Assembly (NCBI GenBank): GCA_947073515.1
Contig: CAMTMC010000029.1
Coordinates: 1 to 36,022 of the forward strand
Origin: an uncultured bacterium
GTDB taxonomy: Bacteria > Bacillota > Clostridia > Oscillospirales > Oscillospiraceae
Direction: 5' to 3'
Length of the DNA: 36,022 bases
In this document: positions 1-36,022 of the stretch, in pieces
Layout: every line of letters begins with the position of its first letter
Numbering within the stretch: the first letter of the stretch is position 1
The notes under the pieces: model-generated
What the model saw: only the letters and a program-made list of their open reading frames with translations
Databases searched by the model: none
Told to the model about the DNA's origin: nothing
Translations under genes and position numbers: made by a program

Positions 1-750
1 CTCCCGCTGCTTGAAGGCGCACATCAGCACGTCCTTCTCCTTGCCCGTATAGGCCCCCTGGCCGTGGAGGATGGTCACCCCCCGGTCCAGCCCCCGGAAA
101 ATGGCGTCCGAGATCTCCTGGTTCCGGTCGCTGATGATATAGGCCACCTTCGCCTTGTCCATGCCGTACAGCACCCCATCCATGACAATGGAGGTGATAT
201 ACAACGCCACCAGCCCGTACAGGGCGGTTTTCAGTGCGCCGAACACCGCCGCCACCGCCAGGATCACCGCCAGATCGATGCCCATCAGCAGCTTGCCCAT
301 GGGGAGCCACGCCAGCTTCAGCTTCAGCAGGCGGGCCAGCAGGTCGGTGCCGCCGGTGGTGGCCCCCTGCTGGAACACCAGCCCCAGGGACAGCCCCATG
401 AGCACCCCGCCGAAAATGGTGGCCAGCATGGGGTCCATGGGCTGCCAGTCGTAGAGGGGGGTGAGCACATCGATGAACACCGACGAGACGAACATGGCGT
501 ACAGCGACGACACCAGCAGCCGCCCGCCGATGAGCTTCCACCCCAGCAGGAACAGGGGGATGTTCAGCCCGATCACCGTCACGCCGATGGGCAGGGCGGG
601 GATCAGGTAGTTGATGATCTGGGCCGCGCCGGTGACGCCGCCGAAGGCGATGCCGTTGGGGGCGTAGCACCACACGAAGCCCAGGGCGTAGGCGGCCGCG
701 CCCAGGGTGATCACCAGAAAGGGGATCAGGGTCTTTTTCACAGTTGCCAT
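1..750 (-). CDS. YitT family membrane protein (3' end beyond window)
   Basis: The minus strand is open from an ATG at 750 to the window edge, giving 250 residues with no stop. The start MATVKKTL is preceded by a purine-rich AAGAAGG site. The protein is very hydrophobic, with about five membrane segments in the first 170 residues and Gly-rich loops such as FGGVTGAAQI and QQGATTGGTDLLAR. These match the YitT/DUF161 fold. From about residue 195 it becomes soluble (KVAYIISDRNQEISDAI), matching the C-terminal DUF2179 domain, which is cut by the window. Family members are usually about 280-290 residues, so roughly 35 are missing. The transported substrate is unknown. It lies 43 bp downstream of the parC-like gene on the same strand, so it could be read through from it. 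Confidence 0.85.
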   Translation of the reverse strand, partial: MATVKKTLIPFLVITLGAAAYALGFVWCYAPNGIAFGGVTGAAQIINYLIPALPIGVTVIGLNIPLFLLGWKLIGGRLLVSSLYAMFVSSVFIDVLTPLYDWQPMDPMLATIFGGVLMGLSLGLVFQQGATTGGTDLLARLLKLKLAWLPMGKLLMGIDLAVILAVAAVFGALKTALYGLVALYITSIVMDGVLYGMDKAKVAYIISDRNQEISDAIFRGLDRGVTILHGQGAYTGKEKDVLMCAFKQRE

Positions 751-793
751 AGAGCGGCCTTCTTTCTCAAGGGATCTGGAGCCGGCGGGCGGG

Positions 794-3043
794 TCACAAT
801 AGGGTCATCTGTTCCTCCCCCCGGTCCTCCTCCTTGAGGAGTGCCCCGGCGGCGGGGAGGGAACGGGCCCGGTACCGGGCGGCGTTGACGATGTGGGTGG
901 CGGACAGGGGCTTGGCCCACTCCACCTGGTGCTTGGCCTTTACCGCCATCACCCCCACCCCCTGGGTGTTCCGGGTGGTTTTCGGGGTGAGGGAGGCGGT
1001 GTGGAACACCACGCACCGCCCGTCGCTGGAGCCCACCGCCATCTCCTGATCCTCCGCCAGCAGACAGGCGGACACCAGGGGGAATTTGTCGCAGTAGGCC
1101 CCGGTGAGCTTGCGCCGCCGGGTCTGGGTCCGGTAGGCGGACAGCTCCACCCGGGCGGCCTTGCCGTTGCCGAAGAAAAACAGCAGGTGGGCGGAGTAGT
1201 CCCCCGGGGGACAGGCCCAGACGAATTTTTCCTCCGGCTCCATTCCCAGCCGGGTGGGGAGGTAGTCCCCCAGCAGGCTGGCCTTGGAGTCATCGAAGTC
1301 GGACAGGCGGGTTTTGTAGCACTGCTGCTTGTCGGTGAACACCAGCAGCTCGTCCCCGTTGGTCCCCTCCCACTGGAGGCAGGGGCCGTCCCCCTCCTTG
1401 TACTTCTGCTCCCCGCTCATGCGCAGGGACTGGGGGGTGATCTTCTTGAAGTACCCCTCCCGGGAGATGAACACGTTCACCGGGTAGGCGGGTATGTCCG
1501 ACCCGGCGGCGGCCTGGACCTCCGCCGCCTGCCGGTACTCGTAGATGATCTCGGTGCGCCGGGGGGCGGCGTACTTCTTTTTGACGTTTTGCAGCTCCTC
1601 GGTGATGATCCGCTTGATCCGGTCTGGGGAGCTGATGATCTCCTTCAGATCCGCGATCTCGTCCTCCAGGGAGGCGGTCTCCTCCGTCCGCTTCAGGATA
1701 TATTCCTTGTTGATGTTCCGCAGGCGGATATCCGCCACATACTCCGCCTGGATCTGGTCGATGCCGAAGCCGATGATCAGGTTGGGCACCACCTCGGCCT
1801 CCTCCTCCGTCTCCCGGATGATGCGGATGGCCTTGTCGATGTCCAGCAGGATGCGCTTGAGGCCCTTGAGCAGGTGGAGCTTTTCCTCCTTCTTCTTGCA
1901 GATGTGCCAGGTGCGGCGGCGCACCCCGTCCATCCGCCACGCCGTCCACTCCTCCAGAATCTCCCCCACCCCCATCACCCGGGGCACCCCGGCGATGAGG
2001 ATATTGAAGTTGCAGGAAAAGGTGTCCTGCAAGGGGGTGGACTGGAACAGCCGGGCCATCAGCTTTTCCGGGTCGGTGCCCCGCTTCAGGTCGATGGCCA
2101 GTTTCAGGCCGTTGAGATCCGTCTCGTCCCGCATATCGGAGATCTCCTTGATCCGGCCCGCCTTCACCAGCTCCGCCACCTTGTCCAGGATGGCCTCCAC
2201 AGTGGTGGAGTAGGGGATCTCGTAGATCTCGATGACGTTGTCCGCCTTGATGTGCCGCCACTTGGCCCGCAGGCGCACAGGGCCCCGGCCCGTGCGGTAG
2301 ATCTCCGCCAGCGCGGCCCCATCGTACAGCAGCTCGCCCCCGGTGGAGAAGTCGGGGGCCTTCAAAATGCCCAGCAGGTCCACGCCGGGGTCCCCCAGGT
2401 AGGCGATGGCGGCGTCGCACACCTCCCCCAAATTGAAGCCGCACAGGTTGGAGGCCATGCTGACGGCGATGCCCTGGTTGGCGGACACCAGCACGTTGGG
2501 GAAGGTGGTGGGCAGGAGGGTGGGCTCCGTCAGCTTGCCATCGTAGTTGGGCACGAAGTCCACCGCGTCCTGGTCGATGTCCCGGAACAGCTCCTGGCAG
2601 ATGGGATCCAGCCGCACCTCGGTATACCGGGAGGCGGCCCAGGCCATGTCCCGGGAGTACACCTTGCCGAAGTTGCCCTTGGAGTCCACCAGGGGGTGGA
2701 GCAGGGCGCCGTATCCCCGGGACAGGCGGACCAGGGTGTCATAGATGGCCTGGTCCCCGTGGGGGTTGAGCTTCATGGTCTGGCCCACAATGTTGGCGCT
2801 CTTGGTCCGGGGCCCGCCCAGCAGCTTCATCTGGTACATGGTATACAGCAGCTTCCGGTGGGAGGGCTTGAAGCCGTCGATCTCCGGGATGGCCCGGGAG
2901 ACGATCACCGACATGGCGTAGGGCATGTAGTTGACCTCCAGGGTCTGGGTGATGGGCTGCTCCAGCACCTCGGCCCGCAGGCCCATCACGTTGGGGTCCA
3001 CCGCCCGGGGCTTGTTGGATTCGGGATTTTTTTTCTTGGCCAT
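794..3043 (-). CDS. Type II topoisomerase A subunit (ParC/GyrA-like, divergent clostridial paralogue)
   Basis: This 749-residue protein is the DNA breakage-reunion subunit that acts with the ATPase subunit encoded at 5202-7184. The N-terminal winged-helix region holds the catalytic Tyr140 in the motif AASRYTEVRL. The quinolone-binding helix reads NPHGDQAIYD (residues 93-102), so the usual Ser/Thr position is Gln98. Residues 150-500 give the tower and coiled-coil gate. The C-terminal 240 residues look like degenerate beta-propeller blades; the only GyrA-box-like stretch is QTRRRKLTG, far from the gyrase consensus. At 749 residues it is shorter than a typical GyrA (about 820-870), so decatenation or relaxation is more likely than supercoiling. 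Start: ATG with AGGA nine bases upstream. It is the last gene of the operon starting at 7184. Whether it is ParC or a GyrA paralogue cannot be settled from motifs alone. Confidence 0.88.
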   Translation of the reverse strand: MAKKKNPESNKPRAVDPNVMGLRAEVLEQPITQTLEVNYMPYAMSVIVSRAIPEIDGFKPSHRKLLYTMYQMKLLGGPRTKSANIVGQTMKLNPHGDQAIYDTLVRLSRGYGALLHPLVDSKGNFGKVYSRDMAWAASRYTEVRLDPICQELFRDIDQDAVDFVPNYDGKLTEPTLLPTTFPNVLVSANQGIAVSMASNLCGFNLGEVCDAAIAYLGDPGVDLLGILKAPDFSTGGELLYDGAALAEIYRTGRGPVRLRAKWRHIKADNVIEIYEIPYSTTVEAILDKVAELVKAGRIKEISDMRDETDLNGLKLAIDLKRGTDPEKLMARLFQSTPLQDTFSCNFNILIAGVPRVMGVGEILEEWTAWRMDGVRRRTWHICKKKEEKLHLLKGLKRILLDIDKAIRIIRETEEEAEVVPNLIIGFGIDQIQAEYVADIRLRNINKEYILKRTEETASLEDEIADLKEIISSPDRIKRIITEELQNVKKKYAAPRRTEIIYEYRQAAEVQAAAGSDIPAYPVNVFISREGYFKKITPQSLRMSGEQKYKEGDGPCLQWEGTNGDELLVFTDKQQCYKTRLSDFDDSKASLLGDYLPTRLGMEPEEKFVWACPPGDYSAHLLFFFGNGKAARVELSAYRTQTRRRKLTGAYCDKFPLVSACLLAEDQEMAVGSSDGRCVVFHTASLTPKTTRNTQGVGVMAVKAKHQVEWAKPLSATHIVNAARYRARSLPAAGALLKEEDRGEEQMTLL

Positions 3044-3101
3044 AACATCAATTCCTATTCATCATAAAGGCGCCCTTGCCTGTGACAGTTGATCTCCCAG
3101 G

Positions 3102-3134
3102 CCGCAAGGCGAGGGCAGAGCCCTTGCCTTGCGG
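3102..3134. other. 15-bp imperfect palindrome between sdaAA and the parC-like gene
   Basis: Two 15-base arms (3102-3116 and 3120-3134) pair around a 3-base loop with one G-T wobble. It lies in the 114-bp gap between the sdaAA stop and the parC-like start. There is no T-run on either side, so it is not a standard intrinsic terminator. It may be a processing or attenuation hairpin that sets how much of the operon mRNA reaches the last gene. Confidence 0.6.
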
Positions 3135-3157
3135 ATCGCGCGGGCGGCCAGTGGGGA

Positions 3158-4027
3158 TTACAGGTCTTTGGGGGCGTACTCCAGCCCGAAGGGGGTGGCG
3201 GCCAGGCCGCCCTTGCCGGTCTCCCGCAGGGTGTGGGGCAGGGAGTGGCCCACCTCGGCCATGGCGTCCAGCACCTGGTCGGGGGGCACCCGGCTGGTGA
3301 TGCCCGCCATCGCCATCTGGGCGGCGGACAGGGCGTCCATGGCCCCGATGACGTTGCGCTTCACGCAGGGGACCTCCACCAGCCCGCCCACCGGGTCACA
3401 CACCAGGCCCAGCAGGTTTTTCACCGCCATGGCGCAGGCGCCGGCCATCTGCTCCGGGCCGCCCCCCTGGAGGTGGACGACCGCGGCGGCCCCCATGGCG
3501 GCGGCGGAGCCTATCTCCGCCTGGCAGCCGCCCTCCGCCCCGGAGATGGAGGCCCGGGCGGCGATGACCATCCCGAAGCCGGAGGCCACATACAGGGCCT
3601 GTACCAGCTGGTCTTTGGTGGCCCCGAAATGCTTGGCGTAGGGCAGCAGCAGGGCGGGGAGCACCCCGCAGGCCCCGGCGGTGGGGGCGGCCACAATGCG
3701 CTTCATACAGGCGTTGCACTCCCCCATGCGCAGCGCGCCGGCCATCACATCGGTGAGGAAGGGGCCGCACAGGGTGTTCCCGCCCTGGCCGTACCGGGCC
3801 ATTCTGCCCCCGTCGCCCCCCACCAGGCCGCTGTGGGAGCGGTCGGATTCCCGGTAGCTCTCGTCGGCCTGGATCATGGCGTCCAGCATGGCATGCATCT
3901 TCTCCCAGGACTGCTCCGGGGTGATGTTCTGCAAATGGCAGTCCGCCTGGCGGATGGCGTCCCACAGGGGCAGGCCGTCGGCCCGGGCCTGCTCCAGCAT
4001 CTGTTGAATGGAAGTAAAATCAATCAT
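3158..4027 (-). CDS. sdaAA: L-serine dehydratase, iron-sulfur-dependent, alpha subunit
   Basis: This is the catalytic alpha chain (289 residues) of the two-subunit anaerobic enzyme that deaminates L-serine to pyruvate and ammonia using an oxygen-labile [4Fe-4S] cluster. Family landmarks are SHSGLVGGDGGRM near residue 64, AAPTAGACGVLPA at 113-125, AEGGCQAEIGSA at 164-175, VCDPVGGLVEVPCVKRN at 209-225, and a C-terminal TGKGGLAATP. Likely cluster ligands are Cys168, Cys210 and Cys221. The reading frame stays open far upstream, but the true start is the ATG at 4027: it sits two bases after the sdaAB stop with an AGGAGGG site in the end of sdaAB. The tight spacing implies translational coupling of the two subunits. 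Confidence 0.95.
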   Translation of the reverse strand: MIDFTSIQQMLEQARADGLPLWDAIRQADCHLQNITPEQSWEKMHAMLDAMIQADESYRESDRSHSGLVGGDGGRMARYGQGGNTLCGPFLTDVMAGALRMGECNACMKRIVAAPTAGACGVLPALLLPYAKHFGATKDQLVQALYVASGFGMVIAARASISGAEGGCQAEIGSAAAMGAAAVVHLQGGGPEQMAGACAMAVKNLLGLVCDPVGGLVEVPCVKRNVIGAMDALSAAQMAMAGITSRVPPDQVLDAMAEVGHSLPHTLRETGKGGLAATPFGLEYAPKDL

Positions 4028-4029
4028 TA

Positions 4030-4701
4030 TTAAGCGCCCTCCTCGTCCGGTGTGTAGCAGGTGACCCGCATGATCCCGGGCAGGGCCCGGATCTGCTGGG
4101 CCGTGTCCTGGGAGATGGGCTGGTCGCACTCGATGACCATCACGGCGCTGCCGCCCCGCCCTCCCCGGTTGAGCTGGAGGGTGGCCACGTTCAGGCCCCA
4201 GTCGGCCAGCGCCCTGGTGACCTTGCTGACACAGCCGGGCTGGTCGGAGTTGTGGACCACCAGGGTGGGCAGGGCGCCGGTGAAGGAGGTGTCCAGCCCG
4301 TCCAGGCGGAAGACCCGGATGCGCCCCCCCCCGGGGGAGGAGGCCCCGACCTCCAGCCTGCCCCCCTGGGCCCCTTCCAAGGTGATGAGGGCGCTGTTGG
4401 GGTGTACGTCCCGGAGGGTACAGGGGGAGAAGGTGAAGCGCAGCCCCCGCTCCTTGGCCAGGGCGAAGCTGTCCGGCACCCGGCTGTCGTCGGGGGCGAG
4501 GCCCAGCAGCCCGGCGATGATGGCCTGGTGGGTGCCGTGGCCCTCGCCGGTGGAGGCGAAGGAGCCGTGGAGGAGAATATCCGCTTTGACCGGCTCCTGG
4601 CCCAGCAGGGAGCGGGCCATCCGGCCGATACGTACCGCCCCCGCCGTGTGGGAGCTGGAGGGGCCCACCATCACGGGGCCGAGAATGTCGAATAGGTTCA
4701 T
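4030..4701 (-). CDS. sdaAB: L-serine dehydratase, iron-sulfur-dependent, beta subunit
   Basis: The beta chain (223 residues) pairs with sdaAA. The N-terminal domain starts MNLFDILGPVMVGPSSSHTAGAVRI, a hallmark of the family, and continues with GSFASTGEGHGTHQA and DVHPNSALI. Residues 145-220 form an ACT domain (LVVHNSDQPGCVSKVTRAL), the ligand-sensing module found in this subunit. Its ATG overlaps the TGA of the upstream kinase gene by four bases, and its own stop is two bases from sdaAA. All three are therefore translated as one coupled unit. The enzyme would feed serine into pyruvate under anaerobic conditions. Confidence 0.95.
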   Translation of the reverse strand: MNLFDILGPVMVGPSSSHTAGAVRIGRMARSLLGQEPVKADILLHGSFASTGEGHGTHQAIIAGLLGLAPDDSRVPDSFALAKERGLRFTFSPCTLRDVHPNSALITLEGAQGGRLEVGASSPGGGRIRVFRLDGLDTSFTGALPTLVVHNSDQPGCVSKVTRALADWGLNVATLQLNRGGRGGSAVMVIECDQPISQDTAQQIRALPGIMRVTCYTPDEEGA

Positions 4702-5192
4702 AACTGCCTCCCTTTGAAATAGTCCTCCGCCTCCTGGCGGGTTTGGAACATGAAAACGGTTTTCTCCCCGCCGTATTGGCGGAGCAGCTCATATATTCTG
4801 GGCCGCTGGGCGGCGGGGAAGTCCAGAATCCACTGGCAGAACTCCGGGTCAAACTCCAGTTCCACCCAGGGCATGTCCTCCCGGACAGCGCCCACCCGGG
4901 CCCGGGCCCCCTCCAGGCACAGCTCCACGGGGTAGTCCAGGAAAAACACCGTGTCGCAGGCGATCAACCGGGGCTCCAGGGTGCGCTGGTAGTTGCCGTC
5001 GATGATCCAGCGGTCTGTGTTCAGGATTTCCCCCAGGCTCCGGTCAAATTCCTCGGTGGAGACGTTGGTACGGTCCGGCTTGTGCCACAGCCGGTCCAGA
5101 TAGTGGAGGGGCAGGCCGGTCCGGTCCCGGAGCCGGCGGGCGAAGGTGCTCTTGCCCGCCCCGGGGCAGCCGATGACGATGACCCGTTCCAT
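4698..5192 (-). CDS. P-loop kinase, adenylate kinase-like / topology-modulation (FlaR-type) protein
   Basis: This small ATP-binding protein (164 residues) opens with a Walker A loop, GCPGAGKST (residues 8-16), followed by FARRLRDRTGLPLHYLD. Residues near 62 read RWIIDGNYQRTLEPRL, and a Walker B-like strand TVFFLDYP follows near 81. These are typical of the AAA_17/AAA_18 'topology modulation' or FlaR-like kinases. The substrate is not known; members are annotated variously as adenylate kinase or shikimate kinase-like. It starts 9 bases after the stop of the topoisomerase B gene and overlaps sdaAB by four bases (ATGA), so it belongs to the same operon. The link to serine metabolism or DNA topology is positional only. 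Confidence 0.8.
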   Translation of the reverse strand: MERVIVIGCPGAGKSTFARRLRDRTGLPLHYLDRLWHKPDRTNVSTEEFDRSLGEILNTDRWIIDGNYQRTLEPRLIACDTVFFLDYPVELCLEGARARVGAVREDMPWVELEFDPEFCQWILDFPAAQRPRIYELLRQYGGEKTVFMFQTRQEAEDYFKGRQL

Positions 5193-5201
5193 GGCGGGCC
5201 C

Positions 5202-7184
5202 CTAGGAGATGTCGGCCAGCTCTAAATACTCGTGGCCGTGGCCGGCGATGTGGGCCTTCCGCCCCTGGAGGTCGTCCCCCAGCAGCAGGTCGAACATCTG
5301 GGCAGTGCGTTCCACGTCCTCAGGCATGACCTTGATCAGCCGCCGGGTCTCCGGGTTCATGGTGGTCAGCCACATCATGTCCGGGTCGTTCTCGCCCAGA
5401 CCCTTGGAGCGCTGGACCTCGCATTTTTTGCCCTCCAGGGAGGCGACGATGTCGTTTTTCTCCTTATCGGAGTAGGCGAACCAGGTTTTCTCCTTGCAGG
5501 TGATCTCATACAGGGGGGACTCGGCGATATAGACATAGCCCTCCTGGATAAGGGTGGGGGTGAGGCGGTAGAGCATGGTGAGGATCAGGGTGCGGATCTG
5601 GAAACCGTCCACATCGGCGTCGGTGCAGATGACAACCTTGTTCCACCGCAGGGCGCCCAGGTCGAAGGCGGCCATGTCCTTGGCCCGCTTGTCCCGGACC
5701 TCCACCCCGCAGCCCAGCACCTTCAGCAGGTCGGTGATGATCTCGCTTTTGAAGATCTTGCCGTAGTCCGCCTTCAGGCAGTTGAGGATCTTCCCCCGGA
5801 CGGGCATGATGCCCTGGAACTCCGCGTCCCGGCTGAGCTTGACGCTGCCCATAGCCGAGTCGCCCTCCACGATATACAGCTCGCTGCGGCTCACGTCCCG
5901 GGTGCGGCAGGGGACAAACTTCTGCACCCGGTTGGCGATGTCCAGGGAGCCGGTGAGGTTTTTCTTGATGTTCAGCCGGGCGCGCTCCGCCGTCTCCCGG
6001 CTGCGCTTGTTGATAAGCACCTGCTCCCCGATCCGCTGGGCCTCCTGGGGGTTTTCGATGAAGTAGACCTCCATCTGGGAGCGGAGGAACTCGGTCATGG
6101 CCTCCTGGACAAACTTGTTGTTGATGGCCTTTTTGGTCTGGTTCTCGTAGCTGGTCTGGGTGGAGAAGTTGCTGCTCACCAGCACCAGGGCGTCTTGAAT
6201 GTCAGGGAAGGTGATTTTGCTCTCGCTTTTGGTGTACTTGTTCTGTCGCTTGAGCCAGCCGTCGATGGCGGAGACGAAGGCGGAGCGGGCCGCTTTCTCC
6301 GGGGAGCCGCCGTGCTCCAGCCAGGAGGAGTTGTGGTAGTGCTCGATGGCCTGTGTTTTATTTGAGAAACAGAAGGAGACGGACAGCTTCACTTTGTATT
6401 CGGGCTTGTCCGCCCGGTCCCGGCCCCGGCGCTCGGCCTGCCAGAAGACGGGCTGGGTGAGGGTGTCCTCCCCGGATAGCTCGGCCACGTAGTCGGAGAT
6501 GCCGTTCTCATATTGGAAGTCGGTGGTCTCAAATTTGCCGTCCACCTGGTTTTTGAACCGAAAGGTCACCCCGGCGTTGACCACCGCCTGGCGCTTCATC
6601 ACGTCCAGGTAGTACTCCGGGGGGATGTTCACGTCGGTGAATACCTCCAGGTCGGGCTTCCAGCGGATGGTGGTGCCCGTCTTTTTACCCCGGTCGGTAG
6701 GCTGGGTTTTCAGCCCGCCGATGTTCTCCCCCTTCTCAAAGTGGAGGGAGTATTGATTGCCCTCACGCCAGACGGTGACATCCATAAACTCGCTGGCGTA
6801 CTGGGTGGCGCAGGAGCCCAGGCCGTTGAGGCCCAGGGAGTACTCGTAGTTGTCCCCGTCGGTGTTGTTGTACTTGCCGCCGGCGTACAGCTCGCAGAAG
6901 ACCAGCTCCCAGTTGAACTTCCGCTCCTTCTCGTTCCAGTCCACCGGGCAGCCCCGGCCCTGGTCCTCCACCTGGATGGAGCCGTCCTCAAACCGGGTGA
7001 CGGTGATGAGGGAGCCGTGACCCTCCCGGGCCTCGTCGATGGCGTTGGACATGATCTCGAAGACGGCGTGCTCGCAGCCCTCCAGCCCGTCGGAGCCGAA
7101 GATGACCCCCGGGCGCTTGCGCACCCGGTCGGCCCCCTTCAGGGCGGAGATGGACTCGTTGCCGTAGGTTTTCTTCTGTGCCAT
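5202..7184 (-). CDS. Type II topoisomerase B subunit (ParE/GyrB-like, divergent)
   Basis: This 660-residue protein is the ATPase and TOPRIM subunit of a type II topoisomerase. The GHKL ATP site is complete: EIMSNAIDEA (Glu43, Asn47, Asp50), DQGRGCP at 74-80 and the lid LNGLGSCATQYAS at 119-131. The transducer has the QTK loop at 349-351. The TOPRIM domain has EGDSA at 440-444 and DADVDG at 522-527. Around the first motif it reads EGDSAMGSVKLSRD, where gyrases and topoisomerase IV usually have EGDSAGGSAKQGRD, so it is a divergent lineage. The start is an ATG with a poor site upstream, supported by a promoter about 60 bases away. It is the first gene of the operon that ends with its A-subunit partner, three genes later. 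Confidence 0.88.
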   Translation of the reverse strand: MAQKKTYGNESISALKGADRVRKRPGVIFGSDGLEGCEHAVFEIMSNAIDEAREGHGSLITVTRFEDGSIQVEDQGRGCPVDWNEKERKFNWELVFCELYAGGKYNNTDGDNYEYSLGLNGLGSCATQYASEFMDVTVWREGNQYSLHFEKGENIGGLKTQPTDRGKKTGTTIRWKPDLEVFTDVNIPPEYYLDVMKRQAVVNAGVTFRFKNQVDGKFETTDFQYENGISDYVAELSGEDTLTQPVFWQAERRGRDRADKPEYKVKLSVSFCFSNKTQAIEHYHNSSWLEHGGSPEKAARSAFVSAIDGWLKRQNKYTKSESKITFPDIQDALVLVSSNFSTQTSYENQTKKAINNKFVQEAMTEFLRSQMEVYFIENPQEAQRIGEQVLINKRSRETAERARLNIKKNLTGSLDIANRVQKFVPCRTRDVSRSELYIVEGDSAMGSVKLSRDAEFQGIMPVRGKILNCLKADYGKIFKSEIITDLLKVLGCGVEVRDKRAKDMAAFDLGALRWNKVVICTDADVDGFQIRTLILTMLYRLTPTLIQEGYVYIAESPLYEITCKEKTWFAYSDKEKNDIVASLEGKKCEVQRSKGLGENDPDMMWLTTMNPETRRLIKVMPEDVERTAQMFDLLLGDDLQGRKAHIAGHGHEYLELADIS

Positions 7185-7245
7185 GGTTGTTCCTCACATT
7201 TCCACGGCGCCCGAGCGGAGCGGGCGCCCACAATATCTCAGATTA

Positions 7246-7275
7246 ATTTTATCAGATATGACCGGGAAAAGTCAA
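7246..7275 (-). promoter_or_regulatory. Sigma-A promoter of the topoisomerase-serine dehydratase operon
   Basis: On the minus strand, -35 TTGACT (7270-7275) is followed after 18 bases by -10 TAAAAT (7246-7251). The start codon of the B subunit is about 60 bases downstream. The leader between them holds an 8-bp GC-rich hairpin (about 7207-7229). Confidence 0.6.
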
Positions 7276-7292
7276 GCCGGGGGAAAGGTTCG

Positions 7293-7392
7293 AGGTGCCC
7301 GCTGGGAAAATTGGTCTCTGGCTCCCTGCCAGAGGCGGGGGAAGCGGAGATCAAGCAGATGTAAAACGCTCCGCTCGGGGCACCTTCTGGAG
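7293..7392. repeat. Candidate intergenic repeat, copy A
   Basis: This stretch holds a nested inverted structure. An outer pair is formed by AGGTGCC near 7293 and GGCACCT near 7379. An inner 7-bp hairpin lies at about 7316-7334 (CTCTGGC/GCCAGAG). The core GGCGGGGGAAGCGGAGATCA and the end CCTTCTGGAG recur with few changes at 20593-20661, and part recurs at 15619-15656. It lies upstream of the topoisomerase promoter, outside any gene. Confidence 0.45.
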
Positions 7393-7410
7393 CGCCCGGC
7401 TGGCGGGACG

Positions 7411-7442
7411 GAAAACACCCGGACAGCGGCGCTGTCCGGGTG
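7411..7442 (-). terminator. Intrinsic terminator of the CyuA-peptide transporter-C45 operon
   Basis: A perfect 12-bp stem (7416-7427 with 7431-7442, three-base loop) is followed on the minus strand by TTTTC. It lies 32 bases beyond the stop of the C45 gene, so it ends the long operon that begins at 15547. Confidence 0.85.
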
Positions 7443-7473
7443 GAATCCAGGGTGTGGTCCTGGCTGGAAGAGA

Positions 7474-8541
7474 TCAGAAGTTGGAGAGTTTGGTGTACCG
7501 CAGATTCTCGCAGGGGTTGCCGATGGTGGTCCAGGCCTCGCCATCCTCAATGCAGACCATGCTGGTGGAGGCGGTGTGGGCGGGGATATTCTCCGAGGGG
7601 TGGCGGCAGATGGCGTTGATCTCGTTCTGGTGGTCAGACATGATCCGCCACATATCCTGGAAGCGGATCTTGCCTGCGGCCAACCGCTCCTCCAGCATCT
7701 CGCCGATGCGGGCGTAGCGCTTGTGGGTGGACTGATACTTGGTGGGCGGGGGATTGAAGGGGGAGATCTCAGGCAGCATGTAGTGGTTGGTGCGCCACAG
7801 CAGGCCGGAGCCGTCGTCCCGCTGGATATACATGTTGTCCCGGGTGGTCTCAATGACTACGGCCTGGGTGGCATCGGCGGCGATGATGTTCAGGCCGTTC
7901 ATGCGGGGGTAGGTCTTCAGGCACTCCAGCACCTCGTCCACGGTCTTGCACTGTTCCAGCAGGACCCGGATGTTGACGAAGATATGAGTGCAGTCGATCT
8001 CCTCCAGGTTGGGCTTGACCAGGTCGGACCAGAAGCCGGTGGTGGTCACACCCAGGCCGTGGCTGTTGATGCCGCTGGCCGGGTAGGTGACGGTGCCCAC
8101 GCCGTTGACCTCAATGATATCCCCCTGGGGCAGCTTGCGGTGGAGGACACACTGCTCAATGTGGGTGCCCATGTCCCGGTTCTTGATGAGGTAGGTGTTG
8201 CCGTCAATGGAGGCAGGGGCCCGCACCAGCAGCATGCTGCATTCTTGATTGAAATACTCGGTGAGGAAGTAGGCGGGGATGTTCAGGGTCAGCAGATCCT
8301 CATAGGGCAGGCCGGACCCCTCGGCGATACCCTGGATCTCCTGGATCTGATTGGGGTGATTGCGCTCCAGGAAAGCGGCGTTCCGGGCGATGTAGCCCTT
8401 GTAGAATTCCGGGTCCACCTTGGAGTCGGCCAGTTTCTCCTTCACGCTGAGGATAGCCTGGGCGATGCTGTCCTTCAGGGCCTCGCCCTGCTGGCGCCCC
8501 TGCTCCCGGGGAGTGCCGGATACGGTGATGATCGGTTGCAT
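7474..8541 (-). CDS. C45 family amidohydrolase / acyl-CoA:6-aminopenicillanic acid acyltransferase-like protein
   Basis: This 355-residue protein belongs to the Ntn-hydrolase group that includes fungal isopenicillin N acyltransferase (family C45). N-terminal GTPREQGRQQGEAL (9-22) and IQGIAEGSGLPYEDLLTLN (69-87) are typical of the propeptide part. Cys101 in NQECSMLLVR is the likely nucleophile, exposed by self-cleavage before it; NRDM at 121-124 follows as in the family. The C-terminus (HTASTSMVCIEDGEAW, GNPCENLRY) is the usual conserved end. No signal peptide is seen, so it should act in the cytoplasm on an imported substrate. Start: ATG with GGAGG eight bases upstream, although the frame stays open upstream into oppF. 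It is the last gene of the operon, 34 bases after the second ATPase gene. Amide hydrolysis or acyl transfer is inferred from the family; the substrate is unknown. Confidence 0.85.
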   Translation of the reverse strand: MQPIITVSGTPREQGRQQGEALKDSIAQAILSVKEKLADSKVDPEFYKGYIARNAAFLERNHPNQIQEIQGIAEGSGLPYEDLLTLNIPAYFLTEYFNQECSMLLVRAPASIDGNTYLIKNRDMGTHIEQCVLHRKLPQGDIIEVNGVGTVTYPASGINSHGLGVTTTGFWSDLVKPNLEEIDCTHIFVNIRVLLEQCKTVDEVLECLKTYPRMNGLNIIAADATQAVVIETTRDNMYIQRDDGSGLLWRTNHYMLPEISPFNPPPTKYQSTHKRYARIGEMLEERLAAGKIRFQDMWRIMSDHQNEINAICRHPSENIPAHTASTSMVCIEDGEAWTTIGNPCENLRYTKLSNF

Positions 8542-8575
8542 AATAAATCCCTCCAAATCAAAATATGACGGTGAT

Positions 8576-9571
8576 TTAGTCCGCCGCCTGTCCCGTGTAG
8601 GGACAGCGGCAGAAGTGTCCCGGGGTAATTTCCACAAGGGCGGGGGCGTCCACAGAGCAGCCCTCCCGGGCCATGGGGCACCGGGTATGGAAGCTGCAGC
8701 CGCTGGGCTGATTGATGGGGCTGGGCAGGTCGCCCTCCAAATGGATCCGGCTGCGCTGGGCGTCCGGATCGGCGATAGGCATGGCGGACAGCAGCGCCTG
8801 GGTGTAGGGGTGCTGGGGGGAGGCGAACAGCTCTCCCTTGGGGGCGTACTCCACGATCTTGCCAAGGTAAAGCACCGCCACGTGGCTGGAGATGTGGCGC
8901 ACCACCCGCAGGTCGTGGGAGATGAACACCAGGGTGAGGTCCAGCTTGCGCTGCAGCTCCATCAGCAGGTTGATGATCTGGGCCTGGATGGACACGTCCA
9001 GGGCGGAGACACATTCGTCACACACCACCAGCTTGGGCTCTACAGCCAGGGCCCGGGCGATGCAGATGCGCTGGCGCTGTCCGCCGGAGAACTCGTGGGG
9101 GTACTTGCCCAGGCTGTCCTGGTTTAGCCCCACCATGTTGACGAGTTTGGCGGCCCGTTCCAGGGCCTCCTGCCGCCCGCAGATCTTGTGGATGAGGAAG
9201 GGCTCGGCTAAGATGTCCTTCACTTTGATCCGGGGGTTCAGGGAGGCGTAGGGGTCCTGGAAGATAATCTGGACGTCCCGCCGCACATTGCGCAGCTGGG
9301 CGGGGGACAGTTTGACCAGGTCCTCCCCCTGGAAGATGACCTCGCCGGCAGTGGGTTCAATGAGCCGGAGGATAGTACGGGCCAGGGTGGATTTACCGCA
9401 GCCCGACTCTCCCACTAGCCCCAGGGTGTCCCCCTGGTGGATGGTCAGGTTAATATCGTCCACAGCTTTTACATAGTTCTTGGTGCTGCCCAGGGGGCCT
9501 CGCTTCACCGGGAACCATTTTTTTACTCCCCGGATGTCCATTAGGACCGGTCGGTTTTCCAGTTTACTCAT
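8576..9571 (-). CDS. Peptide ABC transporter ATPase (DppF/OppF type)
   Basis: This is the second of two ATPases that power the peptide importer (331 residues). Walker A is GESGCGKST, the Q-loop is IIFQDPYASLNP, the signature is EFSGGQRQR, and the switch His is in VFISHDL. Walker B reads LVVCDECVSALDVS, where Cys replaces the usual Ala of DEP/DEA motifs; that variant is common in DppF proteins. The C-terminus has the oligopeptide-transporter Cys cluster (SGCSFHTRCPMA and CRCP) that marks OppF/DppF. A start seven codons upstream is possible, but the ATG at 9571 has AGGAGGT six bases before it and overlaps the stop of the preceding ATPase gene as ATGA, so it is preferred. Confidence 0.93.
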   Translation of the reverse strand: MSKLENRPVLMDIRGVKKWFPVKRGPLGSTKNYVKAVDDINLTIHQGDTLGLVGESGCGKSTLARTILRLIEPTAGEVIFQGEDLVKLSPAQLRNVRRDVQIIFQDPYASLNPRIKVKDILAEPFLIHKICGRQEALERAAKLVNMVGLNQDSLGKYPHEFSGGQRQRICIARALAVEPKLVVCDECVSALDVSIQAQIINLLMELQRKLDLTLVFISHDLRVVRHISSHVAVLYLGKIVEYAPKGELFASPQHPYTQALLSAMPIADPDAQRSRIHLEGDLPSPINQPSGCSFHTRCPMAREGCSVDAPALVEITPGHFCRCPYTGQAAD

Positions 9572-10560
9572 GGCTGCACCTCCTCTTCCCATTGGTCAGA
9601 ATACATCCAGCACTTGACACAGCGGCCGTCCTTCTGGAACGTGGGCGGGACCTCCCGGGAACAGATGCTCTGGGCGTGCTTGCAGCGGTTGTGGAAGGCG
9701 CAGCCCGGAGGCAGCTGGTAGATGCTGGGCACGTTGCCCTCGATGGTGACCAGCTCTTTCCCGCCATCGTCCTGGGCGCTGGGCAGGGAGGTGAGAAGGC
9801 CCCGGGTATAGGGATGGAGGGGATTGTGGAACAGGTCCCGGACTTGGGCGGTCTCCACAATGCTGCCGGCGTACATGACGGCCACCTTGTCTGCCATCTC
9901 AGCGATGACGCCCAAATCGTGGGTGATCAGGATGATGGAAGTGCCGAAATCCCGGTTGAGCTGCCGTAGCAGGTCCAGAATCTGGGCCTGGATGGTGACA
10001 TCCAGGGCGGTGGTGGGCTCGTCAGCGATGAGCACCTCGGGCTGGCACAGCAGGGCCATGGCGATCATCACCCGCTGGCGCATGCCGCCGGACAGCTCAA
10101 AGGGGTACTGGCGCAGGCGGGTTTCAGGGGAGGGGATGCCCACGGTGCGCAGCATGTCCACCACCCGCTTCTCCTGCTCCGACTTGGGACAGGGGGAGTG
10201 CAGGCGGATGATCTCGGACAACTGGTTGCCGATGGAGTACAGGGGGTTCAGGCTTACCATAGGCTCCTGGAAGATCATGGAGATGTGGTTGCCCCGGTAA
10301 CCCTGCATCTGCTTCTCTGTCAGGGACAGCAGGTCCACATCCCCCAGCTTGATGGAGCCCTGGATCTGGGCGGGCGGGGACTGGAGCAGGCGGATGATGC
10401 TCTTGCTGGTGACGCTCTTGCCGGAACCAGATTCGCCTACCAGGCCCAGCTTCTCACCCTTAGCCAGGTCGAAGCTCACGTTGTTGACAGCGGCCGCCCG
10501 GCCGTATTTGGTGGTGAAGGTGACGGTTAGGTTTTCAACAGTTAAAATTGGTGTACTCAT
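9568..10560 (-). CDS. Peptide ABC transporter ATPase (DppD/OppD type)
   Basis: This is the first ATPase of the importer (330 residues). Walker A is GESGSGKSV, the Q-loop is MIFQEPMVSLNP, the signature is ELSGGMRQR, and Walker B is VLIADEPTTALDV, with LITHDLGV after it. The C-terminal Cys-rich segment (PPGCAFHNRCKHA, CVKC) is the probable Fe-S or zinc module of OppD/DppD proteins. The ATG at 10560 is chosen over the in-frame GTG two codons upstream because GGAGG is nine bases before it. It overlaps the next ATPase gene by four bases, so the two ATPases are made in step. Confidence 0.93.
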   Translation of the reverse strand: MSTPILTVENLTVTFTTKYGRAAAVNNVSFDLAKGEKLGLVGESGSGKSVTSKSIIRLLQSPPAQIQGSIKLGDVDLLSLTEKQMQGYRGNHISMIFQEPMVSLNPLYSIGNQLSEIIRLHSPCPKSEQEKRVVDMLRTVGIPSPETRLRQYPFELSGGMRQRVMIAMALLCQPEVLIADEPTTALDVTIQAQILDLLRQLNRDFGTSIILITHDLGVIAEMADKVAVMYAGSIVETAQVRDLFHNPLHPYTRGLLTSLPSAQDDGGKELVTIEGNVPSIYQLPPGCAFHNRCKHAQSICSREVPPTFQKDGRCVKCWMYSDQWEEEVQP

Positions 10561-10575
10561 TCTCACTCACCTCCA

Positions 10576-11445
10576 TCAGACATCCAGCTTGGGATCTAAA
10601 TAGTCCCGGAGCCAGTCCCCCAGCAGGTTGACGCCCAAAACAGTTAAAGAGATCATCACGCCGGGCAGAATAGCCAGCCAAGGGGCGCTATTGATATAAG
10701 TGCGGGCCTCAGACAGCATCCGGCCCCAGGTGGGTACCGTGACAGGGACACCCATGCCCAGGTAGCTCAGGGCGGCCTCCATCAGCACGATCTTGGCCAG
10801 CTCCAGAGTGGCCAGCACAATGATGGGGCTGACCACGTTGGGCAGGATGTGCCGGAAGATGATCCGGCTGTTCCTGCCACCCATGGCCCGGATAGCTTCC
10901 ACGTACTCCATCTCCTTCAGGGACAGGAACTCGCCCCGGATCATACGGGCGTACCGCACCCAGCCGCTGATGGCGGCGATGATGATGACGTTGAGGATGC
11001 TGCTGCCCAGAACGGCGGCCATAAACAGGGCCAGCAGGGTGAAGGGGAAAGATAGCTGAATATCAACGAGCCGCATGATAACCGCGTCCACCCACTTGCC
11101 GTAGTAGCCGCTGAGAGCGCCCATGACCACGCCTACCAGCACGCCGAAGAAGGCGCCGCCAAAGGCCACCAGCAGAGTGACCCGGCTGCCGTAGAGTAGG
11201 CGGGCCAGAGTGTCCCGGCCCAGCTGGTCGGTGCCCAGAAGATGGGCGGGCTCATCGCTGGAGGGCCGGTCCTCCTCTGTCTGGGACCAGACGGGTGGCA
11301 GCAGCTTGTTCATCACGTCCTGATCGTTAGGGCTCCAGGAGGTGATCAAGGGGGCAGCCACGGTGGAGAGCAGAACCAGGATAATAATCATTAGGCCGAT
11401 CAGCCCGGTCTTGCTCTTGACCATGCTGGAGAACATTTCTTTCAT
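10576..11445 (-). CDS. Peptide ABC transporter permease (DppC/OppC type)
   Basis: This inner-membrane permease (289 residues) has the N-terminal OppC_N segment with one membrane helix at about 13-33, then a long loop with the LLGTDQLGRDTLARLLYG motif. Five more helices follow. The EAA loop, which docks on the ATPases, reads EAIRAMGGRNSRIIFRHILPNV. It forms the channel with the DppB-type protein encoded just upstream. The ATG at 11445 has GGAGG seven bases before it; the open frame extends 19 codons further back, overlapping the previous gene, and was not used. Confidence 0.93.
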   Translation of the reverse strand: MKEMFSSMVKSKTGLIGLMIIILVLLSTVAAPLITSWSPNDQDVMNKLLPPVWSQTEEDRPSSDEPAHLLGTDQLGRDTLARLLYGSRVTLLVAFGGAFFGVLVGVVMGALSGYYGKWVDAVIMRLVDIQLSFPFTLLALFMAAVLGSSILNVIIIAAISGWVRYARMIRGEFLSLKEMEYVEAIRAMGGRNSRIIFRHILPNVVSPIIVLATLELAKIVLMEAALSYLGMGVPVTVPTWGRMLSEARTYINSAPWLAILPGVMISLTVLGVNLLGDWLRDYLDPKLDV

Positions 11446-11458
11446 CTCGATCCCTCCC

Positions 11459-12376
11459 TTACTGCAGCTGTACCCGGGGGTTGATGACACAGTACAGCAC
11501 ATCCACTACAAAGTTGACGATGACGAAGGAGACCGCCAGGATGAAGACGATGGCCTCCACCACCATAAAATCGCCGTTGGTGATGGACATCACCGCCAGC
11601 CGGCCCACGCCGGGCCAGCCGAAGACGGTCTCGACCACGATGGCGCCGCCCACCATATTGGCGATCTGCATACCCAGCACGGTGATAATGGAGGTGAGGG
11701 CGTTTTTGAAGGCGTGCTTCATCACCACCATCCAGGCTCCCAGCCCCTTGGATTTGGCCACGTCGATGTACTCCTTGTTCATCACGTCCAGCATATTGGA
11801 GCGCAACAGCCGGGTAATGGTGGCCGCCGTGTTGACACTCAGCGCCACGGAAGGCATGATCAGAGACTTCCAGGACTCCGCCCCCGAGGTGGGCAGCCAG
11901 CCCAGGCGGACGGAGAAGAGCAGCATCATCATAATGCCCAGCCAGAAGCCCGGTATGCACTGGCCCAGCAGGGCGGCGACCCGGATGAGCACATCGGACA
12001 CAGTGCCCCGGCGTACGGCGCTGACTACCCCCGCCGGGATGCCGATCACCGTGGCGATGAGCAGGGAGACGGCGGCCAGCTTCAGGGTGGCGGGCAGCCG
12101 CTCCAACACCACATCCAGGGCGGGCTCATTGTAGTTATAGGACTGCCCGAAATCACCTACCACAGCGCCCTTTAGGAAGCGGCCGTACTGGATCAGGACA
12201 GGGTCGTTGAAGCCCATGACCTCGCGCATCTCCTCCATATCCGCTTTGGAGGCGCTGGGCGGGAGCATCAGCTCCACCGGGTCCCGGGCCAGATTCAGGG
12301 CCACGAAGACCAGCAGCGTGATGCCCAACACCGAAATTAGAGAGTATAACAGGCGTTTGCTTAAATATTGGGCCAT
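11459..12376 (-). CDS. Peptide ABC transporter permease (DppB/OppB type)
   Basis: This permease (305 residues) begins with MAQYLSKRLLYSLISVLGITLLVF, the usual first helix of DppB proteins, then the extracytoplasmic segment ending GDFGQSY. Six membrane helices are visible. The EAA loop is VDVAKSKGLGAWMVVMKHAFKNAL in all but its first residue, and the end ETVFGWPGVGRL is family-typical. It pairs with the DppC-type permease 13 bases downstream. A strong hairpin separates it from the binding-protein gene upstream, which may lower permease expression relative to the binding protein. Confidence 0.93.
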   Translation of the reverse strand: MAQYLSKRLLYSLISVLGITLLVFVALNLARDPVELMLPPSASKADMEEMREVMGFNDPVLIQYGRFLKGAVVGDFGQSYNYNEPALDVVLERLPATLKLAAVSLLIATVIGIPAGVVSAVRRGTVSDVLIRVAALLGQCIPGFWLGIMMMLLFSVRLGWLPTSGAESWKSLIMPSVALSVNTAATITRLLRSNMLDVMNKEYIDVAKSKGLGAWMVVMKHAFKNALTSIITVLGMQIANMVGGAIVVETVFGWPGVGRLAVMSITNGDFMVVEAIVFILAVSFVIVNFVVDVLYCVINPRVQLQ

Positions 12377-12447
12377 ACTTTATCACCTTTCTTACCGCAA
12401 GTTGGAAGGGGCTGTGTCATAGGGATATCGCTTTAGAGAGAGGGAGA

Positions 12448-12482
12448 GGGACTGGAGAAACCGGGCGGTTTGCTCCAGTCCC
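12448..12482 (-). terminator. Hairpin between binding-protein gene and permease genes (partial terminator or mRNA stabiliser)
   Basis: Ten-base arms at 12448-12457 and 12473-12482 pair perfectly, and an inner AAACC/GGTTT extends the stem. On the minus strand it is followed by a C/T-rich run rather than a clean T-tract. Such hairpins between a binding protein and its permeases commonly let the binding protein be made in excess. Confidence 0.6.
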
Positions 12483-12523
12483 TCGTGGAGTCGCGGAAAA
12501 CGCGGGAACGGTTCAGAGGGGGA

Positions 12524-14092
12524 TCAGGCCAGGTCGCAGTTGAAGAACAGCTTCATCTCATCGGCCCGGGGCTCCCAGTTGAGCAGCTTGGTGTTGTAGG
12601 CGTAGATGGTAGAGGGCTGATACAGGATCAGCGCCGCCGCGTCATCCAGAATAAACTGCTGGATCTGAGAGTTGAGGGCGTCCCGCTCGGTCTGATCCAC
12701 AGTGACAGAGGCCTTTTGACGCAATGCGTCAAACTCGGGATTGGTGTAGGTGGAGTACCGTTCGCCAGTGCAGAAGGCCAGTTTAGTCAGCAGGTCAATG
12801 TTGGCGTAGGGGCCGCCCAGGGAGTTCAGGTACAGGGGGGCCACAGTACCGGCGGCGATCATCTCCCGCTGCTGGGCGGAATCCTGCTCCAGCAGCTCCA
12901 CCTTGATGCCCACCTCGCCCAGCTGGGCGGCGATAAACTGCATCACATCAGAGCCGTCAGCGGAGGACTGGCTGTAGGAGGCCTGGACTGCAAAGCCGTC
13001 GGGGTAGCCGGCCTCGGCCAGCAGCTGCTTGGACAGCTCAGGGTTGTAGTCAAAGCCTTTGATGGCGGCATCATAGCCGTCATACTCCGGACAGGCCATG
13101 CTGGCCAGGGGGGAGGCGTATCCGTCCAGCACACCGTTGATCAGCTTGTCAAAGTCCACAGCGTGGCAGATGGCCTGGCGGACCTTCAGATTCTGGATAG
13201 GGCTGTCTACCAGGTGGTTAAAGCTCAGATAGGTTACACGGCTGGCGGGGTGAGCCACCACATTGATGGAGTCCAGGGCGTTGAGCCGCTCCATCTCCAC
13301 GCTGGGGATGCCGGCGGAGAACATGACCTCACCGGCCTCCAGGGCGGCGATCCGGGAAGCCACCTCGGGGATGATATTGAAGGTGATCTTGTCGATGCTG
13401 GGCTTGCCGCCGAAATAGCCGTCATAGGCCTCCAGGATCACATGCTCGTCCTTGGACCACTCGGCGAACTTGTAGGGGCCGGTGCCGATGGGGGCCTTGG
13501 CGAAGGCCTCGTTGCCCACCTGCTCGGTGTAGGCCTTGGGGATGATGTGCACATAATTCAGGCGGAGCAGGATACCAGGGTAGGGCTCCTCAGTGGTGAT
13601 GTTCACGGTGTAGTCATCTACAACAGTGGCCTTCAGGAAAGAGAAGTCGGAGTACAGCTTCCAGGTATTGTCGGAGGCGATGGAGTCCAGGGTAAAGACC
13701 ACGTCCTCCGCTGTGAAGGGGCTGCCGTCGTGGAAGGTGACATCCTTGCGCAGGTGGAACTGCCAGGTCAGCTCGTCAAGCTGTTCCCAGCTCTCGGCCA
13801 GATCGGGCGCGGGCTTCATGCTGGCGTCGCTTGAGACCAGCTTGCTGAAAATGTGGCTCATCATGCCGGCGGTCACGGTGCTGCTGGCGTTGCGGGGGTC
13901 CAGCGCGGCGATGTCGGCCTCCAGGGCCACCCGGATCTCCTTGGGACCGGTGGTGCTGGAGCTGGAGCCGGAGGTGGTCCCGGGGTTGGCGGAGCTGCCG
14001 CCCTGGCTACCGTTGTCTCCGCCGCCGCCGCAGCCGGCCAGCATTGACACGGCCATTGCGAGAGACAGGGCAAGGCTGAGTATTTTTTTCAT
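12524..14092 (-). CDS. Peptide-binding lipoprotein of the ABC importer (SBP family 5)
   Basis: This extracytoplasmic receptor (522 residues) starts with a lipoprotein signal peptide: MKKILSLAL, a hydrophobic core, then lipobox MLAGC with Cys21 as the lipid anchor. A Gly/Ser/Thr linker follows to about residue 50. The mature part matches solute-binding family 5: LDPRNASSTVTAGMMSHIFSKL, PDLAESWEQLDELTWQFHLRKDVTFHDG (in parts), FTAEDVVFTLDS, and GTGPYKFAEW. Family 5 members bind di- and oligopeptides, nickel and other small ligands, so specificity is not fixed. The ATG at 14092 is chosen because it begins the signal peptide and has AGGAGGG before it. It lies between the CyuA-like gene and the permeases. 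Confidence 0.93.
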   Translation of the reverse strand: MKKILSLALSLAMAVSMLAGCGGGGDNGSQGGSSANPGTTSGSSSSTTGPKEIRVALEADIAALDPRNASSTVTAGMMSHIFSKLVSSDASMKPAPDLAESWEQLDELTWQFHLRKDVTFHDGSPFTAEDVVFTLDSIASDNTWKLYSDFSFLKATVVDDYTVNITTEEPYPGILLRLNYVHIIPKAYTEQVGNEAFAKAPIGTGPYKFAEWSKDEHVILEAYDGYFGGKPSIDKITFNIIPEVASRIAALEAGEVMFSAGIPSVEMERLNALDSINVVAHPASRVTYLSFNHLVDSPIQNLKVRQAICHAVDFDKLINGVLDGYASPLASMACPEYDGYDAAIKGFDYNPELSKQLLAEAGYPDGFAVQASYSQSSADGSDVMQFIAAQLGEVGIKVELLEQDSAQQREMIAAGTVAPLYLNSLGGPYANIDLLTKLAFCTGERYSTYTNPEFDALRQKASVTVDQTERDALNSQIQQFILDDAAALILYQPSTIYAYNTKLLNWEPRADEMKLFFNCDLA

Positions 14093-14269
14093 TTTGTTTA
14101 CCCTCCTAATGAGTATTTGATTAACGGGCGGAACGGCCCGGAAATCACAGGGTTTAGAAGCCGTGCCAATGGTTGGAGAAGGCGGCCCGGCGGCGGGAAC
14201 AGCTTCAAACATGCGCCCTTATGGGTGTAGGCTCCGGAACCTGTATGAATTTACGAGGAGTACAGGGGC

Positions 14270-15547
14270 TCAGTTGCCCAACATAATATTAAGGATTTCC
14301 ACATCAGTGGACTTCATGCCTACCCGGCCCATGCGGCCGATGTTCTGGATGGTGCCCTCCACATCAGTGGTGACCAGGCCCTCCTGGGGCTGGAACACCC
14401 GGTTGTGGACGCCCATCTTCATGCCCAGCAGAGCGGTCTGGAGGGCGGTGGAGATCTTGGCGGCGCAGGAGGACTTGGCCCCGTCGCAAACCATACCGCC
14501 CACGGTGGCGATGGTGTTGGTGATGGTGTCCTCCAGCACGGTATGGGGATGGTCCAGCAGGTAGCACACGCCGCAGGCGGCGCCGCATGCGGCGCTGACC
14601 ACGCCGCAGTAGGCGGACAGGCTGCCGATATAGCTCTTCTGGTGGACAGCGGCCAGGTTGGACACCACCAGGGCCCGCAGGAGCTTCTCATGGCTGGAGC
14701 CGTAGTGCTGGGCGTAGATGACCACAGGGACGCTGACAGTGATGCCCTGGTTGCCGCTGCCGGAGTTGATGACAACAGGCATGGGGCAGCCGTTCATCCG
14801 GGCGTCAGAGCCGGCGGCGGCGTAGGCCCGGGCCTTCAGGCCCACAGTGGGGGAGCTGTTGCCCTCCAGCAGGGTGCGGCCCACCTCGGCGCCGTAGGGG
14901 TTGGCCAGGCCCTCCTCACAGATGGCCATGTTGCAGGCGATCTGCTCCTCCAGCAGGGGCTGGATCTCCTCCAGATTGACCTCCTTGGCAAATTCCACGA
15001 TATTCTCGATGGTGAGGAGCTTGCGGTCGCCGGCGGGGCCGGACTGCTCCTCCTGAACGGCGGCGGGCTGAAGCTGGCTTACCCCGTCCTTTTCCATCCG
15101 GGTGATGTTCCGGTGGGTATTCTGAATCTCCACCAGGGCGGTGTGGCCGCCCCCGGAGACCTCCACCACAATGTACAGGTTGGCCACGCCCTCAATGAGC
15201 TTGCAGGCGCAGAAGTCCTTCTGGAGCAGGTCCCGGACCTCCTCCCGCTGCTGGTCGGTGATGCCGTTGAGGACGGCCAGCTCCTGGTCGGGGTCGCCCC
15301 CCACAATGCCCAGGGTGGCGGCCACGGCGATGCCCCGCTGCCCGCCGGAGTTGGGGACGGTGACGCCCATGACGTTTTTCACGATATTGCCGCTGCAGGA
15401 CACGGTACATCGCTCAGGCATTGTGCCCAGCAGCCGCCGGGCCACGGCGCCGGCGTAAGCGATGGCGATGGGCTCGGTGCAGCCCAGGGCCTTGACCAGC
15501 TCCTCTCGCAGGATAGTCAGGTGGTTATGATAGATGGTTTGATCCAT
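14270..15547 (-). CDS. UPF0597 / CyuA-like L-cysteine desulfidase (Fe-S)
   Basis: This 425-residue protein belongs to the UPF0597 family that includes CyuA/YhaM, which breaks L-cysteine into pyruvate, ammonia and sulfide. LGCTEPIAIA at 21-30 holds the conserved Cys23. Three further cysteines, Cys314, Cys354 and Cys361, are spaced 40 and 7 apart, the spacing I recall for the [4Fe-4S] ligands of the methanogen desulfidase. NGCPMPVVINSGSGNQG at 252-268 and DGAKSSCAAK are also typical. Some family members resemble serine dehydratase alpha, so another beta-eliminated amino acid is possible. Start: ATG with AGAGGAG upstream. It is the first gene of the operon containing the peptide importer and the C45 enzyme, divergent from lysR. 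Confidence 0.85.
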   Translation of the reverse strand: MDQTIYHNHLTILREELVKALGCTEPIAIAYAGAVARRLLGTMPERCTVSCSGNIVKNVMGVTVPNSGGQRGIAVAATLGIVGGDPDQELAVLNGITDQQREEVRDLLQKDFCACKLIEGVANLYIVVEVSGGGHTALVEIQNTHRNITRMEKDGVSQLQPAAVQEEQSGPAGDRKLLTIENIVEFAKEVNLEEIQPLLEEQIACNMAICEEGLANPYGAEVGRTLLEGNSSPTVGLKARAYAAAGSDARMNGCPMPVVINSGSGNQGITVSVPVVIYAQHYGSSHEKLLRALVVSNLAAVHQKSYIGSLSAYCGVVSAACGAACGVCYLLDHPHTVLEDTITNTIATVGGMVCDGAKSSCAAKISTALQTALLGMKMGVHNRVFQPQEGLVTTDVEGTIQNIGRMGRVGMKSTDVEILNIMLGN

Positions 15548-15618
15548 GTCAAGTTCTCCTCTTCCGGGCGGTCACGCCCTTTTTTTGGAAGTGTCACAGG
15601 TGTGGAGTGTTTCTCTGT

Positions 15619-15656
15619 GGTTCCCCCGCCAATGGCGGGGGGTGATGCGGGTCAAT
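15619..15656. repeat. Candidate intergenic repeat, copy C (partial)
   Basis: A perfect 8-bp hairpin (CCCCCGCC 15623-15630 with GGCGGGGG 15634-15641) is followed by GATGCGGGTCAATC, resembling the hairpin plus CGGA-ATCAA core of the copies at 7293-7392 and 20593-20661. It lies in the leader of the CyuA-like gene. Likeness is weaker than between the other two copies. Confidence 0.3.
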
Positions 15657-15688
15657 CTCCCTGGAGGACACTTTTTTGGGGAATAGGC

Positions 15689-15717
15689 TTGCGCTATACA
15701 ATGAAATATAATAAAAT
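15689..15717 (+). promoter_or_regulatory. Probable promoter of the lysR gene, with LysR-type operator half-sites
   Basis: -35 TTGCGC (15689-15694) and -10 TAAAAT (15712-15717) are 17 bases apart. Between them TATA (15695-15698) and TATA (15707-15710) form a short interrupted palindrome of the kind LysR proteins bind. The site lies in the divergent gap between lysR and the CyuA-like operon, so one operator could serve both. Confidence 0.4.
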
Positions 15718-15756
15718 AGCGGAAAAATGACAATTAAAAGATTGGAGTGACGCGGG

Positions 15757-16770
15757 ATGGTCAGCTTGACCAGTCTGAAATACTTCTCCGTAGCGGCGGA
15801 GGAACTGAACTTTACCCGGGCGGCGAAGCGGCTGTTTATCTCCCAGCAGGCCCTGAGCACCCACATCTCCAAGCTGGAGGAGTACTATGGGATTAAACTC
15901 TTTGACCGGGGGGCGCCCCTGACCCTGACGGAGGCGGGCCGGGCCCTCCAGGCCCACACCAAGAGTATTTTCCGCAGCGTGGACGACTACGCCCGGGAGG
16001 TGCAGGACATCAAGAATTTCCGGCAGGGGGAGCTGACCATCGGGATCCCAGTGACCCGGGGGACCATTATGCTGCCGCCCCTGCTGTCCGCTTTTCACCA
16101 GATGTTCCCCCAGGTGACCCTCCATCTGGTGGAGAAGTCGGGGACCGCCGGCCTGGTTCGGGAGCTGTACGACGGCACAGTGGACCTGTTCATCGGCTAC
16201 CAGCCGGAGGACACCGGGGATCTGGCCGTGGTCCCCCTATTTGAGGAACAGTTTGTGGTCCTGGTGCCCAACCGGATGCTGAAGGAGTACTTTGGCGGGA
16301 GCGGCCGGCCGGAGGCCGGGAAGGGCCCCGTGCTGCTGGAGTACTTCTCCCGCCTGCCCTTTGTGGCCCAGAATCCGGGGACGATGGGGGGTGAGGTCTT
16401 CCAGACCATCTGCCGGGGCGCGGGCATCCAGCCCCAGGTGGTGGTCTCCACCCAGAACCTGATTACCGAGGTGTCCCTGTGTATGGAGGGGCTGGGGGCC
16501 TGTGTAGTCCCTCTCACCTTCCTCTCCCCGGACCGGCGGCTGTCAGATTACGGCAGCACGCCCCTGTTCAGCGAGGAGGGGTTGAACCGGCTGACTGTTT
16601 TTCCCCTGGACAGCGGCCAAGTGGGTACCTTCCAGATCAGCGTGTGCCGCCTGCGGAACAAGATGCTCACCCAGGCGGGCCGGGAGTTTATCAGACTGGC
16701 CAGGGAGATCTATGGGGATGTGCCTAAAAATGACAGATCTCCTCAATTTCATTCCGGGCCGCGCCGATAA
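15757..16770 (+). CDS. LysR family transcriptional regulator
   Basis: This regulator (337 residues) has the standard N-terminal winged helix (1-60): SLKYFSVAAEELNFTRAAKRLFISQQALSTHISKLE (in parts), with LFDRG and LTLTEAG after it. A linker helix follows to about 88, and residues 92-300 form the periplasmic-binding-protein-like effector domain, beginning GELTIGIPVTRGTIMLPPLL. It is divergent from the CyuA-like gene, 209 bases apart, which is the normal arrangement for a LysR protein that controls its neighbour. The inferred ligand is a substrate or product of that operon, perhaps cysteine or an acylated peptide. The 3' end overlaps the convergent 16724-17734 gene by 47 bp. Start: ATG with GGAG nine bases upstream. 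Confidence 0.93.
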   Translation: MVSLTSLKYFSVAAEELNFTRAAKRLFISQQALSTHISKLEEYYGIKLFDRGAPLTLTEAGRALQAHTKSIFRSVDDYAREVQDIKNFRQGELTIGIPVTRGTIMLPPLLSAFHQMFPQVTLHLVEKSGTAGLVRELYDGTVDLFIGYQPEDTGDLAVVPLFEEQFVVLVPNRMLKEYFGGSGRPEAGKGPVLLEYFSRLPFVAQNPGTMGGEVFQTICRGAGIQPQVVVSTQNLITEVSLCMEGLGACVVPLTFLSPDRRLSDYGSTPLFSEEGLNRLTVFPLDSGQVGTFQISVCRLRNKMLTQAGREFIRLAREIYGDVPKNDRSPQFHSGPRR

Positions 16771-17734
16771 AGGCCAGCATCTCGTCATCCAGGGGATAGC
16801 GGATGACACAGCCGGGGGTGAGGATCAGGTTCCGCCCCCCCGTCATTTGGAAGGAGCGGTAGATCTGATTCTGGATGGCGCCGAAGTTCCGGTTGGTGAT
16901 GTCAGTGCGGTTCAGCCCGCCCATCAGACATTTACCGGTGAGGGCGCGGGCCTCGTCCAGATCGGGGAAGGTCTCCCAAGCGTGCCAGTTGAAAATCTGG
17001 ACCGGGTAGTCCTTCAGCACCTGGAAGATGATGTGATTGCCGTGGCAGTGGATGGTGTTCATCCAGCCGCCCTTGGCGGCCTCCAGCACCTGGATGTCAT
17101 AGGGCCTGCCGTACTCCAGGTACTGCTGGGTGGAGCACTTGTCGTAGGTGCTCATCTGGGAGGCCAGGAAAATGCCGTCGGCCCCCAGGCGGATGGCCTC
17201 GGCGGCCAGCTGGGCGGTGGTCTGGGTGATGACCTCCAGGGCGGCCTTCACCTCCTGGCCATGGCCCTCGTTGATGTAGGACATGAGCTTGCCGCCGCAC
17301 ACCTTGTCAGCGATGGTGACGGGGGTGAAGACGGTGAAGAGGACAGGGACCTCCTCCCCCTTCAGCTTGTCCAGCACCAGGGACAGGTGGCGCAACTCCC
17401 GGGCCAGGCTGCCCTGGTCGCAGGGGCGGACGGTGAGCTTGGACCAGTCCTGGGGGCCGCTGATGGGGGTGCTGACGATTTTGGCGGCGCCCCCTTTGAC
17501 GATCTCGGAGTAGTCCACCGTACAGCCGAAGTCCTCCACGGCGTACATGCCGTTGTTCATAGTCTTGACGAAGTCGAAGTCGTACTGCTTGTAGAACTCA
17601 TAGGTCTTCTGGGCGATGGCCTCCGGGTCCAGATCGGTGCCCGGCATATGGCTCCAGAAGGAGTAAGGGATCTTGTCCGGTTTCTCGCCCCGGATAACGG
17701 CCTGGATGCGTTCTTTTTTTGTCATAGTCATCAT
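16724..17734 (-). CDS. Uroporphyrinogen decarboxylase-family protein (MtaA/MtbA-type methyltransferase-like)
   Basis: This protein (336 residues) has the URO-D TIM-barrel fold: TKKERIQAVIRGEKPDKIPY at the start, GADGIFLASQM near 184 and GKCLMGGLNRT near 267. The haem-pathway arginine motif of true HemE is not obvious. It instead resembles the corrinoid-dependent methyltransferases MtaA/MtbA/CmuA, which bind zinc through H-x-C and a late Cys. Here the equivalent site reads HCHGN (His229, Cys230, His231) and PGC (Cys309). A methyl-transfer role is inferred. Several starts are possible (GTG 17746, ATG 17734, 17731); ATG 17734 has GAGG six bases upstream. The gene lies 33 bases behind the M24 gene, so the two form an operon. 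No corrinoid protein is encoded nearby. Confidence 0.85.
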   Translation of the reverse strand: MMTMTKKERIQAVIRGEKPDKIPYSFWSHMPGTDLDPEAIAQKTYEFYKQYDFDFVKTMNNGMYAVEDFGCTVDYSEIVKGGAAKIVSTPISGPQDWSKLTVRPCDQGSLARELRHLSLVLDKLKGEEVPVLFTVFTPVTIADKVCGGKLMSYINEGHGQEVKAALEVITQTTAQLAAEAIRLGADGIFLASQMSTYDKCSTQQYLEYGRPYDIQVLEAAKGGWMNTIHCHGNHIIFQVLKDYPVQIFNWHAWETFPDLDEARALTGKCLMGGLNRTDITNRNFGAIQNQIYRSFQMTGGRNLILTPGCVIRYPLDDEMLAFIGAARNEIEEICHF

Positions 17735-17767
17735 GTGATACCTCACAATACAGTTGAAACAGTGGGT

Positions 17768-18979
17768 TTACTTGCCCTTAATGATAATTTGATCCCGGGG
17801 GGAGTTGGTCAGGAACTCAAAGCCGGCGTCCGTGACCAGAACGGTGTCGCTGTGGCGGACAGCGCCCAGCTGGACGCTCATGAGCCCGGGCTCCACAGTG
17901 AAGATCATGCCGGGGGCCAGAGCCAGCTTGCTGCCCTTGGTGACCGAGGGGAACTCGTGGCTGGACAGGCCCATGCCGTGGCCGCACCGCCCGGGGAGGA
18001 TATCCCCAAATCCGGCGTCCTGGTATACTTCCATGGCGGCCAGGTACAGATCCTCAAAGACCGCCCCGGGGCGGATCATGGAGAAAATCCGGTCCCGGGC
18101 CCGGAGCATGGCATCATAGGCGCTGGCGCGCTGGCCGTTGACCTGGCCCACCATGACGGTGCGCTCGTTCTCCACGTTGTAGCCGCCTACCCGGGCCCAG
18201 CTCATGGGCATGGTCAGGTCGCCGGGGACGGGCACATAGCTGGTGGGGCAGTCGCAGCCGTAGGTGAGCCGCTCGTTGGACATACACCACACCACCAGGG
18301 AGTCGATGTCGGCGGTCTCGGAGTTGGAGAAACCGGACACCTCGTACTGCTGATACCGCTCCTGCCAGCGCTGGCGCATGGCGTACTGGCCCTCCGTGGC
18401 GGCCTGAGCCTCGCTGGCGCCGCCGTTCAGCGCCTCGATGGCCCGAGTGACCCCCAGATCTACCAGCTCGCCAGAGATCCGGCACATCTGGATCTCGTAG
18501 GGGTCTTTGATGAGCCGCAGATCCATGGCGTCCTGGGAGATGTCCACGCAGGCCCTGACGTTCAGCTTATTCCGGAGGTTTTCCAGGAAGTTCATATTGG
18601 CGTAGTCGCCTTCCACCCCGAGGGTGAGGGGACCGCCGCCCAGCAACTCCCGCATGGCGTCCGCGGCGTCCATCGCCACCGCCTGGGTAGCCCCCCATTT
18701 GCCGTAGCACAGCACTTTATCCACGGCGCCTTCATTGATGGCGTGGTCGTGGCGGATGCTGTGGACCAGCAGGAAGGCGTCATCCCCGGTGATGATGAAA
18801 TAGGGGACATGGCTGATGATGATTGGGTTGAAGTTGCTGAAGTAAAACACATTCTCGGGGCGGGTCATAATAGTGACATCAACGCCCCGGCGGTTCATCG
18901 CCTGCCGCATGCGATGGATTCTCTGCCGCACATAGCCCCGCAGCTCAGGTGTGGAGCGCTTCTCCTCTAACACGTCCAT
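17768..18979 (-). CDS. M24 (pita-bread fold) protein, creatinase-like with degenerate metal site
   Basis: This 403-residue protein has the two-domain architecture of the Xaa-Pro peptidase/creatinase family: an N-terminal creatinase domain (about 20-155), then RLIKDPYEIQMCR and the C-terminal pita-bread fold. GHGMGLSSHEFP (333-344) and FTVEPGL (360-366) are conserved. The five dinuclear-metal ligands of aminopeptidase P (Asp, Asp, His, Glu, Glu) map by eye to Met259, Glu270, His334, Glu363 and Ser377, so three are replaced. NERT (271-274) recalls the LERT motif of creatinases, which use no metal. It is therefore more likely a C-N hydrolase than a metallopeptidase. Start: ATG 18979 with GGAGG five bases upstream; the open frame extends 62 codons further without a good site. 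It heads an operon with the URO-D-like gene. Confidence 0.85.
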   Translation of the reverse strand: MDVLEEKRSTPELRGYVRQRIHRMRQAMNRRGVDVTIMTRPENVFYFSNFNPIIISHVPYFIITGDDAFLLVHSIRHDHAINEGAVDKVLCYGKWGATQAVAMDAADAMRELLGGGPLTLGVEGDYANMNFLENLRNKLNVRACVDISQDAMDLRLIKDPYEIQMCRISGELVDLGVTRAIEALNGGASEAQAATEGQYAMRQRWQERYQQYEVSGFSNSETADIDSLVVWCMSNERLTYGCDCPTSYVPVPGDLTMPMSWARVGGYNVENERTVMVGQVNGQRASAYDAMLRARDRIFSMIRPGAVFEDLYLAAMEVYQDAGFGDILPGRCGHGMGLSSHEFPSVTKGSKLALAPGMIFTVEPGLMSVQLGAVRHSDTVLVTDAGFEFLTNSPRDQIIIKGK

Positions 18980-19037
18980 ATAAACCTCCCTGGTGCCCCA
19001 CGGAGGCAGTCCGCTGGGCAACGCTTGTTTTAATGTA

Positions 19038-19066
19038 CTGATAGGATAAAGATATCCCAGAATCAA
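19038..19066 (-). promoter_or_regulatory. Possible promoter of the M24/URO-D-like operon
   Basis: On the minus strand TTGATT (19061-19066) and TATCAG (19038-19043) are 17 bases apart; each matches four of six consensus bases. The leader would be about 55 bases. The rest of 18980-19255 is AT-rich and shows no gene, apart from a 6-bp GC stem near 19212-19245. Confidence 0.3.
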
Positions 19067-19255
19067 AATCCCGTCTAACAGAAAAACACAGATATAGACA
19101 GTAATTAGATTGTGAAAAGGGGCAATATCCTGAAATATTTGGGATGACCTTGAAATAATGCACAAAAATTGCGGTATAATTTTAGCGAAAACACCGGAAT
19201 GTGTTTGGGGACGGCGGAGGGAAGCGCGCAGCCCCTAGGCCGCCGCGGGATGTTA

Positions 19256-19294
19256 GAACCTGTATCCGGCATTGATGATGATAAATACAGGTTC
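19256..19294 (-). terminator. Hairpin directly after the aldo/keto reductase gene
   Basis: Arms GAACCTGTAT (19256-19265) and ATACAGGTTC (19285-19294) pair perfectly around a 19-base loop, starting one base after the stop codon on the minus strand. There is no T-run, so it may be a weak terminator or a 3' stabilising hairpin. Confidence 0.45.
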
Positions 19295-20443
19295 TTATTT
19301 ACCGAAGATCTGGGCGGCCCGCTCCATGTTCTCCATAATAGGCACGGAGAAGGGGCAGCGCCCCTCGCAGGCCCCGCAGGCCAGGCACTCCCCGGCGTGG
19401 TGGGGCAGGGCGGCGTAGTGTTCCCGCACGGTCTCCGGCACCTGGCCCTGGGCCCTGGCCAGATTGAGGAACTTGGTGACATCCGCCACGCTGATCCCCG
19501 CCGGGCAGGGGGCACAGTGGCCGCAGTACATGCAGTGGCCCTTCCAGCTGATTTTTGGCATGGCGGCGAAGGCGGCGGCGTAGTCCTTCTCGCTGTCCGG
19601 GGCGGTGGCGTAGGCTACGCAGGCCCGCAGCTCCTCCAGGGTGCGGGCCCCGCACATCACCGAGGCCACCCCGGGCCGGGTGAGGGCGTAGTGCAGGCAC
19701 TGGGCGGGGGTGAGGGCTACCCCGGCAGGGGAGTACTGGCTGAGCAGGTCGCCGCCGCCAAAGGCCTTCATCACCGTGATGCCCACTCCCTGGCGCTGGC
19801 AGCTCTCATACAGGGCCTGGCGCTGGGGGTCCATGTTCACCAGGGGTTTCTCATAGGCCGATTCCGCCCACAGCTGTTCCACGTCCTCCCCGGCGGGCTG
19901 GAGGTCGTAGCAGGGGTTGACGCTGAACATGAGCACGTCAATGAGCCCGCTGTCCACCGCCGCCTGGGCCACCTCCGGGTTGTGGCTGGACAGGCCGACA
20001 CAGCCGATGGTCCCGGCGGCCTTCAGCTCCTGGACATAGGCCATGACAGGGCTGTTTTTGACCTGGGTCTCCCAGTCGTCTATGGAGTCCACGTAGTGGA
20101 TCATGCCGATCTCCACAAAGTCGGTGCCCAGCCGGTCCAGCTGGTCCTGGAACCCGGACTTCACCTGGCCGATATCCCGGGTGCGCTGGTACTGGCCGTC
20201 CTGCCAGACGGAGCACAGGTGGGCCTGGAGGGCAAACTTCTCCCTGCGGCCCGCCAGGGCCCGGCCCAGCCGGGAGCGGAACTCCGGGTTGGGGCTGTAC
20301 AGGTCGATGCAGTTGACCCCGGTCTCCTCCATCAGGTCCACAAAATCCTTCACCTGCTCGTAGGGCTTGTCCATAAAGCCCTCGCAGCCGATGCCGATTT
20401 CACTGACCTTTAGGCCGGAGCGGCCCAATGTTCTATAGTTCAT
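19295..20443 (-). CDS. Aldo/keto reductase with C-terminal 4Fe-4S ferredoxin domain
   Basis: This 382-residue protein couples an aldo/keto reductase barrel (1-280) to a ferredoxin-like domain. The start MNYRTLGRSGLKVSEIGIG is family-typical. Two Fe-S motifs are seen: CMYCGHCAPCP near 306-316 and CLACGACEGRCP near 357-368. Of the catalytic tetrad Asp-Tyr-Lys-His, Asp47 and His116 (MIHYVD) are present, but the Tyr and Lys positions appear to be Asn52 and His75 (CIDLYSPNPEF and FALQAHL). Ordinary carbonyl reduction is therefore doubtful; electron transfer or an altered reaction is possible. Start: ATG 20443 with AGGAGG upstream; the frame extends further back without support. It has its own promoter and a structured leader of about 100 bases. 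Confidence 0.88.
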   Translation of the reverse strand: MNYRTLGRSGLKVSEIGIGCEGFMDKPYEQVKDFVDLMEETGVNCIDLYSPNPEFRSRLGRALAGRREKFALQAHLCSVWQDGQYQRTRDIGQVKSGFQDQLDRLGTDFVEIGMIHYVDSIDDWETQVKNSPVMAYVQELKAAGTIGCVGLSSHNPEVAQAAVDSGLIDVLMFSVNPCYDLQPAGEDVEQLWAESAYEKPLVNMDPQRQALYESCQRQGVGITVMKAFGGGDLLSQYSPAGVALTPAQCLHYALTRPGVASVMCGARTLEELRACVAYATAPDSEKDYAAAFAAMPKISWKGHCMYCGHCAPCPAGISVADVTKFLNLARAQGQVPETVREHYAALPHHAGECLACGACEGRCPFSVPIMENMERAAQIFGK

Positions 20444-20578
20444 AGATCTCCTCCTTTGGGCAGGGAGGGGCCGCCCCAGGGGGCGGAGCACCCGTAACCC
20501 TGCAAGAAATTTCCTGGATTCTCCAGGATCGCAGATCATCCCACCATGAATTATCTATAGAATAGGCTGGGAAGTCAA
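20444..20578 (-). promoter_or_regulatory. Promoter and structured leader of the aldo/keto reductase gene
   Basis: On the minus strand -35 TTGACT (20573-20578) and -10 GATAAT (20550-20555) are exactly 17 bases apart, an excellent sigma-A promoter. The leader of about 100 bases can form CCTGG/CCAGG, then a GC-rich CCGCCCC/GGGGCGG hairpin close to the ribosome-binding site, with GCAGGG/CCCTGC enclosing it. I do not recognise a known riboswitch class in it. Confidence 0.65.
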
Positions 20579-20592
20579 GGGAAGATTCATTT

Positions 20593-20661
20593 TTCCGGTT
20601 CTCCCTCCGGGGGGCGGGGGAACCGGATATCAAAACCCTCCCTTTGGGACCCTTCTGGAGA
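20593..20661. repeat. Candidate intergenic repeat, copy B
   Basis: The arms CCGGTTCTCCC and GGGGGAACCGG pair with one wobble. The core GGCGGGGGAACCGGATATCA and the end CCTTCTGGAG closely match copy A at 7293-7392. This copy lies between the divergent promoters of the aldo/keto reductase and sir2 genes. Confidence 0.45.
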
Positions 20662-20690
20662 TTTACACCGGGGAAAATCCGTGGTACACT
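20662..20690 (+). promoter_or_regulatory. Sigma-A promoter of the sir2 gene
   Basis: -35 TTTACA (20662-20667) and -10 TACACT (20685-20690) are 17 bases apart, 28 bases before the sir2 ATG, with AGGAGG in between. Confidence 0.6.
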
Positions 20691-20717
20691 GGAGAAAAAC
20701 AGATAGGAGGACAGGGT

Positions 20718-21443
20718 ATGGAAGAACAGCTCGCTACCTTACAACAGTGGATTGACGACAGCCGTTCCATCGTCTTTTTTGGGGGAGCGGGGGTGTCCAC
20801 CGAGTCGGGGATCAAGGACTTCCGCAGCGTGGACGGCCTGTACAGCCAGCGCTACCGCTGGCCCCCGGAGGAGATTTTAAGCCGCACCTTTTTTGACCGG
20901 GACCCGGAGGAGTTCTACCGCTTTTACCGGGACAAGATGCTCTGCCTGGACGCCCGACCCAATGCCGCCCACCGGAAGCTGGCGGAGCTGGAGGCGGCGG
21001 GGAAGCTACTCGGGGTCATCACCCAGAACATCGACGGACTGCACCAGGCGGCGGGGTCTCAACGGGTGTGGGAGCTCCACGGCTCCGTCCACCGGAATTT
21101 CTGCGTGAAGTGCGGGAAATTCCATCCGGTGGAGTTTGTCCGGGACAGCCAGGGGATCCCAACCTGCTCCTGCGGCGGGACAGTGAAGCCCGACGTGGTC
21201 CTATACGAGGAGGGGCTGGATAGCCGGGTGATCCAGGGGGCGGTGGAGGACTTGCGAAAGGCCGGCCTGCTCATCATCGGGGGCACCTCCCTGGCGGTGT
21301 ACCCGGCGGCGGGGCTGATCGACTACTTCGGCGGGGGACGGATTGTCCTCATCAACAAGACCCCCACCCCCTACGACCGCCGGGCGGACCTGGTAATCCC
21401 GGCGCCCATCGGGGAGGTTTTGGGGCGGATTACGGTGAAATAA
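20718..21443 (+). CDS. NAD-dependent protein deacylase, Sir2 family
   Basis: This sirtuin (241 residues) removes acyl groups from lysines using NAD. The NAD-binding motif [15 protein letters not shown] is at 23-37, TQNIDGLH at 102-109, and the catalytic His121 in ELHG. The zinc is held by Cys129, Cys132, Cys150 and Cys152 (FCVKCG and TCSCGG); the second pair is spaced by one residue rather than two. [13 protein letters not shown] at about 193-205 binds NAD ribose. Length and order are normal for bacterial CobB/Sir2. Start: ATG with AGGAGG eight bases upstream. The next gene follows after 67 bases and may be co-transcribed. Confidence 0.95.
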
Positions 21444-21510
21444 AAAATTTCCAGCCGGATTTTTGGGTGAACGGGCCGGAAACGAACACAATAGACAAGG
21501 AGTTTTGAAC

Positions 21511-21858
21511 ATGTTATTGGTAGAATATCCCAAGTGTACCACCTGCCAGCGGGCAAAGAAGTTCCTGGACAGCCGGGGCGCCGCCTACACCGGCCGGCAC
21601 ATCAAGGAGGAAAACCCCACCGCAGATGAGCTGCGGGCCTGGTGGCAAAAGAGCGGCCTGCCCCTGAAGAAGTTTTTCAACACCTCCGGCCTGGTGTACA
21701 AGGCCATGGAGCTGAAGGACAAGCTGCCCGCCATGACCGAGGAGGAGCAGCTGGCCCTGCTGGCCACCGACGGGATGCTGGTGAAGCGGCCCATCCTGGT
21801 GGGGGAGGATTTCGTGCTGGTGGGCTTTAAAGAGGCGGACTGGTCCGCTAAACTGTAA
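21511..21858 (+). CDS. Spx/ArsC-family (thioredoxin-fold) protein
   Basis: This 115-residue protein matches the ArsC/Spx/MgsR (YffB-like) family. MLLVEYPKCTTCQRAKKFLD carries a CxxC pair at Cys9 and Cys12. It continues with HIKEENPTADELRAWW, FFNTSGLVYK and KRPILVGEDFVLVGF, the usual order for this family. The arsenate-reductase catalytic arginines cannot be assigned with confidence, so a redox-sensing or glutaredoxin-like role is as likely as arsenate reduction. The frame is open 16 codons upstream, but the ATG at 21511 has AAGGAG eight bases before it. A strong terminator follows about 135 bases downstream. Confidence 0.88.
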   Translation: MLLVEYPKCTTCQRAKKFLDSRGAAYTGRHIKEENPTADELRAWWQKSGLPLKKFFNTSGLVYKAMELKDKLPAMTEEEQLALLATDGMLVKRPILVGEDFVLVGFKEADWSAKL

Positions 21859-21993
21859 AATTCCCCAAATTGACTGAGGAAAACCAGGTTTTTTCTGCCA
21901 GCCCATCCACCACCGGGATGCGGCCCGGGGGATTGGAAATGGTGGAAGTCCTCTCCACGGTTGAGACAGCGGTTCCCGGGCTATAATGAGTGG

Positions 21994-22029
21994 GCGGGCG
22001 GCAACGCGCCGCCCGCTTTTTTTGTTTTG
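21994..22029 (+). terminator. Intrinsic terminator between the Spx-like gene and spoIVB
   Basis: A perfect 9-bp stem (21994-22002 with 22008-22016) is followed by seven T and a further T-rich run. It ends the sir2/Spx-like transcript. A TATAAT at 21982-21987, with TTGAGA 15 bases before it, lies just upstream, so a transcript starting there would meet the hairpin at once; that could be a leader attenuator for spoIVB. Confidence 0.8.
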
Positions 22030-22046
22030 ATAAGGGAGGTGGAACA

Positions 22047-23168
22047 GTGGAACAAGAACCAAAACAGAAGATCGGCCCGGGAGTGATGGCGCTGGCGGCG
22101 GGGCTGGCGGCCTGCCTGATGCTGGCCCTGTCTCTGGCTGGGGGCCGGGCCCGGGCGGCGGAGGCCTCCGCCCCGGCGGTGCTGGACGTGCCCCGGCAGG
22201 GGAGCGCCCAGACGGCGGGCAGCCCCGTGGGAACCCAGGTGATCCCCATGGGCAAGGCGGTGGGCATCAAGCTGTTCTCCGACGGCGTGCTGGTGGTGGG
22301 CCTCTCCCCGGTGGAGAGCCAGGAGGGCGAGCGGTATCCCGGCCGGGACTGTGGCCTGAAAACCGGCGATGTGATCACCCACATCAACGGCAGCGAGGTG
22401 GACACCATTGAGCAGGTCCAGTCCCTGGTGGCCCAGGTGGAGGGAGATCCCCTCACCATCCAGGCGGTGCGGGGGCACAAACAGCTTCAGCTCACCACTG
22501 CGGCGGTGGAGAACAGCCAGGGGGTCTATCAGCTGGGGGTGTGGCTCCGGGACTCCATGGCGGGGATCGGCACCATGACCTTCTATGACCCGGCCAGCGG
22601 GGTATTCGGGGCGCTGGGCCACGGCATCAACGACGTGGATACCGCCATGCTCATGCCCCTGGAGTCGGGCAGCATCATGCCCGCCAGCGTGTCTGAGGTA
22701 AAGCGGGGGGCGGACGGCGACCCGGGGGAGCTCCACGGCCAGTTTGACCTGACCCGGGATCTGGGTACCCTGTACGCCAACACAGACCTGGGCATTTTCG
22801 GGCAGATGCCCCAGGACAGCATGGAGATCACCGGCGAACCGGTGCCGGTAGCGGCCCGGGATCAGGTGGCGGTGGGCCCGGCCGCCATTTTGTCCAACAT
22901 CCGTGGGGATCAGGTGGAGGAGTTTGACATTGAAATCACCCACCTGCACCCCCAGGGGGACGGCACCCGGAGCCTGATGATCCGGGTCACGGACCCGGAT
23001 CTGCTGGAGGCCACCGGCGGCATTGTCCAGGGGATGAGCGGCAGCCCCATCCTCCAGAACGGACAGCTGGTGGGGGCGGTGACCCACGTTCTGGTCAACG
23101 ACCCCACCCGGGGCTATGGAATCCTGGCGGAAAGTATGCTCCGTCAGGCCACTGGCGGAGGAAATTAA
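22047..23168 (+). CDS. spoIVB: SpoIVB sporulation signalling serine peptidase
   Basis: SpoIVB is made in the forespore and cleaves the SpoIVFA/SpoIVFB complex to switch on sigma-K in the mother cell. Residues 14-38 form an N-terminal membrane anchor or signal peptide. A PDZ domain follows (about 68-145; DGVLVVGLSPVE, CGLKTGDVITHINGSEV). The S55 protease domain has His192 in GALGHGINDVDT, Ser331 in GIVQGMSGSPILQNG and an Asp at 316 in VTDPD, matching the His-Asp-Ser set of Bacillus SpoIVB. At 373 residues it is slightly shorter than the 425-residue Bacillus protein, mostly in the N-terminus. The start is the GTG at 22047 with GGAGGT six bases upstream. It is followed by spo0A, the order conserved in spore-formers. 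Confidence 0.95.
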   Translation: MEQEPKQKIGPGVMALAAGLAACLMLALSLAGGRARAAEASAPAVLDVPRQGSAQTAGSPVGTQVIPMGKAVGIKLFSDGVLVVGLSPVESQEGERYPGRDCGLKTGDVITHINGSEVDTIEQVQSLVAQVEGDPLTIQAVRGHKQLQLTTAAVENSQGVYQLGVWLRDSMAGIGTMTFYDPASGVFGALGHGINDVDTAMLMPLESGSIMPASVSEVKRGADGDPGELHGQFDLTRDLGTLYANTDLGIFGQMPQDSMEITGEPVPVAARDQVAVGPAAILSNIRGDQVEEFDIEITHLHPQGDGTRSLMIRVTDPDLLEATGGIVQGMSGSPILQNGQLVGAVTHVLVNDPTRGYGILAESMLRQATGGGN

Positions 23169-23177
23169 GGAAAAAAA

Positions 23178-23205
23178 GCAGGCCCGGACGGGCGTCCGGG
23201 CCTGC
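23178..23205. terminator. Strong hairpin after spoIVB
   Basis: A perfect 12-bp stem (23178-23189 with 23194-23205) starts nine bases beyond the spoIVB stop. The A-run lies before it on the plus strand and there is no T-run after it, so as an intrinsic terminator it faces the minus strand. For spoIVB it may act as a 3' stabiliser or weak stop. Confidence 0.55.
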
Positions 23206-23230
23206 GATATATCTACAAATTGTTACATTA

Positions 23231-23392
23231 AAGTCGAATTATGTCGAAATTACAATGTAATATGTCCTAAAAAATCAGAAAAAATATCTTGACATTCTGC
23301 AAAATTATGATAAATTATAGGCGACCGGTCGAAATGATATCTATAAGGGAAGAAATTGGGGATAATTTCTAAAATTTTGATAAATTCGACTT
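23231..23392. promoter_or_regulatory. Cluster of four 0A-box-like sites upstream of spo0A
   Basis: The Spo0A box core is TGTCGAA. Sites on the plus strand: AAGTCGAATT (23231-23240), ATGTCGAAAT (23241-23250, full core match) and GGTCGAAATG (23327-23336). On the minus strand: AAGTCGAATTT (23382-23392). The first two are exactly 10 bp apart, which suits side-by-side binding of a dimer. The third overlaps the 10-bp palindrome CGACCGGTCG (23322-23331). The fourth lies between the -35 and -10 of the proximal promoter, a position that favours repression. Confidence 0.7.
23289..23316 (+). promoter_or_regulatory. Distal spo0A promoter (candidate)
   Basis: A perfect TTGACA (23289-23294) is followed after 16 bases by TAAATT (23311-23316). 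It lies downstream of the tandem 0A boxes and just upstream of the third. Confidence 0.45.
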
Positions 23393-23403
23393 TTTTGTAT
23401 AAT
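23377..23403 (+). promoter_or_regulatory. Proximal spo0A promoter (candidate)
   Basis: A perfect TATAAT (23398-23403) has TTGATA at 23377-23382, 15 bases away, or TTTTGA at 23375-23380 with a 17-base spacer. The leader would be about 17 bases and contain just the AAGGAGG site. The reverse 0A box overlaps the spacer. Confidence 0.5.
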
Positions 23404-23426
23404 ACTGTAAAAAGGAGGTTTTGTTT

Positions 23427-24188
23427 ATGGATATTGTCAAGCGGGTTCTGATTGGAGACAGCGGCGAGGAGTTCCGTGCCGGCTTGGCAGAGGCCTTGTC
23501 AAAGGAGGAGGATCTCCACGTCCTGGCCGCCACCGGGGATGGCGGCGAGCTGGTCCGCCTTGCCCGGGAGCAGGAGCCCGATGTGGTCATCATGGAGCTG
23601 GTGCTGGGCGGCATGGACGGGCTGGAGGTGCTGGACCAGCTTTCCAAGCTGGAACGCAGGCCCAGGGTGCTGGTGGTGTCCAGCTACATCAAGGGCAGCG
23701 TGGTGGATGTGGCCGCCGCCAAGGGAGCGGACTTTTTTATCACAAAACCCTGCCGCCTGTCCACGGTGTGCGAGCGGCTGAGACAGCTGATGTCCCCGGG
23801 CGGGCTGGAGCCGGAGCGGGACAGCGGGCCCAGCCTGGAGTCCCAGGTGACGGCCATTATCCATGAGGTGGGGGTGCCCGCCCACATCAAGGGATACCAG
23901 TATCTGCGGGAAGCCATTCTGGTGGCCGTGGAGGATATGGATGTGATCAACGCGGTGACCAAGGTGCTCTACCCCGAGGTGGCCAAACGTTTTGGCACCA
24001 CGGCCAGCCGGGTGGAGCGGGCCATCCGCCACGCCATTGAGGTGGCTTGGGACCGGGGCGATTTGGAGACACTGCAAAAATATTTTGGCTACACCGTCTC
24101 CAACGCCAAGGGCAAGCCCACCAACAGCGAGTTCATCGCCATGATCGCCGACCGCCTTCAGCTGGAGCGGCGGAGGAGAAGCAAGTAA
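23427..24188 (+). CDS. spo0A: Spo0A sporulation master regulator with Glu in place of the phospho-accepting Asp
   Basis: Spo0A is the response regulator that commits cells to sporulation. The C-terminal effector domain (about 135-253) is fully canonical: [46 protein letters not shown], and [15 protein letters not shown]. The receiver (1-120) is not. Bacillus Spo0A has Asp56 in VLDIIMPHLDG; here the same place reads [11 protein letters not shown], with Glu57 encoded by GAG at 23595-23597. One of the paired acidic residues is Ser12 (IGDSGEE for ADDN), the switch Thr is Ser85, and Lys107 is kept. Glu can mimic phospho-Asp, so the protein may be active without a phosphorelay; this is inference. 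Start: ATG 23427 with AAGGAGG upstream. The position after spoIVB is the conserved spo0A locus. Confidence 0.95.
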
Positions 24189-24194
24189 ACCCTC

Positions 24195-24223
24195 TTGCGC
24201 GCCGGTCCTAAACCTGCTATGAT
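24195..24223 (+). promoter_or_regulatory. Promoter of the TSCPD-domain gene
   Basis: -35 TTGCGC (24195-24200) and -10 TATGAT (24218-24223) are 17 bases apart, beginning seven bases beyond the spo0A stop. The leader to the ATG at 24354 is about 125 bases. It contains ATACACCGG twice (about 24235 and 24283) and several CCGG-based short stems, but I cannot assign it to a known RNA class. Confidence 0.5.
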
Positions 24224-24353
24224 AGAAGCGGCATATACACCGGCCCGGGGGATGGGCTGGCCATGTGCCCTTGATTCAGGATACACCGGTTTTCCGGCGA
24301 AATGTGCCGAACCGGGTCGAACTGCCGGTATCCACGGTGGGAGAGGGGGAAAA

Positions 24354-24599
24354 ATGATGACCATTATGTACCAGCCCCAAGGGGTGTGTTCCAAGGCCTT
24401 TGAGATCCAGGTGGAGGACGGGACCATCCAGTCTGTCCAGATCATGGGGGGCTGCGACGGCAACCTGAAGGGGCTGTCCAGCCTGCTGAGGGGGATGAAG
24501 GTGGAGGAGGCTGTCCAGCGTATGGAGGGCATCCGCTGCGGCGTGAAGCCCACCTCCTGTCCTGACCAGCTGGCCCAGGCCCTGAAGACAGCGCTGTAA
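24354..24599 (+). CDS. Small TSCPD-domain protein (TIGR03905-like)
   Basis: This 81-residue protein has four cysteines at 12, 34, 62 and 69, in the settings GVCSKAFEI, GGCDGNLKG, IRCGV and TSCPDQLAQAL. The last is the TSCPD motif found at the end of class II ribonucleotide reductases and in small stand-alone proteins of anaerobes. The four cysteines could bind a metal or Fe-S cluster. Function is unknown. The frame is open 53 codons upstream but holds no ribosome site; ATG 24354 (or the adjacent ATG 24357) follows GAGAGGGGG. It has its own promoter and a bidirectional terminator after it. Confidence 0.85.
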   Translation: MMTIMYQPQGVCSKAFEIQVEDGTIQSVQIMGGCDGNLKGLSSLLRGMKVEEAVQRMEGIRCGVKPTSCPDQLAQALKTAL

Positions 24600-24630
24600 G
24601 CGCCCCGGGCAGGGGATATAGAGATATGAA

Positions 24631-24672
24631 AAAATGACAGGCGCCGCCCGAAGGGGCAGCGCCTGTCATTTT
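24631..24672. terminator. Bidirectional intrinsic terminator
   Basis: A perfect 14-bp stem (24631-24644 with 24659-24672) begins with AAAA and ends with TTTT, followed by ATTTTTG on the plus strand and a T-run on the minus strand. It ends the TSCPD gene and backs up the terminator of the convergent carboxypeptidase gene. Confidence 0.85.
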
Positions 24673-24684
24673 ATTTTTGATAAA

Positions 24685-24726
24685 GCGCTAGAGTCTGTTT
24701 TAAACCCGTCAAACAGACTCTAGCGC
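24685..24726 (-). terminator. Terminator of the D-Ala-D-Ala carboxypeptidase gene; 16-bp perfect inverted repeat
   Basis: Arms at 24685-24700 and 24711-24726 pair over 16 bp around a 10-base loop. On the minus strand TTTATC follows. The arm motif TAGAGTCTGTTT is long and low in GC compared with its surroundings, so it may also be a dispersed repeat. Confidence 0.7.
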
Positions 24727-24741
24727 CGCTGGGCGGAGCGC

Positions 24742-26103
24742 TCAGCGCCGGGCGCCCCGGTAGTTGCCACGGGAGGAGCCGGCCCCGGTACGGCGGCGTT
24801 TTTTGCGGAACAGGGTCATCCGCAGCAGGACGGCGGCGGACAGCAGCAGGACAGCGGCCAGGGCGATCTGCACGCCGGCCCCCTGGAAGAAGCTGACAAA
24901 CCGCTCCTTTTTATACAACAGGTCAGAGCGCTCCACCGTGGTGACGGCAACCAGATCCAGCACCCCGTAGACCTCCCCCTCGTAGGACAGCTTCATGGTG
25001 CCCAGCACCTGCCCCTCATAGACCGGGGCCTCCACCGGCTGGGGGAAGAGGGTGATCTGCTTCTCAATCGCGTCCAGGTCCATGTCCCGGGGAAGGGTGC
25101 GGGTGATGGAGCCCTGGGGCTTTACGTTGACCTCGTCGGCCTGTCGGGACATGGAGACCGCCACCTTGGCCACCGGCTGGCTGTCCTCGGTGATGGTCAC
25201 CCGGTGGAAGCTCTTGAACCCCCACTTCAGCAGGTTGCTGCTGGACAGCAGCTGGCCCTGCTTCAGGTCGGCCACCCCCGGGACCTCCACCGGGCCGGAG
25301 CCCAGCACCACGGAGATAAGCAGGGTGTCCCCGTCCTCGGCGGCGGCGACCAGGCAGCGGCCGGCCTCGTCGGTGTTGCCGGTCTTGCCGCCGATGCACT
25401 TGTCATACACATAGCCGCTGTAGTTCCAGGTGGAGATCAGGCCGTTGCTGTTGTAGAAGGTCCGCTCCCCGGACAGGTTGGTGGCAGGGACGGTGTGGAC
25501 GGCGGTGCCGATGATGTCCCGGAACAGGTCGTGCTCCAGGGCGGCCTGGAAAATGAGGGCCAGGTCATAGGCAGTGGAGTAGTGATTTTCATTGTGCATC
25601 CCGGCGGTATTGGTGAAGTGGGTACCCTTGCAGCCCAGCTCCCCGGCCCGGCGGTTCATGTGCTCCACAAAGTCCTCAATGGAGCCGTCCACCGCCACGG
25701 CCAGCACGTTGGCCGCGTCCGCATGGGAGGGGAGCAGCAGGCAGTAGAGCAGCTCCTCCACCGTGAGGACCTCCCCCTCTCTGAGATCGGCGACGGCGTA
25801 CCCCTTGCCGGCGGGGATGTCCTGCATCCGTGTGGGCCCGGCGGTGAGGGGGGTGGTGGGGGAGAGCTGGCCGTTTTCCAGGGCCTCCATCACCAGAAGG
25901 GCGGTCATCACCTTGGTGGTGCTGGCGGGCCAGGCCTTGTCGTAGGCGTGGTGGTCGTACAGGACTTCGGAGTAGTTGGCGTCCAGGAGGACGGCGTTGT
26001 TACAGTAGAGCACCGGCTGATCCAGGGCGGCGGCGGGGAGGGGCAGGAGGGAGGCCAGCGTGGCCAGCAGGAGGAAAGTTGAGAGGGCGCGGTATTTTTT
26101 CAT
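24742..26103 (-). CDS. D-alanyl-D-alanine carboxypeptidase (DacF-like, S11 family)
   Basis: This penicillin-binding protein (453 residues) trims the terminal D-Ala of peptidoglycan stem peptides. A signal peptide ends near AAALDQP (residues 24-30). The SxxK motif is Ser61-Thr-Thr-Lys64 in WPASTTKVMTA, and the KTG motif is Lys240-Thr-Gly in IGGKTGNTDEAG. The middle motif, normally SxN (SGN or SAN), reads SHADAAN at 126-132, so the Asn appears replaced by Ala128. The C-terminal part has the beta-rich PBP5_C domain (about 290-385), one membrane helix (about 412-430) and a basic tail rich in Arg and Lys. That topology and the sporulation neighbours suggest DacF. Start: ATG with GGAG nine bases before it. 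Confidence 0.92.
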   Translation of the reverse strand: MKKYRALSTFLLLATLASLLPLPAAALDQPVLYCNNAVLLDANYSEVLYDHHAYDKAWPASTTKVMTALLVMEALENGQLSPTTPLTAGPTRMQDIPAGKGYAVADLREGEVLTVEELLYCLLLPSHADAANVLAVAVDGSIEDFVEHMNRRAGELGCKGTHFTNTAGMHNENHYSTAYDLALIFQAALEHDLFRDIIGTAVHTVPATNLSGERTFYNSNGLISTWNYSGYVYDKCIGGKTGNTDEAGRCLVAAAEDGDTLLISVVLGSGPVEVPGVADLKQGQLLSSSNLLKWGFKSFHRVTITEDSQPVAKVAVSMSRQADEVNVKPQGSITRTLPRDMDLDAIEKQITLFPQPVEAPVYEGQVLGTMKLSYEGEVYGVLDLVAVTTVERSDLLYKKERFVSFFQGAGVQIALAAVLLLSAAVLLRMTLFRKKRRRTGAGSSRGNYRGARR

Positions 26104-26122
26104 AGGAAATTCTCCGTAAGTA

Positions 26123-26131
26123 TGGTATAAT
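26123..26131 (+). promoter_or_regulatory. Extended -10 promoter for the ComEA-like / two-component / GerM operon
   Basis: TGGTATAAT fits the extended -10 pattern TGnTATAAT. No good -35 is present, as is usual for such promoters. It lies about 90 bases before the ComEA-like gene, in the gap divergent from the carboxypeptidase gene. Confidence 0.5.
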
Positions 26132-26219
26132 AAAATGAACTGTATCAGGGCAGGCGGGGGTATGTGGCAGTATTATATCAGACCCCGGCCCAGTCCGCAA
26201 GGGCGGGGAGGGAGAAAAA

Positions 26220-26633
26220 ATGGCGGAAAAAAACGGAGCGGTGATGGGAGCGCTGGCTCTGGGGGCGGCCTTTGTGCTGGTCACAGGGGGCTATTTCCTG
26301 GGCAATCGCCTCACCGGCGGGCCCTGCCAGGTGATTACCCAGCGGCAGGAGGCCCCGGCCGCCCAGCCGGCCGCCCCCTCCTCTAGCCAGAGCCAGGGGG
26401 AGGCCCCGGAGAGCCTGCTCCCAGGGGAGGTCATCGATATCAACACCGCCGGGGAGCTGGACCTCCAGCGCCTGCCCGGCATCGGGGAGAAGCGGGCCCG
26501 GGACATCGTGGCCTATCGAGAGGAACACGGCCCCTTCCAGACCGTAGAGGGGCTGGACGACGTGTCCGGCATCGGCGAGGGGATCTTATCCGGCCTGCGG
26601 GACTATGTGACGGCGGGCCAGAGCGGAGAATAA
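26220..26633 (+). CDS. ComEA-like helix-hairpin-helix protein
   Basis: This 137-residue protein has one N-terminal membrane helix (about 7-28), a Pro/Ala/Ser/Gln-rich linker (40-66), and a helix-hairpin-helix DNA-binding domain (about 70-130). The domain reads VIDINTAGELDLQRLPGIG then KRARDIVAYREEHGPF and VSGIGEGI, the classic ComEA pattern. ComEA binds incoming DNA at the membrane during transformation, but single-gene homologues in clostridia without a visible competence operon may have another DNA-linked role. Start: ATG with GGGAGGG before it. It is 14 bases from the response regulator gene and probably co-transcribed with it. Confidence 0.88.
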   Translation: MAEKNGAVMGALALGAAFVLVTGGYFLGNRLTGGPCQVITQRQEAPAAQPAAPSSSQSQGEAPESLLPGEVIDINTAGELDLQRLPGIGEKRARDIVAYREEHGPFQTVEGLDDVSGIGEGILSGLRDYVTAGQSGE

Positions 26634-26647
26634 GGAGTTTTCATGTT

Positions 26648-27334
26648 ATGGCGAAGATTTTAGTTGTGGACGATGAGCAGGTGCTGGTGAAGGGCATCAA
26701 GTTCAACCTGGAGCACGAGGGATACCAGGTGGAGGTGGGCTATGACGGGGAGCAGGCGGTGGAGCTGGCCCGGGACGGGGGCTTTGACCTGATCCTCCTG
26801 GACCTGATGATGCCCAAGATCGACGGCCTCCAGGCCTGTATGCGGATCCGGGAGTTCTCCAACGTGCCCATCATCATGCTCACCGCCAAGGGGGAGGACG
26901 CCGACAAGCTGATGGGCTTTGAGAGCGGGGCGGACGACTACATCACCAAGCCCTTTAATATCCTGGAGCTGAAGGCCCGGGTGCGGGCCCTGCTGCGCCG
27001 GTCCGGGGCCACGGAGCAGATGCAGGACGGCGGCGCTCTGTCCGCCGGGCACATCCGCCTGGATCCGGGGGAGCGGGCGGCCTGGCGGGACGGGATCCCG
27101 GTGGAGCTCACCGCCAAAGAGTTTGACCTGATGGAGCTGCTGCTCCGGAACCCGGGCCGGGTGTACAGCCGGGAGAACCTGCTGAACGTGGTCTGGGGGT
27201 ATGAGTATATAGGCGACTACCGCACGGTGGATGTCCACGTGCGCCGCCTGCGGGAGAAGCTGGAGCTGGATCCGGCTAACCCGGAGTTTATCCGCACCAA
27301 ATGGGGGGTGGGCTACTACCTGGCCAAGGGGTAG
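26648..27334 (+). CDS. OmpR/PhoB-family response regulator
   Basis: This 228-residue protein has a receiver (1-118) with the acidic pair in VVDDEQ, phospho-acceptor Asp52 in LLDLMMP, Thr in MLTAKG and Lys in ITKPF. A winged-helix domain follows (about 130-226): VELTAKEFDLMELLLRNPG, SRENLLNVVWGYEY, and TVDVHVRRLREKLE. It is of the PhoB/WalR type and is expected to be phosphorylated by the kinase encoded 46 bases downstream. The receiver is fully canonical, unlike that of Spo0A in this window. Start: ATG with AAGGAG nine bases upstream. Confidence 0.95.
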   Translation: MAKILVVDDEQVLVKGIKFNLEHEGYQVEVGYDGEQAVELARDGGFDLILLDLMMPKIDGLQACMRIREFSNVPIIMLTAKGEDADKLMGFESGADDYITKPFNILELKARVRALLRRSGATEQMQDGGALSAGHIRLDPGERAAWRDGIPVELTAKEFDLMELLLRNPGRVYSRENLLNVVWGYEYIGDYRTVDVHVRRLREKLELDPANPEFIRTKWGVGYYLAKG

Positions 27335-27380
27335 GCCAGCCCGCCGGCCCAAGTGATACCATCAAGAAAGGGGAGATTAT

Positions 27381-28865
27381 ATGGCCCAGGAGAGACAAAA
27401 ACAAAATCAGGTCCCCTTCTTCTCCTCCCTCCAGATGAAGTACGCCATGAGCTACCTGGCCATCTTCGCGGTGGTGCTGGTGCTGATGAACACCTACCCC
27501 ATCATCGCCTCCCAGGACCTGGTGTTCACCTCCAAGCGGGATGCCCTGAAGAGCCAGACGGCGGTGATGGCCTCCGCCCTGATGGAGCTGGAGTCCCTGT
27601 CCGCCGACCAGGTGGCCCGGGTGATGAACATGCTGGACAGCATGGGCCTGACCCGGATTCTGGTCACTGACCCCAGCGGGCTGATCCTGTATGACAGCAC
27701 CCGGGATTCCGCCCGGAAGGGGGAGGCCTGGCCCGAGGGGGTGGAGCCGCCGGAGGAGTACCGCTACGCCCTGTACAAGGAGGTGGTGTCCGCCCTGCGG
27801 GGGTACGACGTGTTCCACTCCCAGTACAGGGACGAGGCCTTCACCTCCACCGCCGCCGCCCCCATCGTGTACCGGGGGATGGTCATTGGGGCCATCTACA
27901 TCTTGGAGGTGGACCAGGCCCAGGGGGCGCTGCTCCTCAACCTCCAGCAGAACCTGCGCAGCATCTCCCTGGTGATTGCGGTGGTCACCCTGGCCATGAG
28001 CGCCCTGTTCTCCAAGATACTGGCCGGCCGCATCGCCGCCCTGCTCCGGGCCATCCGCATTGTGGGGGAAGGGGAGTACGGGCACCGCCTCCAGCCCGTG
28101 GGCCGGGACGAGATTGCCCAGCTGGCCGGGGAGTTCAATCACCTCACCGACCGCCTTCAGACGACGGAGGAGGTCCGCCGCCGCTTTGTGTCCGACGCCA
28201 GCCATGAACTGAAAACCCCCCTGGCCTCGATCCGCCTGCTCGCAGACTCCATTCTCCACGGCGGCCAGATAGATCCGGAGATGGTGCGGGACTTTGTCAC
28301 CGATATCGGGTCGGAGGCCGACCGGCTGGCCCGGGTGACCGAGCACCTGTTGGCCCTCACCCGGCTGGACAGCCTGCCCGCCGCCAAAACCGAGCGGGTG
28401 GACGTGTCCCAGGTGACCGGGCGGGCGGTGGCCATGCTCCAGCCGGTGGCGGAGGCCGCCAGCGTCACCATTGAGGAGAGCTTGCGCCCGGGCTGCTTCA
28501 TCCGCTGCACCGCCGACGAGCTGTACCAGGTGTGCTACAACCTGGTGGAGAACGCCATCAAGTATAACTTCGCCGGGGGCAAAGTCTTTGTATCCGTGTA
28601 CCGGGACCGGGATCAGGCGCTGCTGGAGGTGGGGGACACCGGCGTGGGCATCCCGGAGGAGGATCTGCCCAAGGTGTTCAACCGCTTCTACCGGGTGGAC
28701 AAGGCCCGGTCCCGGGCCGCTGGCGGCACCGGCCTGGGGCTGTCCATCGTCCGGGACACGGCGCGCCGGTACGGCGGCTGGGTCACCGCCCGGCCCCGCA
28801 GCCCGGAGGGCAGCGTGTTCACCGCTGGCTTCCCCCTGTACCAGGGAGAGGAGGATAAAGTATGA
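27381..28865 (+). CDS. Membrane histidine kinase (HAMP-containing, PhoR/WalK-like)
   Basis: This sensor kinase (494 residues) has two membrane helices (about 22-43 and 195-216) flanking an extracytoplasmic sensor that looks like a PAS/CACHE fold (RILVTDPSGLILYDS). A HAMP linker follows (217-270). The dimerisation His is His275 in SDASHELKTPLASIR. The ATPase domain has the N-box around Asn391 (NLVENAIKYN), the G1 box DTGVGIP at 419-425 and the G2 box GGTGLGLSIV. It should act on the regulator encoded just upstream. Start: ATG with AAGGGGAG upstream. Its stop overlaps the GerM-like start by four bases (ATGA), so the lipoprotein is translationally coupled to the kinase. Confidence 0.94.
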   Translation: MAQERQKQNQVPFFSSLQMKYAMSYLAIFAVVLVLMNTYPIIASQDLVFTSKRDALKSQTAVMASALMELESLSADQVARVMNMLDSMGLTRILVTDPSGLILYDSTRDSARKGEAWPEGVEPPEEYRYALYKEVVSALRGYDVFHSQYRDEAFTSTAAAPIVYRGMVIGAIYILEVDQAQGALLLNLQQNLRSISLVIAVVTLAMSALFSKILAGRIAALLRAIRIVGEGEYGHRLQPVGRDEIAQLAGEFNHLTDRLQTTEEVRRRFVSDASHELKTPLASIRLLADSILHGGQIDPEMVRDFVTDIGSEADRLARVTEHLLALTRLDSLPAAKTERVDVSQVTGRAVAMLQPVAEAASVTIEESLRPGCFIRCTADELYQVCYNLVENAIKYNFAGGKVFVSVYRDRDQALLEVGDTGVGIPEEDLPKVFNRFYRVDKARSRAAGGTGLGLSIVRDTARRYGGWVTARPRSPEGSVFTAGFPLYQGEEDKV

Positions 28866-29395
28866 GATACCGCCGGCTGATACTGCCGCTGCTGGTTCTG
28901 CTGGCGCTGTGCTGCGCCTGCGCGGGGCAGGAGACAGCCCAGCAGGCGGACTATGTGCTCTATTTCTTGACAAATGAACAGGCCGCTCACGGTCCAGCCT
29001 TGGGCACAGAGCCCTATTCCCCTTTAGAGGGAGACAAAACGGCGGAGGGGGAGGAGCTTCCCGATCCTGGCGCGCTGCTGGAGGCGCTGACAGCGGGGCC
29101 CGTCTCAGAGGAGCTGGTCTCCCCCTTCCCCCGGGGGGTATCCCTGCGGGGCTGGGAGTGGGACGGGGAACAGCCCGGCGTGGTGATCGTGGATCTGTCC
29201 GAGCAGTACGGGGCCCTCACCGACCTGTCCCTTACCCTGGCGGACTACTGTATTGTCCTCACCCTGTCCCAGGTGGAGGGGGTGGAGGGGGTGGAGATCA
29301 CCGCCGGGGGCCACAGCGTCAGCTACCGGGGCCACCAGCTGCTCACCGCCGGGGAGGCGGTGCTGTTCGACGGTTTGGCGGGGGAGGGAGCTTGA
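28862..29395 (+). CDS. GerM-domain (GerMN) lipoprotein
   Basis: This 177-residue protein begins with a lipoprotein-type signal peptide (RRLILPLLVLLALCCACAG); the anchoring Cys is one of 17, 18 and 20. The remainder fits the GerMN domain: DYVLYFLTNEQ, LLEALTAGPVSEELVSPFP, GVVIVDLSEQYG and ADYCIVLTLSQVEGVEGVEI. GerMN domains occur in the spore germination protein GerM and in the lipoprotein LpqB. Coupling to a histidine kinase gene recalls actinobacterial MtrB-LpqB, where the lipoprotein modulates the kinase. That link is inference. The stop codon lies within the -35 box of the next gene's promoter. Confidence 0.82.
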   Translation: MRYRRLILPLLVLLALCCACAGQETAQQADYVLYFLTNEQAAHGPALGTEPYSPLEGDKTAEGEELPDPGALLEALTAGPVSEELVSPFPRGVSLRGWEWDGEQPGVVIVDLSEQYGALTDLSLTLADYCIVLTLSQVEGVEGVEITAGGHSVSYRGHQLLTAGEAVLFDGLAGEGA

Positions 29396-29420
29396 CAAAT
29401 ACGCCGTCTTTTTGTATAGT
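29392..29420 (+). promoter_or_regulatory. Strong sigma-A promoter of the O-acetylhomoserine sulfhydrylase gene
   Basis: -35 TTGACA (29392-29397) and -10 TATAGT (29415-29420) are 17 bases apart. The -35 overlaps the gerM-like stop codon. In the leader of about 79 bases, CCAAGC (about 29424) can pair with GCTTGG (about 29467). I see no SAM or T-box motif. Confidence 0.75.
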
Positions 29421-29505
29421 CAACCAAGCCAGCGCCCAGGGCCGGGGGAGCGCCCCGGGGAAAATCAGCTTGGAAAAGCGGCGCCTGAAGAAAGAAGGAA
29501 TACCT

Positions 29506-30789
29506 ATGAGTGATTACGGCATCAATACCAAATGCGTCCAGGGCGGCTATACCCCCGGCAACGGGGAGCCCCGGCAGATCCCCATCATCCAGTCCACCAC
29601 CTTCAAATACGACACCAGCGAGGACATGGGCAAGCTGTTTGACCTGGAGGCCAGCGGCTACTTCTATACCCGGCTCCAGAACCCCACCAACGACATGGTG
29701 GCCGGCAAGATCCGGGACATGGAGGGGGGGACCGCCGCCATGCTCACCTCCTCCGGCCAGGCGGCCAATTTTTACGCCATTTTCAACATCGCTAACTGCG
29801 GCGACCACGTGGTGGCCTGCTCCACCATCTACGGGGGGACCTACAACCTGTTCCACGTGACCATGGGGAAGATGGGCGTCCAGTTTACCTTTGTAGCCCC
29901 CGACTGCTCCGATGAGGAGCTGGAGGCCGCCTTCCGCCCCAACACCAAGGCCGTCTTTGGCGAGACCATCGCCAACCCCGCCCTCACCGTGCTGGACATT
30001 GAGCGGTTCGCCAAAGCCGCCCATGCCCACGGGGTGCCCCTCATTGTGGACAACACCTTCGCCACCCCGGTGAACTGCCGGCCCTTTGAGTGGGGCTGCG
30101 ACATCGTCACCCACTCCACCACCAAGTACATGGACGGCCACGGGGCCGCCGTGGGCGGCTGTATTGTGGACAGCGGCAGATTTAACTGGCTGGCCCATCC
30201 GGACAAGTTCCCCGGGCTGTGTACCCCGGACGACAGCTACCACGGCGTCACCTACGCGGAGAAGTTCGGCCTGGCCGGGGCCTTCATCACCAAAGCCACC
30301 GCCCAGCTCATGCGGGACTTCGGGTCCATCCAGTCCCCCCAGAACGCCTTCCTGCTGAACCTGGGGCTGGAGAGCCTCCACGTCCGGATGCCCCGTCACT
30401 GTGAGAACGCCCTGGCGGCGGCCAAGTACCTGAAGGGCCACGAGAAGATCCGCTTTGTCACCTACCCCGGCCTGGAGGGGGATAAGTACTACGGCCTGGC
30501 CCAAAAATATATGCCAAACGGCACCTGCGGGGTGGTATCCTTCGGCTTCCAGGGGGGGCGCCAGGCCGCTGAGACCTTCATGAAGAACCTGAGGCTGGCC
30601 GCCATTGAGACCCACGTGGCCGACGCCCGGACCTGCTGCCTCCACCCGGCCTCCGCCACCCACCGGCAGATGAACAACCGGGAGCTGGAGGCCGCCGGCA
30701 TCACCCCGGACCTGGTGCGGCTGTCCTGCGGCATTGAGGATGCCGCCGACCTGATCGCCGACATCGGGCAGGCCCTGGAACAGGTGTGA
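29506..30789 (+). CDS. O-acetylhomoserine sulfhydrylase (PLP enzyme)
   Basis: This 427-residue enzyme joins sulfide and O-acetyl-L-homoserine to homocysteine, the direct-sulfhydrylation route to methionine. GYFYTRLQNPTNDM (51-64) and the PLP phosphate site TSSGQAAN (81-88) are family hallmarks. Asp182 in IVDNTFATP contacts the PLP ring, and Lys207 in THSTTKYMDGHG forms the Schiff base. The insertion after the lysine (DSGRFNWL) and the length mark the MetY/OAH group rather than the shorter MetB/MetC enzymes. The frame extends far upstream, but ATG 29506 follows a promoter and AAGAAGG. Sulfide released by the CyuA-like enzyme could feed it, a metabolic link rather than an operon link. Confidence 0.95.
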   Translation: MSDYGINTKCVQGGYTPGNGEPRQIPIIQSTTFKYDTSEDMGKLFDLEASGYFYTRLQNPTNDMVAGKIRDMEGGTAAMLTSSGQAANFYAIFNIANCGDHVVACSTIYGGTYNLFHVTMGKMGVQFTFVAPDCSDEELEAAFRPNTKAVFGETIANPALTVLDIERFAKAAHAHGVPLIVDNTFATPVNCRPFEWGCDIVTHSTTKYMDGHGAAVGGCIVDSGRFNWLAHPDKFPGLCTPDDSYHGVTYAEKFGLAGAFITKATAQLMRDFGSIQSPQNAFLLNLGLESLHVRMPRHCENALAAAKYLKGHEKIRFVTYPGLEGDKYYGLAQKYMPNGTCGVVSFGFQGGRQAAETFMKNLRLAAIETHVADARTCCLHPASATHRQMNNRELEAAGITPDLVRLSCGIEDAADLIADIGQALEQV

Positions 30790-30863
30790 TCCAGAGGCCA
30801 GCGACAAAAATGGACGGGGGGGGCGGCCCGAGAACCGGCTGTCCGCCCGGGAGAGGAATCAAT

Positions 30864-31256
30864 ATGAAAAACAATGCGGGAACGATTTTGATGTACAACT
30901 GCTCCGGCCCGGAGTTCTCCAAGCTGCGGCAGATCTTCGCCATGCTCCGCCTGCGGATGCGGGTGGTGGAGCCCGACCGGTACCACGTCCCTCTGGCGGA
31001 GTTGGAGAAGGGGATGGGGGAGCCCGGTGAGGCACAGGAGCCCCTGCCGGAGTCTATGCTGGTCTTCTGCGGCTTGGGGGATCTGCTGCTCAACCGGGTG
31101 CTGGAGGTGATCCGGGTGGCCCAGCTGCCGCCCGTCGGGATGAAGGCGGTGCTCACCGCCAACAACCGGGAGTGGAACACCCGGGAGCTCTATGAGGAGC
31201 TGCTCCGGGAGCGGGAGGAGATCGCCGCCCAGAGGGCCCAGGGCGAAAAGAAGTAA
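30864..31256 (+). CDS. DUF3783 domain protein
   Basis: This 130-residue protein begins MKNNAGTILMYNCSGPEFSKL and continues RQIFAMLRLRMRVVEPDRY. Near the middle are SMLVFCGLGDLLLNRVLEVI and PVGMKAVLTANNREWN, followed by a charged helix (YEELLREREEIAAQR). That order fits DUF3783, a short clostridial family of unknown function. It starts 74 bases after the sulfhydrylase stop with GAGAGG upstream and may share its transcript. No catalytic residues or membrane segment are visible. Confidence 0.75.
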   Translation: MKNNAGTILMYNCSGPEFSKLRQIFAMLRLRMRVVEPDRYHVPLAELEKGMGEPGEAQEPLPESMLVFCGLGDLLLNRVLEVIRVAQLPPVGMKAVLTANNREWNTRELYEELLREREEIAAQRAQGEKK

Positions 31257-31272
31257 ATCGGGAAAATCCTTA

Positions 31273-31301
31273 TTGACAAATCCTCCCGGCCACGGTATAA
31301 T
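31273..31301 (+). promoter_or_regulatory. Consensus sigma-A promoter of tRNA-Leu
   Basis: TTGACA (31273-31278) and TATAAT (31296-31301) are both perfect and 17 bases apart. The short leader forms an 8-bp hairpin (31307-31314 with 31319-31326) immediately before the tRNA. Confidence 0.9.
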
Positions 31302-31330
31302 AACGAAGCGGTTTGAGAAAACCGCTCTTT

Positions 31331-31417
31331 GCGGCTGTGCTGGAATTGGTAGACTGGCAAGCTTGAGGTGCTTGTGTCCGGACGGGCGTACGGGTTCGAC
31401 TCCCGTCAGCCGCACCA
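31331..31417 (+). tRNA. tRNA-Leu (GAG)
   Basis: The acceptor stem GCGGCTG (31331-31337) pairs with CAGCCGC (31407-31413) over seven bases. The anticodon stem CAAGC/GCTTG encloses the loop TTGAGGT, giving anticodon GAG, which reads CUC and CUU leucine codons. A long class II variable arm precedes the T-arm ACGGG-TTCGACT-CCCGT. CCA is encoded (31415-31417). Confidence 0.95.
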
Positions 31418-31425
31418 ACTTGAAC

Positions 31426-31478
31426 GACCCTACTTGCTCTGAACAGATTGTTGTCAGTTGTTCGGATTAGGTAGGGTC
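31426..31478 (+). terminator. Hairpin after tRNA-Leu
   Basis: GACCCTAC (31426-31433) pairs with GTAGGGTC (31471-31478), with an inner GAACA/TGTTC stem. ATTCTTTGCTTG follows. It is the probable transcript end of the tRNA gene. Confidence 0.5.
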
Positions 31479-31580
31479 ATTCTTTGCTTGTATTCCTTGA
31501 AGTGCAATAGTTACAGGCTTTTTCAACTTTGGAAGACATATGTCACTGAGTAAAAGCAAACAATTCAAAATTAGGGAGCA

Positions 31581-31626
31581 ACCAGCGGAGGTCAAGGTGT
31601 AAAAGCCTTGGCCTCCGCTGGTTTAT
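31581..31626 (+). terminator. Intrinsic terminator-like hairpin in the relic region
   Basis: A 17-bp stem (31581-31597 with 31606-31622) with one wobble is followed by TTTATT. Nothing upstream on the plus strand except tRNA-Leu uses it now; it may be left from the conjugative element. Confidence 0.65.
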
Positions 31627-31890
31627 TGGCCTTATTCTGTTTTATTCTGTGCGTCCTGTCACTCCGCTAACTCCCGCTGTCCTTTGTTCGCTGTCATAGT
31701 ATTTCCATATTTCCGGGACGAAGAAGCGGGCAAGGTTTCTACAATTGCCTGTGGCAGCTTTATTTCACAGGCTGCTTTATTAGGCTGATCTTTCAGCAAA
31801 TACGTTCCCCCTTTCCAAAAACGCAGGACAAGACCCGCAGGTGGGAGGACTAGGGAAAGAGTAAGCTGTCCCTCCATCCGAGGCCGGTTA

Positions 31891-32125
31891 TCAGTTTACG
31901 CCGAGAATGGCATGGATGAACTTGTTTTCCAGACGGCTTTTCATGTACTCGTCTAGGCGGACATGGGGACAGCTGCTTTCGTCGTAGACCGTCCGGGTGC
32001 AGAGCTTGTTTATGTAGCCCTCGTAGTAGCGCAAAACCTGCTCCACAGCGTCAGCGTCCCCGACTTGGGCCGCGTTGCTCGCCGCCAGCGACAGCAGTAC
32101 GGCCCTTGTAGTTCCGGCGCTTCAT
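31891..32125 (-). pseudogene. Relic of conjugative-element genes (Tn916/Tn1549-type), two fragments fused
   Basis: On the minus strand, ATG 32125 begins MKRRNYKGR, a start I associate with a small gene of Tn1549-like elements, but the frame soon stops. In a second frame, 31891-32100 encodes an end with DADAVEQVLRYYEGYI, then DESSCPHVRLDEYMKSRLEN. That resembles the helix-turn-helix protein of Tn916-like elements, usually containing HYEGYI, RTLYDEYGNPH and DEYLRRRLE. The out-of-frame join suggests an internal deletion. Identification is from memory of these families. Confidence 0.55.
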
Positions 32126-32278
32126 GGCGTTAACCTCTTGTCCCCACGGCCCGTTTTTTCGCGGACGTTCAGCTGTCCGCCAAATCCAGCACCAGGCGCA
32201 AAATAAAACGCTTTGCTTCTGCTCCGGCAGACAAGAAAAAGCGTCAGAACCCCGTTGACTGCTGATCTGGCCCCCAAG

Positions 32279-32710
32279 TCAAGGACAATGGCAGGGTGTC
32301 ATGCTGAGATCTAGGATGATTTCGCAAAAAGGGGGCTTTGGGGAGAGATCTGTCTTAAGGGGTAAACGCCTGATTCCGTTAATAACGCTCATTGCTGTAA
32401 AGTCTGCCAAATCGTCTATGCGAGCAAGGAGGCCATTGTACTCACCGCAGAAGGCCAAATCCAACCCATCTTTCACGTGTCCGAAGAAGCCCTCTTGCGG
32501 TGTGTTGTCCCAACAGTTGGCTTTCCTAGACATGGACTGACGCAGCTGATTGTCTCGGATGGTTTGAACGGATTTCAAGCTGGTGTAGTGGGAACTATGA
32601 TCGCTGTTGATCAGGGTTTCTGCCTGTAGGCACGCTATCCAGAACCATATGCAGGTAGGTAATGCCTGTCAGCAAGGCTTTCCGCAGACCATGTTCCGGG
32701 AACTCTTACT
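32279..32710 (-). pseudogene. IS3-family transposase (OrfB) remnant
   Basis: The minus-strand frame 32279-32578 holds QSMSRKANCWDNTPQEGFFG, close to the NCWDNAPQESFFG motif around the catalytic Glu of IS3/IS150 transposases, followed by HVKDGLDL. Upstream, in shifted frames, are INSDHSSHYTS (the second Asp region) and LLTGITYLHMVLDS (the first Asp region). The frameshifts and missing N-terminal half show it is dead. The C-terminal end is degenerate. Confidence 0.75.
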
Positions 32711-32930
32711 GTAAAAGATTGGGGGATATATGGCTTGTTCTTATTGGGTTGAGCATCCGGTGGTATAGATTTACCTTTCGGATGGGACACTTTAAGCTAT
32801 ATTTATTCATAATTCTTCAGATTTTTTTGTGATTCATGTATACAGGAGTTTCTAAATACAGGAAATGCACATAAATACGGTGCGCTTCTTTTGCGTATCT
32901 ACGAAATCTTTTTAATTTAAAAAATTTCAG

Positions 32931-32959
32931 TTGATAAAAAGGCCAGCATATAGTACAAT
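32931..32959 (+). promoter_or_regulatory. Promoter of the SRP RNA gene
   Basis: -35 TTGATA (32931-32936) and -10 TACAAT (32954-32959) are 17 bases apart, placing the start just before the RNA's terminal stem. Confidence 0.75.
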
Positions 32960-32978
32960 AAGAAACAGCTTTTGTTCC

Positions 32979-33281
32979 GCCTCGGCGCGGAGCGAGGCCG
33001 CACTAGTCGGGGAGATAGCGGTGCCCTGTACCCGCGATCCGCTACAGCGGGGATGAATCCCGGCCCCCGGACGTGTGATGTGCCGTCTGCCCTGGATAAG
33101 CAGTGATGATAGACCGGTCCCGCGCAACGCGGCTCCGTGAACCGTGTCAGGCGGGGAACCGAGCAGCACTAAGCGGCCCGCCGTGTGTGCCGCGGGGGTA
33201 CTGTTCTTGAGCCGGCTGTCCAGGTAACGGGCAGATCCCACGCTTCAAAGGCCGGTGTGCGGTCTCGCTCCGCGCCGAGGC
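32979..33281 (+). ncRNA. ffs: Signal recognition particle RNA (large, Bacillus type)
   Basis: The ends pair over 18 perfect bases (from 32979 and to 33281). The Alu domain is seen as GGGGAGATAGCGGTGCCCTG and the CCGCTACAGCGGGG stem at about 33010-33060. The S domain loop reads GTCAGGCGGGGAACCGAGCA near 33146, with AGCACTAAG after it, the conserved Ffh-binding helix 8. At about 303 bases it is the long form with an Alu domain, as in Bacillus and many clostridia. Location just before dnaX is common in Firmicutes. Confidence 0.92.
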
Positions 33282-33580
33282 AAACTTCATATCGTCTGCG
33301 TTCGCCAGACGGCGTGCGCGCGCCCGTTTCGTTGCCGCTCCCCTCCAAACGGGACCCGCCGGGCCCGCCTTTGGGCGGCGGCTCCGCCACCGGTTTGGCC
33401 TCCTCCCGCTGTTTCTGTCAGAAAGCGAAAAGCCCTTTTGAGGGGGGGCGGAGGATTGTATATCCCGGAGCGAAATGGTTGAAACAAATGATATCCGCTG
33501 TGGCGGGGACGCGGGGGGACAATCCCCGCCTGGTTTCGCCAGGGGCCCCGTTCCAAAGGGTTTTTTTGGAGGTGAACAGC
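33282..33580 (+). other. Leader region between the SRP RNA and dnaX
   Basis: No gene is seen. It has several short hairpins: CGTCTG/CAGACG (33293-33311) right after the SRP RNA, GGGGA/TCCCC (near 33515-33530) and CCTGG/CCAGG (about 33529-33543) just before the dnaX ribosome site. The plus-strand frame is open across it into dnaX but has no ribosome site and crosses the SRP RNA, so it is not coding. Confidence 0.5.
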
Positions 33581-35377
33581 TTGTACCAGGCATTATACCG
33601 GAAGTGGCGGCCCAAGACCTTTGACGAGGTGGCGGGCCAGGGGCACATTACCGACACGCTCAAGCGCCAGGTGGCGGGGGACCGCCTGTCCCACGCCTAT
33701 CTGTTCACTGGCACCCGGGGGACGGGCAAGACCAGCTGCGCCAAAATTCTGTCCCGGGCCGTGAACTGCCAGAACCCCCAGGACGGCAACCCCTGCAACC
33801 AGTGCCCCGCCTGCCTGGGCATTGAGAACGGCTCGATACTGGACGTGCTGGAGCTGGACGCCGCCTCCAATAACGGGGTGGATCAAGTCCGGGCCCTCCG
33901 GGACGAGGCGGTGTACACCCCCGCCGCCGTCCGGAAGCGGGTGTACATCGTGGACGAGGTGCATATGCTGTCCACCCCCGCCTTCAACGCCCTGCTGAAA
34001 ATCCTGGAGGAGCCGCCCCCCCATCTGATGTTCATCCTGGCCACCACGGAGCTGCACAAGGTGCCCGCCACCATCAGGAGCCGGTGCCAGCAGTTCGCCT
34101 TTAAGCGCATCCTGCCTGGGGAGATTGCCCAGCGGCTGTCCTATGTGGCGGAGCGGGAAGGGATAGAATTGACCCCGGAGGGGGCCGCTTTACTGGCCCG
34201 GCTGGCCGATGGCGGCATGCGGGACGGCCTGTCCCTGCTGGACCAGTGCTCCGGCGGGGGACAGCGGGTGGACGAACAGGCTATTTTAGACACTTTGGGT
34301 CTGGCGGGCAATCTGGAGACCGCCGCCCTAATGGAACAGCTGGCCGCTCGGGACACCGGGGCGGCGCTGGAGACCCTGGCCCGGCTGTACGCCAACGGCA
34401 AGGATGTGGCCGCCACGCTGGGGGAGCTGTCCTCCTTGGCCCGGGATTTGCTTTTGAGAAAAACCGCCCCCCAGGGGGGTGCCGCCCTGCTGACCGGGGG
34501 ATATGACGAGGCCACCATGCGGAAACTGGGGGAGGCCCTCTCCGCCCAGCGCCTGCTGTATATGCTCACCACCCTCCAACAGGCCATTGCCGGACTGGCC
34601 CGGAGCGGCAACCGCCGGGTTGACGGGGAGCTGTGCCTCATCCGCCTCAGCGACGAGGGGTTGGACGAGTCCTTCGCCGGGCTGTCCGCCCGGATCGCCC
34701 GGGTGGAGGAGAGAATGTCCCAAAGAGTCCCCGCTCCTCCGCCTTCCCCGTCGGGGGACCGGAGGGGGGCGTCAGGGGGGAACTGTCCGTCCCCCGAAGG
34801 CGGGCCGCCGGACGAAGCCCGGCCCGTTGTTTCCCCGGAAACAACACGAATGGAGGATCTCCCCCCCTGGGAGGAGGAGCGGCCCCCGCTGCCCGAGGAG
34901 CCCCCGGAGGAGGCCGGCTACGTCTTTGACGGGTTGCCCGCGCCCCCGTCGGCCCGGCCCAAGGAGGAGCCCGCCCCCCCGCCGGCCCGGCGGGACAAGG
35001 TCCCCCCACCGGCGCCCCCCCAGGGGGGCGGTGACCGGGCCTTCTGGCCCTCCTTCGCCGCCGGACTGCGGGGGAAGGTCACCCCCACGGTGATGCCCTA
35101 CCTCACCAATCCGGCCAAGGTGGCCGGGGTGTGGAAAAACGGCCAGCTGACCCTGTGGGTGGACAGCGAGTTCACCCGCTCCATGCTCAACAAGCCCGCC
35201 ATCCTGGATGGCGTGGCCAAGGCGGCGGCCGCCGCGTTTGGGGGGACGCCCCAGGTGGGCGTGGTGGTGGGAAAGCCCCCGGAGGGGGATTCCGCCCCGG
35301 TTTCCGCCCCGGTGGAAAAGGATCCGCTGGACGACCTGATGTCCTTCAGCGGGCTGGACAATATCACCATTCAATAA
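33581..35377 (+). CDS. dnaX: DNA polymerase III subunit gamma/tau
   Basis: This is the clamp-loader ATPase of the replisome (598 residues). Walker A is GTRGTGKTS (44-52). A zinc module has Cys63, Cys72, Cys75 and Cys78. Walker B is VDEVH (124-128), and the SRC motif with the arginine finger is at 167-169. Domain III continues to about 365. A Pro-rich, low-complexity linker (about 380-485) leads to the tau C-terminal domain (GLRGKVTPTVMPYLTNPAKV onward). The start is the TTG at 33581, encoding the conserved beginning YQALYRKWRPKTFDEV, with GGAGGT eight bases upstream. The frame extends 132 codons further back but overlaps the SRP RNA. No slippery heptamer for a gamma form was noticed. Confidence 0.95.
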   Translation: MYQALYRKWRPKTFDEVAGQGHITDTLKRQVAGDRLSHAYLFTGTRGTGKTSCAKILSRAVNCQNPQDGNPCNQCPACLGIENGSILDVLELDAASNNGVDQVRALRDEAVYTPAAVRKRVYIVDEVHMLSTPAFNALLKILEEPPPHLMFILATTELHKVPATIRSRCQQFAFKRILPGEIAQRLSYVAEREGIELTPEGAALLARLADGGMRDGLSLLDQCSGGGQRVDEQAILDTLGLAGNLETAALMEQLAARDTGAALETLARLYANGKDVAATLGELSSLARDLLLRKTAPQGGAALLTGGYDEATMRKLGEALSAQRLLYMLTTLQQAIAGLARSGNRRVDGELCLIRLSDEGLDESFAGLSARIARVEERMSQRVPAPPPSPSGDRRGASGGNCPSPEGGPPDEARPVVSPETTRMEDLPPWEEERPPLPEEPPEEAGYVFDGLPAPPSARPKEEPAPPPARRDKVPPPAPPQGGGDRAFWPSFAAGLRGKVTPTVMPYLTNPAKVAGVWKNGQLTLWVDSEFTRSMLNKPAILDGVAKAAAAAFGGTPQVGVVVGKPPEGDSAPVSAPVEKDPLDDLMSFSGLDNITIQ

Positions 35378-35428
35378 AAACGGGCGGCCTGAGCCACCCC
35401 GATCAAACAAGCTAAAGGAGAGTATTAC

Positions 35429-35773
35429 ATGGCGAAAGGTTACGGCCGGGGGATGCCCGGCATGGGCGGCGGCATGAATATGAATATGCTCAAGCAGGCC
35501 CAGAAGATGCAGCAGGACATGATGCGGATGCAGCAGGAGCTCCAGGAGAAGGAGTACCAGGCCGCCGCTGGGGGTGGGGTGGTTTCCGCCACGGTTAACG
35601 GCAAGCACGAGCTGAGGAACCTTGTCATTGACCCGGAGGCGGTAGACCCCGATGACGTGGAGATGCTCCAGGACATGATTGTGGCCGCTGTCAACGAGGC
35701 CATGCGGGCCGCCGACAGCGACGCGGCCTCCACCATGCAGAGCCTGACCGGCGGGCTGGGCCTGCCCTTCTAA
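35429..35773 (+). CDS. ybaB: YbaB/EbfC family nucleoid-associated protein
   Basis: This 114-residue DNA-binding protein has a Gly/Met-rich start (GYGRGMPGMGGGMNMNMLKQ), then the helix KMQQDMMRMQQELQEKEY and the core VVSATVNGKHELRNLVIDPEAV. It ends in LTGGLGLPF, typical of the family. YbaB dimers bind DNA as tweezers and act in nucleoid organisation and recombination. It lies 51 bases after dnaX, the conserved dnaX-ybaB-recR order, but a terminator follows and recR is not adjacent. Start: ATG with AAAGGAG eight bases upstream. Confidence 0.93.
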   Translation: MAKGYGRGMPGMGGGMNMNMLKQAQKMQQDMMRMQQELQEKEYQAAAGGGVVSATVNGKHELRNLVIDPEAVDPDDVEMLQDMIVAAVNEAMRAADSDAASTMQSLTGGLGLPF

Positions 35774-35841
35774 CCGGAGTGAACGGATTCCCTTCCAGCT
35801 TCGTGGTTCGCTGGGAAAATCACGCCTCTATGAAAACGCAG

Positions 35842-35885
35842 ACGGCCCAGGGAGGGCATTGTCCTCCCCGGGCCGTATTTTTGCC
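35842..35885 (+). terminator. Intrinsic terminator of the dnaX-ybaB operon
   Basis: ACGGCCC and GGGAGG (from 35842) pair with CCTCCC and GGGCCGT (to 35876) with one internal mismatch, followed by ATTTTTG. Confidence 0.85.
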
Positions 35886-35950
35886 GGAATTTGAATGTGA
35901 GGCGCCTGCTATACCCTTTTTGCGGAAATCAGCGCAGACTAGATAGTGTC

Positions 35951-35979
35951 TACACACGAGGCAGGGGCTGTGATAGAAT
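35951..35979 (+). promoter_or_regulatory. Possible promoter for the gene at the window end
   Basis: TACACA (35951-35956) and TAGAAT (35974-35979) are 17 bases apart. The pair is flanked by AGATAGT (35941-35947) and ACTATCT (35983-35989), an inverted repeat that could be an operator. Confidence 0.35.
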
Positions 35980-36010
35980 GGAACTATCTTAAAAGAAGGG
36001 GGACAGAAAG

Positions 36011-36022
36011 ATGGATGCATCC
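36011..36022 (+). CDS. Start of a gene cut by the window end
   Basis: An ATG at 36011 follows AAGGGGGACAGAAAG, a good ribosome site, and a possible promoter. Only four codons (Met-Asp-Ala-Ser) are inside the window, so the product cannot be named. Confidence 0.35.

Follow-up and report, generated by a model that had tools for sequence, protein, structure and literature searches.

A degenerate phosphorylation pocket in the sporulation regulator Spo0A, seen across nearly all of a family of gut bacteria

Introduction

According to a review (PMC11210211), all endospore formers start sporulation via Spo0A, which becomes active once one of its aspartates, a conserved one, is phosphorylated. In the stretch of DNA analysed here—36,022 nucleotides from an uncultured member of the Oscillospiraceae, referred to below as the window—the spo0A gene encodes Glu at position 57, where the phospho-accepting Asp is expected. 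The locus raises the question of whether the product is a genuine Spo0A, how far the change extends beyond one genome, and how such a regulator might be controlled. Our literature search, whose scope took in few subscription journals and hardly any preprints, found no description of this pocket loss in Spo0A.

Genomes and trees

The window belongs to an incomplete genome bin (G000; 2.38 Mb, 94%). Spo0A was counted in 58 of 61 genomes of the genus, in 104 other genomes of the family, and in 63 and 50 genomes from the order and class outside it. The family set comprised 128 genomes with a match, three of them in the genus; of the 125 outside the genus, 104 entered the counts, and the remaining 21 consist of eight genomes examined later and 13 that stand outside the counts. 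Beyond the family, the counts cover 63 of the 65 order genomes and 50 of the 54 class genomes with a match. Second copies (L061, L065, L066, L067, L068, L246, L251 and L252) were excluded from the counts, and L061, L066, L067 and L068 were excluded from the trees. A quick tree was built from 279 rows with the pocket columns left out, on which changes are single best reconstructions, together with a careful tree of 68 rows, in which the long rows L063 and L094 join in what may be a false grouping.

Results and discussion

The window encodes a Spo0A orthologue

The window protein is a true Spo0A, orthologous to its namesakes. It matches TIGR02875, the NCBIfam equivalog for Spo0A, over its full length (276.1 bits, the curated cut-off being 200), and its Pfam domains are Response_reg (PF00072) and Spo0A_C. 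SpoIVB is encoded directly upstream, as at the conserved spoIVB-adjacent locus (Table 1). Within approximately 1.5 kb upstream of spo0A, spoIVB was found in 20 of 55 genus loci with enough flanking sequence and in 37 of 103 family loci; one locus among those scanned for spoIVB has a gene inserted between the two. In L068 (5634-6761, the C26/G041 locus discussed below), a RelA_SpoT-domain gene lies between spoIVB and spo0A on the strand opposite to both. The DNA-binding domain, which an earlier note on this DNA had called perfectly conserved, is better described as strongly conserved, with 73 of 114 residues identical to a solved domain chain; the receiver shares 33 of 116 residues with the reference chain.

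Table 1. Features of the spo0A locus, in positions of the window
Feature	Position	Strand	Basis or remark
spoIVB, upstream neighbour of spo0A	21990..23168	+	TIGR02860, 372.6 bits against a cut-off of 305.25; Peptidase_S55
Spo0A-box-like TGTCGAA upstream of spo0A	23242..23248	+	Recurrence upstream of spo0A
Sigma-A-type promoter-like element	23289..23318	+	TTGACA, 17 bases, TAAATT; similar blocks in congeners
CCGGTCGAAATG element directly after the -10	23325..23336	+	By eye
spo0A	23427..24188	+	253 aa plus stop; ATG at 23427
Receiver domain, degenerate phosphorylation pocket	23442..23792	+	Residues 6-122; Pfam, alignment, AlphaFold model
Asp11 (DD1), kept	23457..23459	+	Asp in 158/162 family and genus sequences
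Ser12 at DD2, acid lost	23460..23462	+	Acidic in 0/162 family, 43/50 class
Glu57 (GAG) at the phospho-acceptor position	23595..23597	+	Codon read
Gly61 at D+4, Pro usual	23607..23609	+	Pro in 0/58 genus, 42/104 family, 49/50 class
Ser85, switch Ser/Thr position	23679..23681	+	Ser in 58/58 genus, 45/50 class
Lys107, kept	23745..23747	+	Lys in 160/162
Cys109 (K+2), family-specific	23751..23753	+	Cys in 148/162 family, 7/113 outside
Spo0A_C DNA-binding domain	23847..24158	+	Pfam match

The receiver keeps its fold and loses part of its pocket

The AlphaFold model of the receiver is confident over residues 1-120 (block-mean pLDDT 84-98), with five strands and their helices in receiver order—the (beta-alpha)5 fold expected of a pseudo-receiver. 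A canonical phospho-receiver carries DD1, DD2, D, T/S and K together; the window protein has Ser at DD2, where canonical receivers make direct contact with the metal (PMC12632262), and Glu at D. A PF00072 domain that misses at least one of these five residues is defined as a pseudo-receiver in that review, and by Pfam match and residue reading the window receiver is one. With Glu as residue 57, activation through phosphorylation of the conserved Asp, as described for Spo0A, would not be open to it.

Codon and residue reading bore out what the earlier note had reported on Glu57 at the conserved locus, on Ser12 in the acidic pair and on Leu60-Gly61 (D+3, D+4) in place of Met-Pro. Ser85 at the switch position was also read correctly, but it is not the unusual feature it had been taken for, being common in the class outgroups as well (Table 1). 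The aromatic residue of the Y-T coupling (K-3) is retained. A sequencing error at codon 57 is unlikely, because Glu57 recurs in 42 of 58 congeners, including all three single-contig genomes (G007, G011 and G012), each of which has one strong Spo0A match. On this evidence, which is that of sequences, we consider it probable that Spo0A operates here as a pseudo-receiver protein, working without Asp phosphorylation, with its output governed mainly by amount and the acid at residue 57 in a structural role.

An Asp57 copy in the same bin

The earlier note had named a second, Asp-containing spo0A elsewhere in the genome as the finding that would speak against it, and such a gene is indeed present in the bin. 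Matches to the Spo0A_C profile fall in five places. One is the window, and another is a full-length gene on contig C26, which has Asp57; the other three are small proteins on contigs C9 and C28, in which the profile search found no match to a receiver model. The small proteins (L003, L004 and L005) are Spo0A_C-only products of 111-155 aa, and both of those on C28 have an HTH_3 ORF just upstream.

We rejected the C26 gene as a second copy belonging to G000; it is most likely cross-binned contamination from the sister species G041. This assignment follows from the near-complete identity of C26 to G041 contig C24 (99.967% over the first 9148 bases of C26 and 100% over a separate 6000-base piece), from the repetition of the arsC-spoIVB-spo0A block on C26, from the homologues of the 6000-base piece that G000 holds elsewhere (71-83% over longer matches), and from the composition of the window, which is nearer G000 (0.103 versus 0.24). 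The composition of C26 is mixed, positions 1-12000 being nearer G041 and positions 16001-36000 nearer the G000 mean, and a recent transfer of the whole C26 stretch into G000 may be an alternative. No Asp57 copy that we would credit to G000 was thus found in the bin, although its incompleteness (94%) and the G000-like part of C26 count against the reading that we favour. For later users of the bin, C26 (loci L001, L068 and L320) would mislead a search for paralogues.

Elsewhere in G000 there are 31 other receiver matches, and in 12 of them the full pocket was read: ten have all five residues intact, one has a Lys-to-Arg change and one is degenerate. Because ten of these 12 fully read receivers keep the five residues, the loss seen in Spo0A is not genome-wide, and a general loss of phosphosignalling, considered as a candidate, is unsupported. 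Several hybrid kinases are encoded in G000 and could in principle act on Spo0A, but among the kinase loci listed none was assignable as a Spo0A kinase. A 349-aa protein at L351 (904-1953) has HATPase_c, a HisKA match being absent at E 0.001; no receiver match is listed on its contig, C3, and the protein is possibly an orphan regulator.

Pocket loss extends to nearly the whole family

The earlier note had described a lineage-specific change, which is real, but the lineage is much larger than supposed: judged from the aligned sequences, pocket loss is nearly family-wide rather than an oddity of a single genome. Named relatives include Lawsonibacter, Flavonifractor, Pseudoflavonifractor, Oscillibacter and Dysosmobacter, which would make the genus Lawsonibacter-like within the Oscillospiraceae. 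Glu57 is present in the named isolates Flavonifractor sp. An100 and bacterium CCNA10, and Flavonifractor is able to form ethanol-resistant spores (PMC7801112). All five catalytic residues are present in none of the 58 genus and none of the 104 other family sequences, in 18 of 63 from the order and in 41 of 50 from the class. An acid at DD2 occurs in 0/162 family sequences, against 34/63 in the order and 43/50 in the class, and 120 of the 162 family sequences have lost proline at D+4. Residue 57 is Asp in 16 and Glu in 42 of the 58 genus sequences; outside the genus, the 104 family sequences have 92 Asp, 11 Glu and one Gly, which brings the family to 108 Asp, 53 Glu and one Gly, or an acid in 161 of 162.

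Among the eight family genomes examined later, DD2 is non-acidic in the best copy of seven. In the eighth, G190, the sole Spo0A is canonical and lies beside an integrase gene; G062 and G167 each have a canonical second Spo0A besides a degenerate copy. These canonical proteins (L425 1474-2241 in G190, L429 in G167 and L430 in G062) have the five residues intact at 33-37% identity. The G190 protein, at 243 bits, is above the Spo0A cut-off and is flanked by a phage-type integrase and a PAS-HisKA kinase, an arrangement that looks as if the gene were mobile-element cargo with its own kinase.

Two further observations concern the same region of the protein. Pocket erosion is also seen beyond the family: among the 63 order sequences, 11 have Asn at residue 57, another 11 have Glu, two have Ser and one has Gly. 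In addition, an inserted residue (TGGMDG) lengthens the loop that follows the phospho-site in 15 genus sequences (11 with Asp57 and four with Glu57; L014, L020 and L030 are examples), the C26 copy being one of the 15.

The predominance of Asp57 outside the genus brings up a different explanation, namely that Asp57 members are still weakly phosphorylated by orphan or hybrid kinases and that the Glu57 species are secondary losses. Besides Asp57 in 92 of the 104 sequences, Asp11 is kept in 100, Ser or Thr at the switch in 101 and Lys in 103, and hybrid kinases are present in G000. Because changes at the DD positions need not abolish phosphorylation, and inefficient phosphorylation is allowed with altered DD residues (PMC12632262), Asp57 family members may still be weakly phosphorylated. 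However, the DD2 acid is gone from every one of the 162 family sequences and the D+4 proline from most, swaps to Glu are repeated, and a return to Asp took place without the DD2 acid returning (see below). Taken together, we regard this explanation as unlikely.

Asp and Glu interchange after loss of the metal-binding acid

As the earlier note had suggested, receivers were aligned and residue 57 and the acidic pair were mapped on trees, which place the loss of the DD2 acid at the base of the family and reveal an interchange of Asp and Glu at residue 57. On the 279-row quick tree, the DD2 acid was lost approximately 17 times, and one of these losses lies at the base of a clade that holds 165 of 166 family rows together with four outsiders, with no regain; on the same tree, residue 57 changed from Asp to Glu approximately 18 times and from Glu to Asp approximately five times. 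On the careful 68-row tree, residue 57 must have switched between Asp and Glu four times or more to fit the well-supported branches, and ten Asp57 species form a clade (99/97 support) nested inside Glu57 lineages, all ten with Thr at DD2 and with Cys109. The metal-binding acid thus appears to have gone first, family-wide, with Asp and Glu being swapped afterwards.

This history bears on the proposal of the earlier note that Glu57 is a phosphomimic, here in the form of a residue that locks Spo0A active. Several response regulators are activated by an Asp-to-Glu change, and in aspartate-less receivers it is Glu that most often takes the place of Asp (PMC4395418, PMC12632262); in the genus Ser85, Lys107 and the aromatic at K-3 are kept (58, 57 and 58 of 58, respectively); nevertheless, for Spo0A it is stated that Asp-to-Glu by itself does not suffice (PMC4395418). 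Moreover, a permanent on-switch would not predict that residue 57 goes back and forth between Asp and Glu within the family, ten species having made a well-supported return to Asp, nor that Asp57 congeners as a group retain the same kind of box before spo0A; these observations, alongside the earlier loss of the DD2 acid, weaken the proposal, and we judge it unlikely. The finding on Asp-to-Glu in Spo0A reportedly goes back to Green 1991.

Selection, sporulation markers and the spo0A promoter

Receiver dN/dS is 0.009-0.161 in seven of the eight pairs with receiver dS below 0.5 (0.371 in the eighth), reaches 0.66 among the 25 lowest-dS pairs, and has a median of 0.31 and a maximum of 0.75 over 792 pairs, many of which are near saturation. 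In most close pairs, the receiver is therefore under purifying selection. Relative to the DNA-binding domain (median dN/dS of 0.085 against 0.31), the receiver evolves faster.

Such a rate difference could also be expected of a receiver decaying as sporulation is lost, and three congeners (G013, G024 and G056) lack a full spo0A match, although their bins are 81-87% complete. Against decay stand the low dN/dS of most close pairs, the near-universal Asp11, Lys107 and Cys109, and the retention of Spo0A boxes and of sporulation genes. Of the 61 genus genomes, 58 have a SpoIVA match (53 above the cut-off) and 54 a SASP match; in near-complete genus genomes the figures are 31/31 and 30/31, and across the family SpoIVA was matched in 125 of 150 genomes, 120 of them above the cut-off. 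We consider decay very improbable, and still think it probable that Spo0A is a pseudo-receiver protein here, independent of Asp phosphorylation.

Upstream of spo0A, the window has the motif TGTCGAA (Table 1). We take this motif to be the core of the Spo0A box. Across the whole window it is no commoner than chance (two found, 2.13 expected), whereas 38 of 57 genus sequences have it within 300 bases upstream of spo0A, where single-base shuffles give an expectation of 1.9. Within the genus, this holds for Glu57 (30 of 41 versus 1.4 expected) and for Asp57 sequences (8 of 16 versus 0.6); outside the genus the motif is likewise enriched before spo0A, with 60 of 104 other family sequences, 26 of 63 from the order and 17 of 49 from the class having it. 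The promoter-like element in Table 1 was read by eye in an alignment of 22 genus sequences, and GGTCGAAATG-like blocks, likewise seen by eye, recur after the promoter-like block in congeners. Because Spo0A-box motifs before spo0A are retained, the earlier note's idea that Spo0A is controlled by amount, without phosphorylation, is plausible, though its final step is one that we infer.

A possible mechanism and the place of Cys109

By its sequence, the receiver of this Spo0A orthologue has become a pseudo-receiver, with the DD2 ligand, Asp57 and the D+4 proline gone. In the mechanism that we propose, phosphotransfer to Asp57 would no longer switch the protein. The acid at residue 57, whether Asp or Glu, may act together with Asp11 and Lys107 in a structural, charge-based role that leaves the receiver able to support dimerisation and DNA binding with no phosphate attached. 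Judging from the promoter motifs, Spo0A output would then be set mainly by the quantity made, from a promoter that carries Spo0A boxes and is under Spo0A's own control, and a partner, a ligand or Cys109 may provide an added input.

Cys109 lies two residues past the active-site Lys, just after beta5. The K+2 position biases receiver conformation, with Phe shifting CheY towards the inactive state (PMC12632262); Cys109 could accordingly bias the receiver allosterically or provide a thiol input. The tree offers too few independent cases to tie either Cys109 or Glu57 to the loss of DD2. A stronger version—that the family exchanged the phospho-switch for another input, the metal site being dismantled and the near-universal Cys109 acting as a thiol (redox or oxygen) switch or as part of an allosteric ligand sensor—strikes us as quite unlikely, and we regard Cys109 as a mark of the family and a possible new input to the pseudo-receiver Spo0A favoured above.

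In a gut-bacterial family that includes named isolates, the phospho-chemistry of Spo0A thus looks dismantled while the examined spore markers persist, which makes the family a natural test of how a phospho-switch gets replaced. Research on pseudo-receivers gains an example whose output and DNA site are defined, and the presence of spo0A in metagenomes does not, on its own, imply control by phosphorylation.

Comparison with known systems

Compared with canonical Spo0A of Bacillus subtilis and Clostridioides difficile, the window form is alike in its two-domain layout, equivalog match, DNA-binding domain, spoIVB neighbour and upstream Spo0A-box motif, and differs in being without the DD2 acid, Asp57 and the D+4 proline and in having Cys at K+2; unlike the canonical protein, it is not known to be phosphorylated. 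With pseudo-receivers and aspartate-less receivers it shares a receiver fold without the catalytic residues; in these, DD2 is lost more often than DD1, Glu is the commonest residue at D and the D+4 proline is rarer (PMC12632262, PMC4395418). Unlike other pseudo-receivers, the present one belongs to a master sporulation regulator, is found nearly family-wide and keeps the other four positions tightly (Asp or Glu at residue 57). The words Spo0A and sporulation are absent from the main text of the pseudo-receiver review (PMC12632262).

Several atypical regulators offer parallels. GlnR and RamR, two actinobacterial atypical response regulators, are related to Spo0A solely through the receiver fold. 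Their output domains and the bacteria that carry them differ from those of Spo0A. In both, the D-position residue has its importance in dimer formation and not in phosphorylation (PMC12632262). Theirs is the mechanism nearest to the one proposed here. BldM and WhiI have roles in the spore development of Streptomyces, which is not an endospore former, and their DNA-binding domain differs from that of Spo0A. BldM acts without phosphorylation, and WhiI acts by partnering BldM (PMC12632262). Finally, RitR, the redox-sensing pseudo-receiver of pneumococcus, has a functional cysteine and provides a model for Cys109 (PMC12632262; see also PMC5965902); the RitR cysteine is a linker residue that reportedly acts, whereas Cys109 of Spo0A lies just after beta5 and is a candidate.
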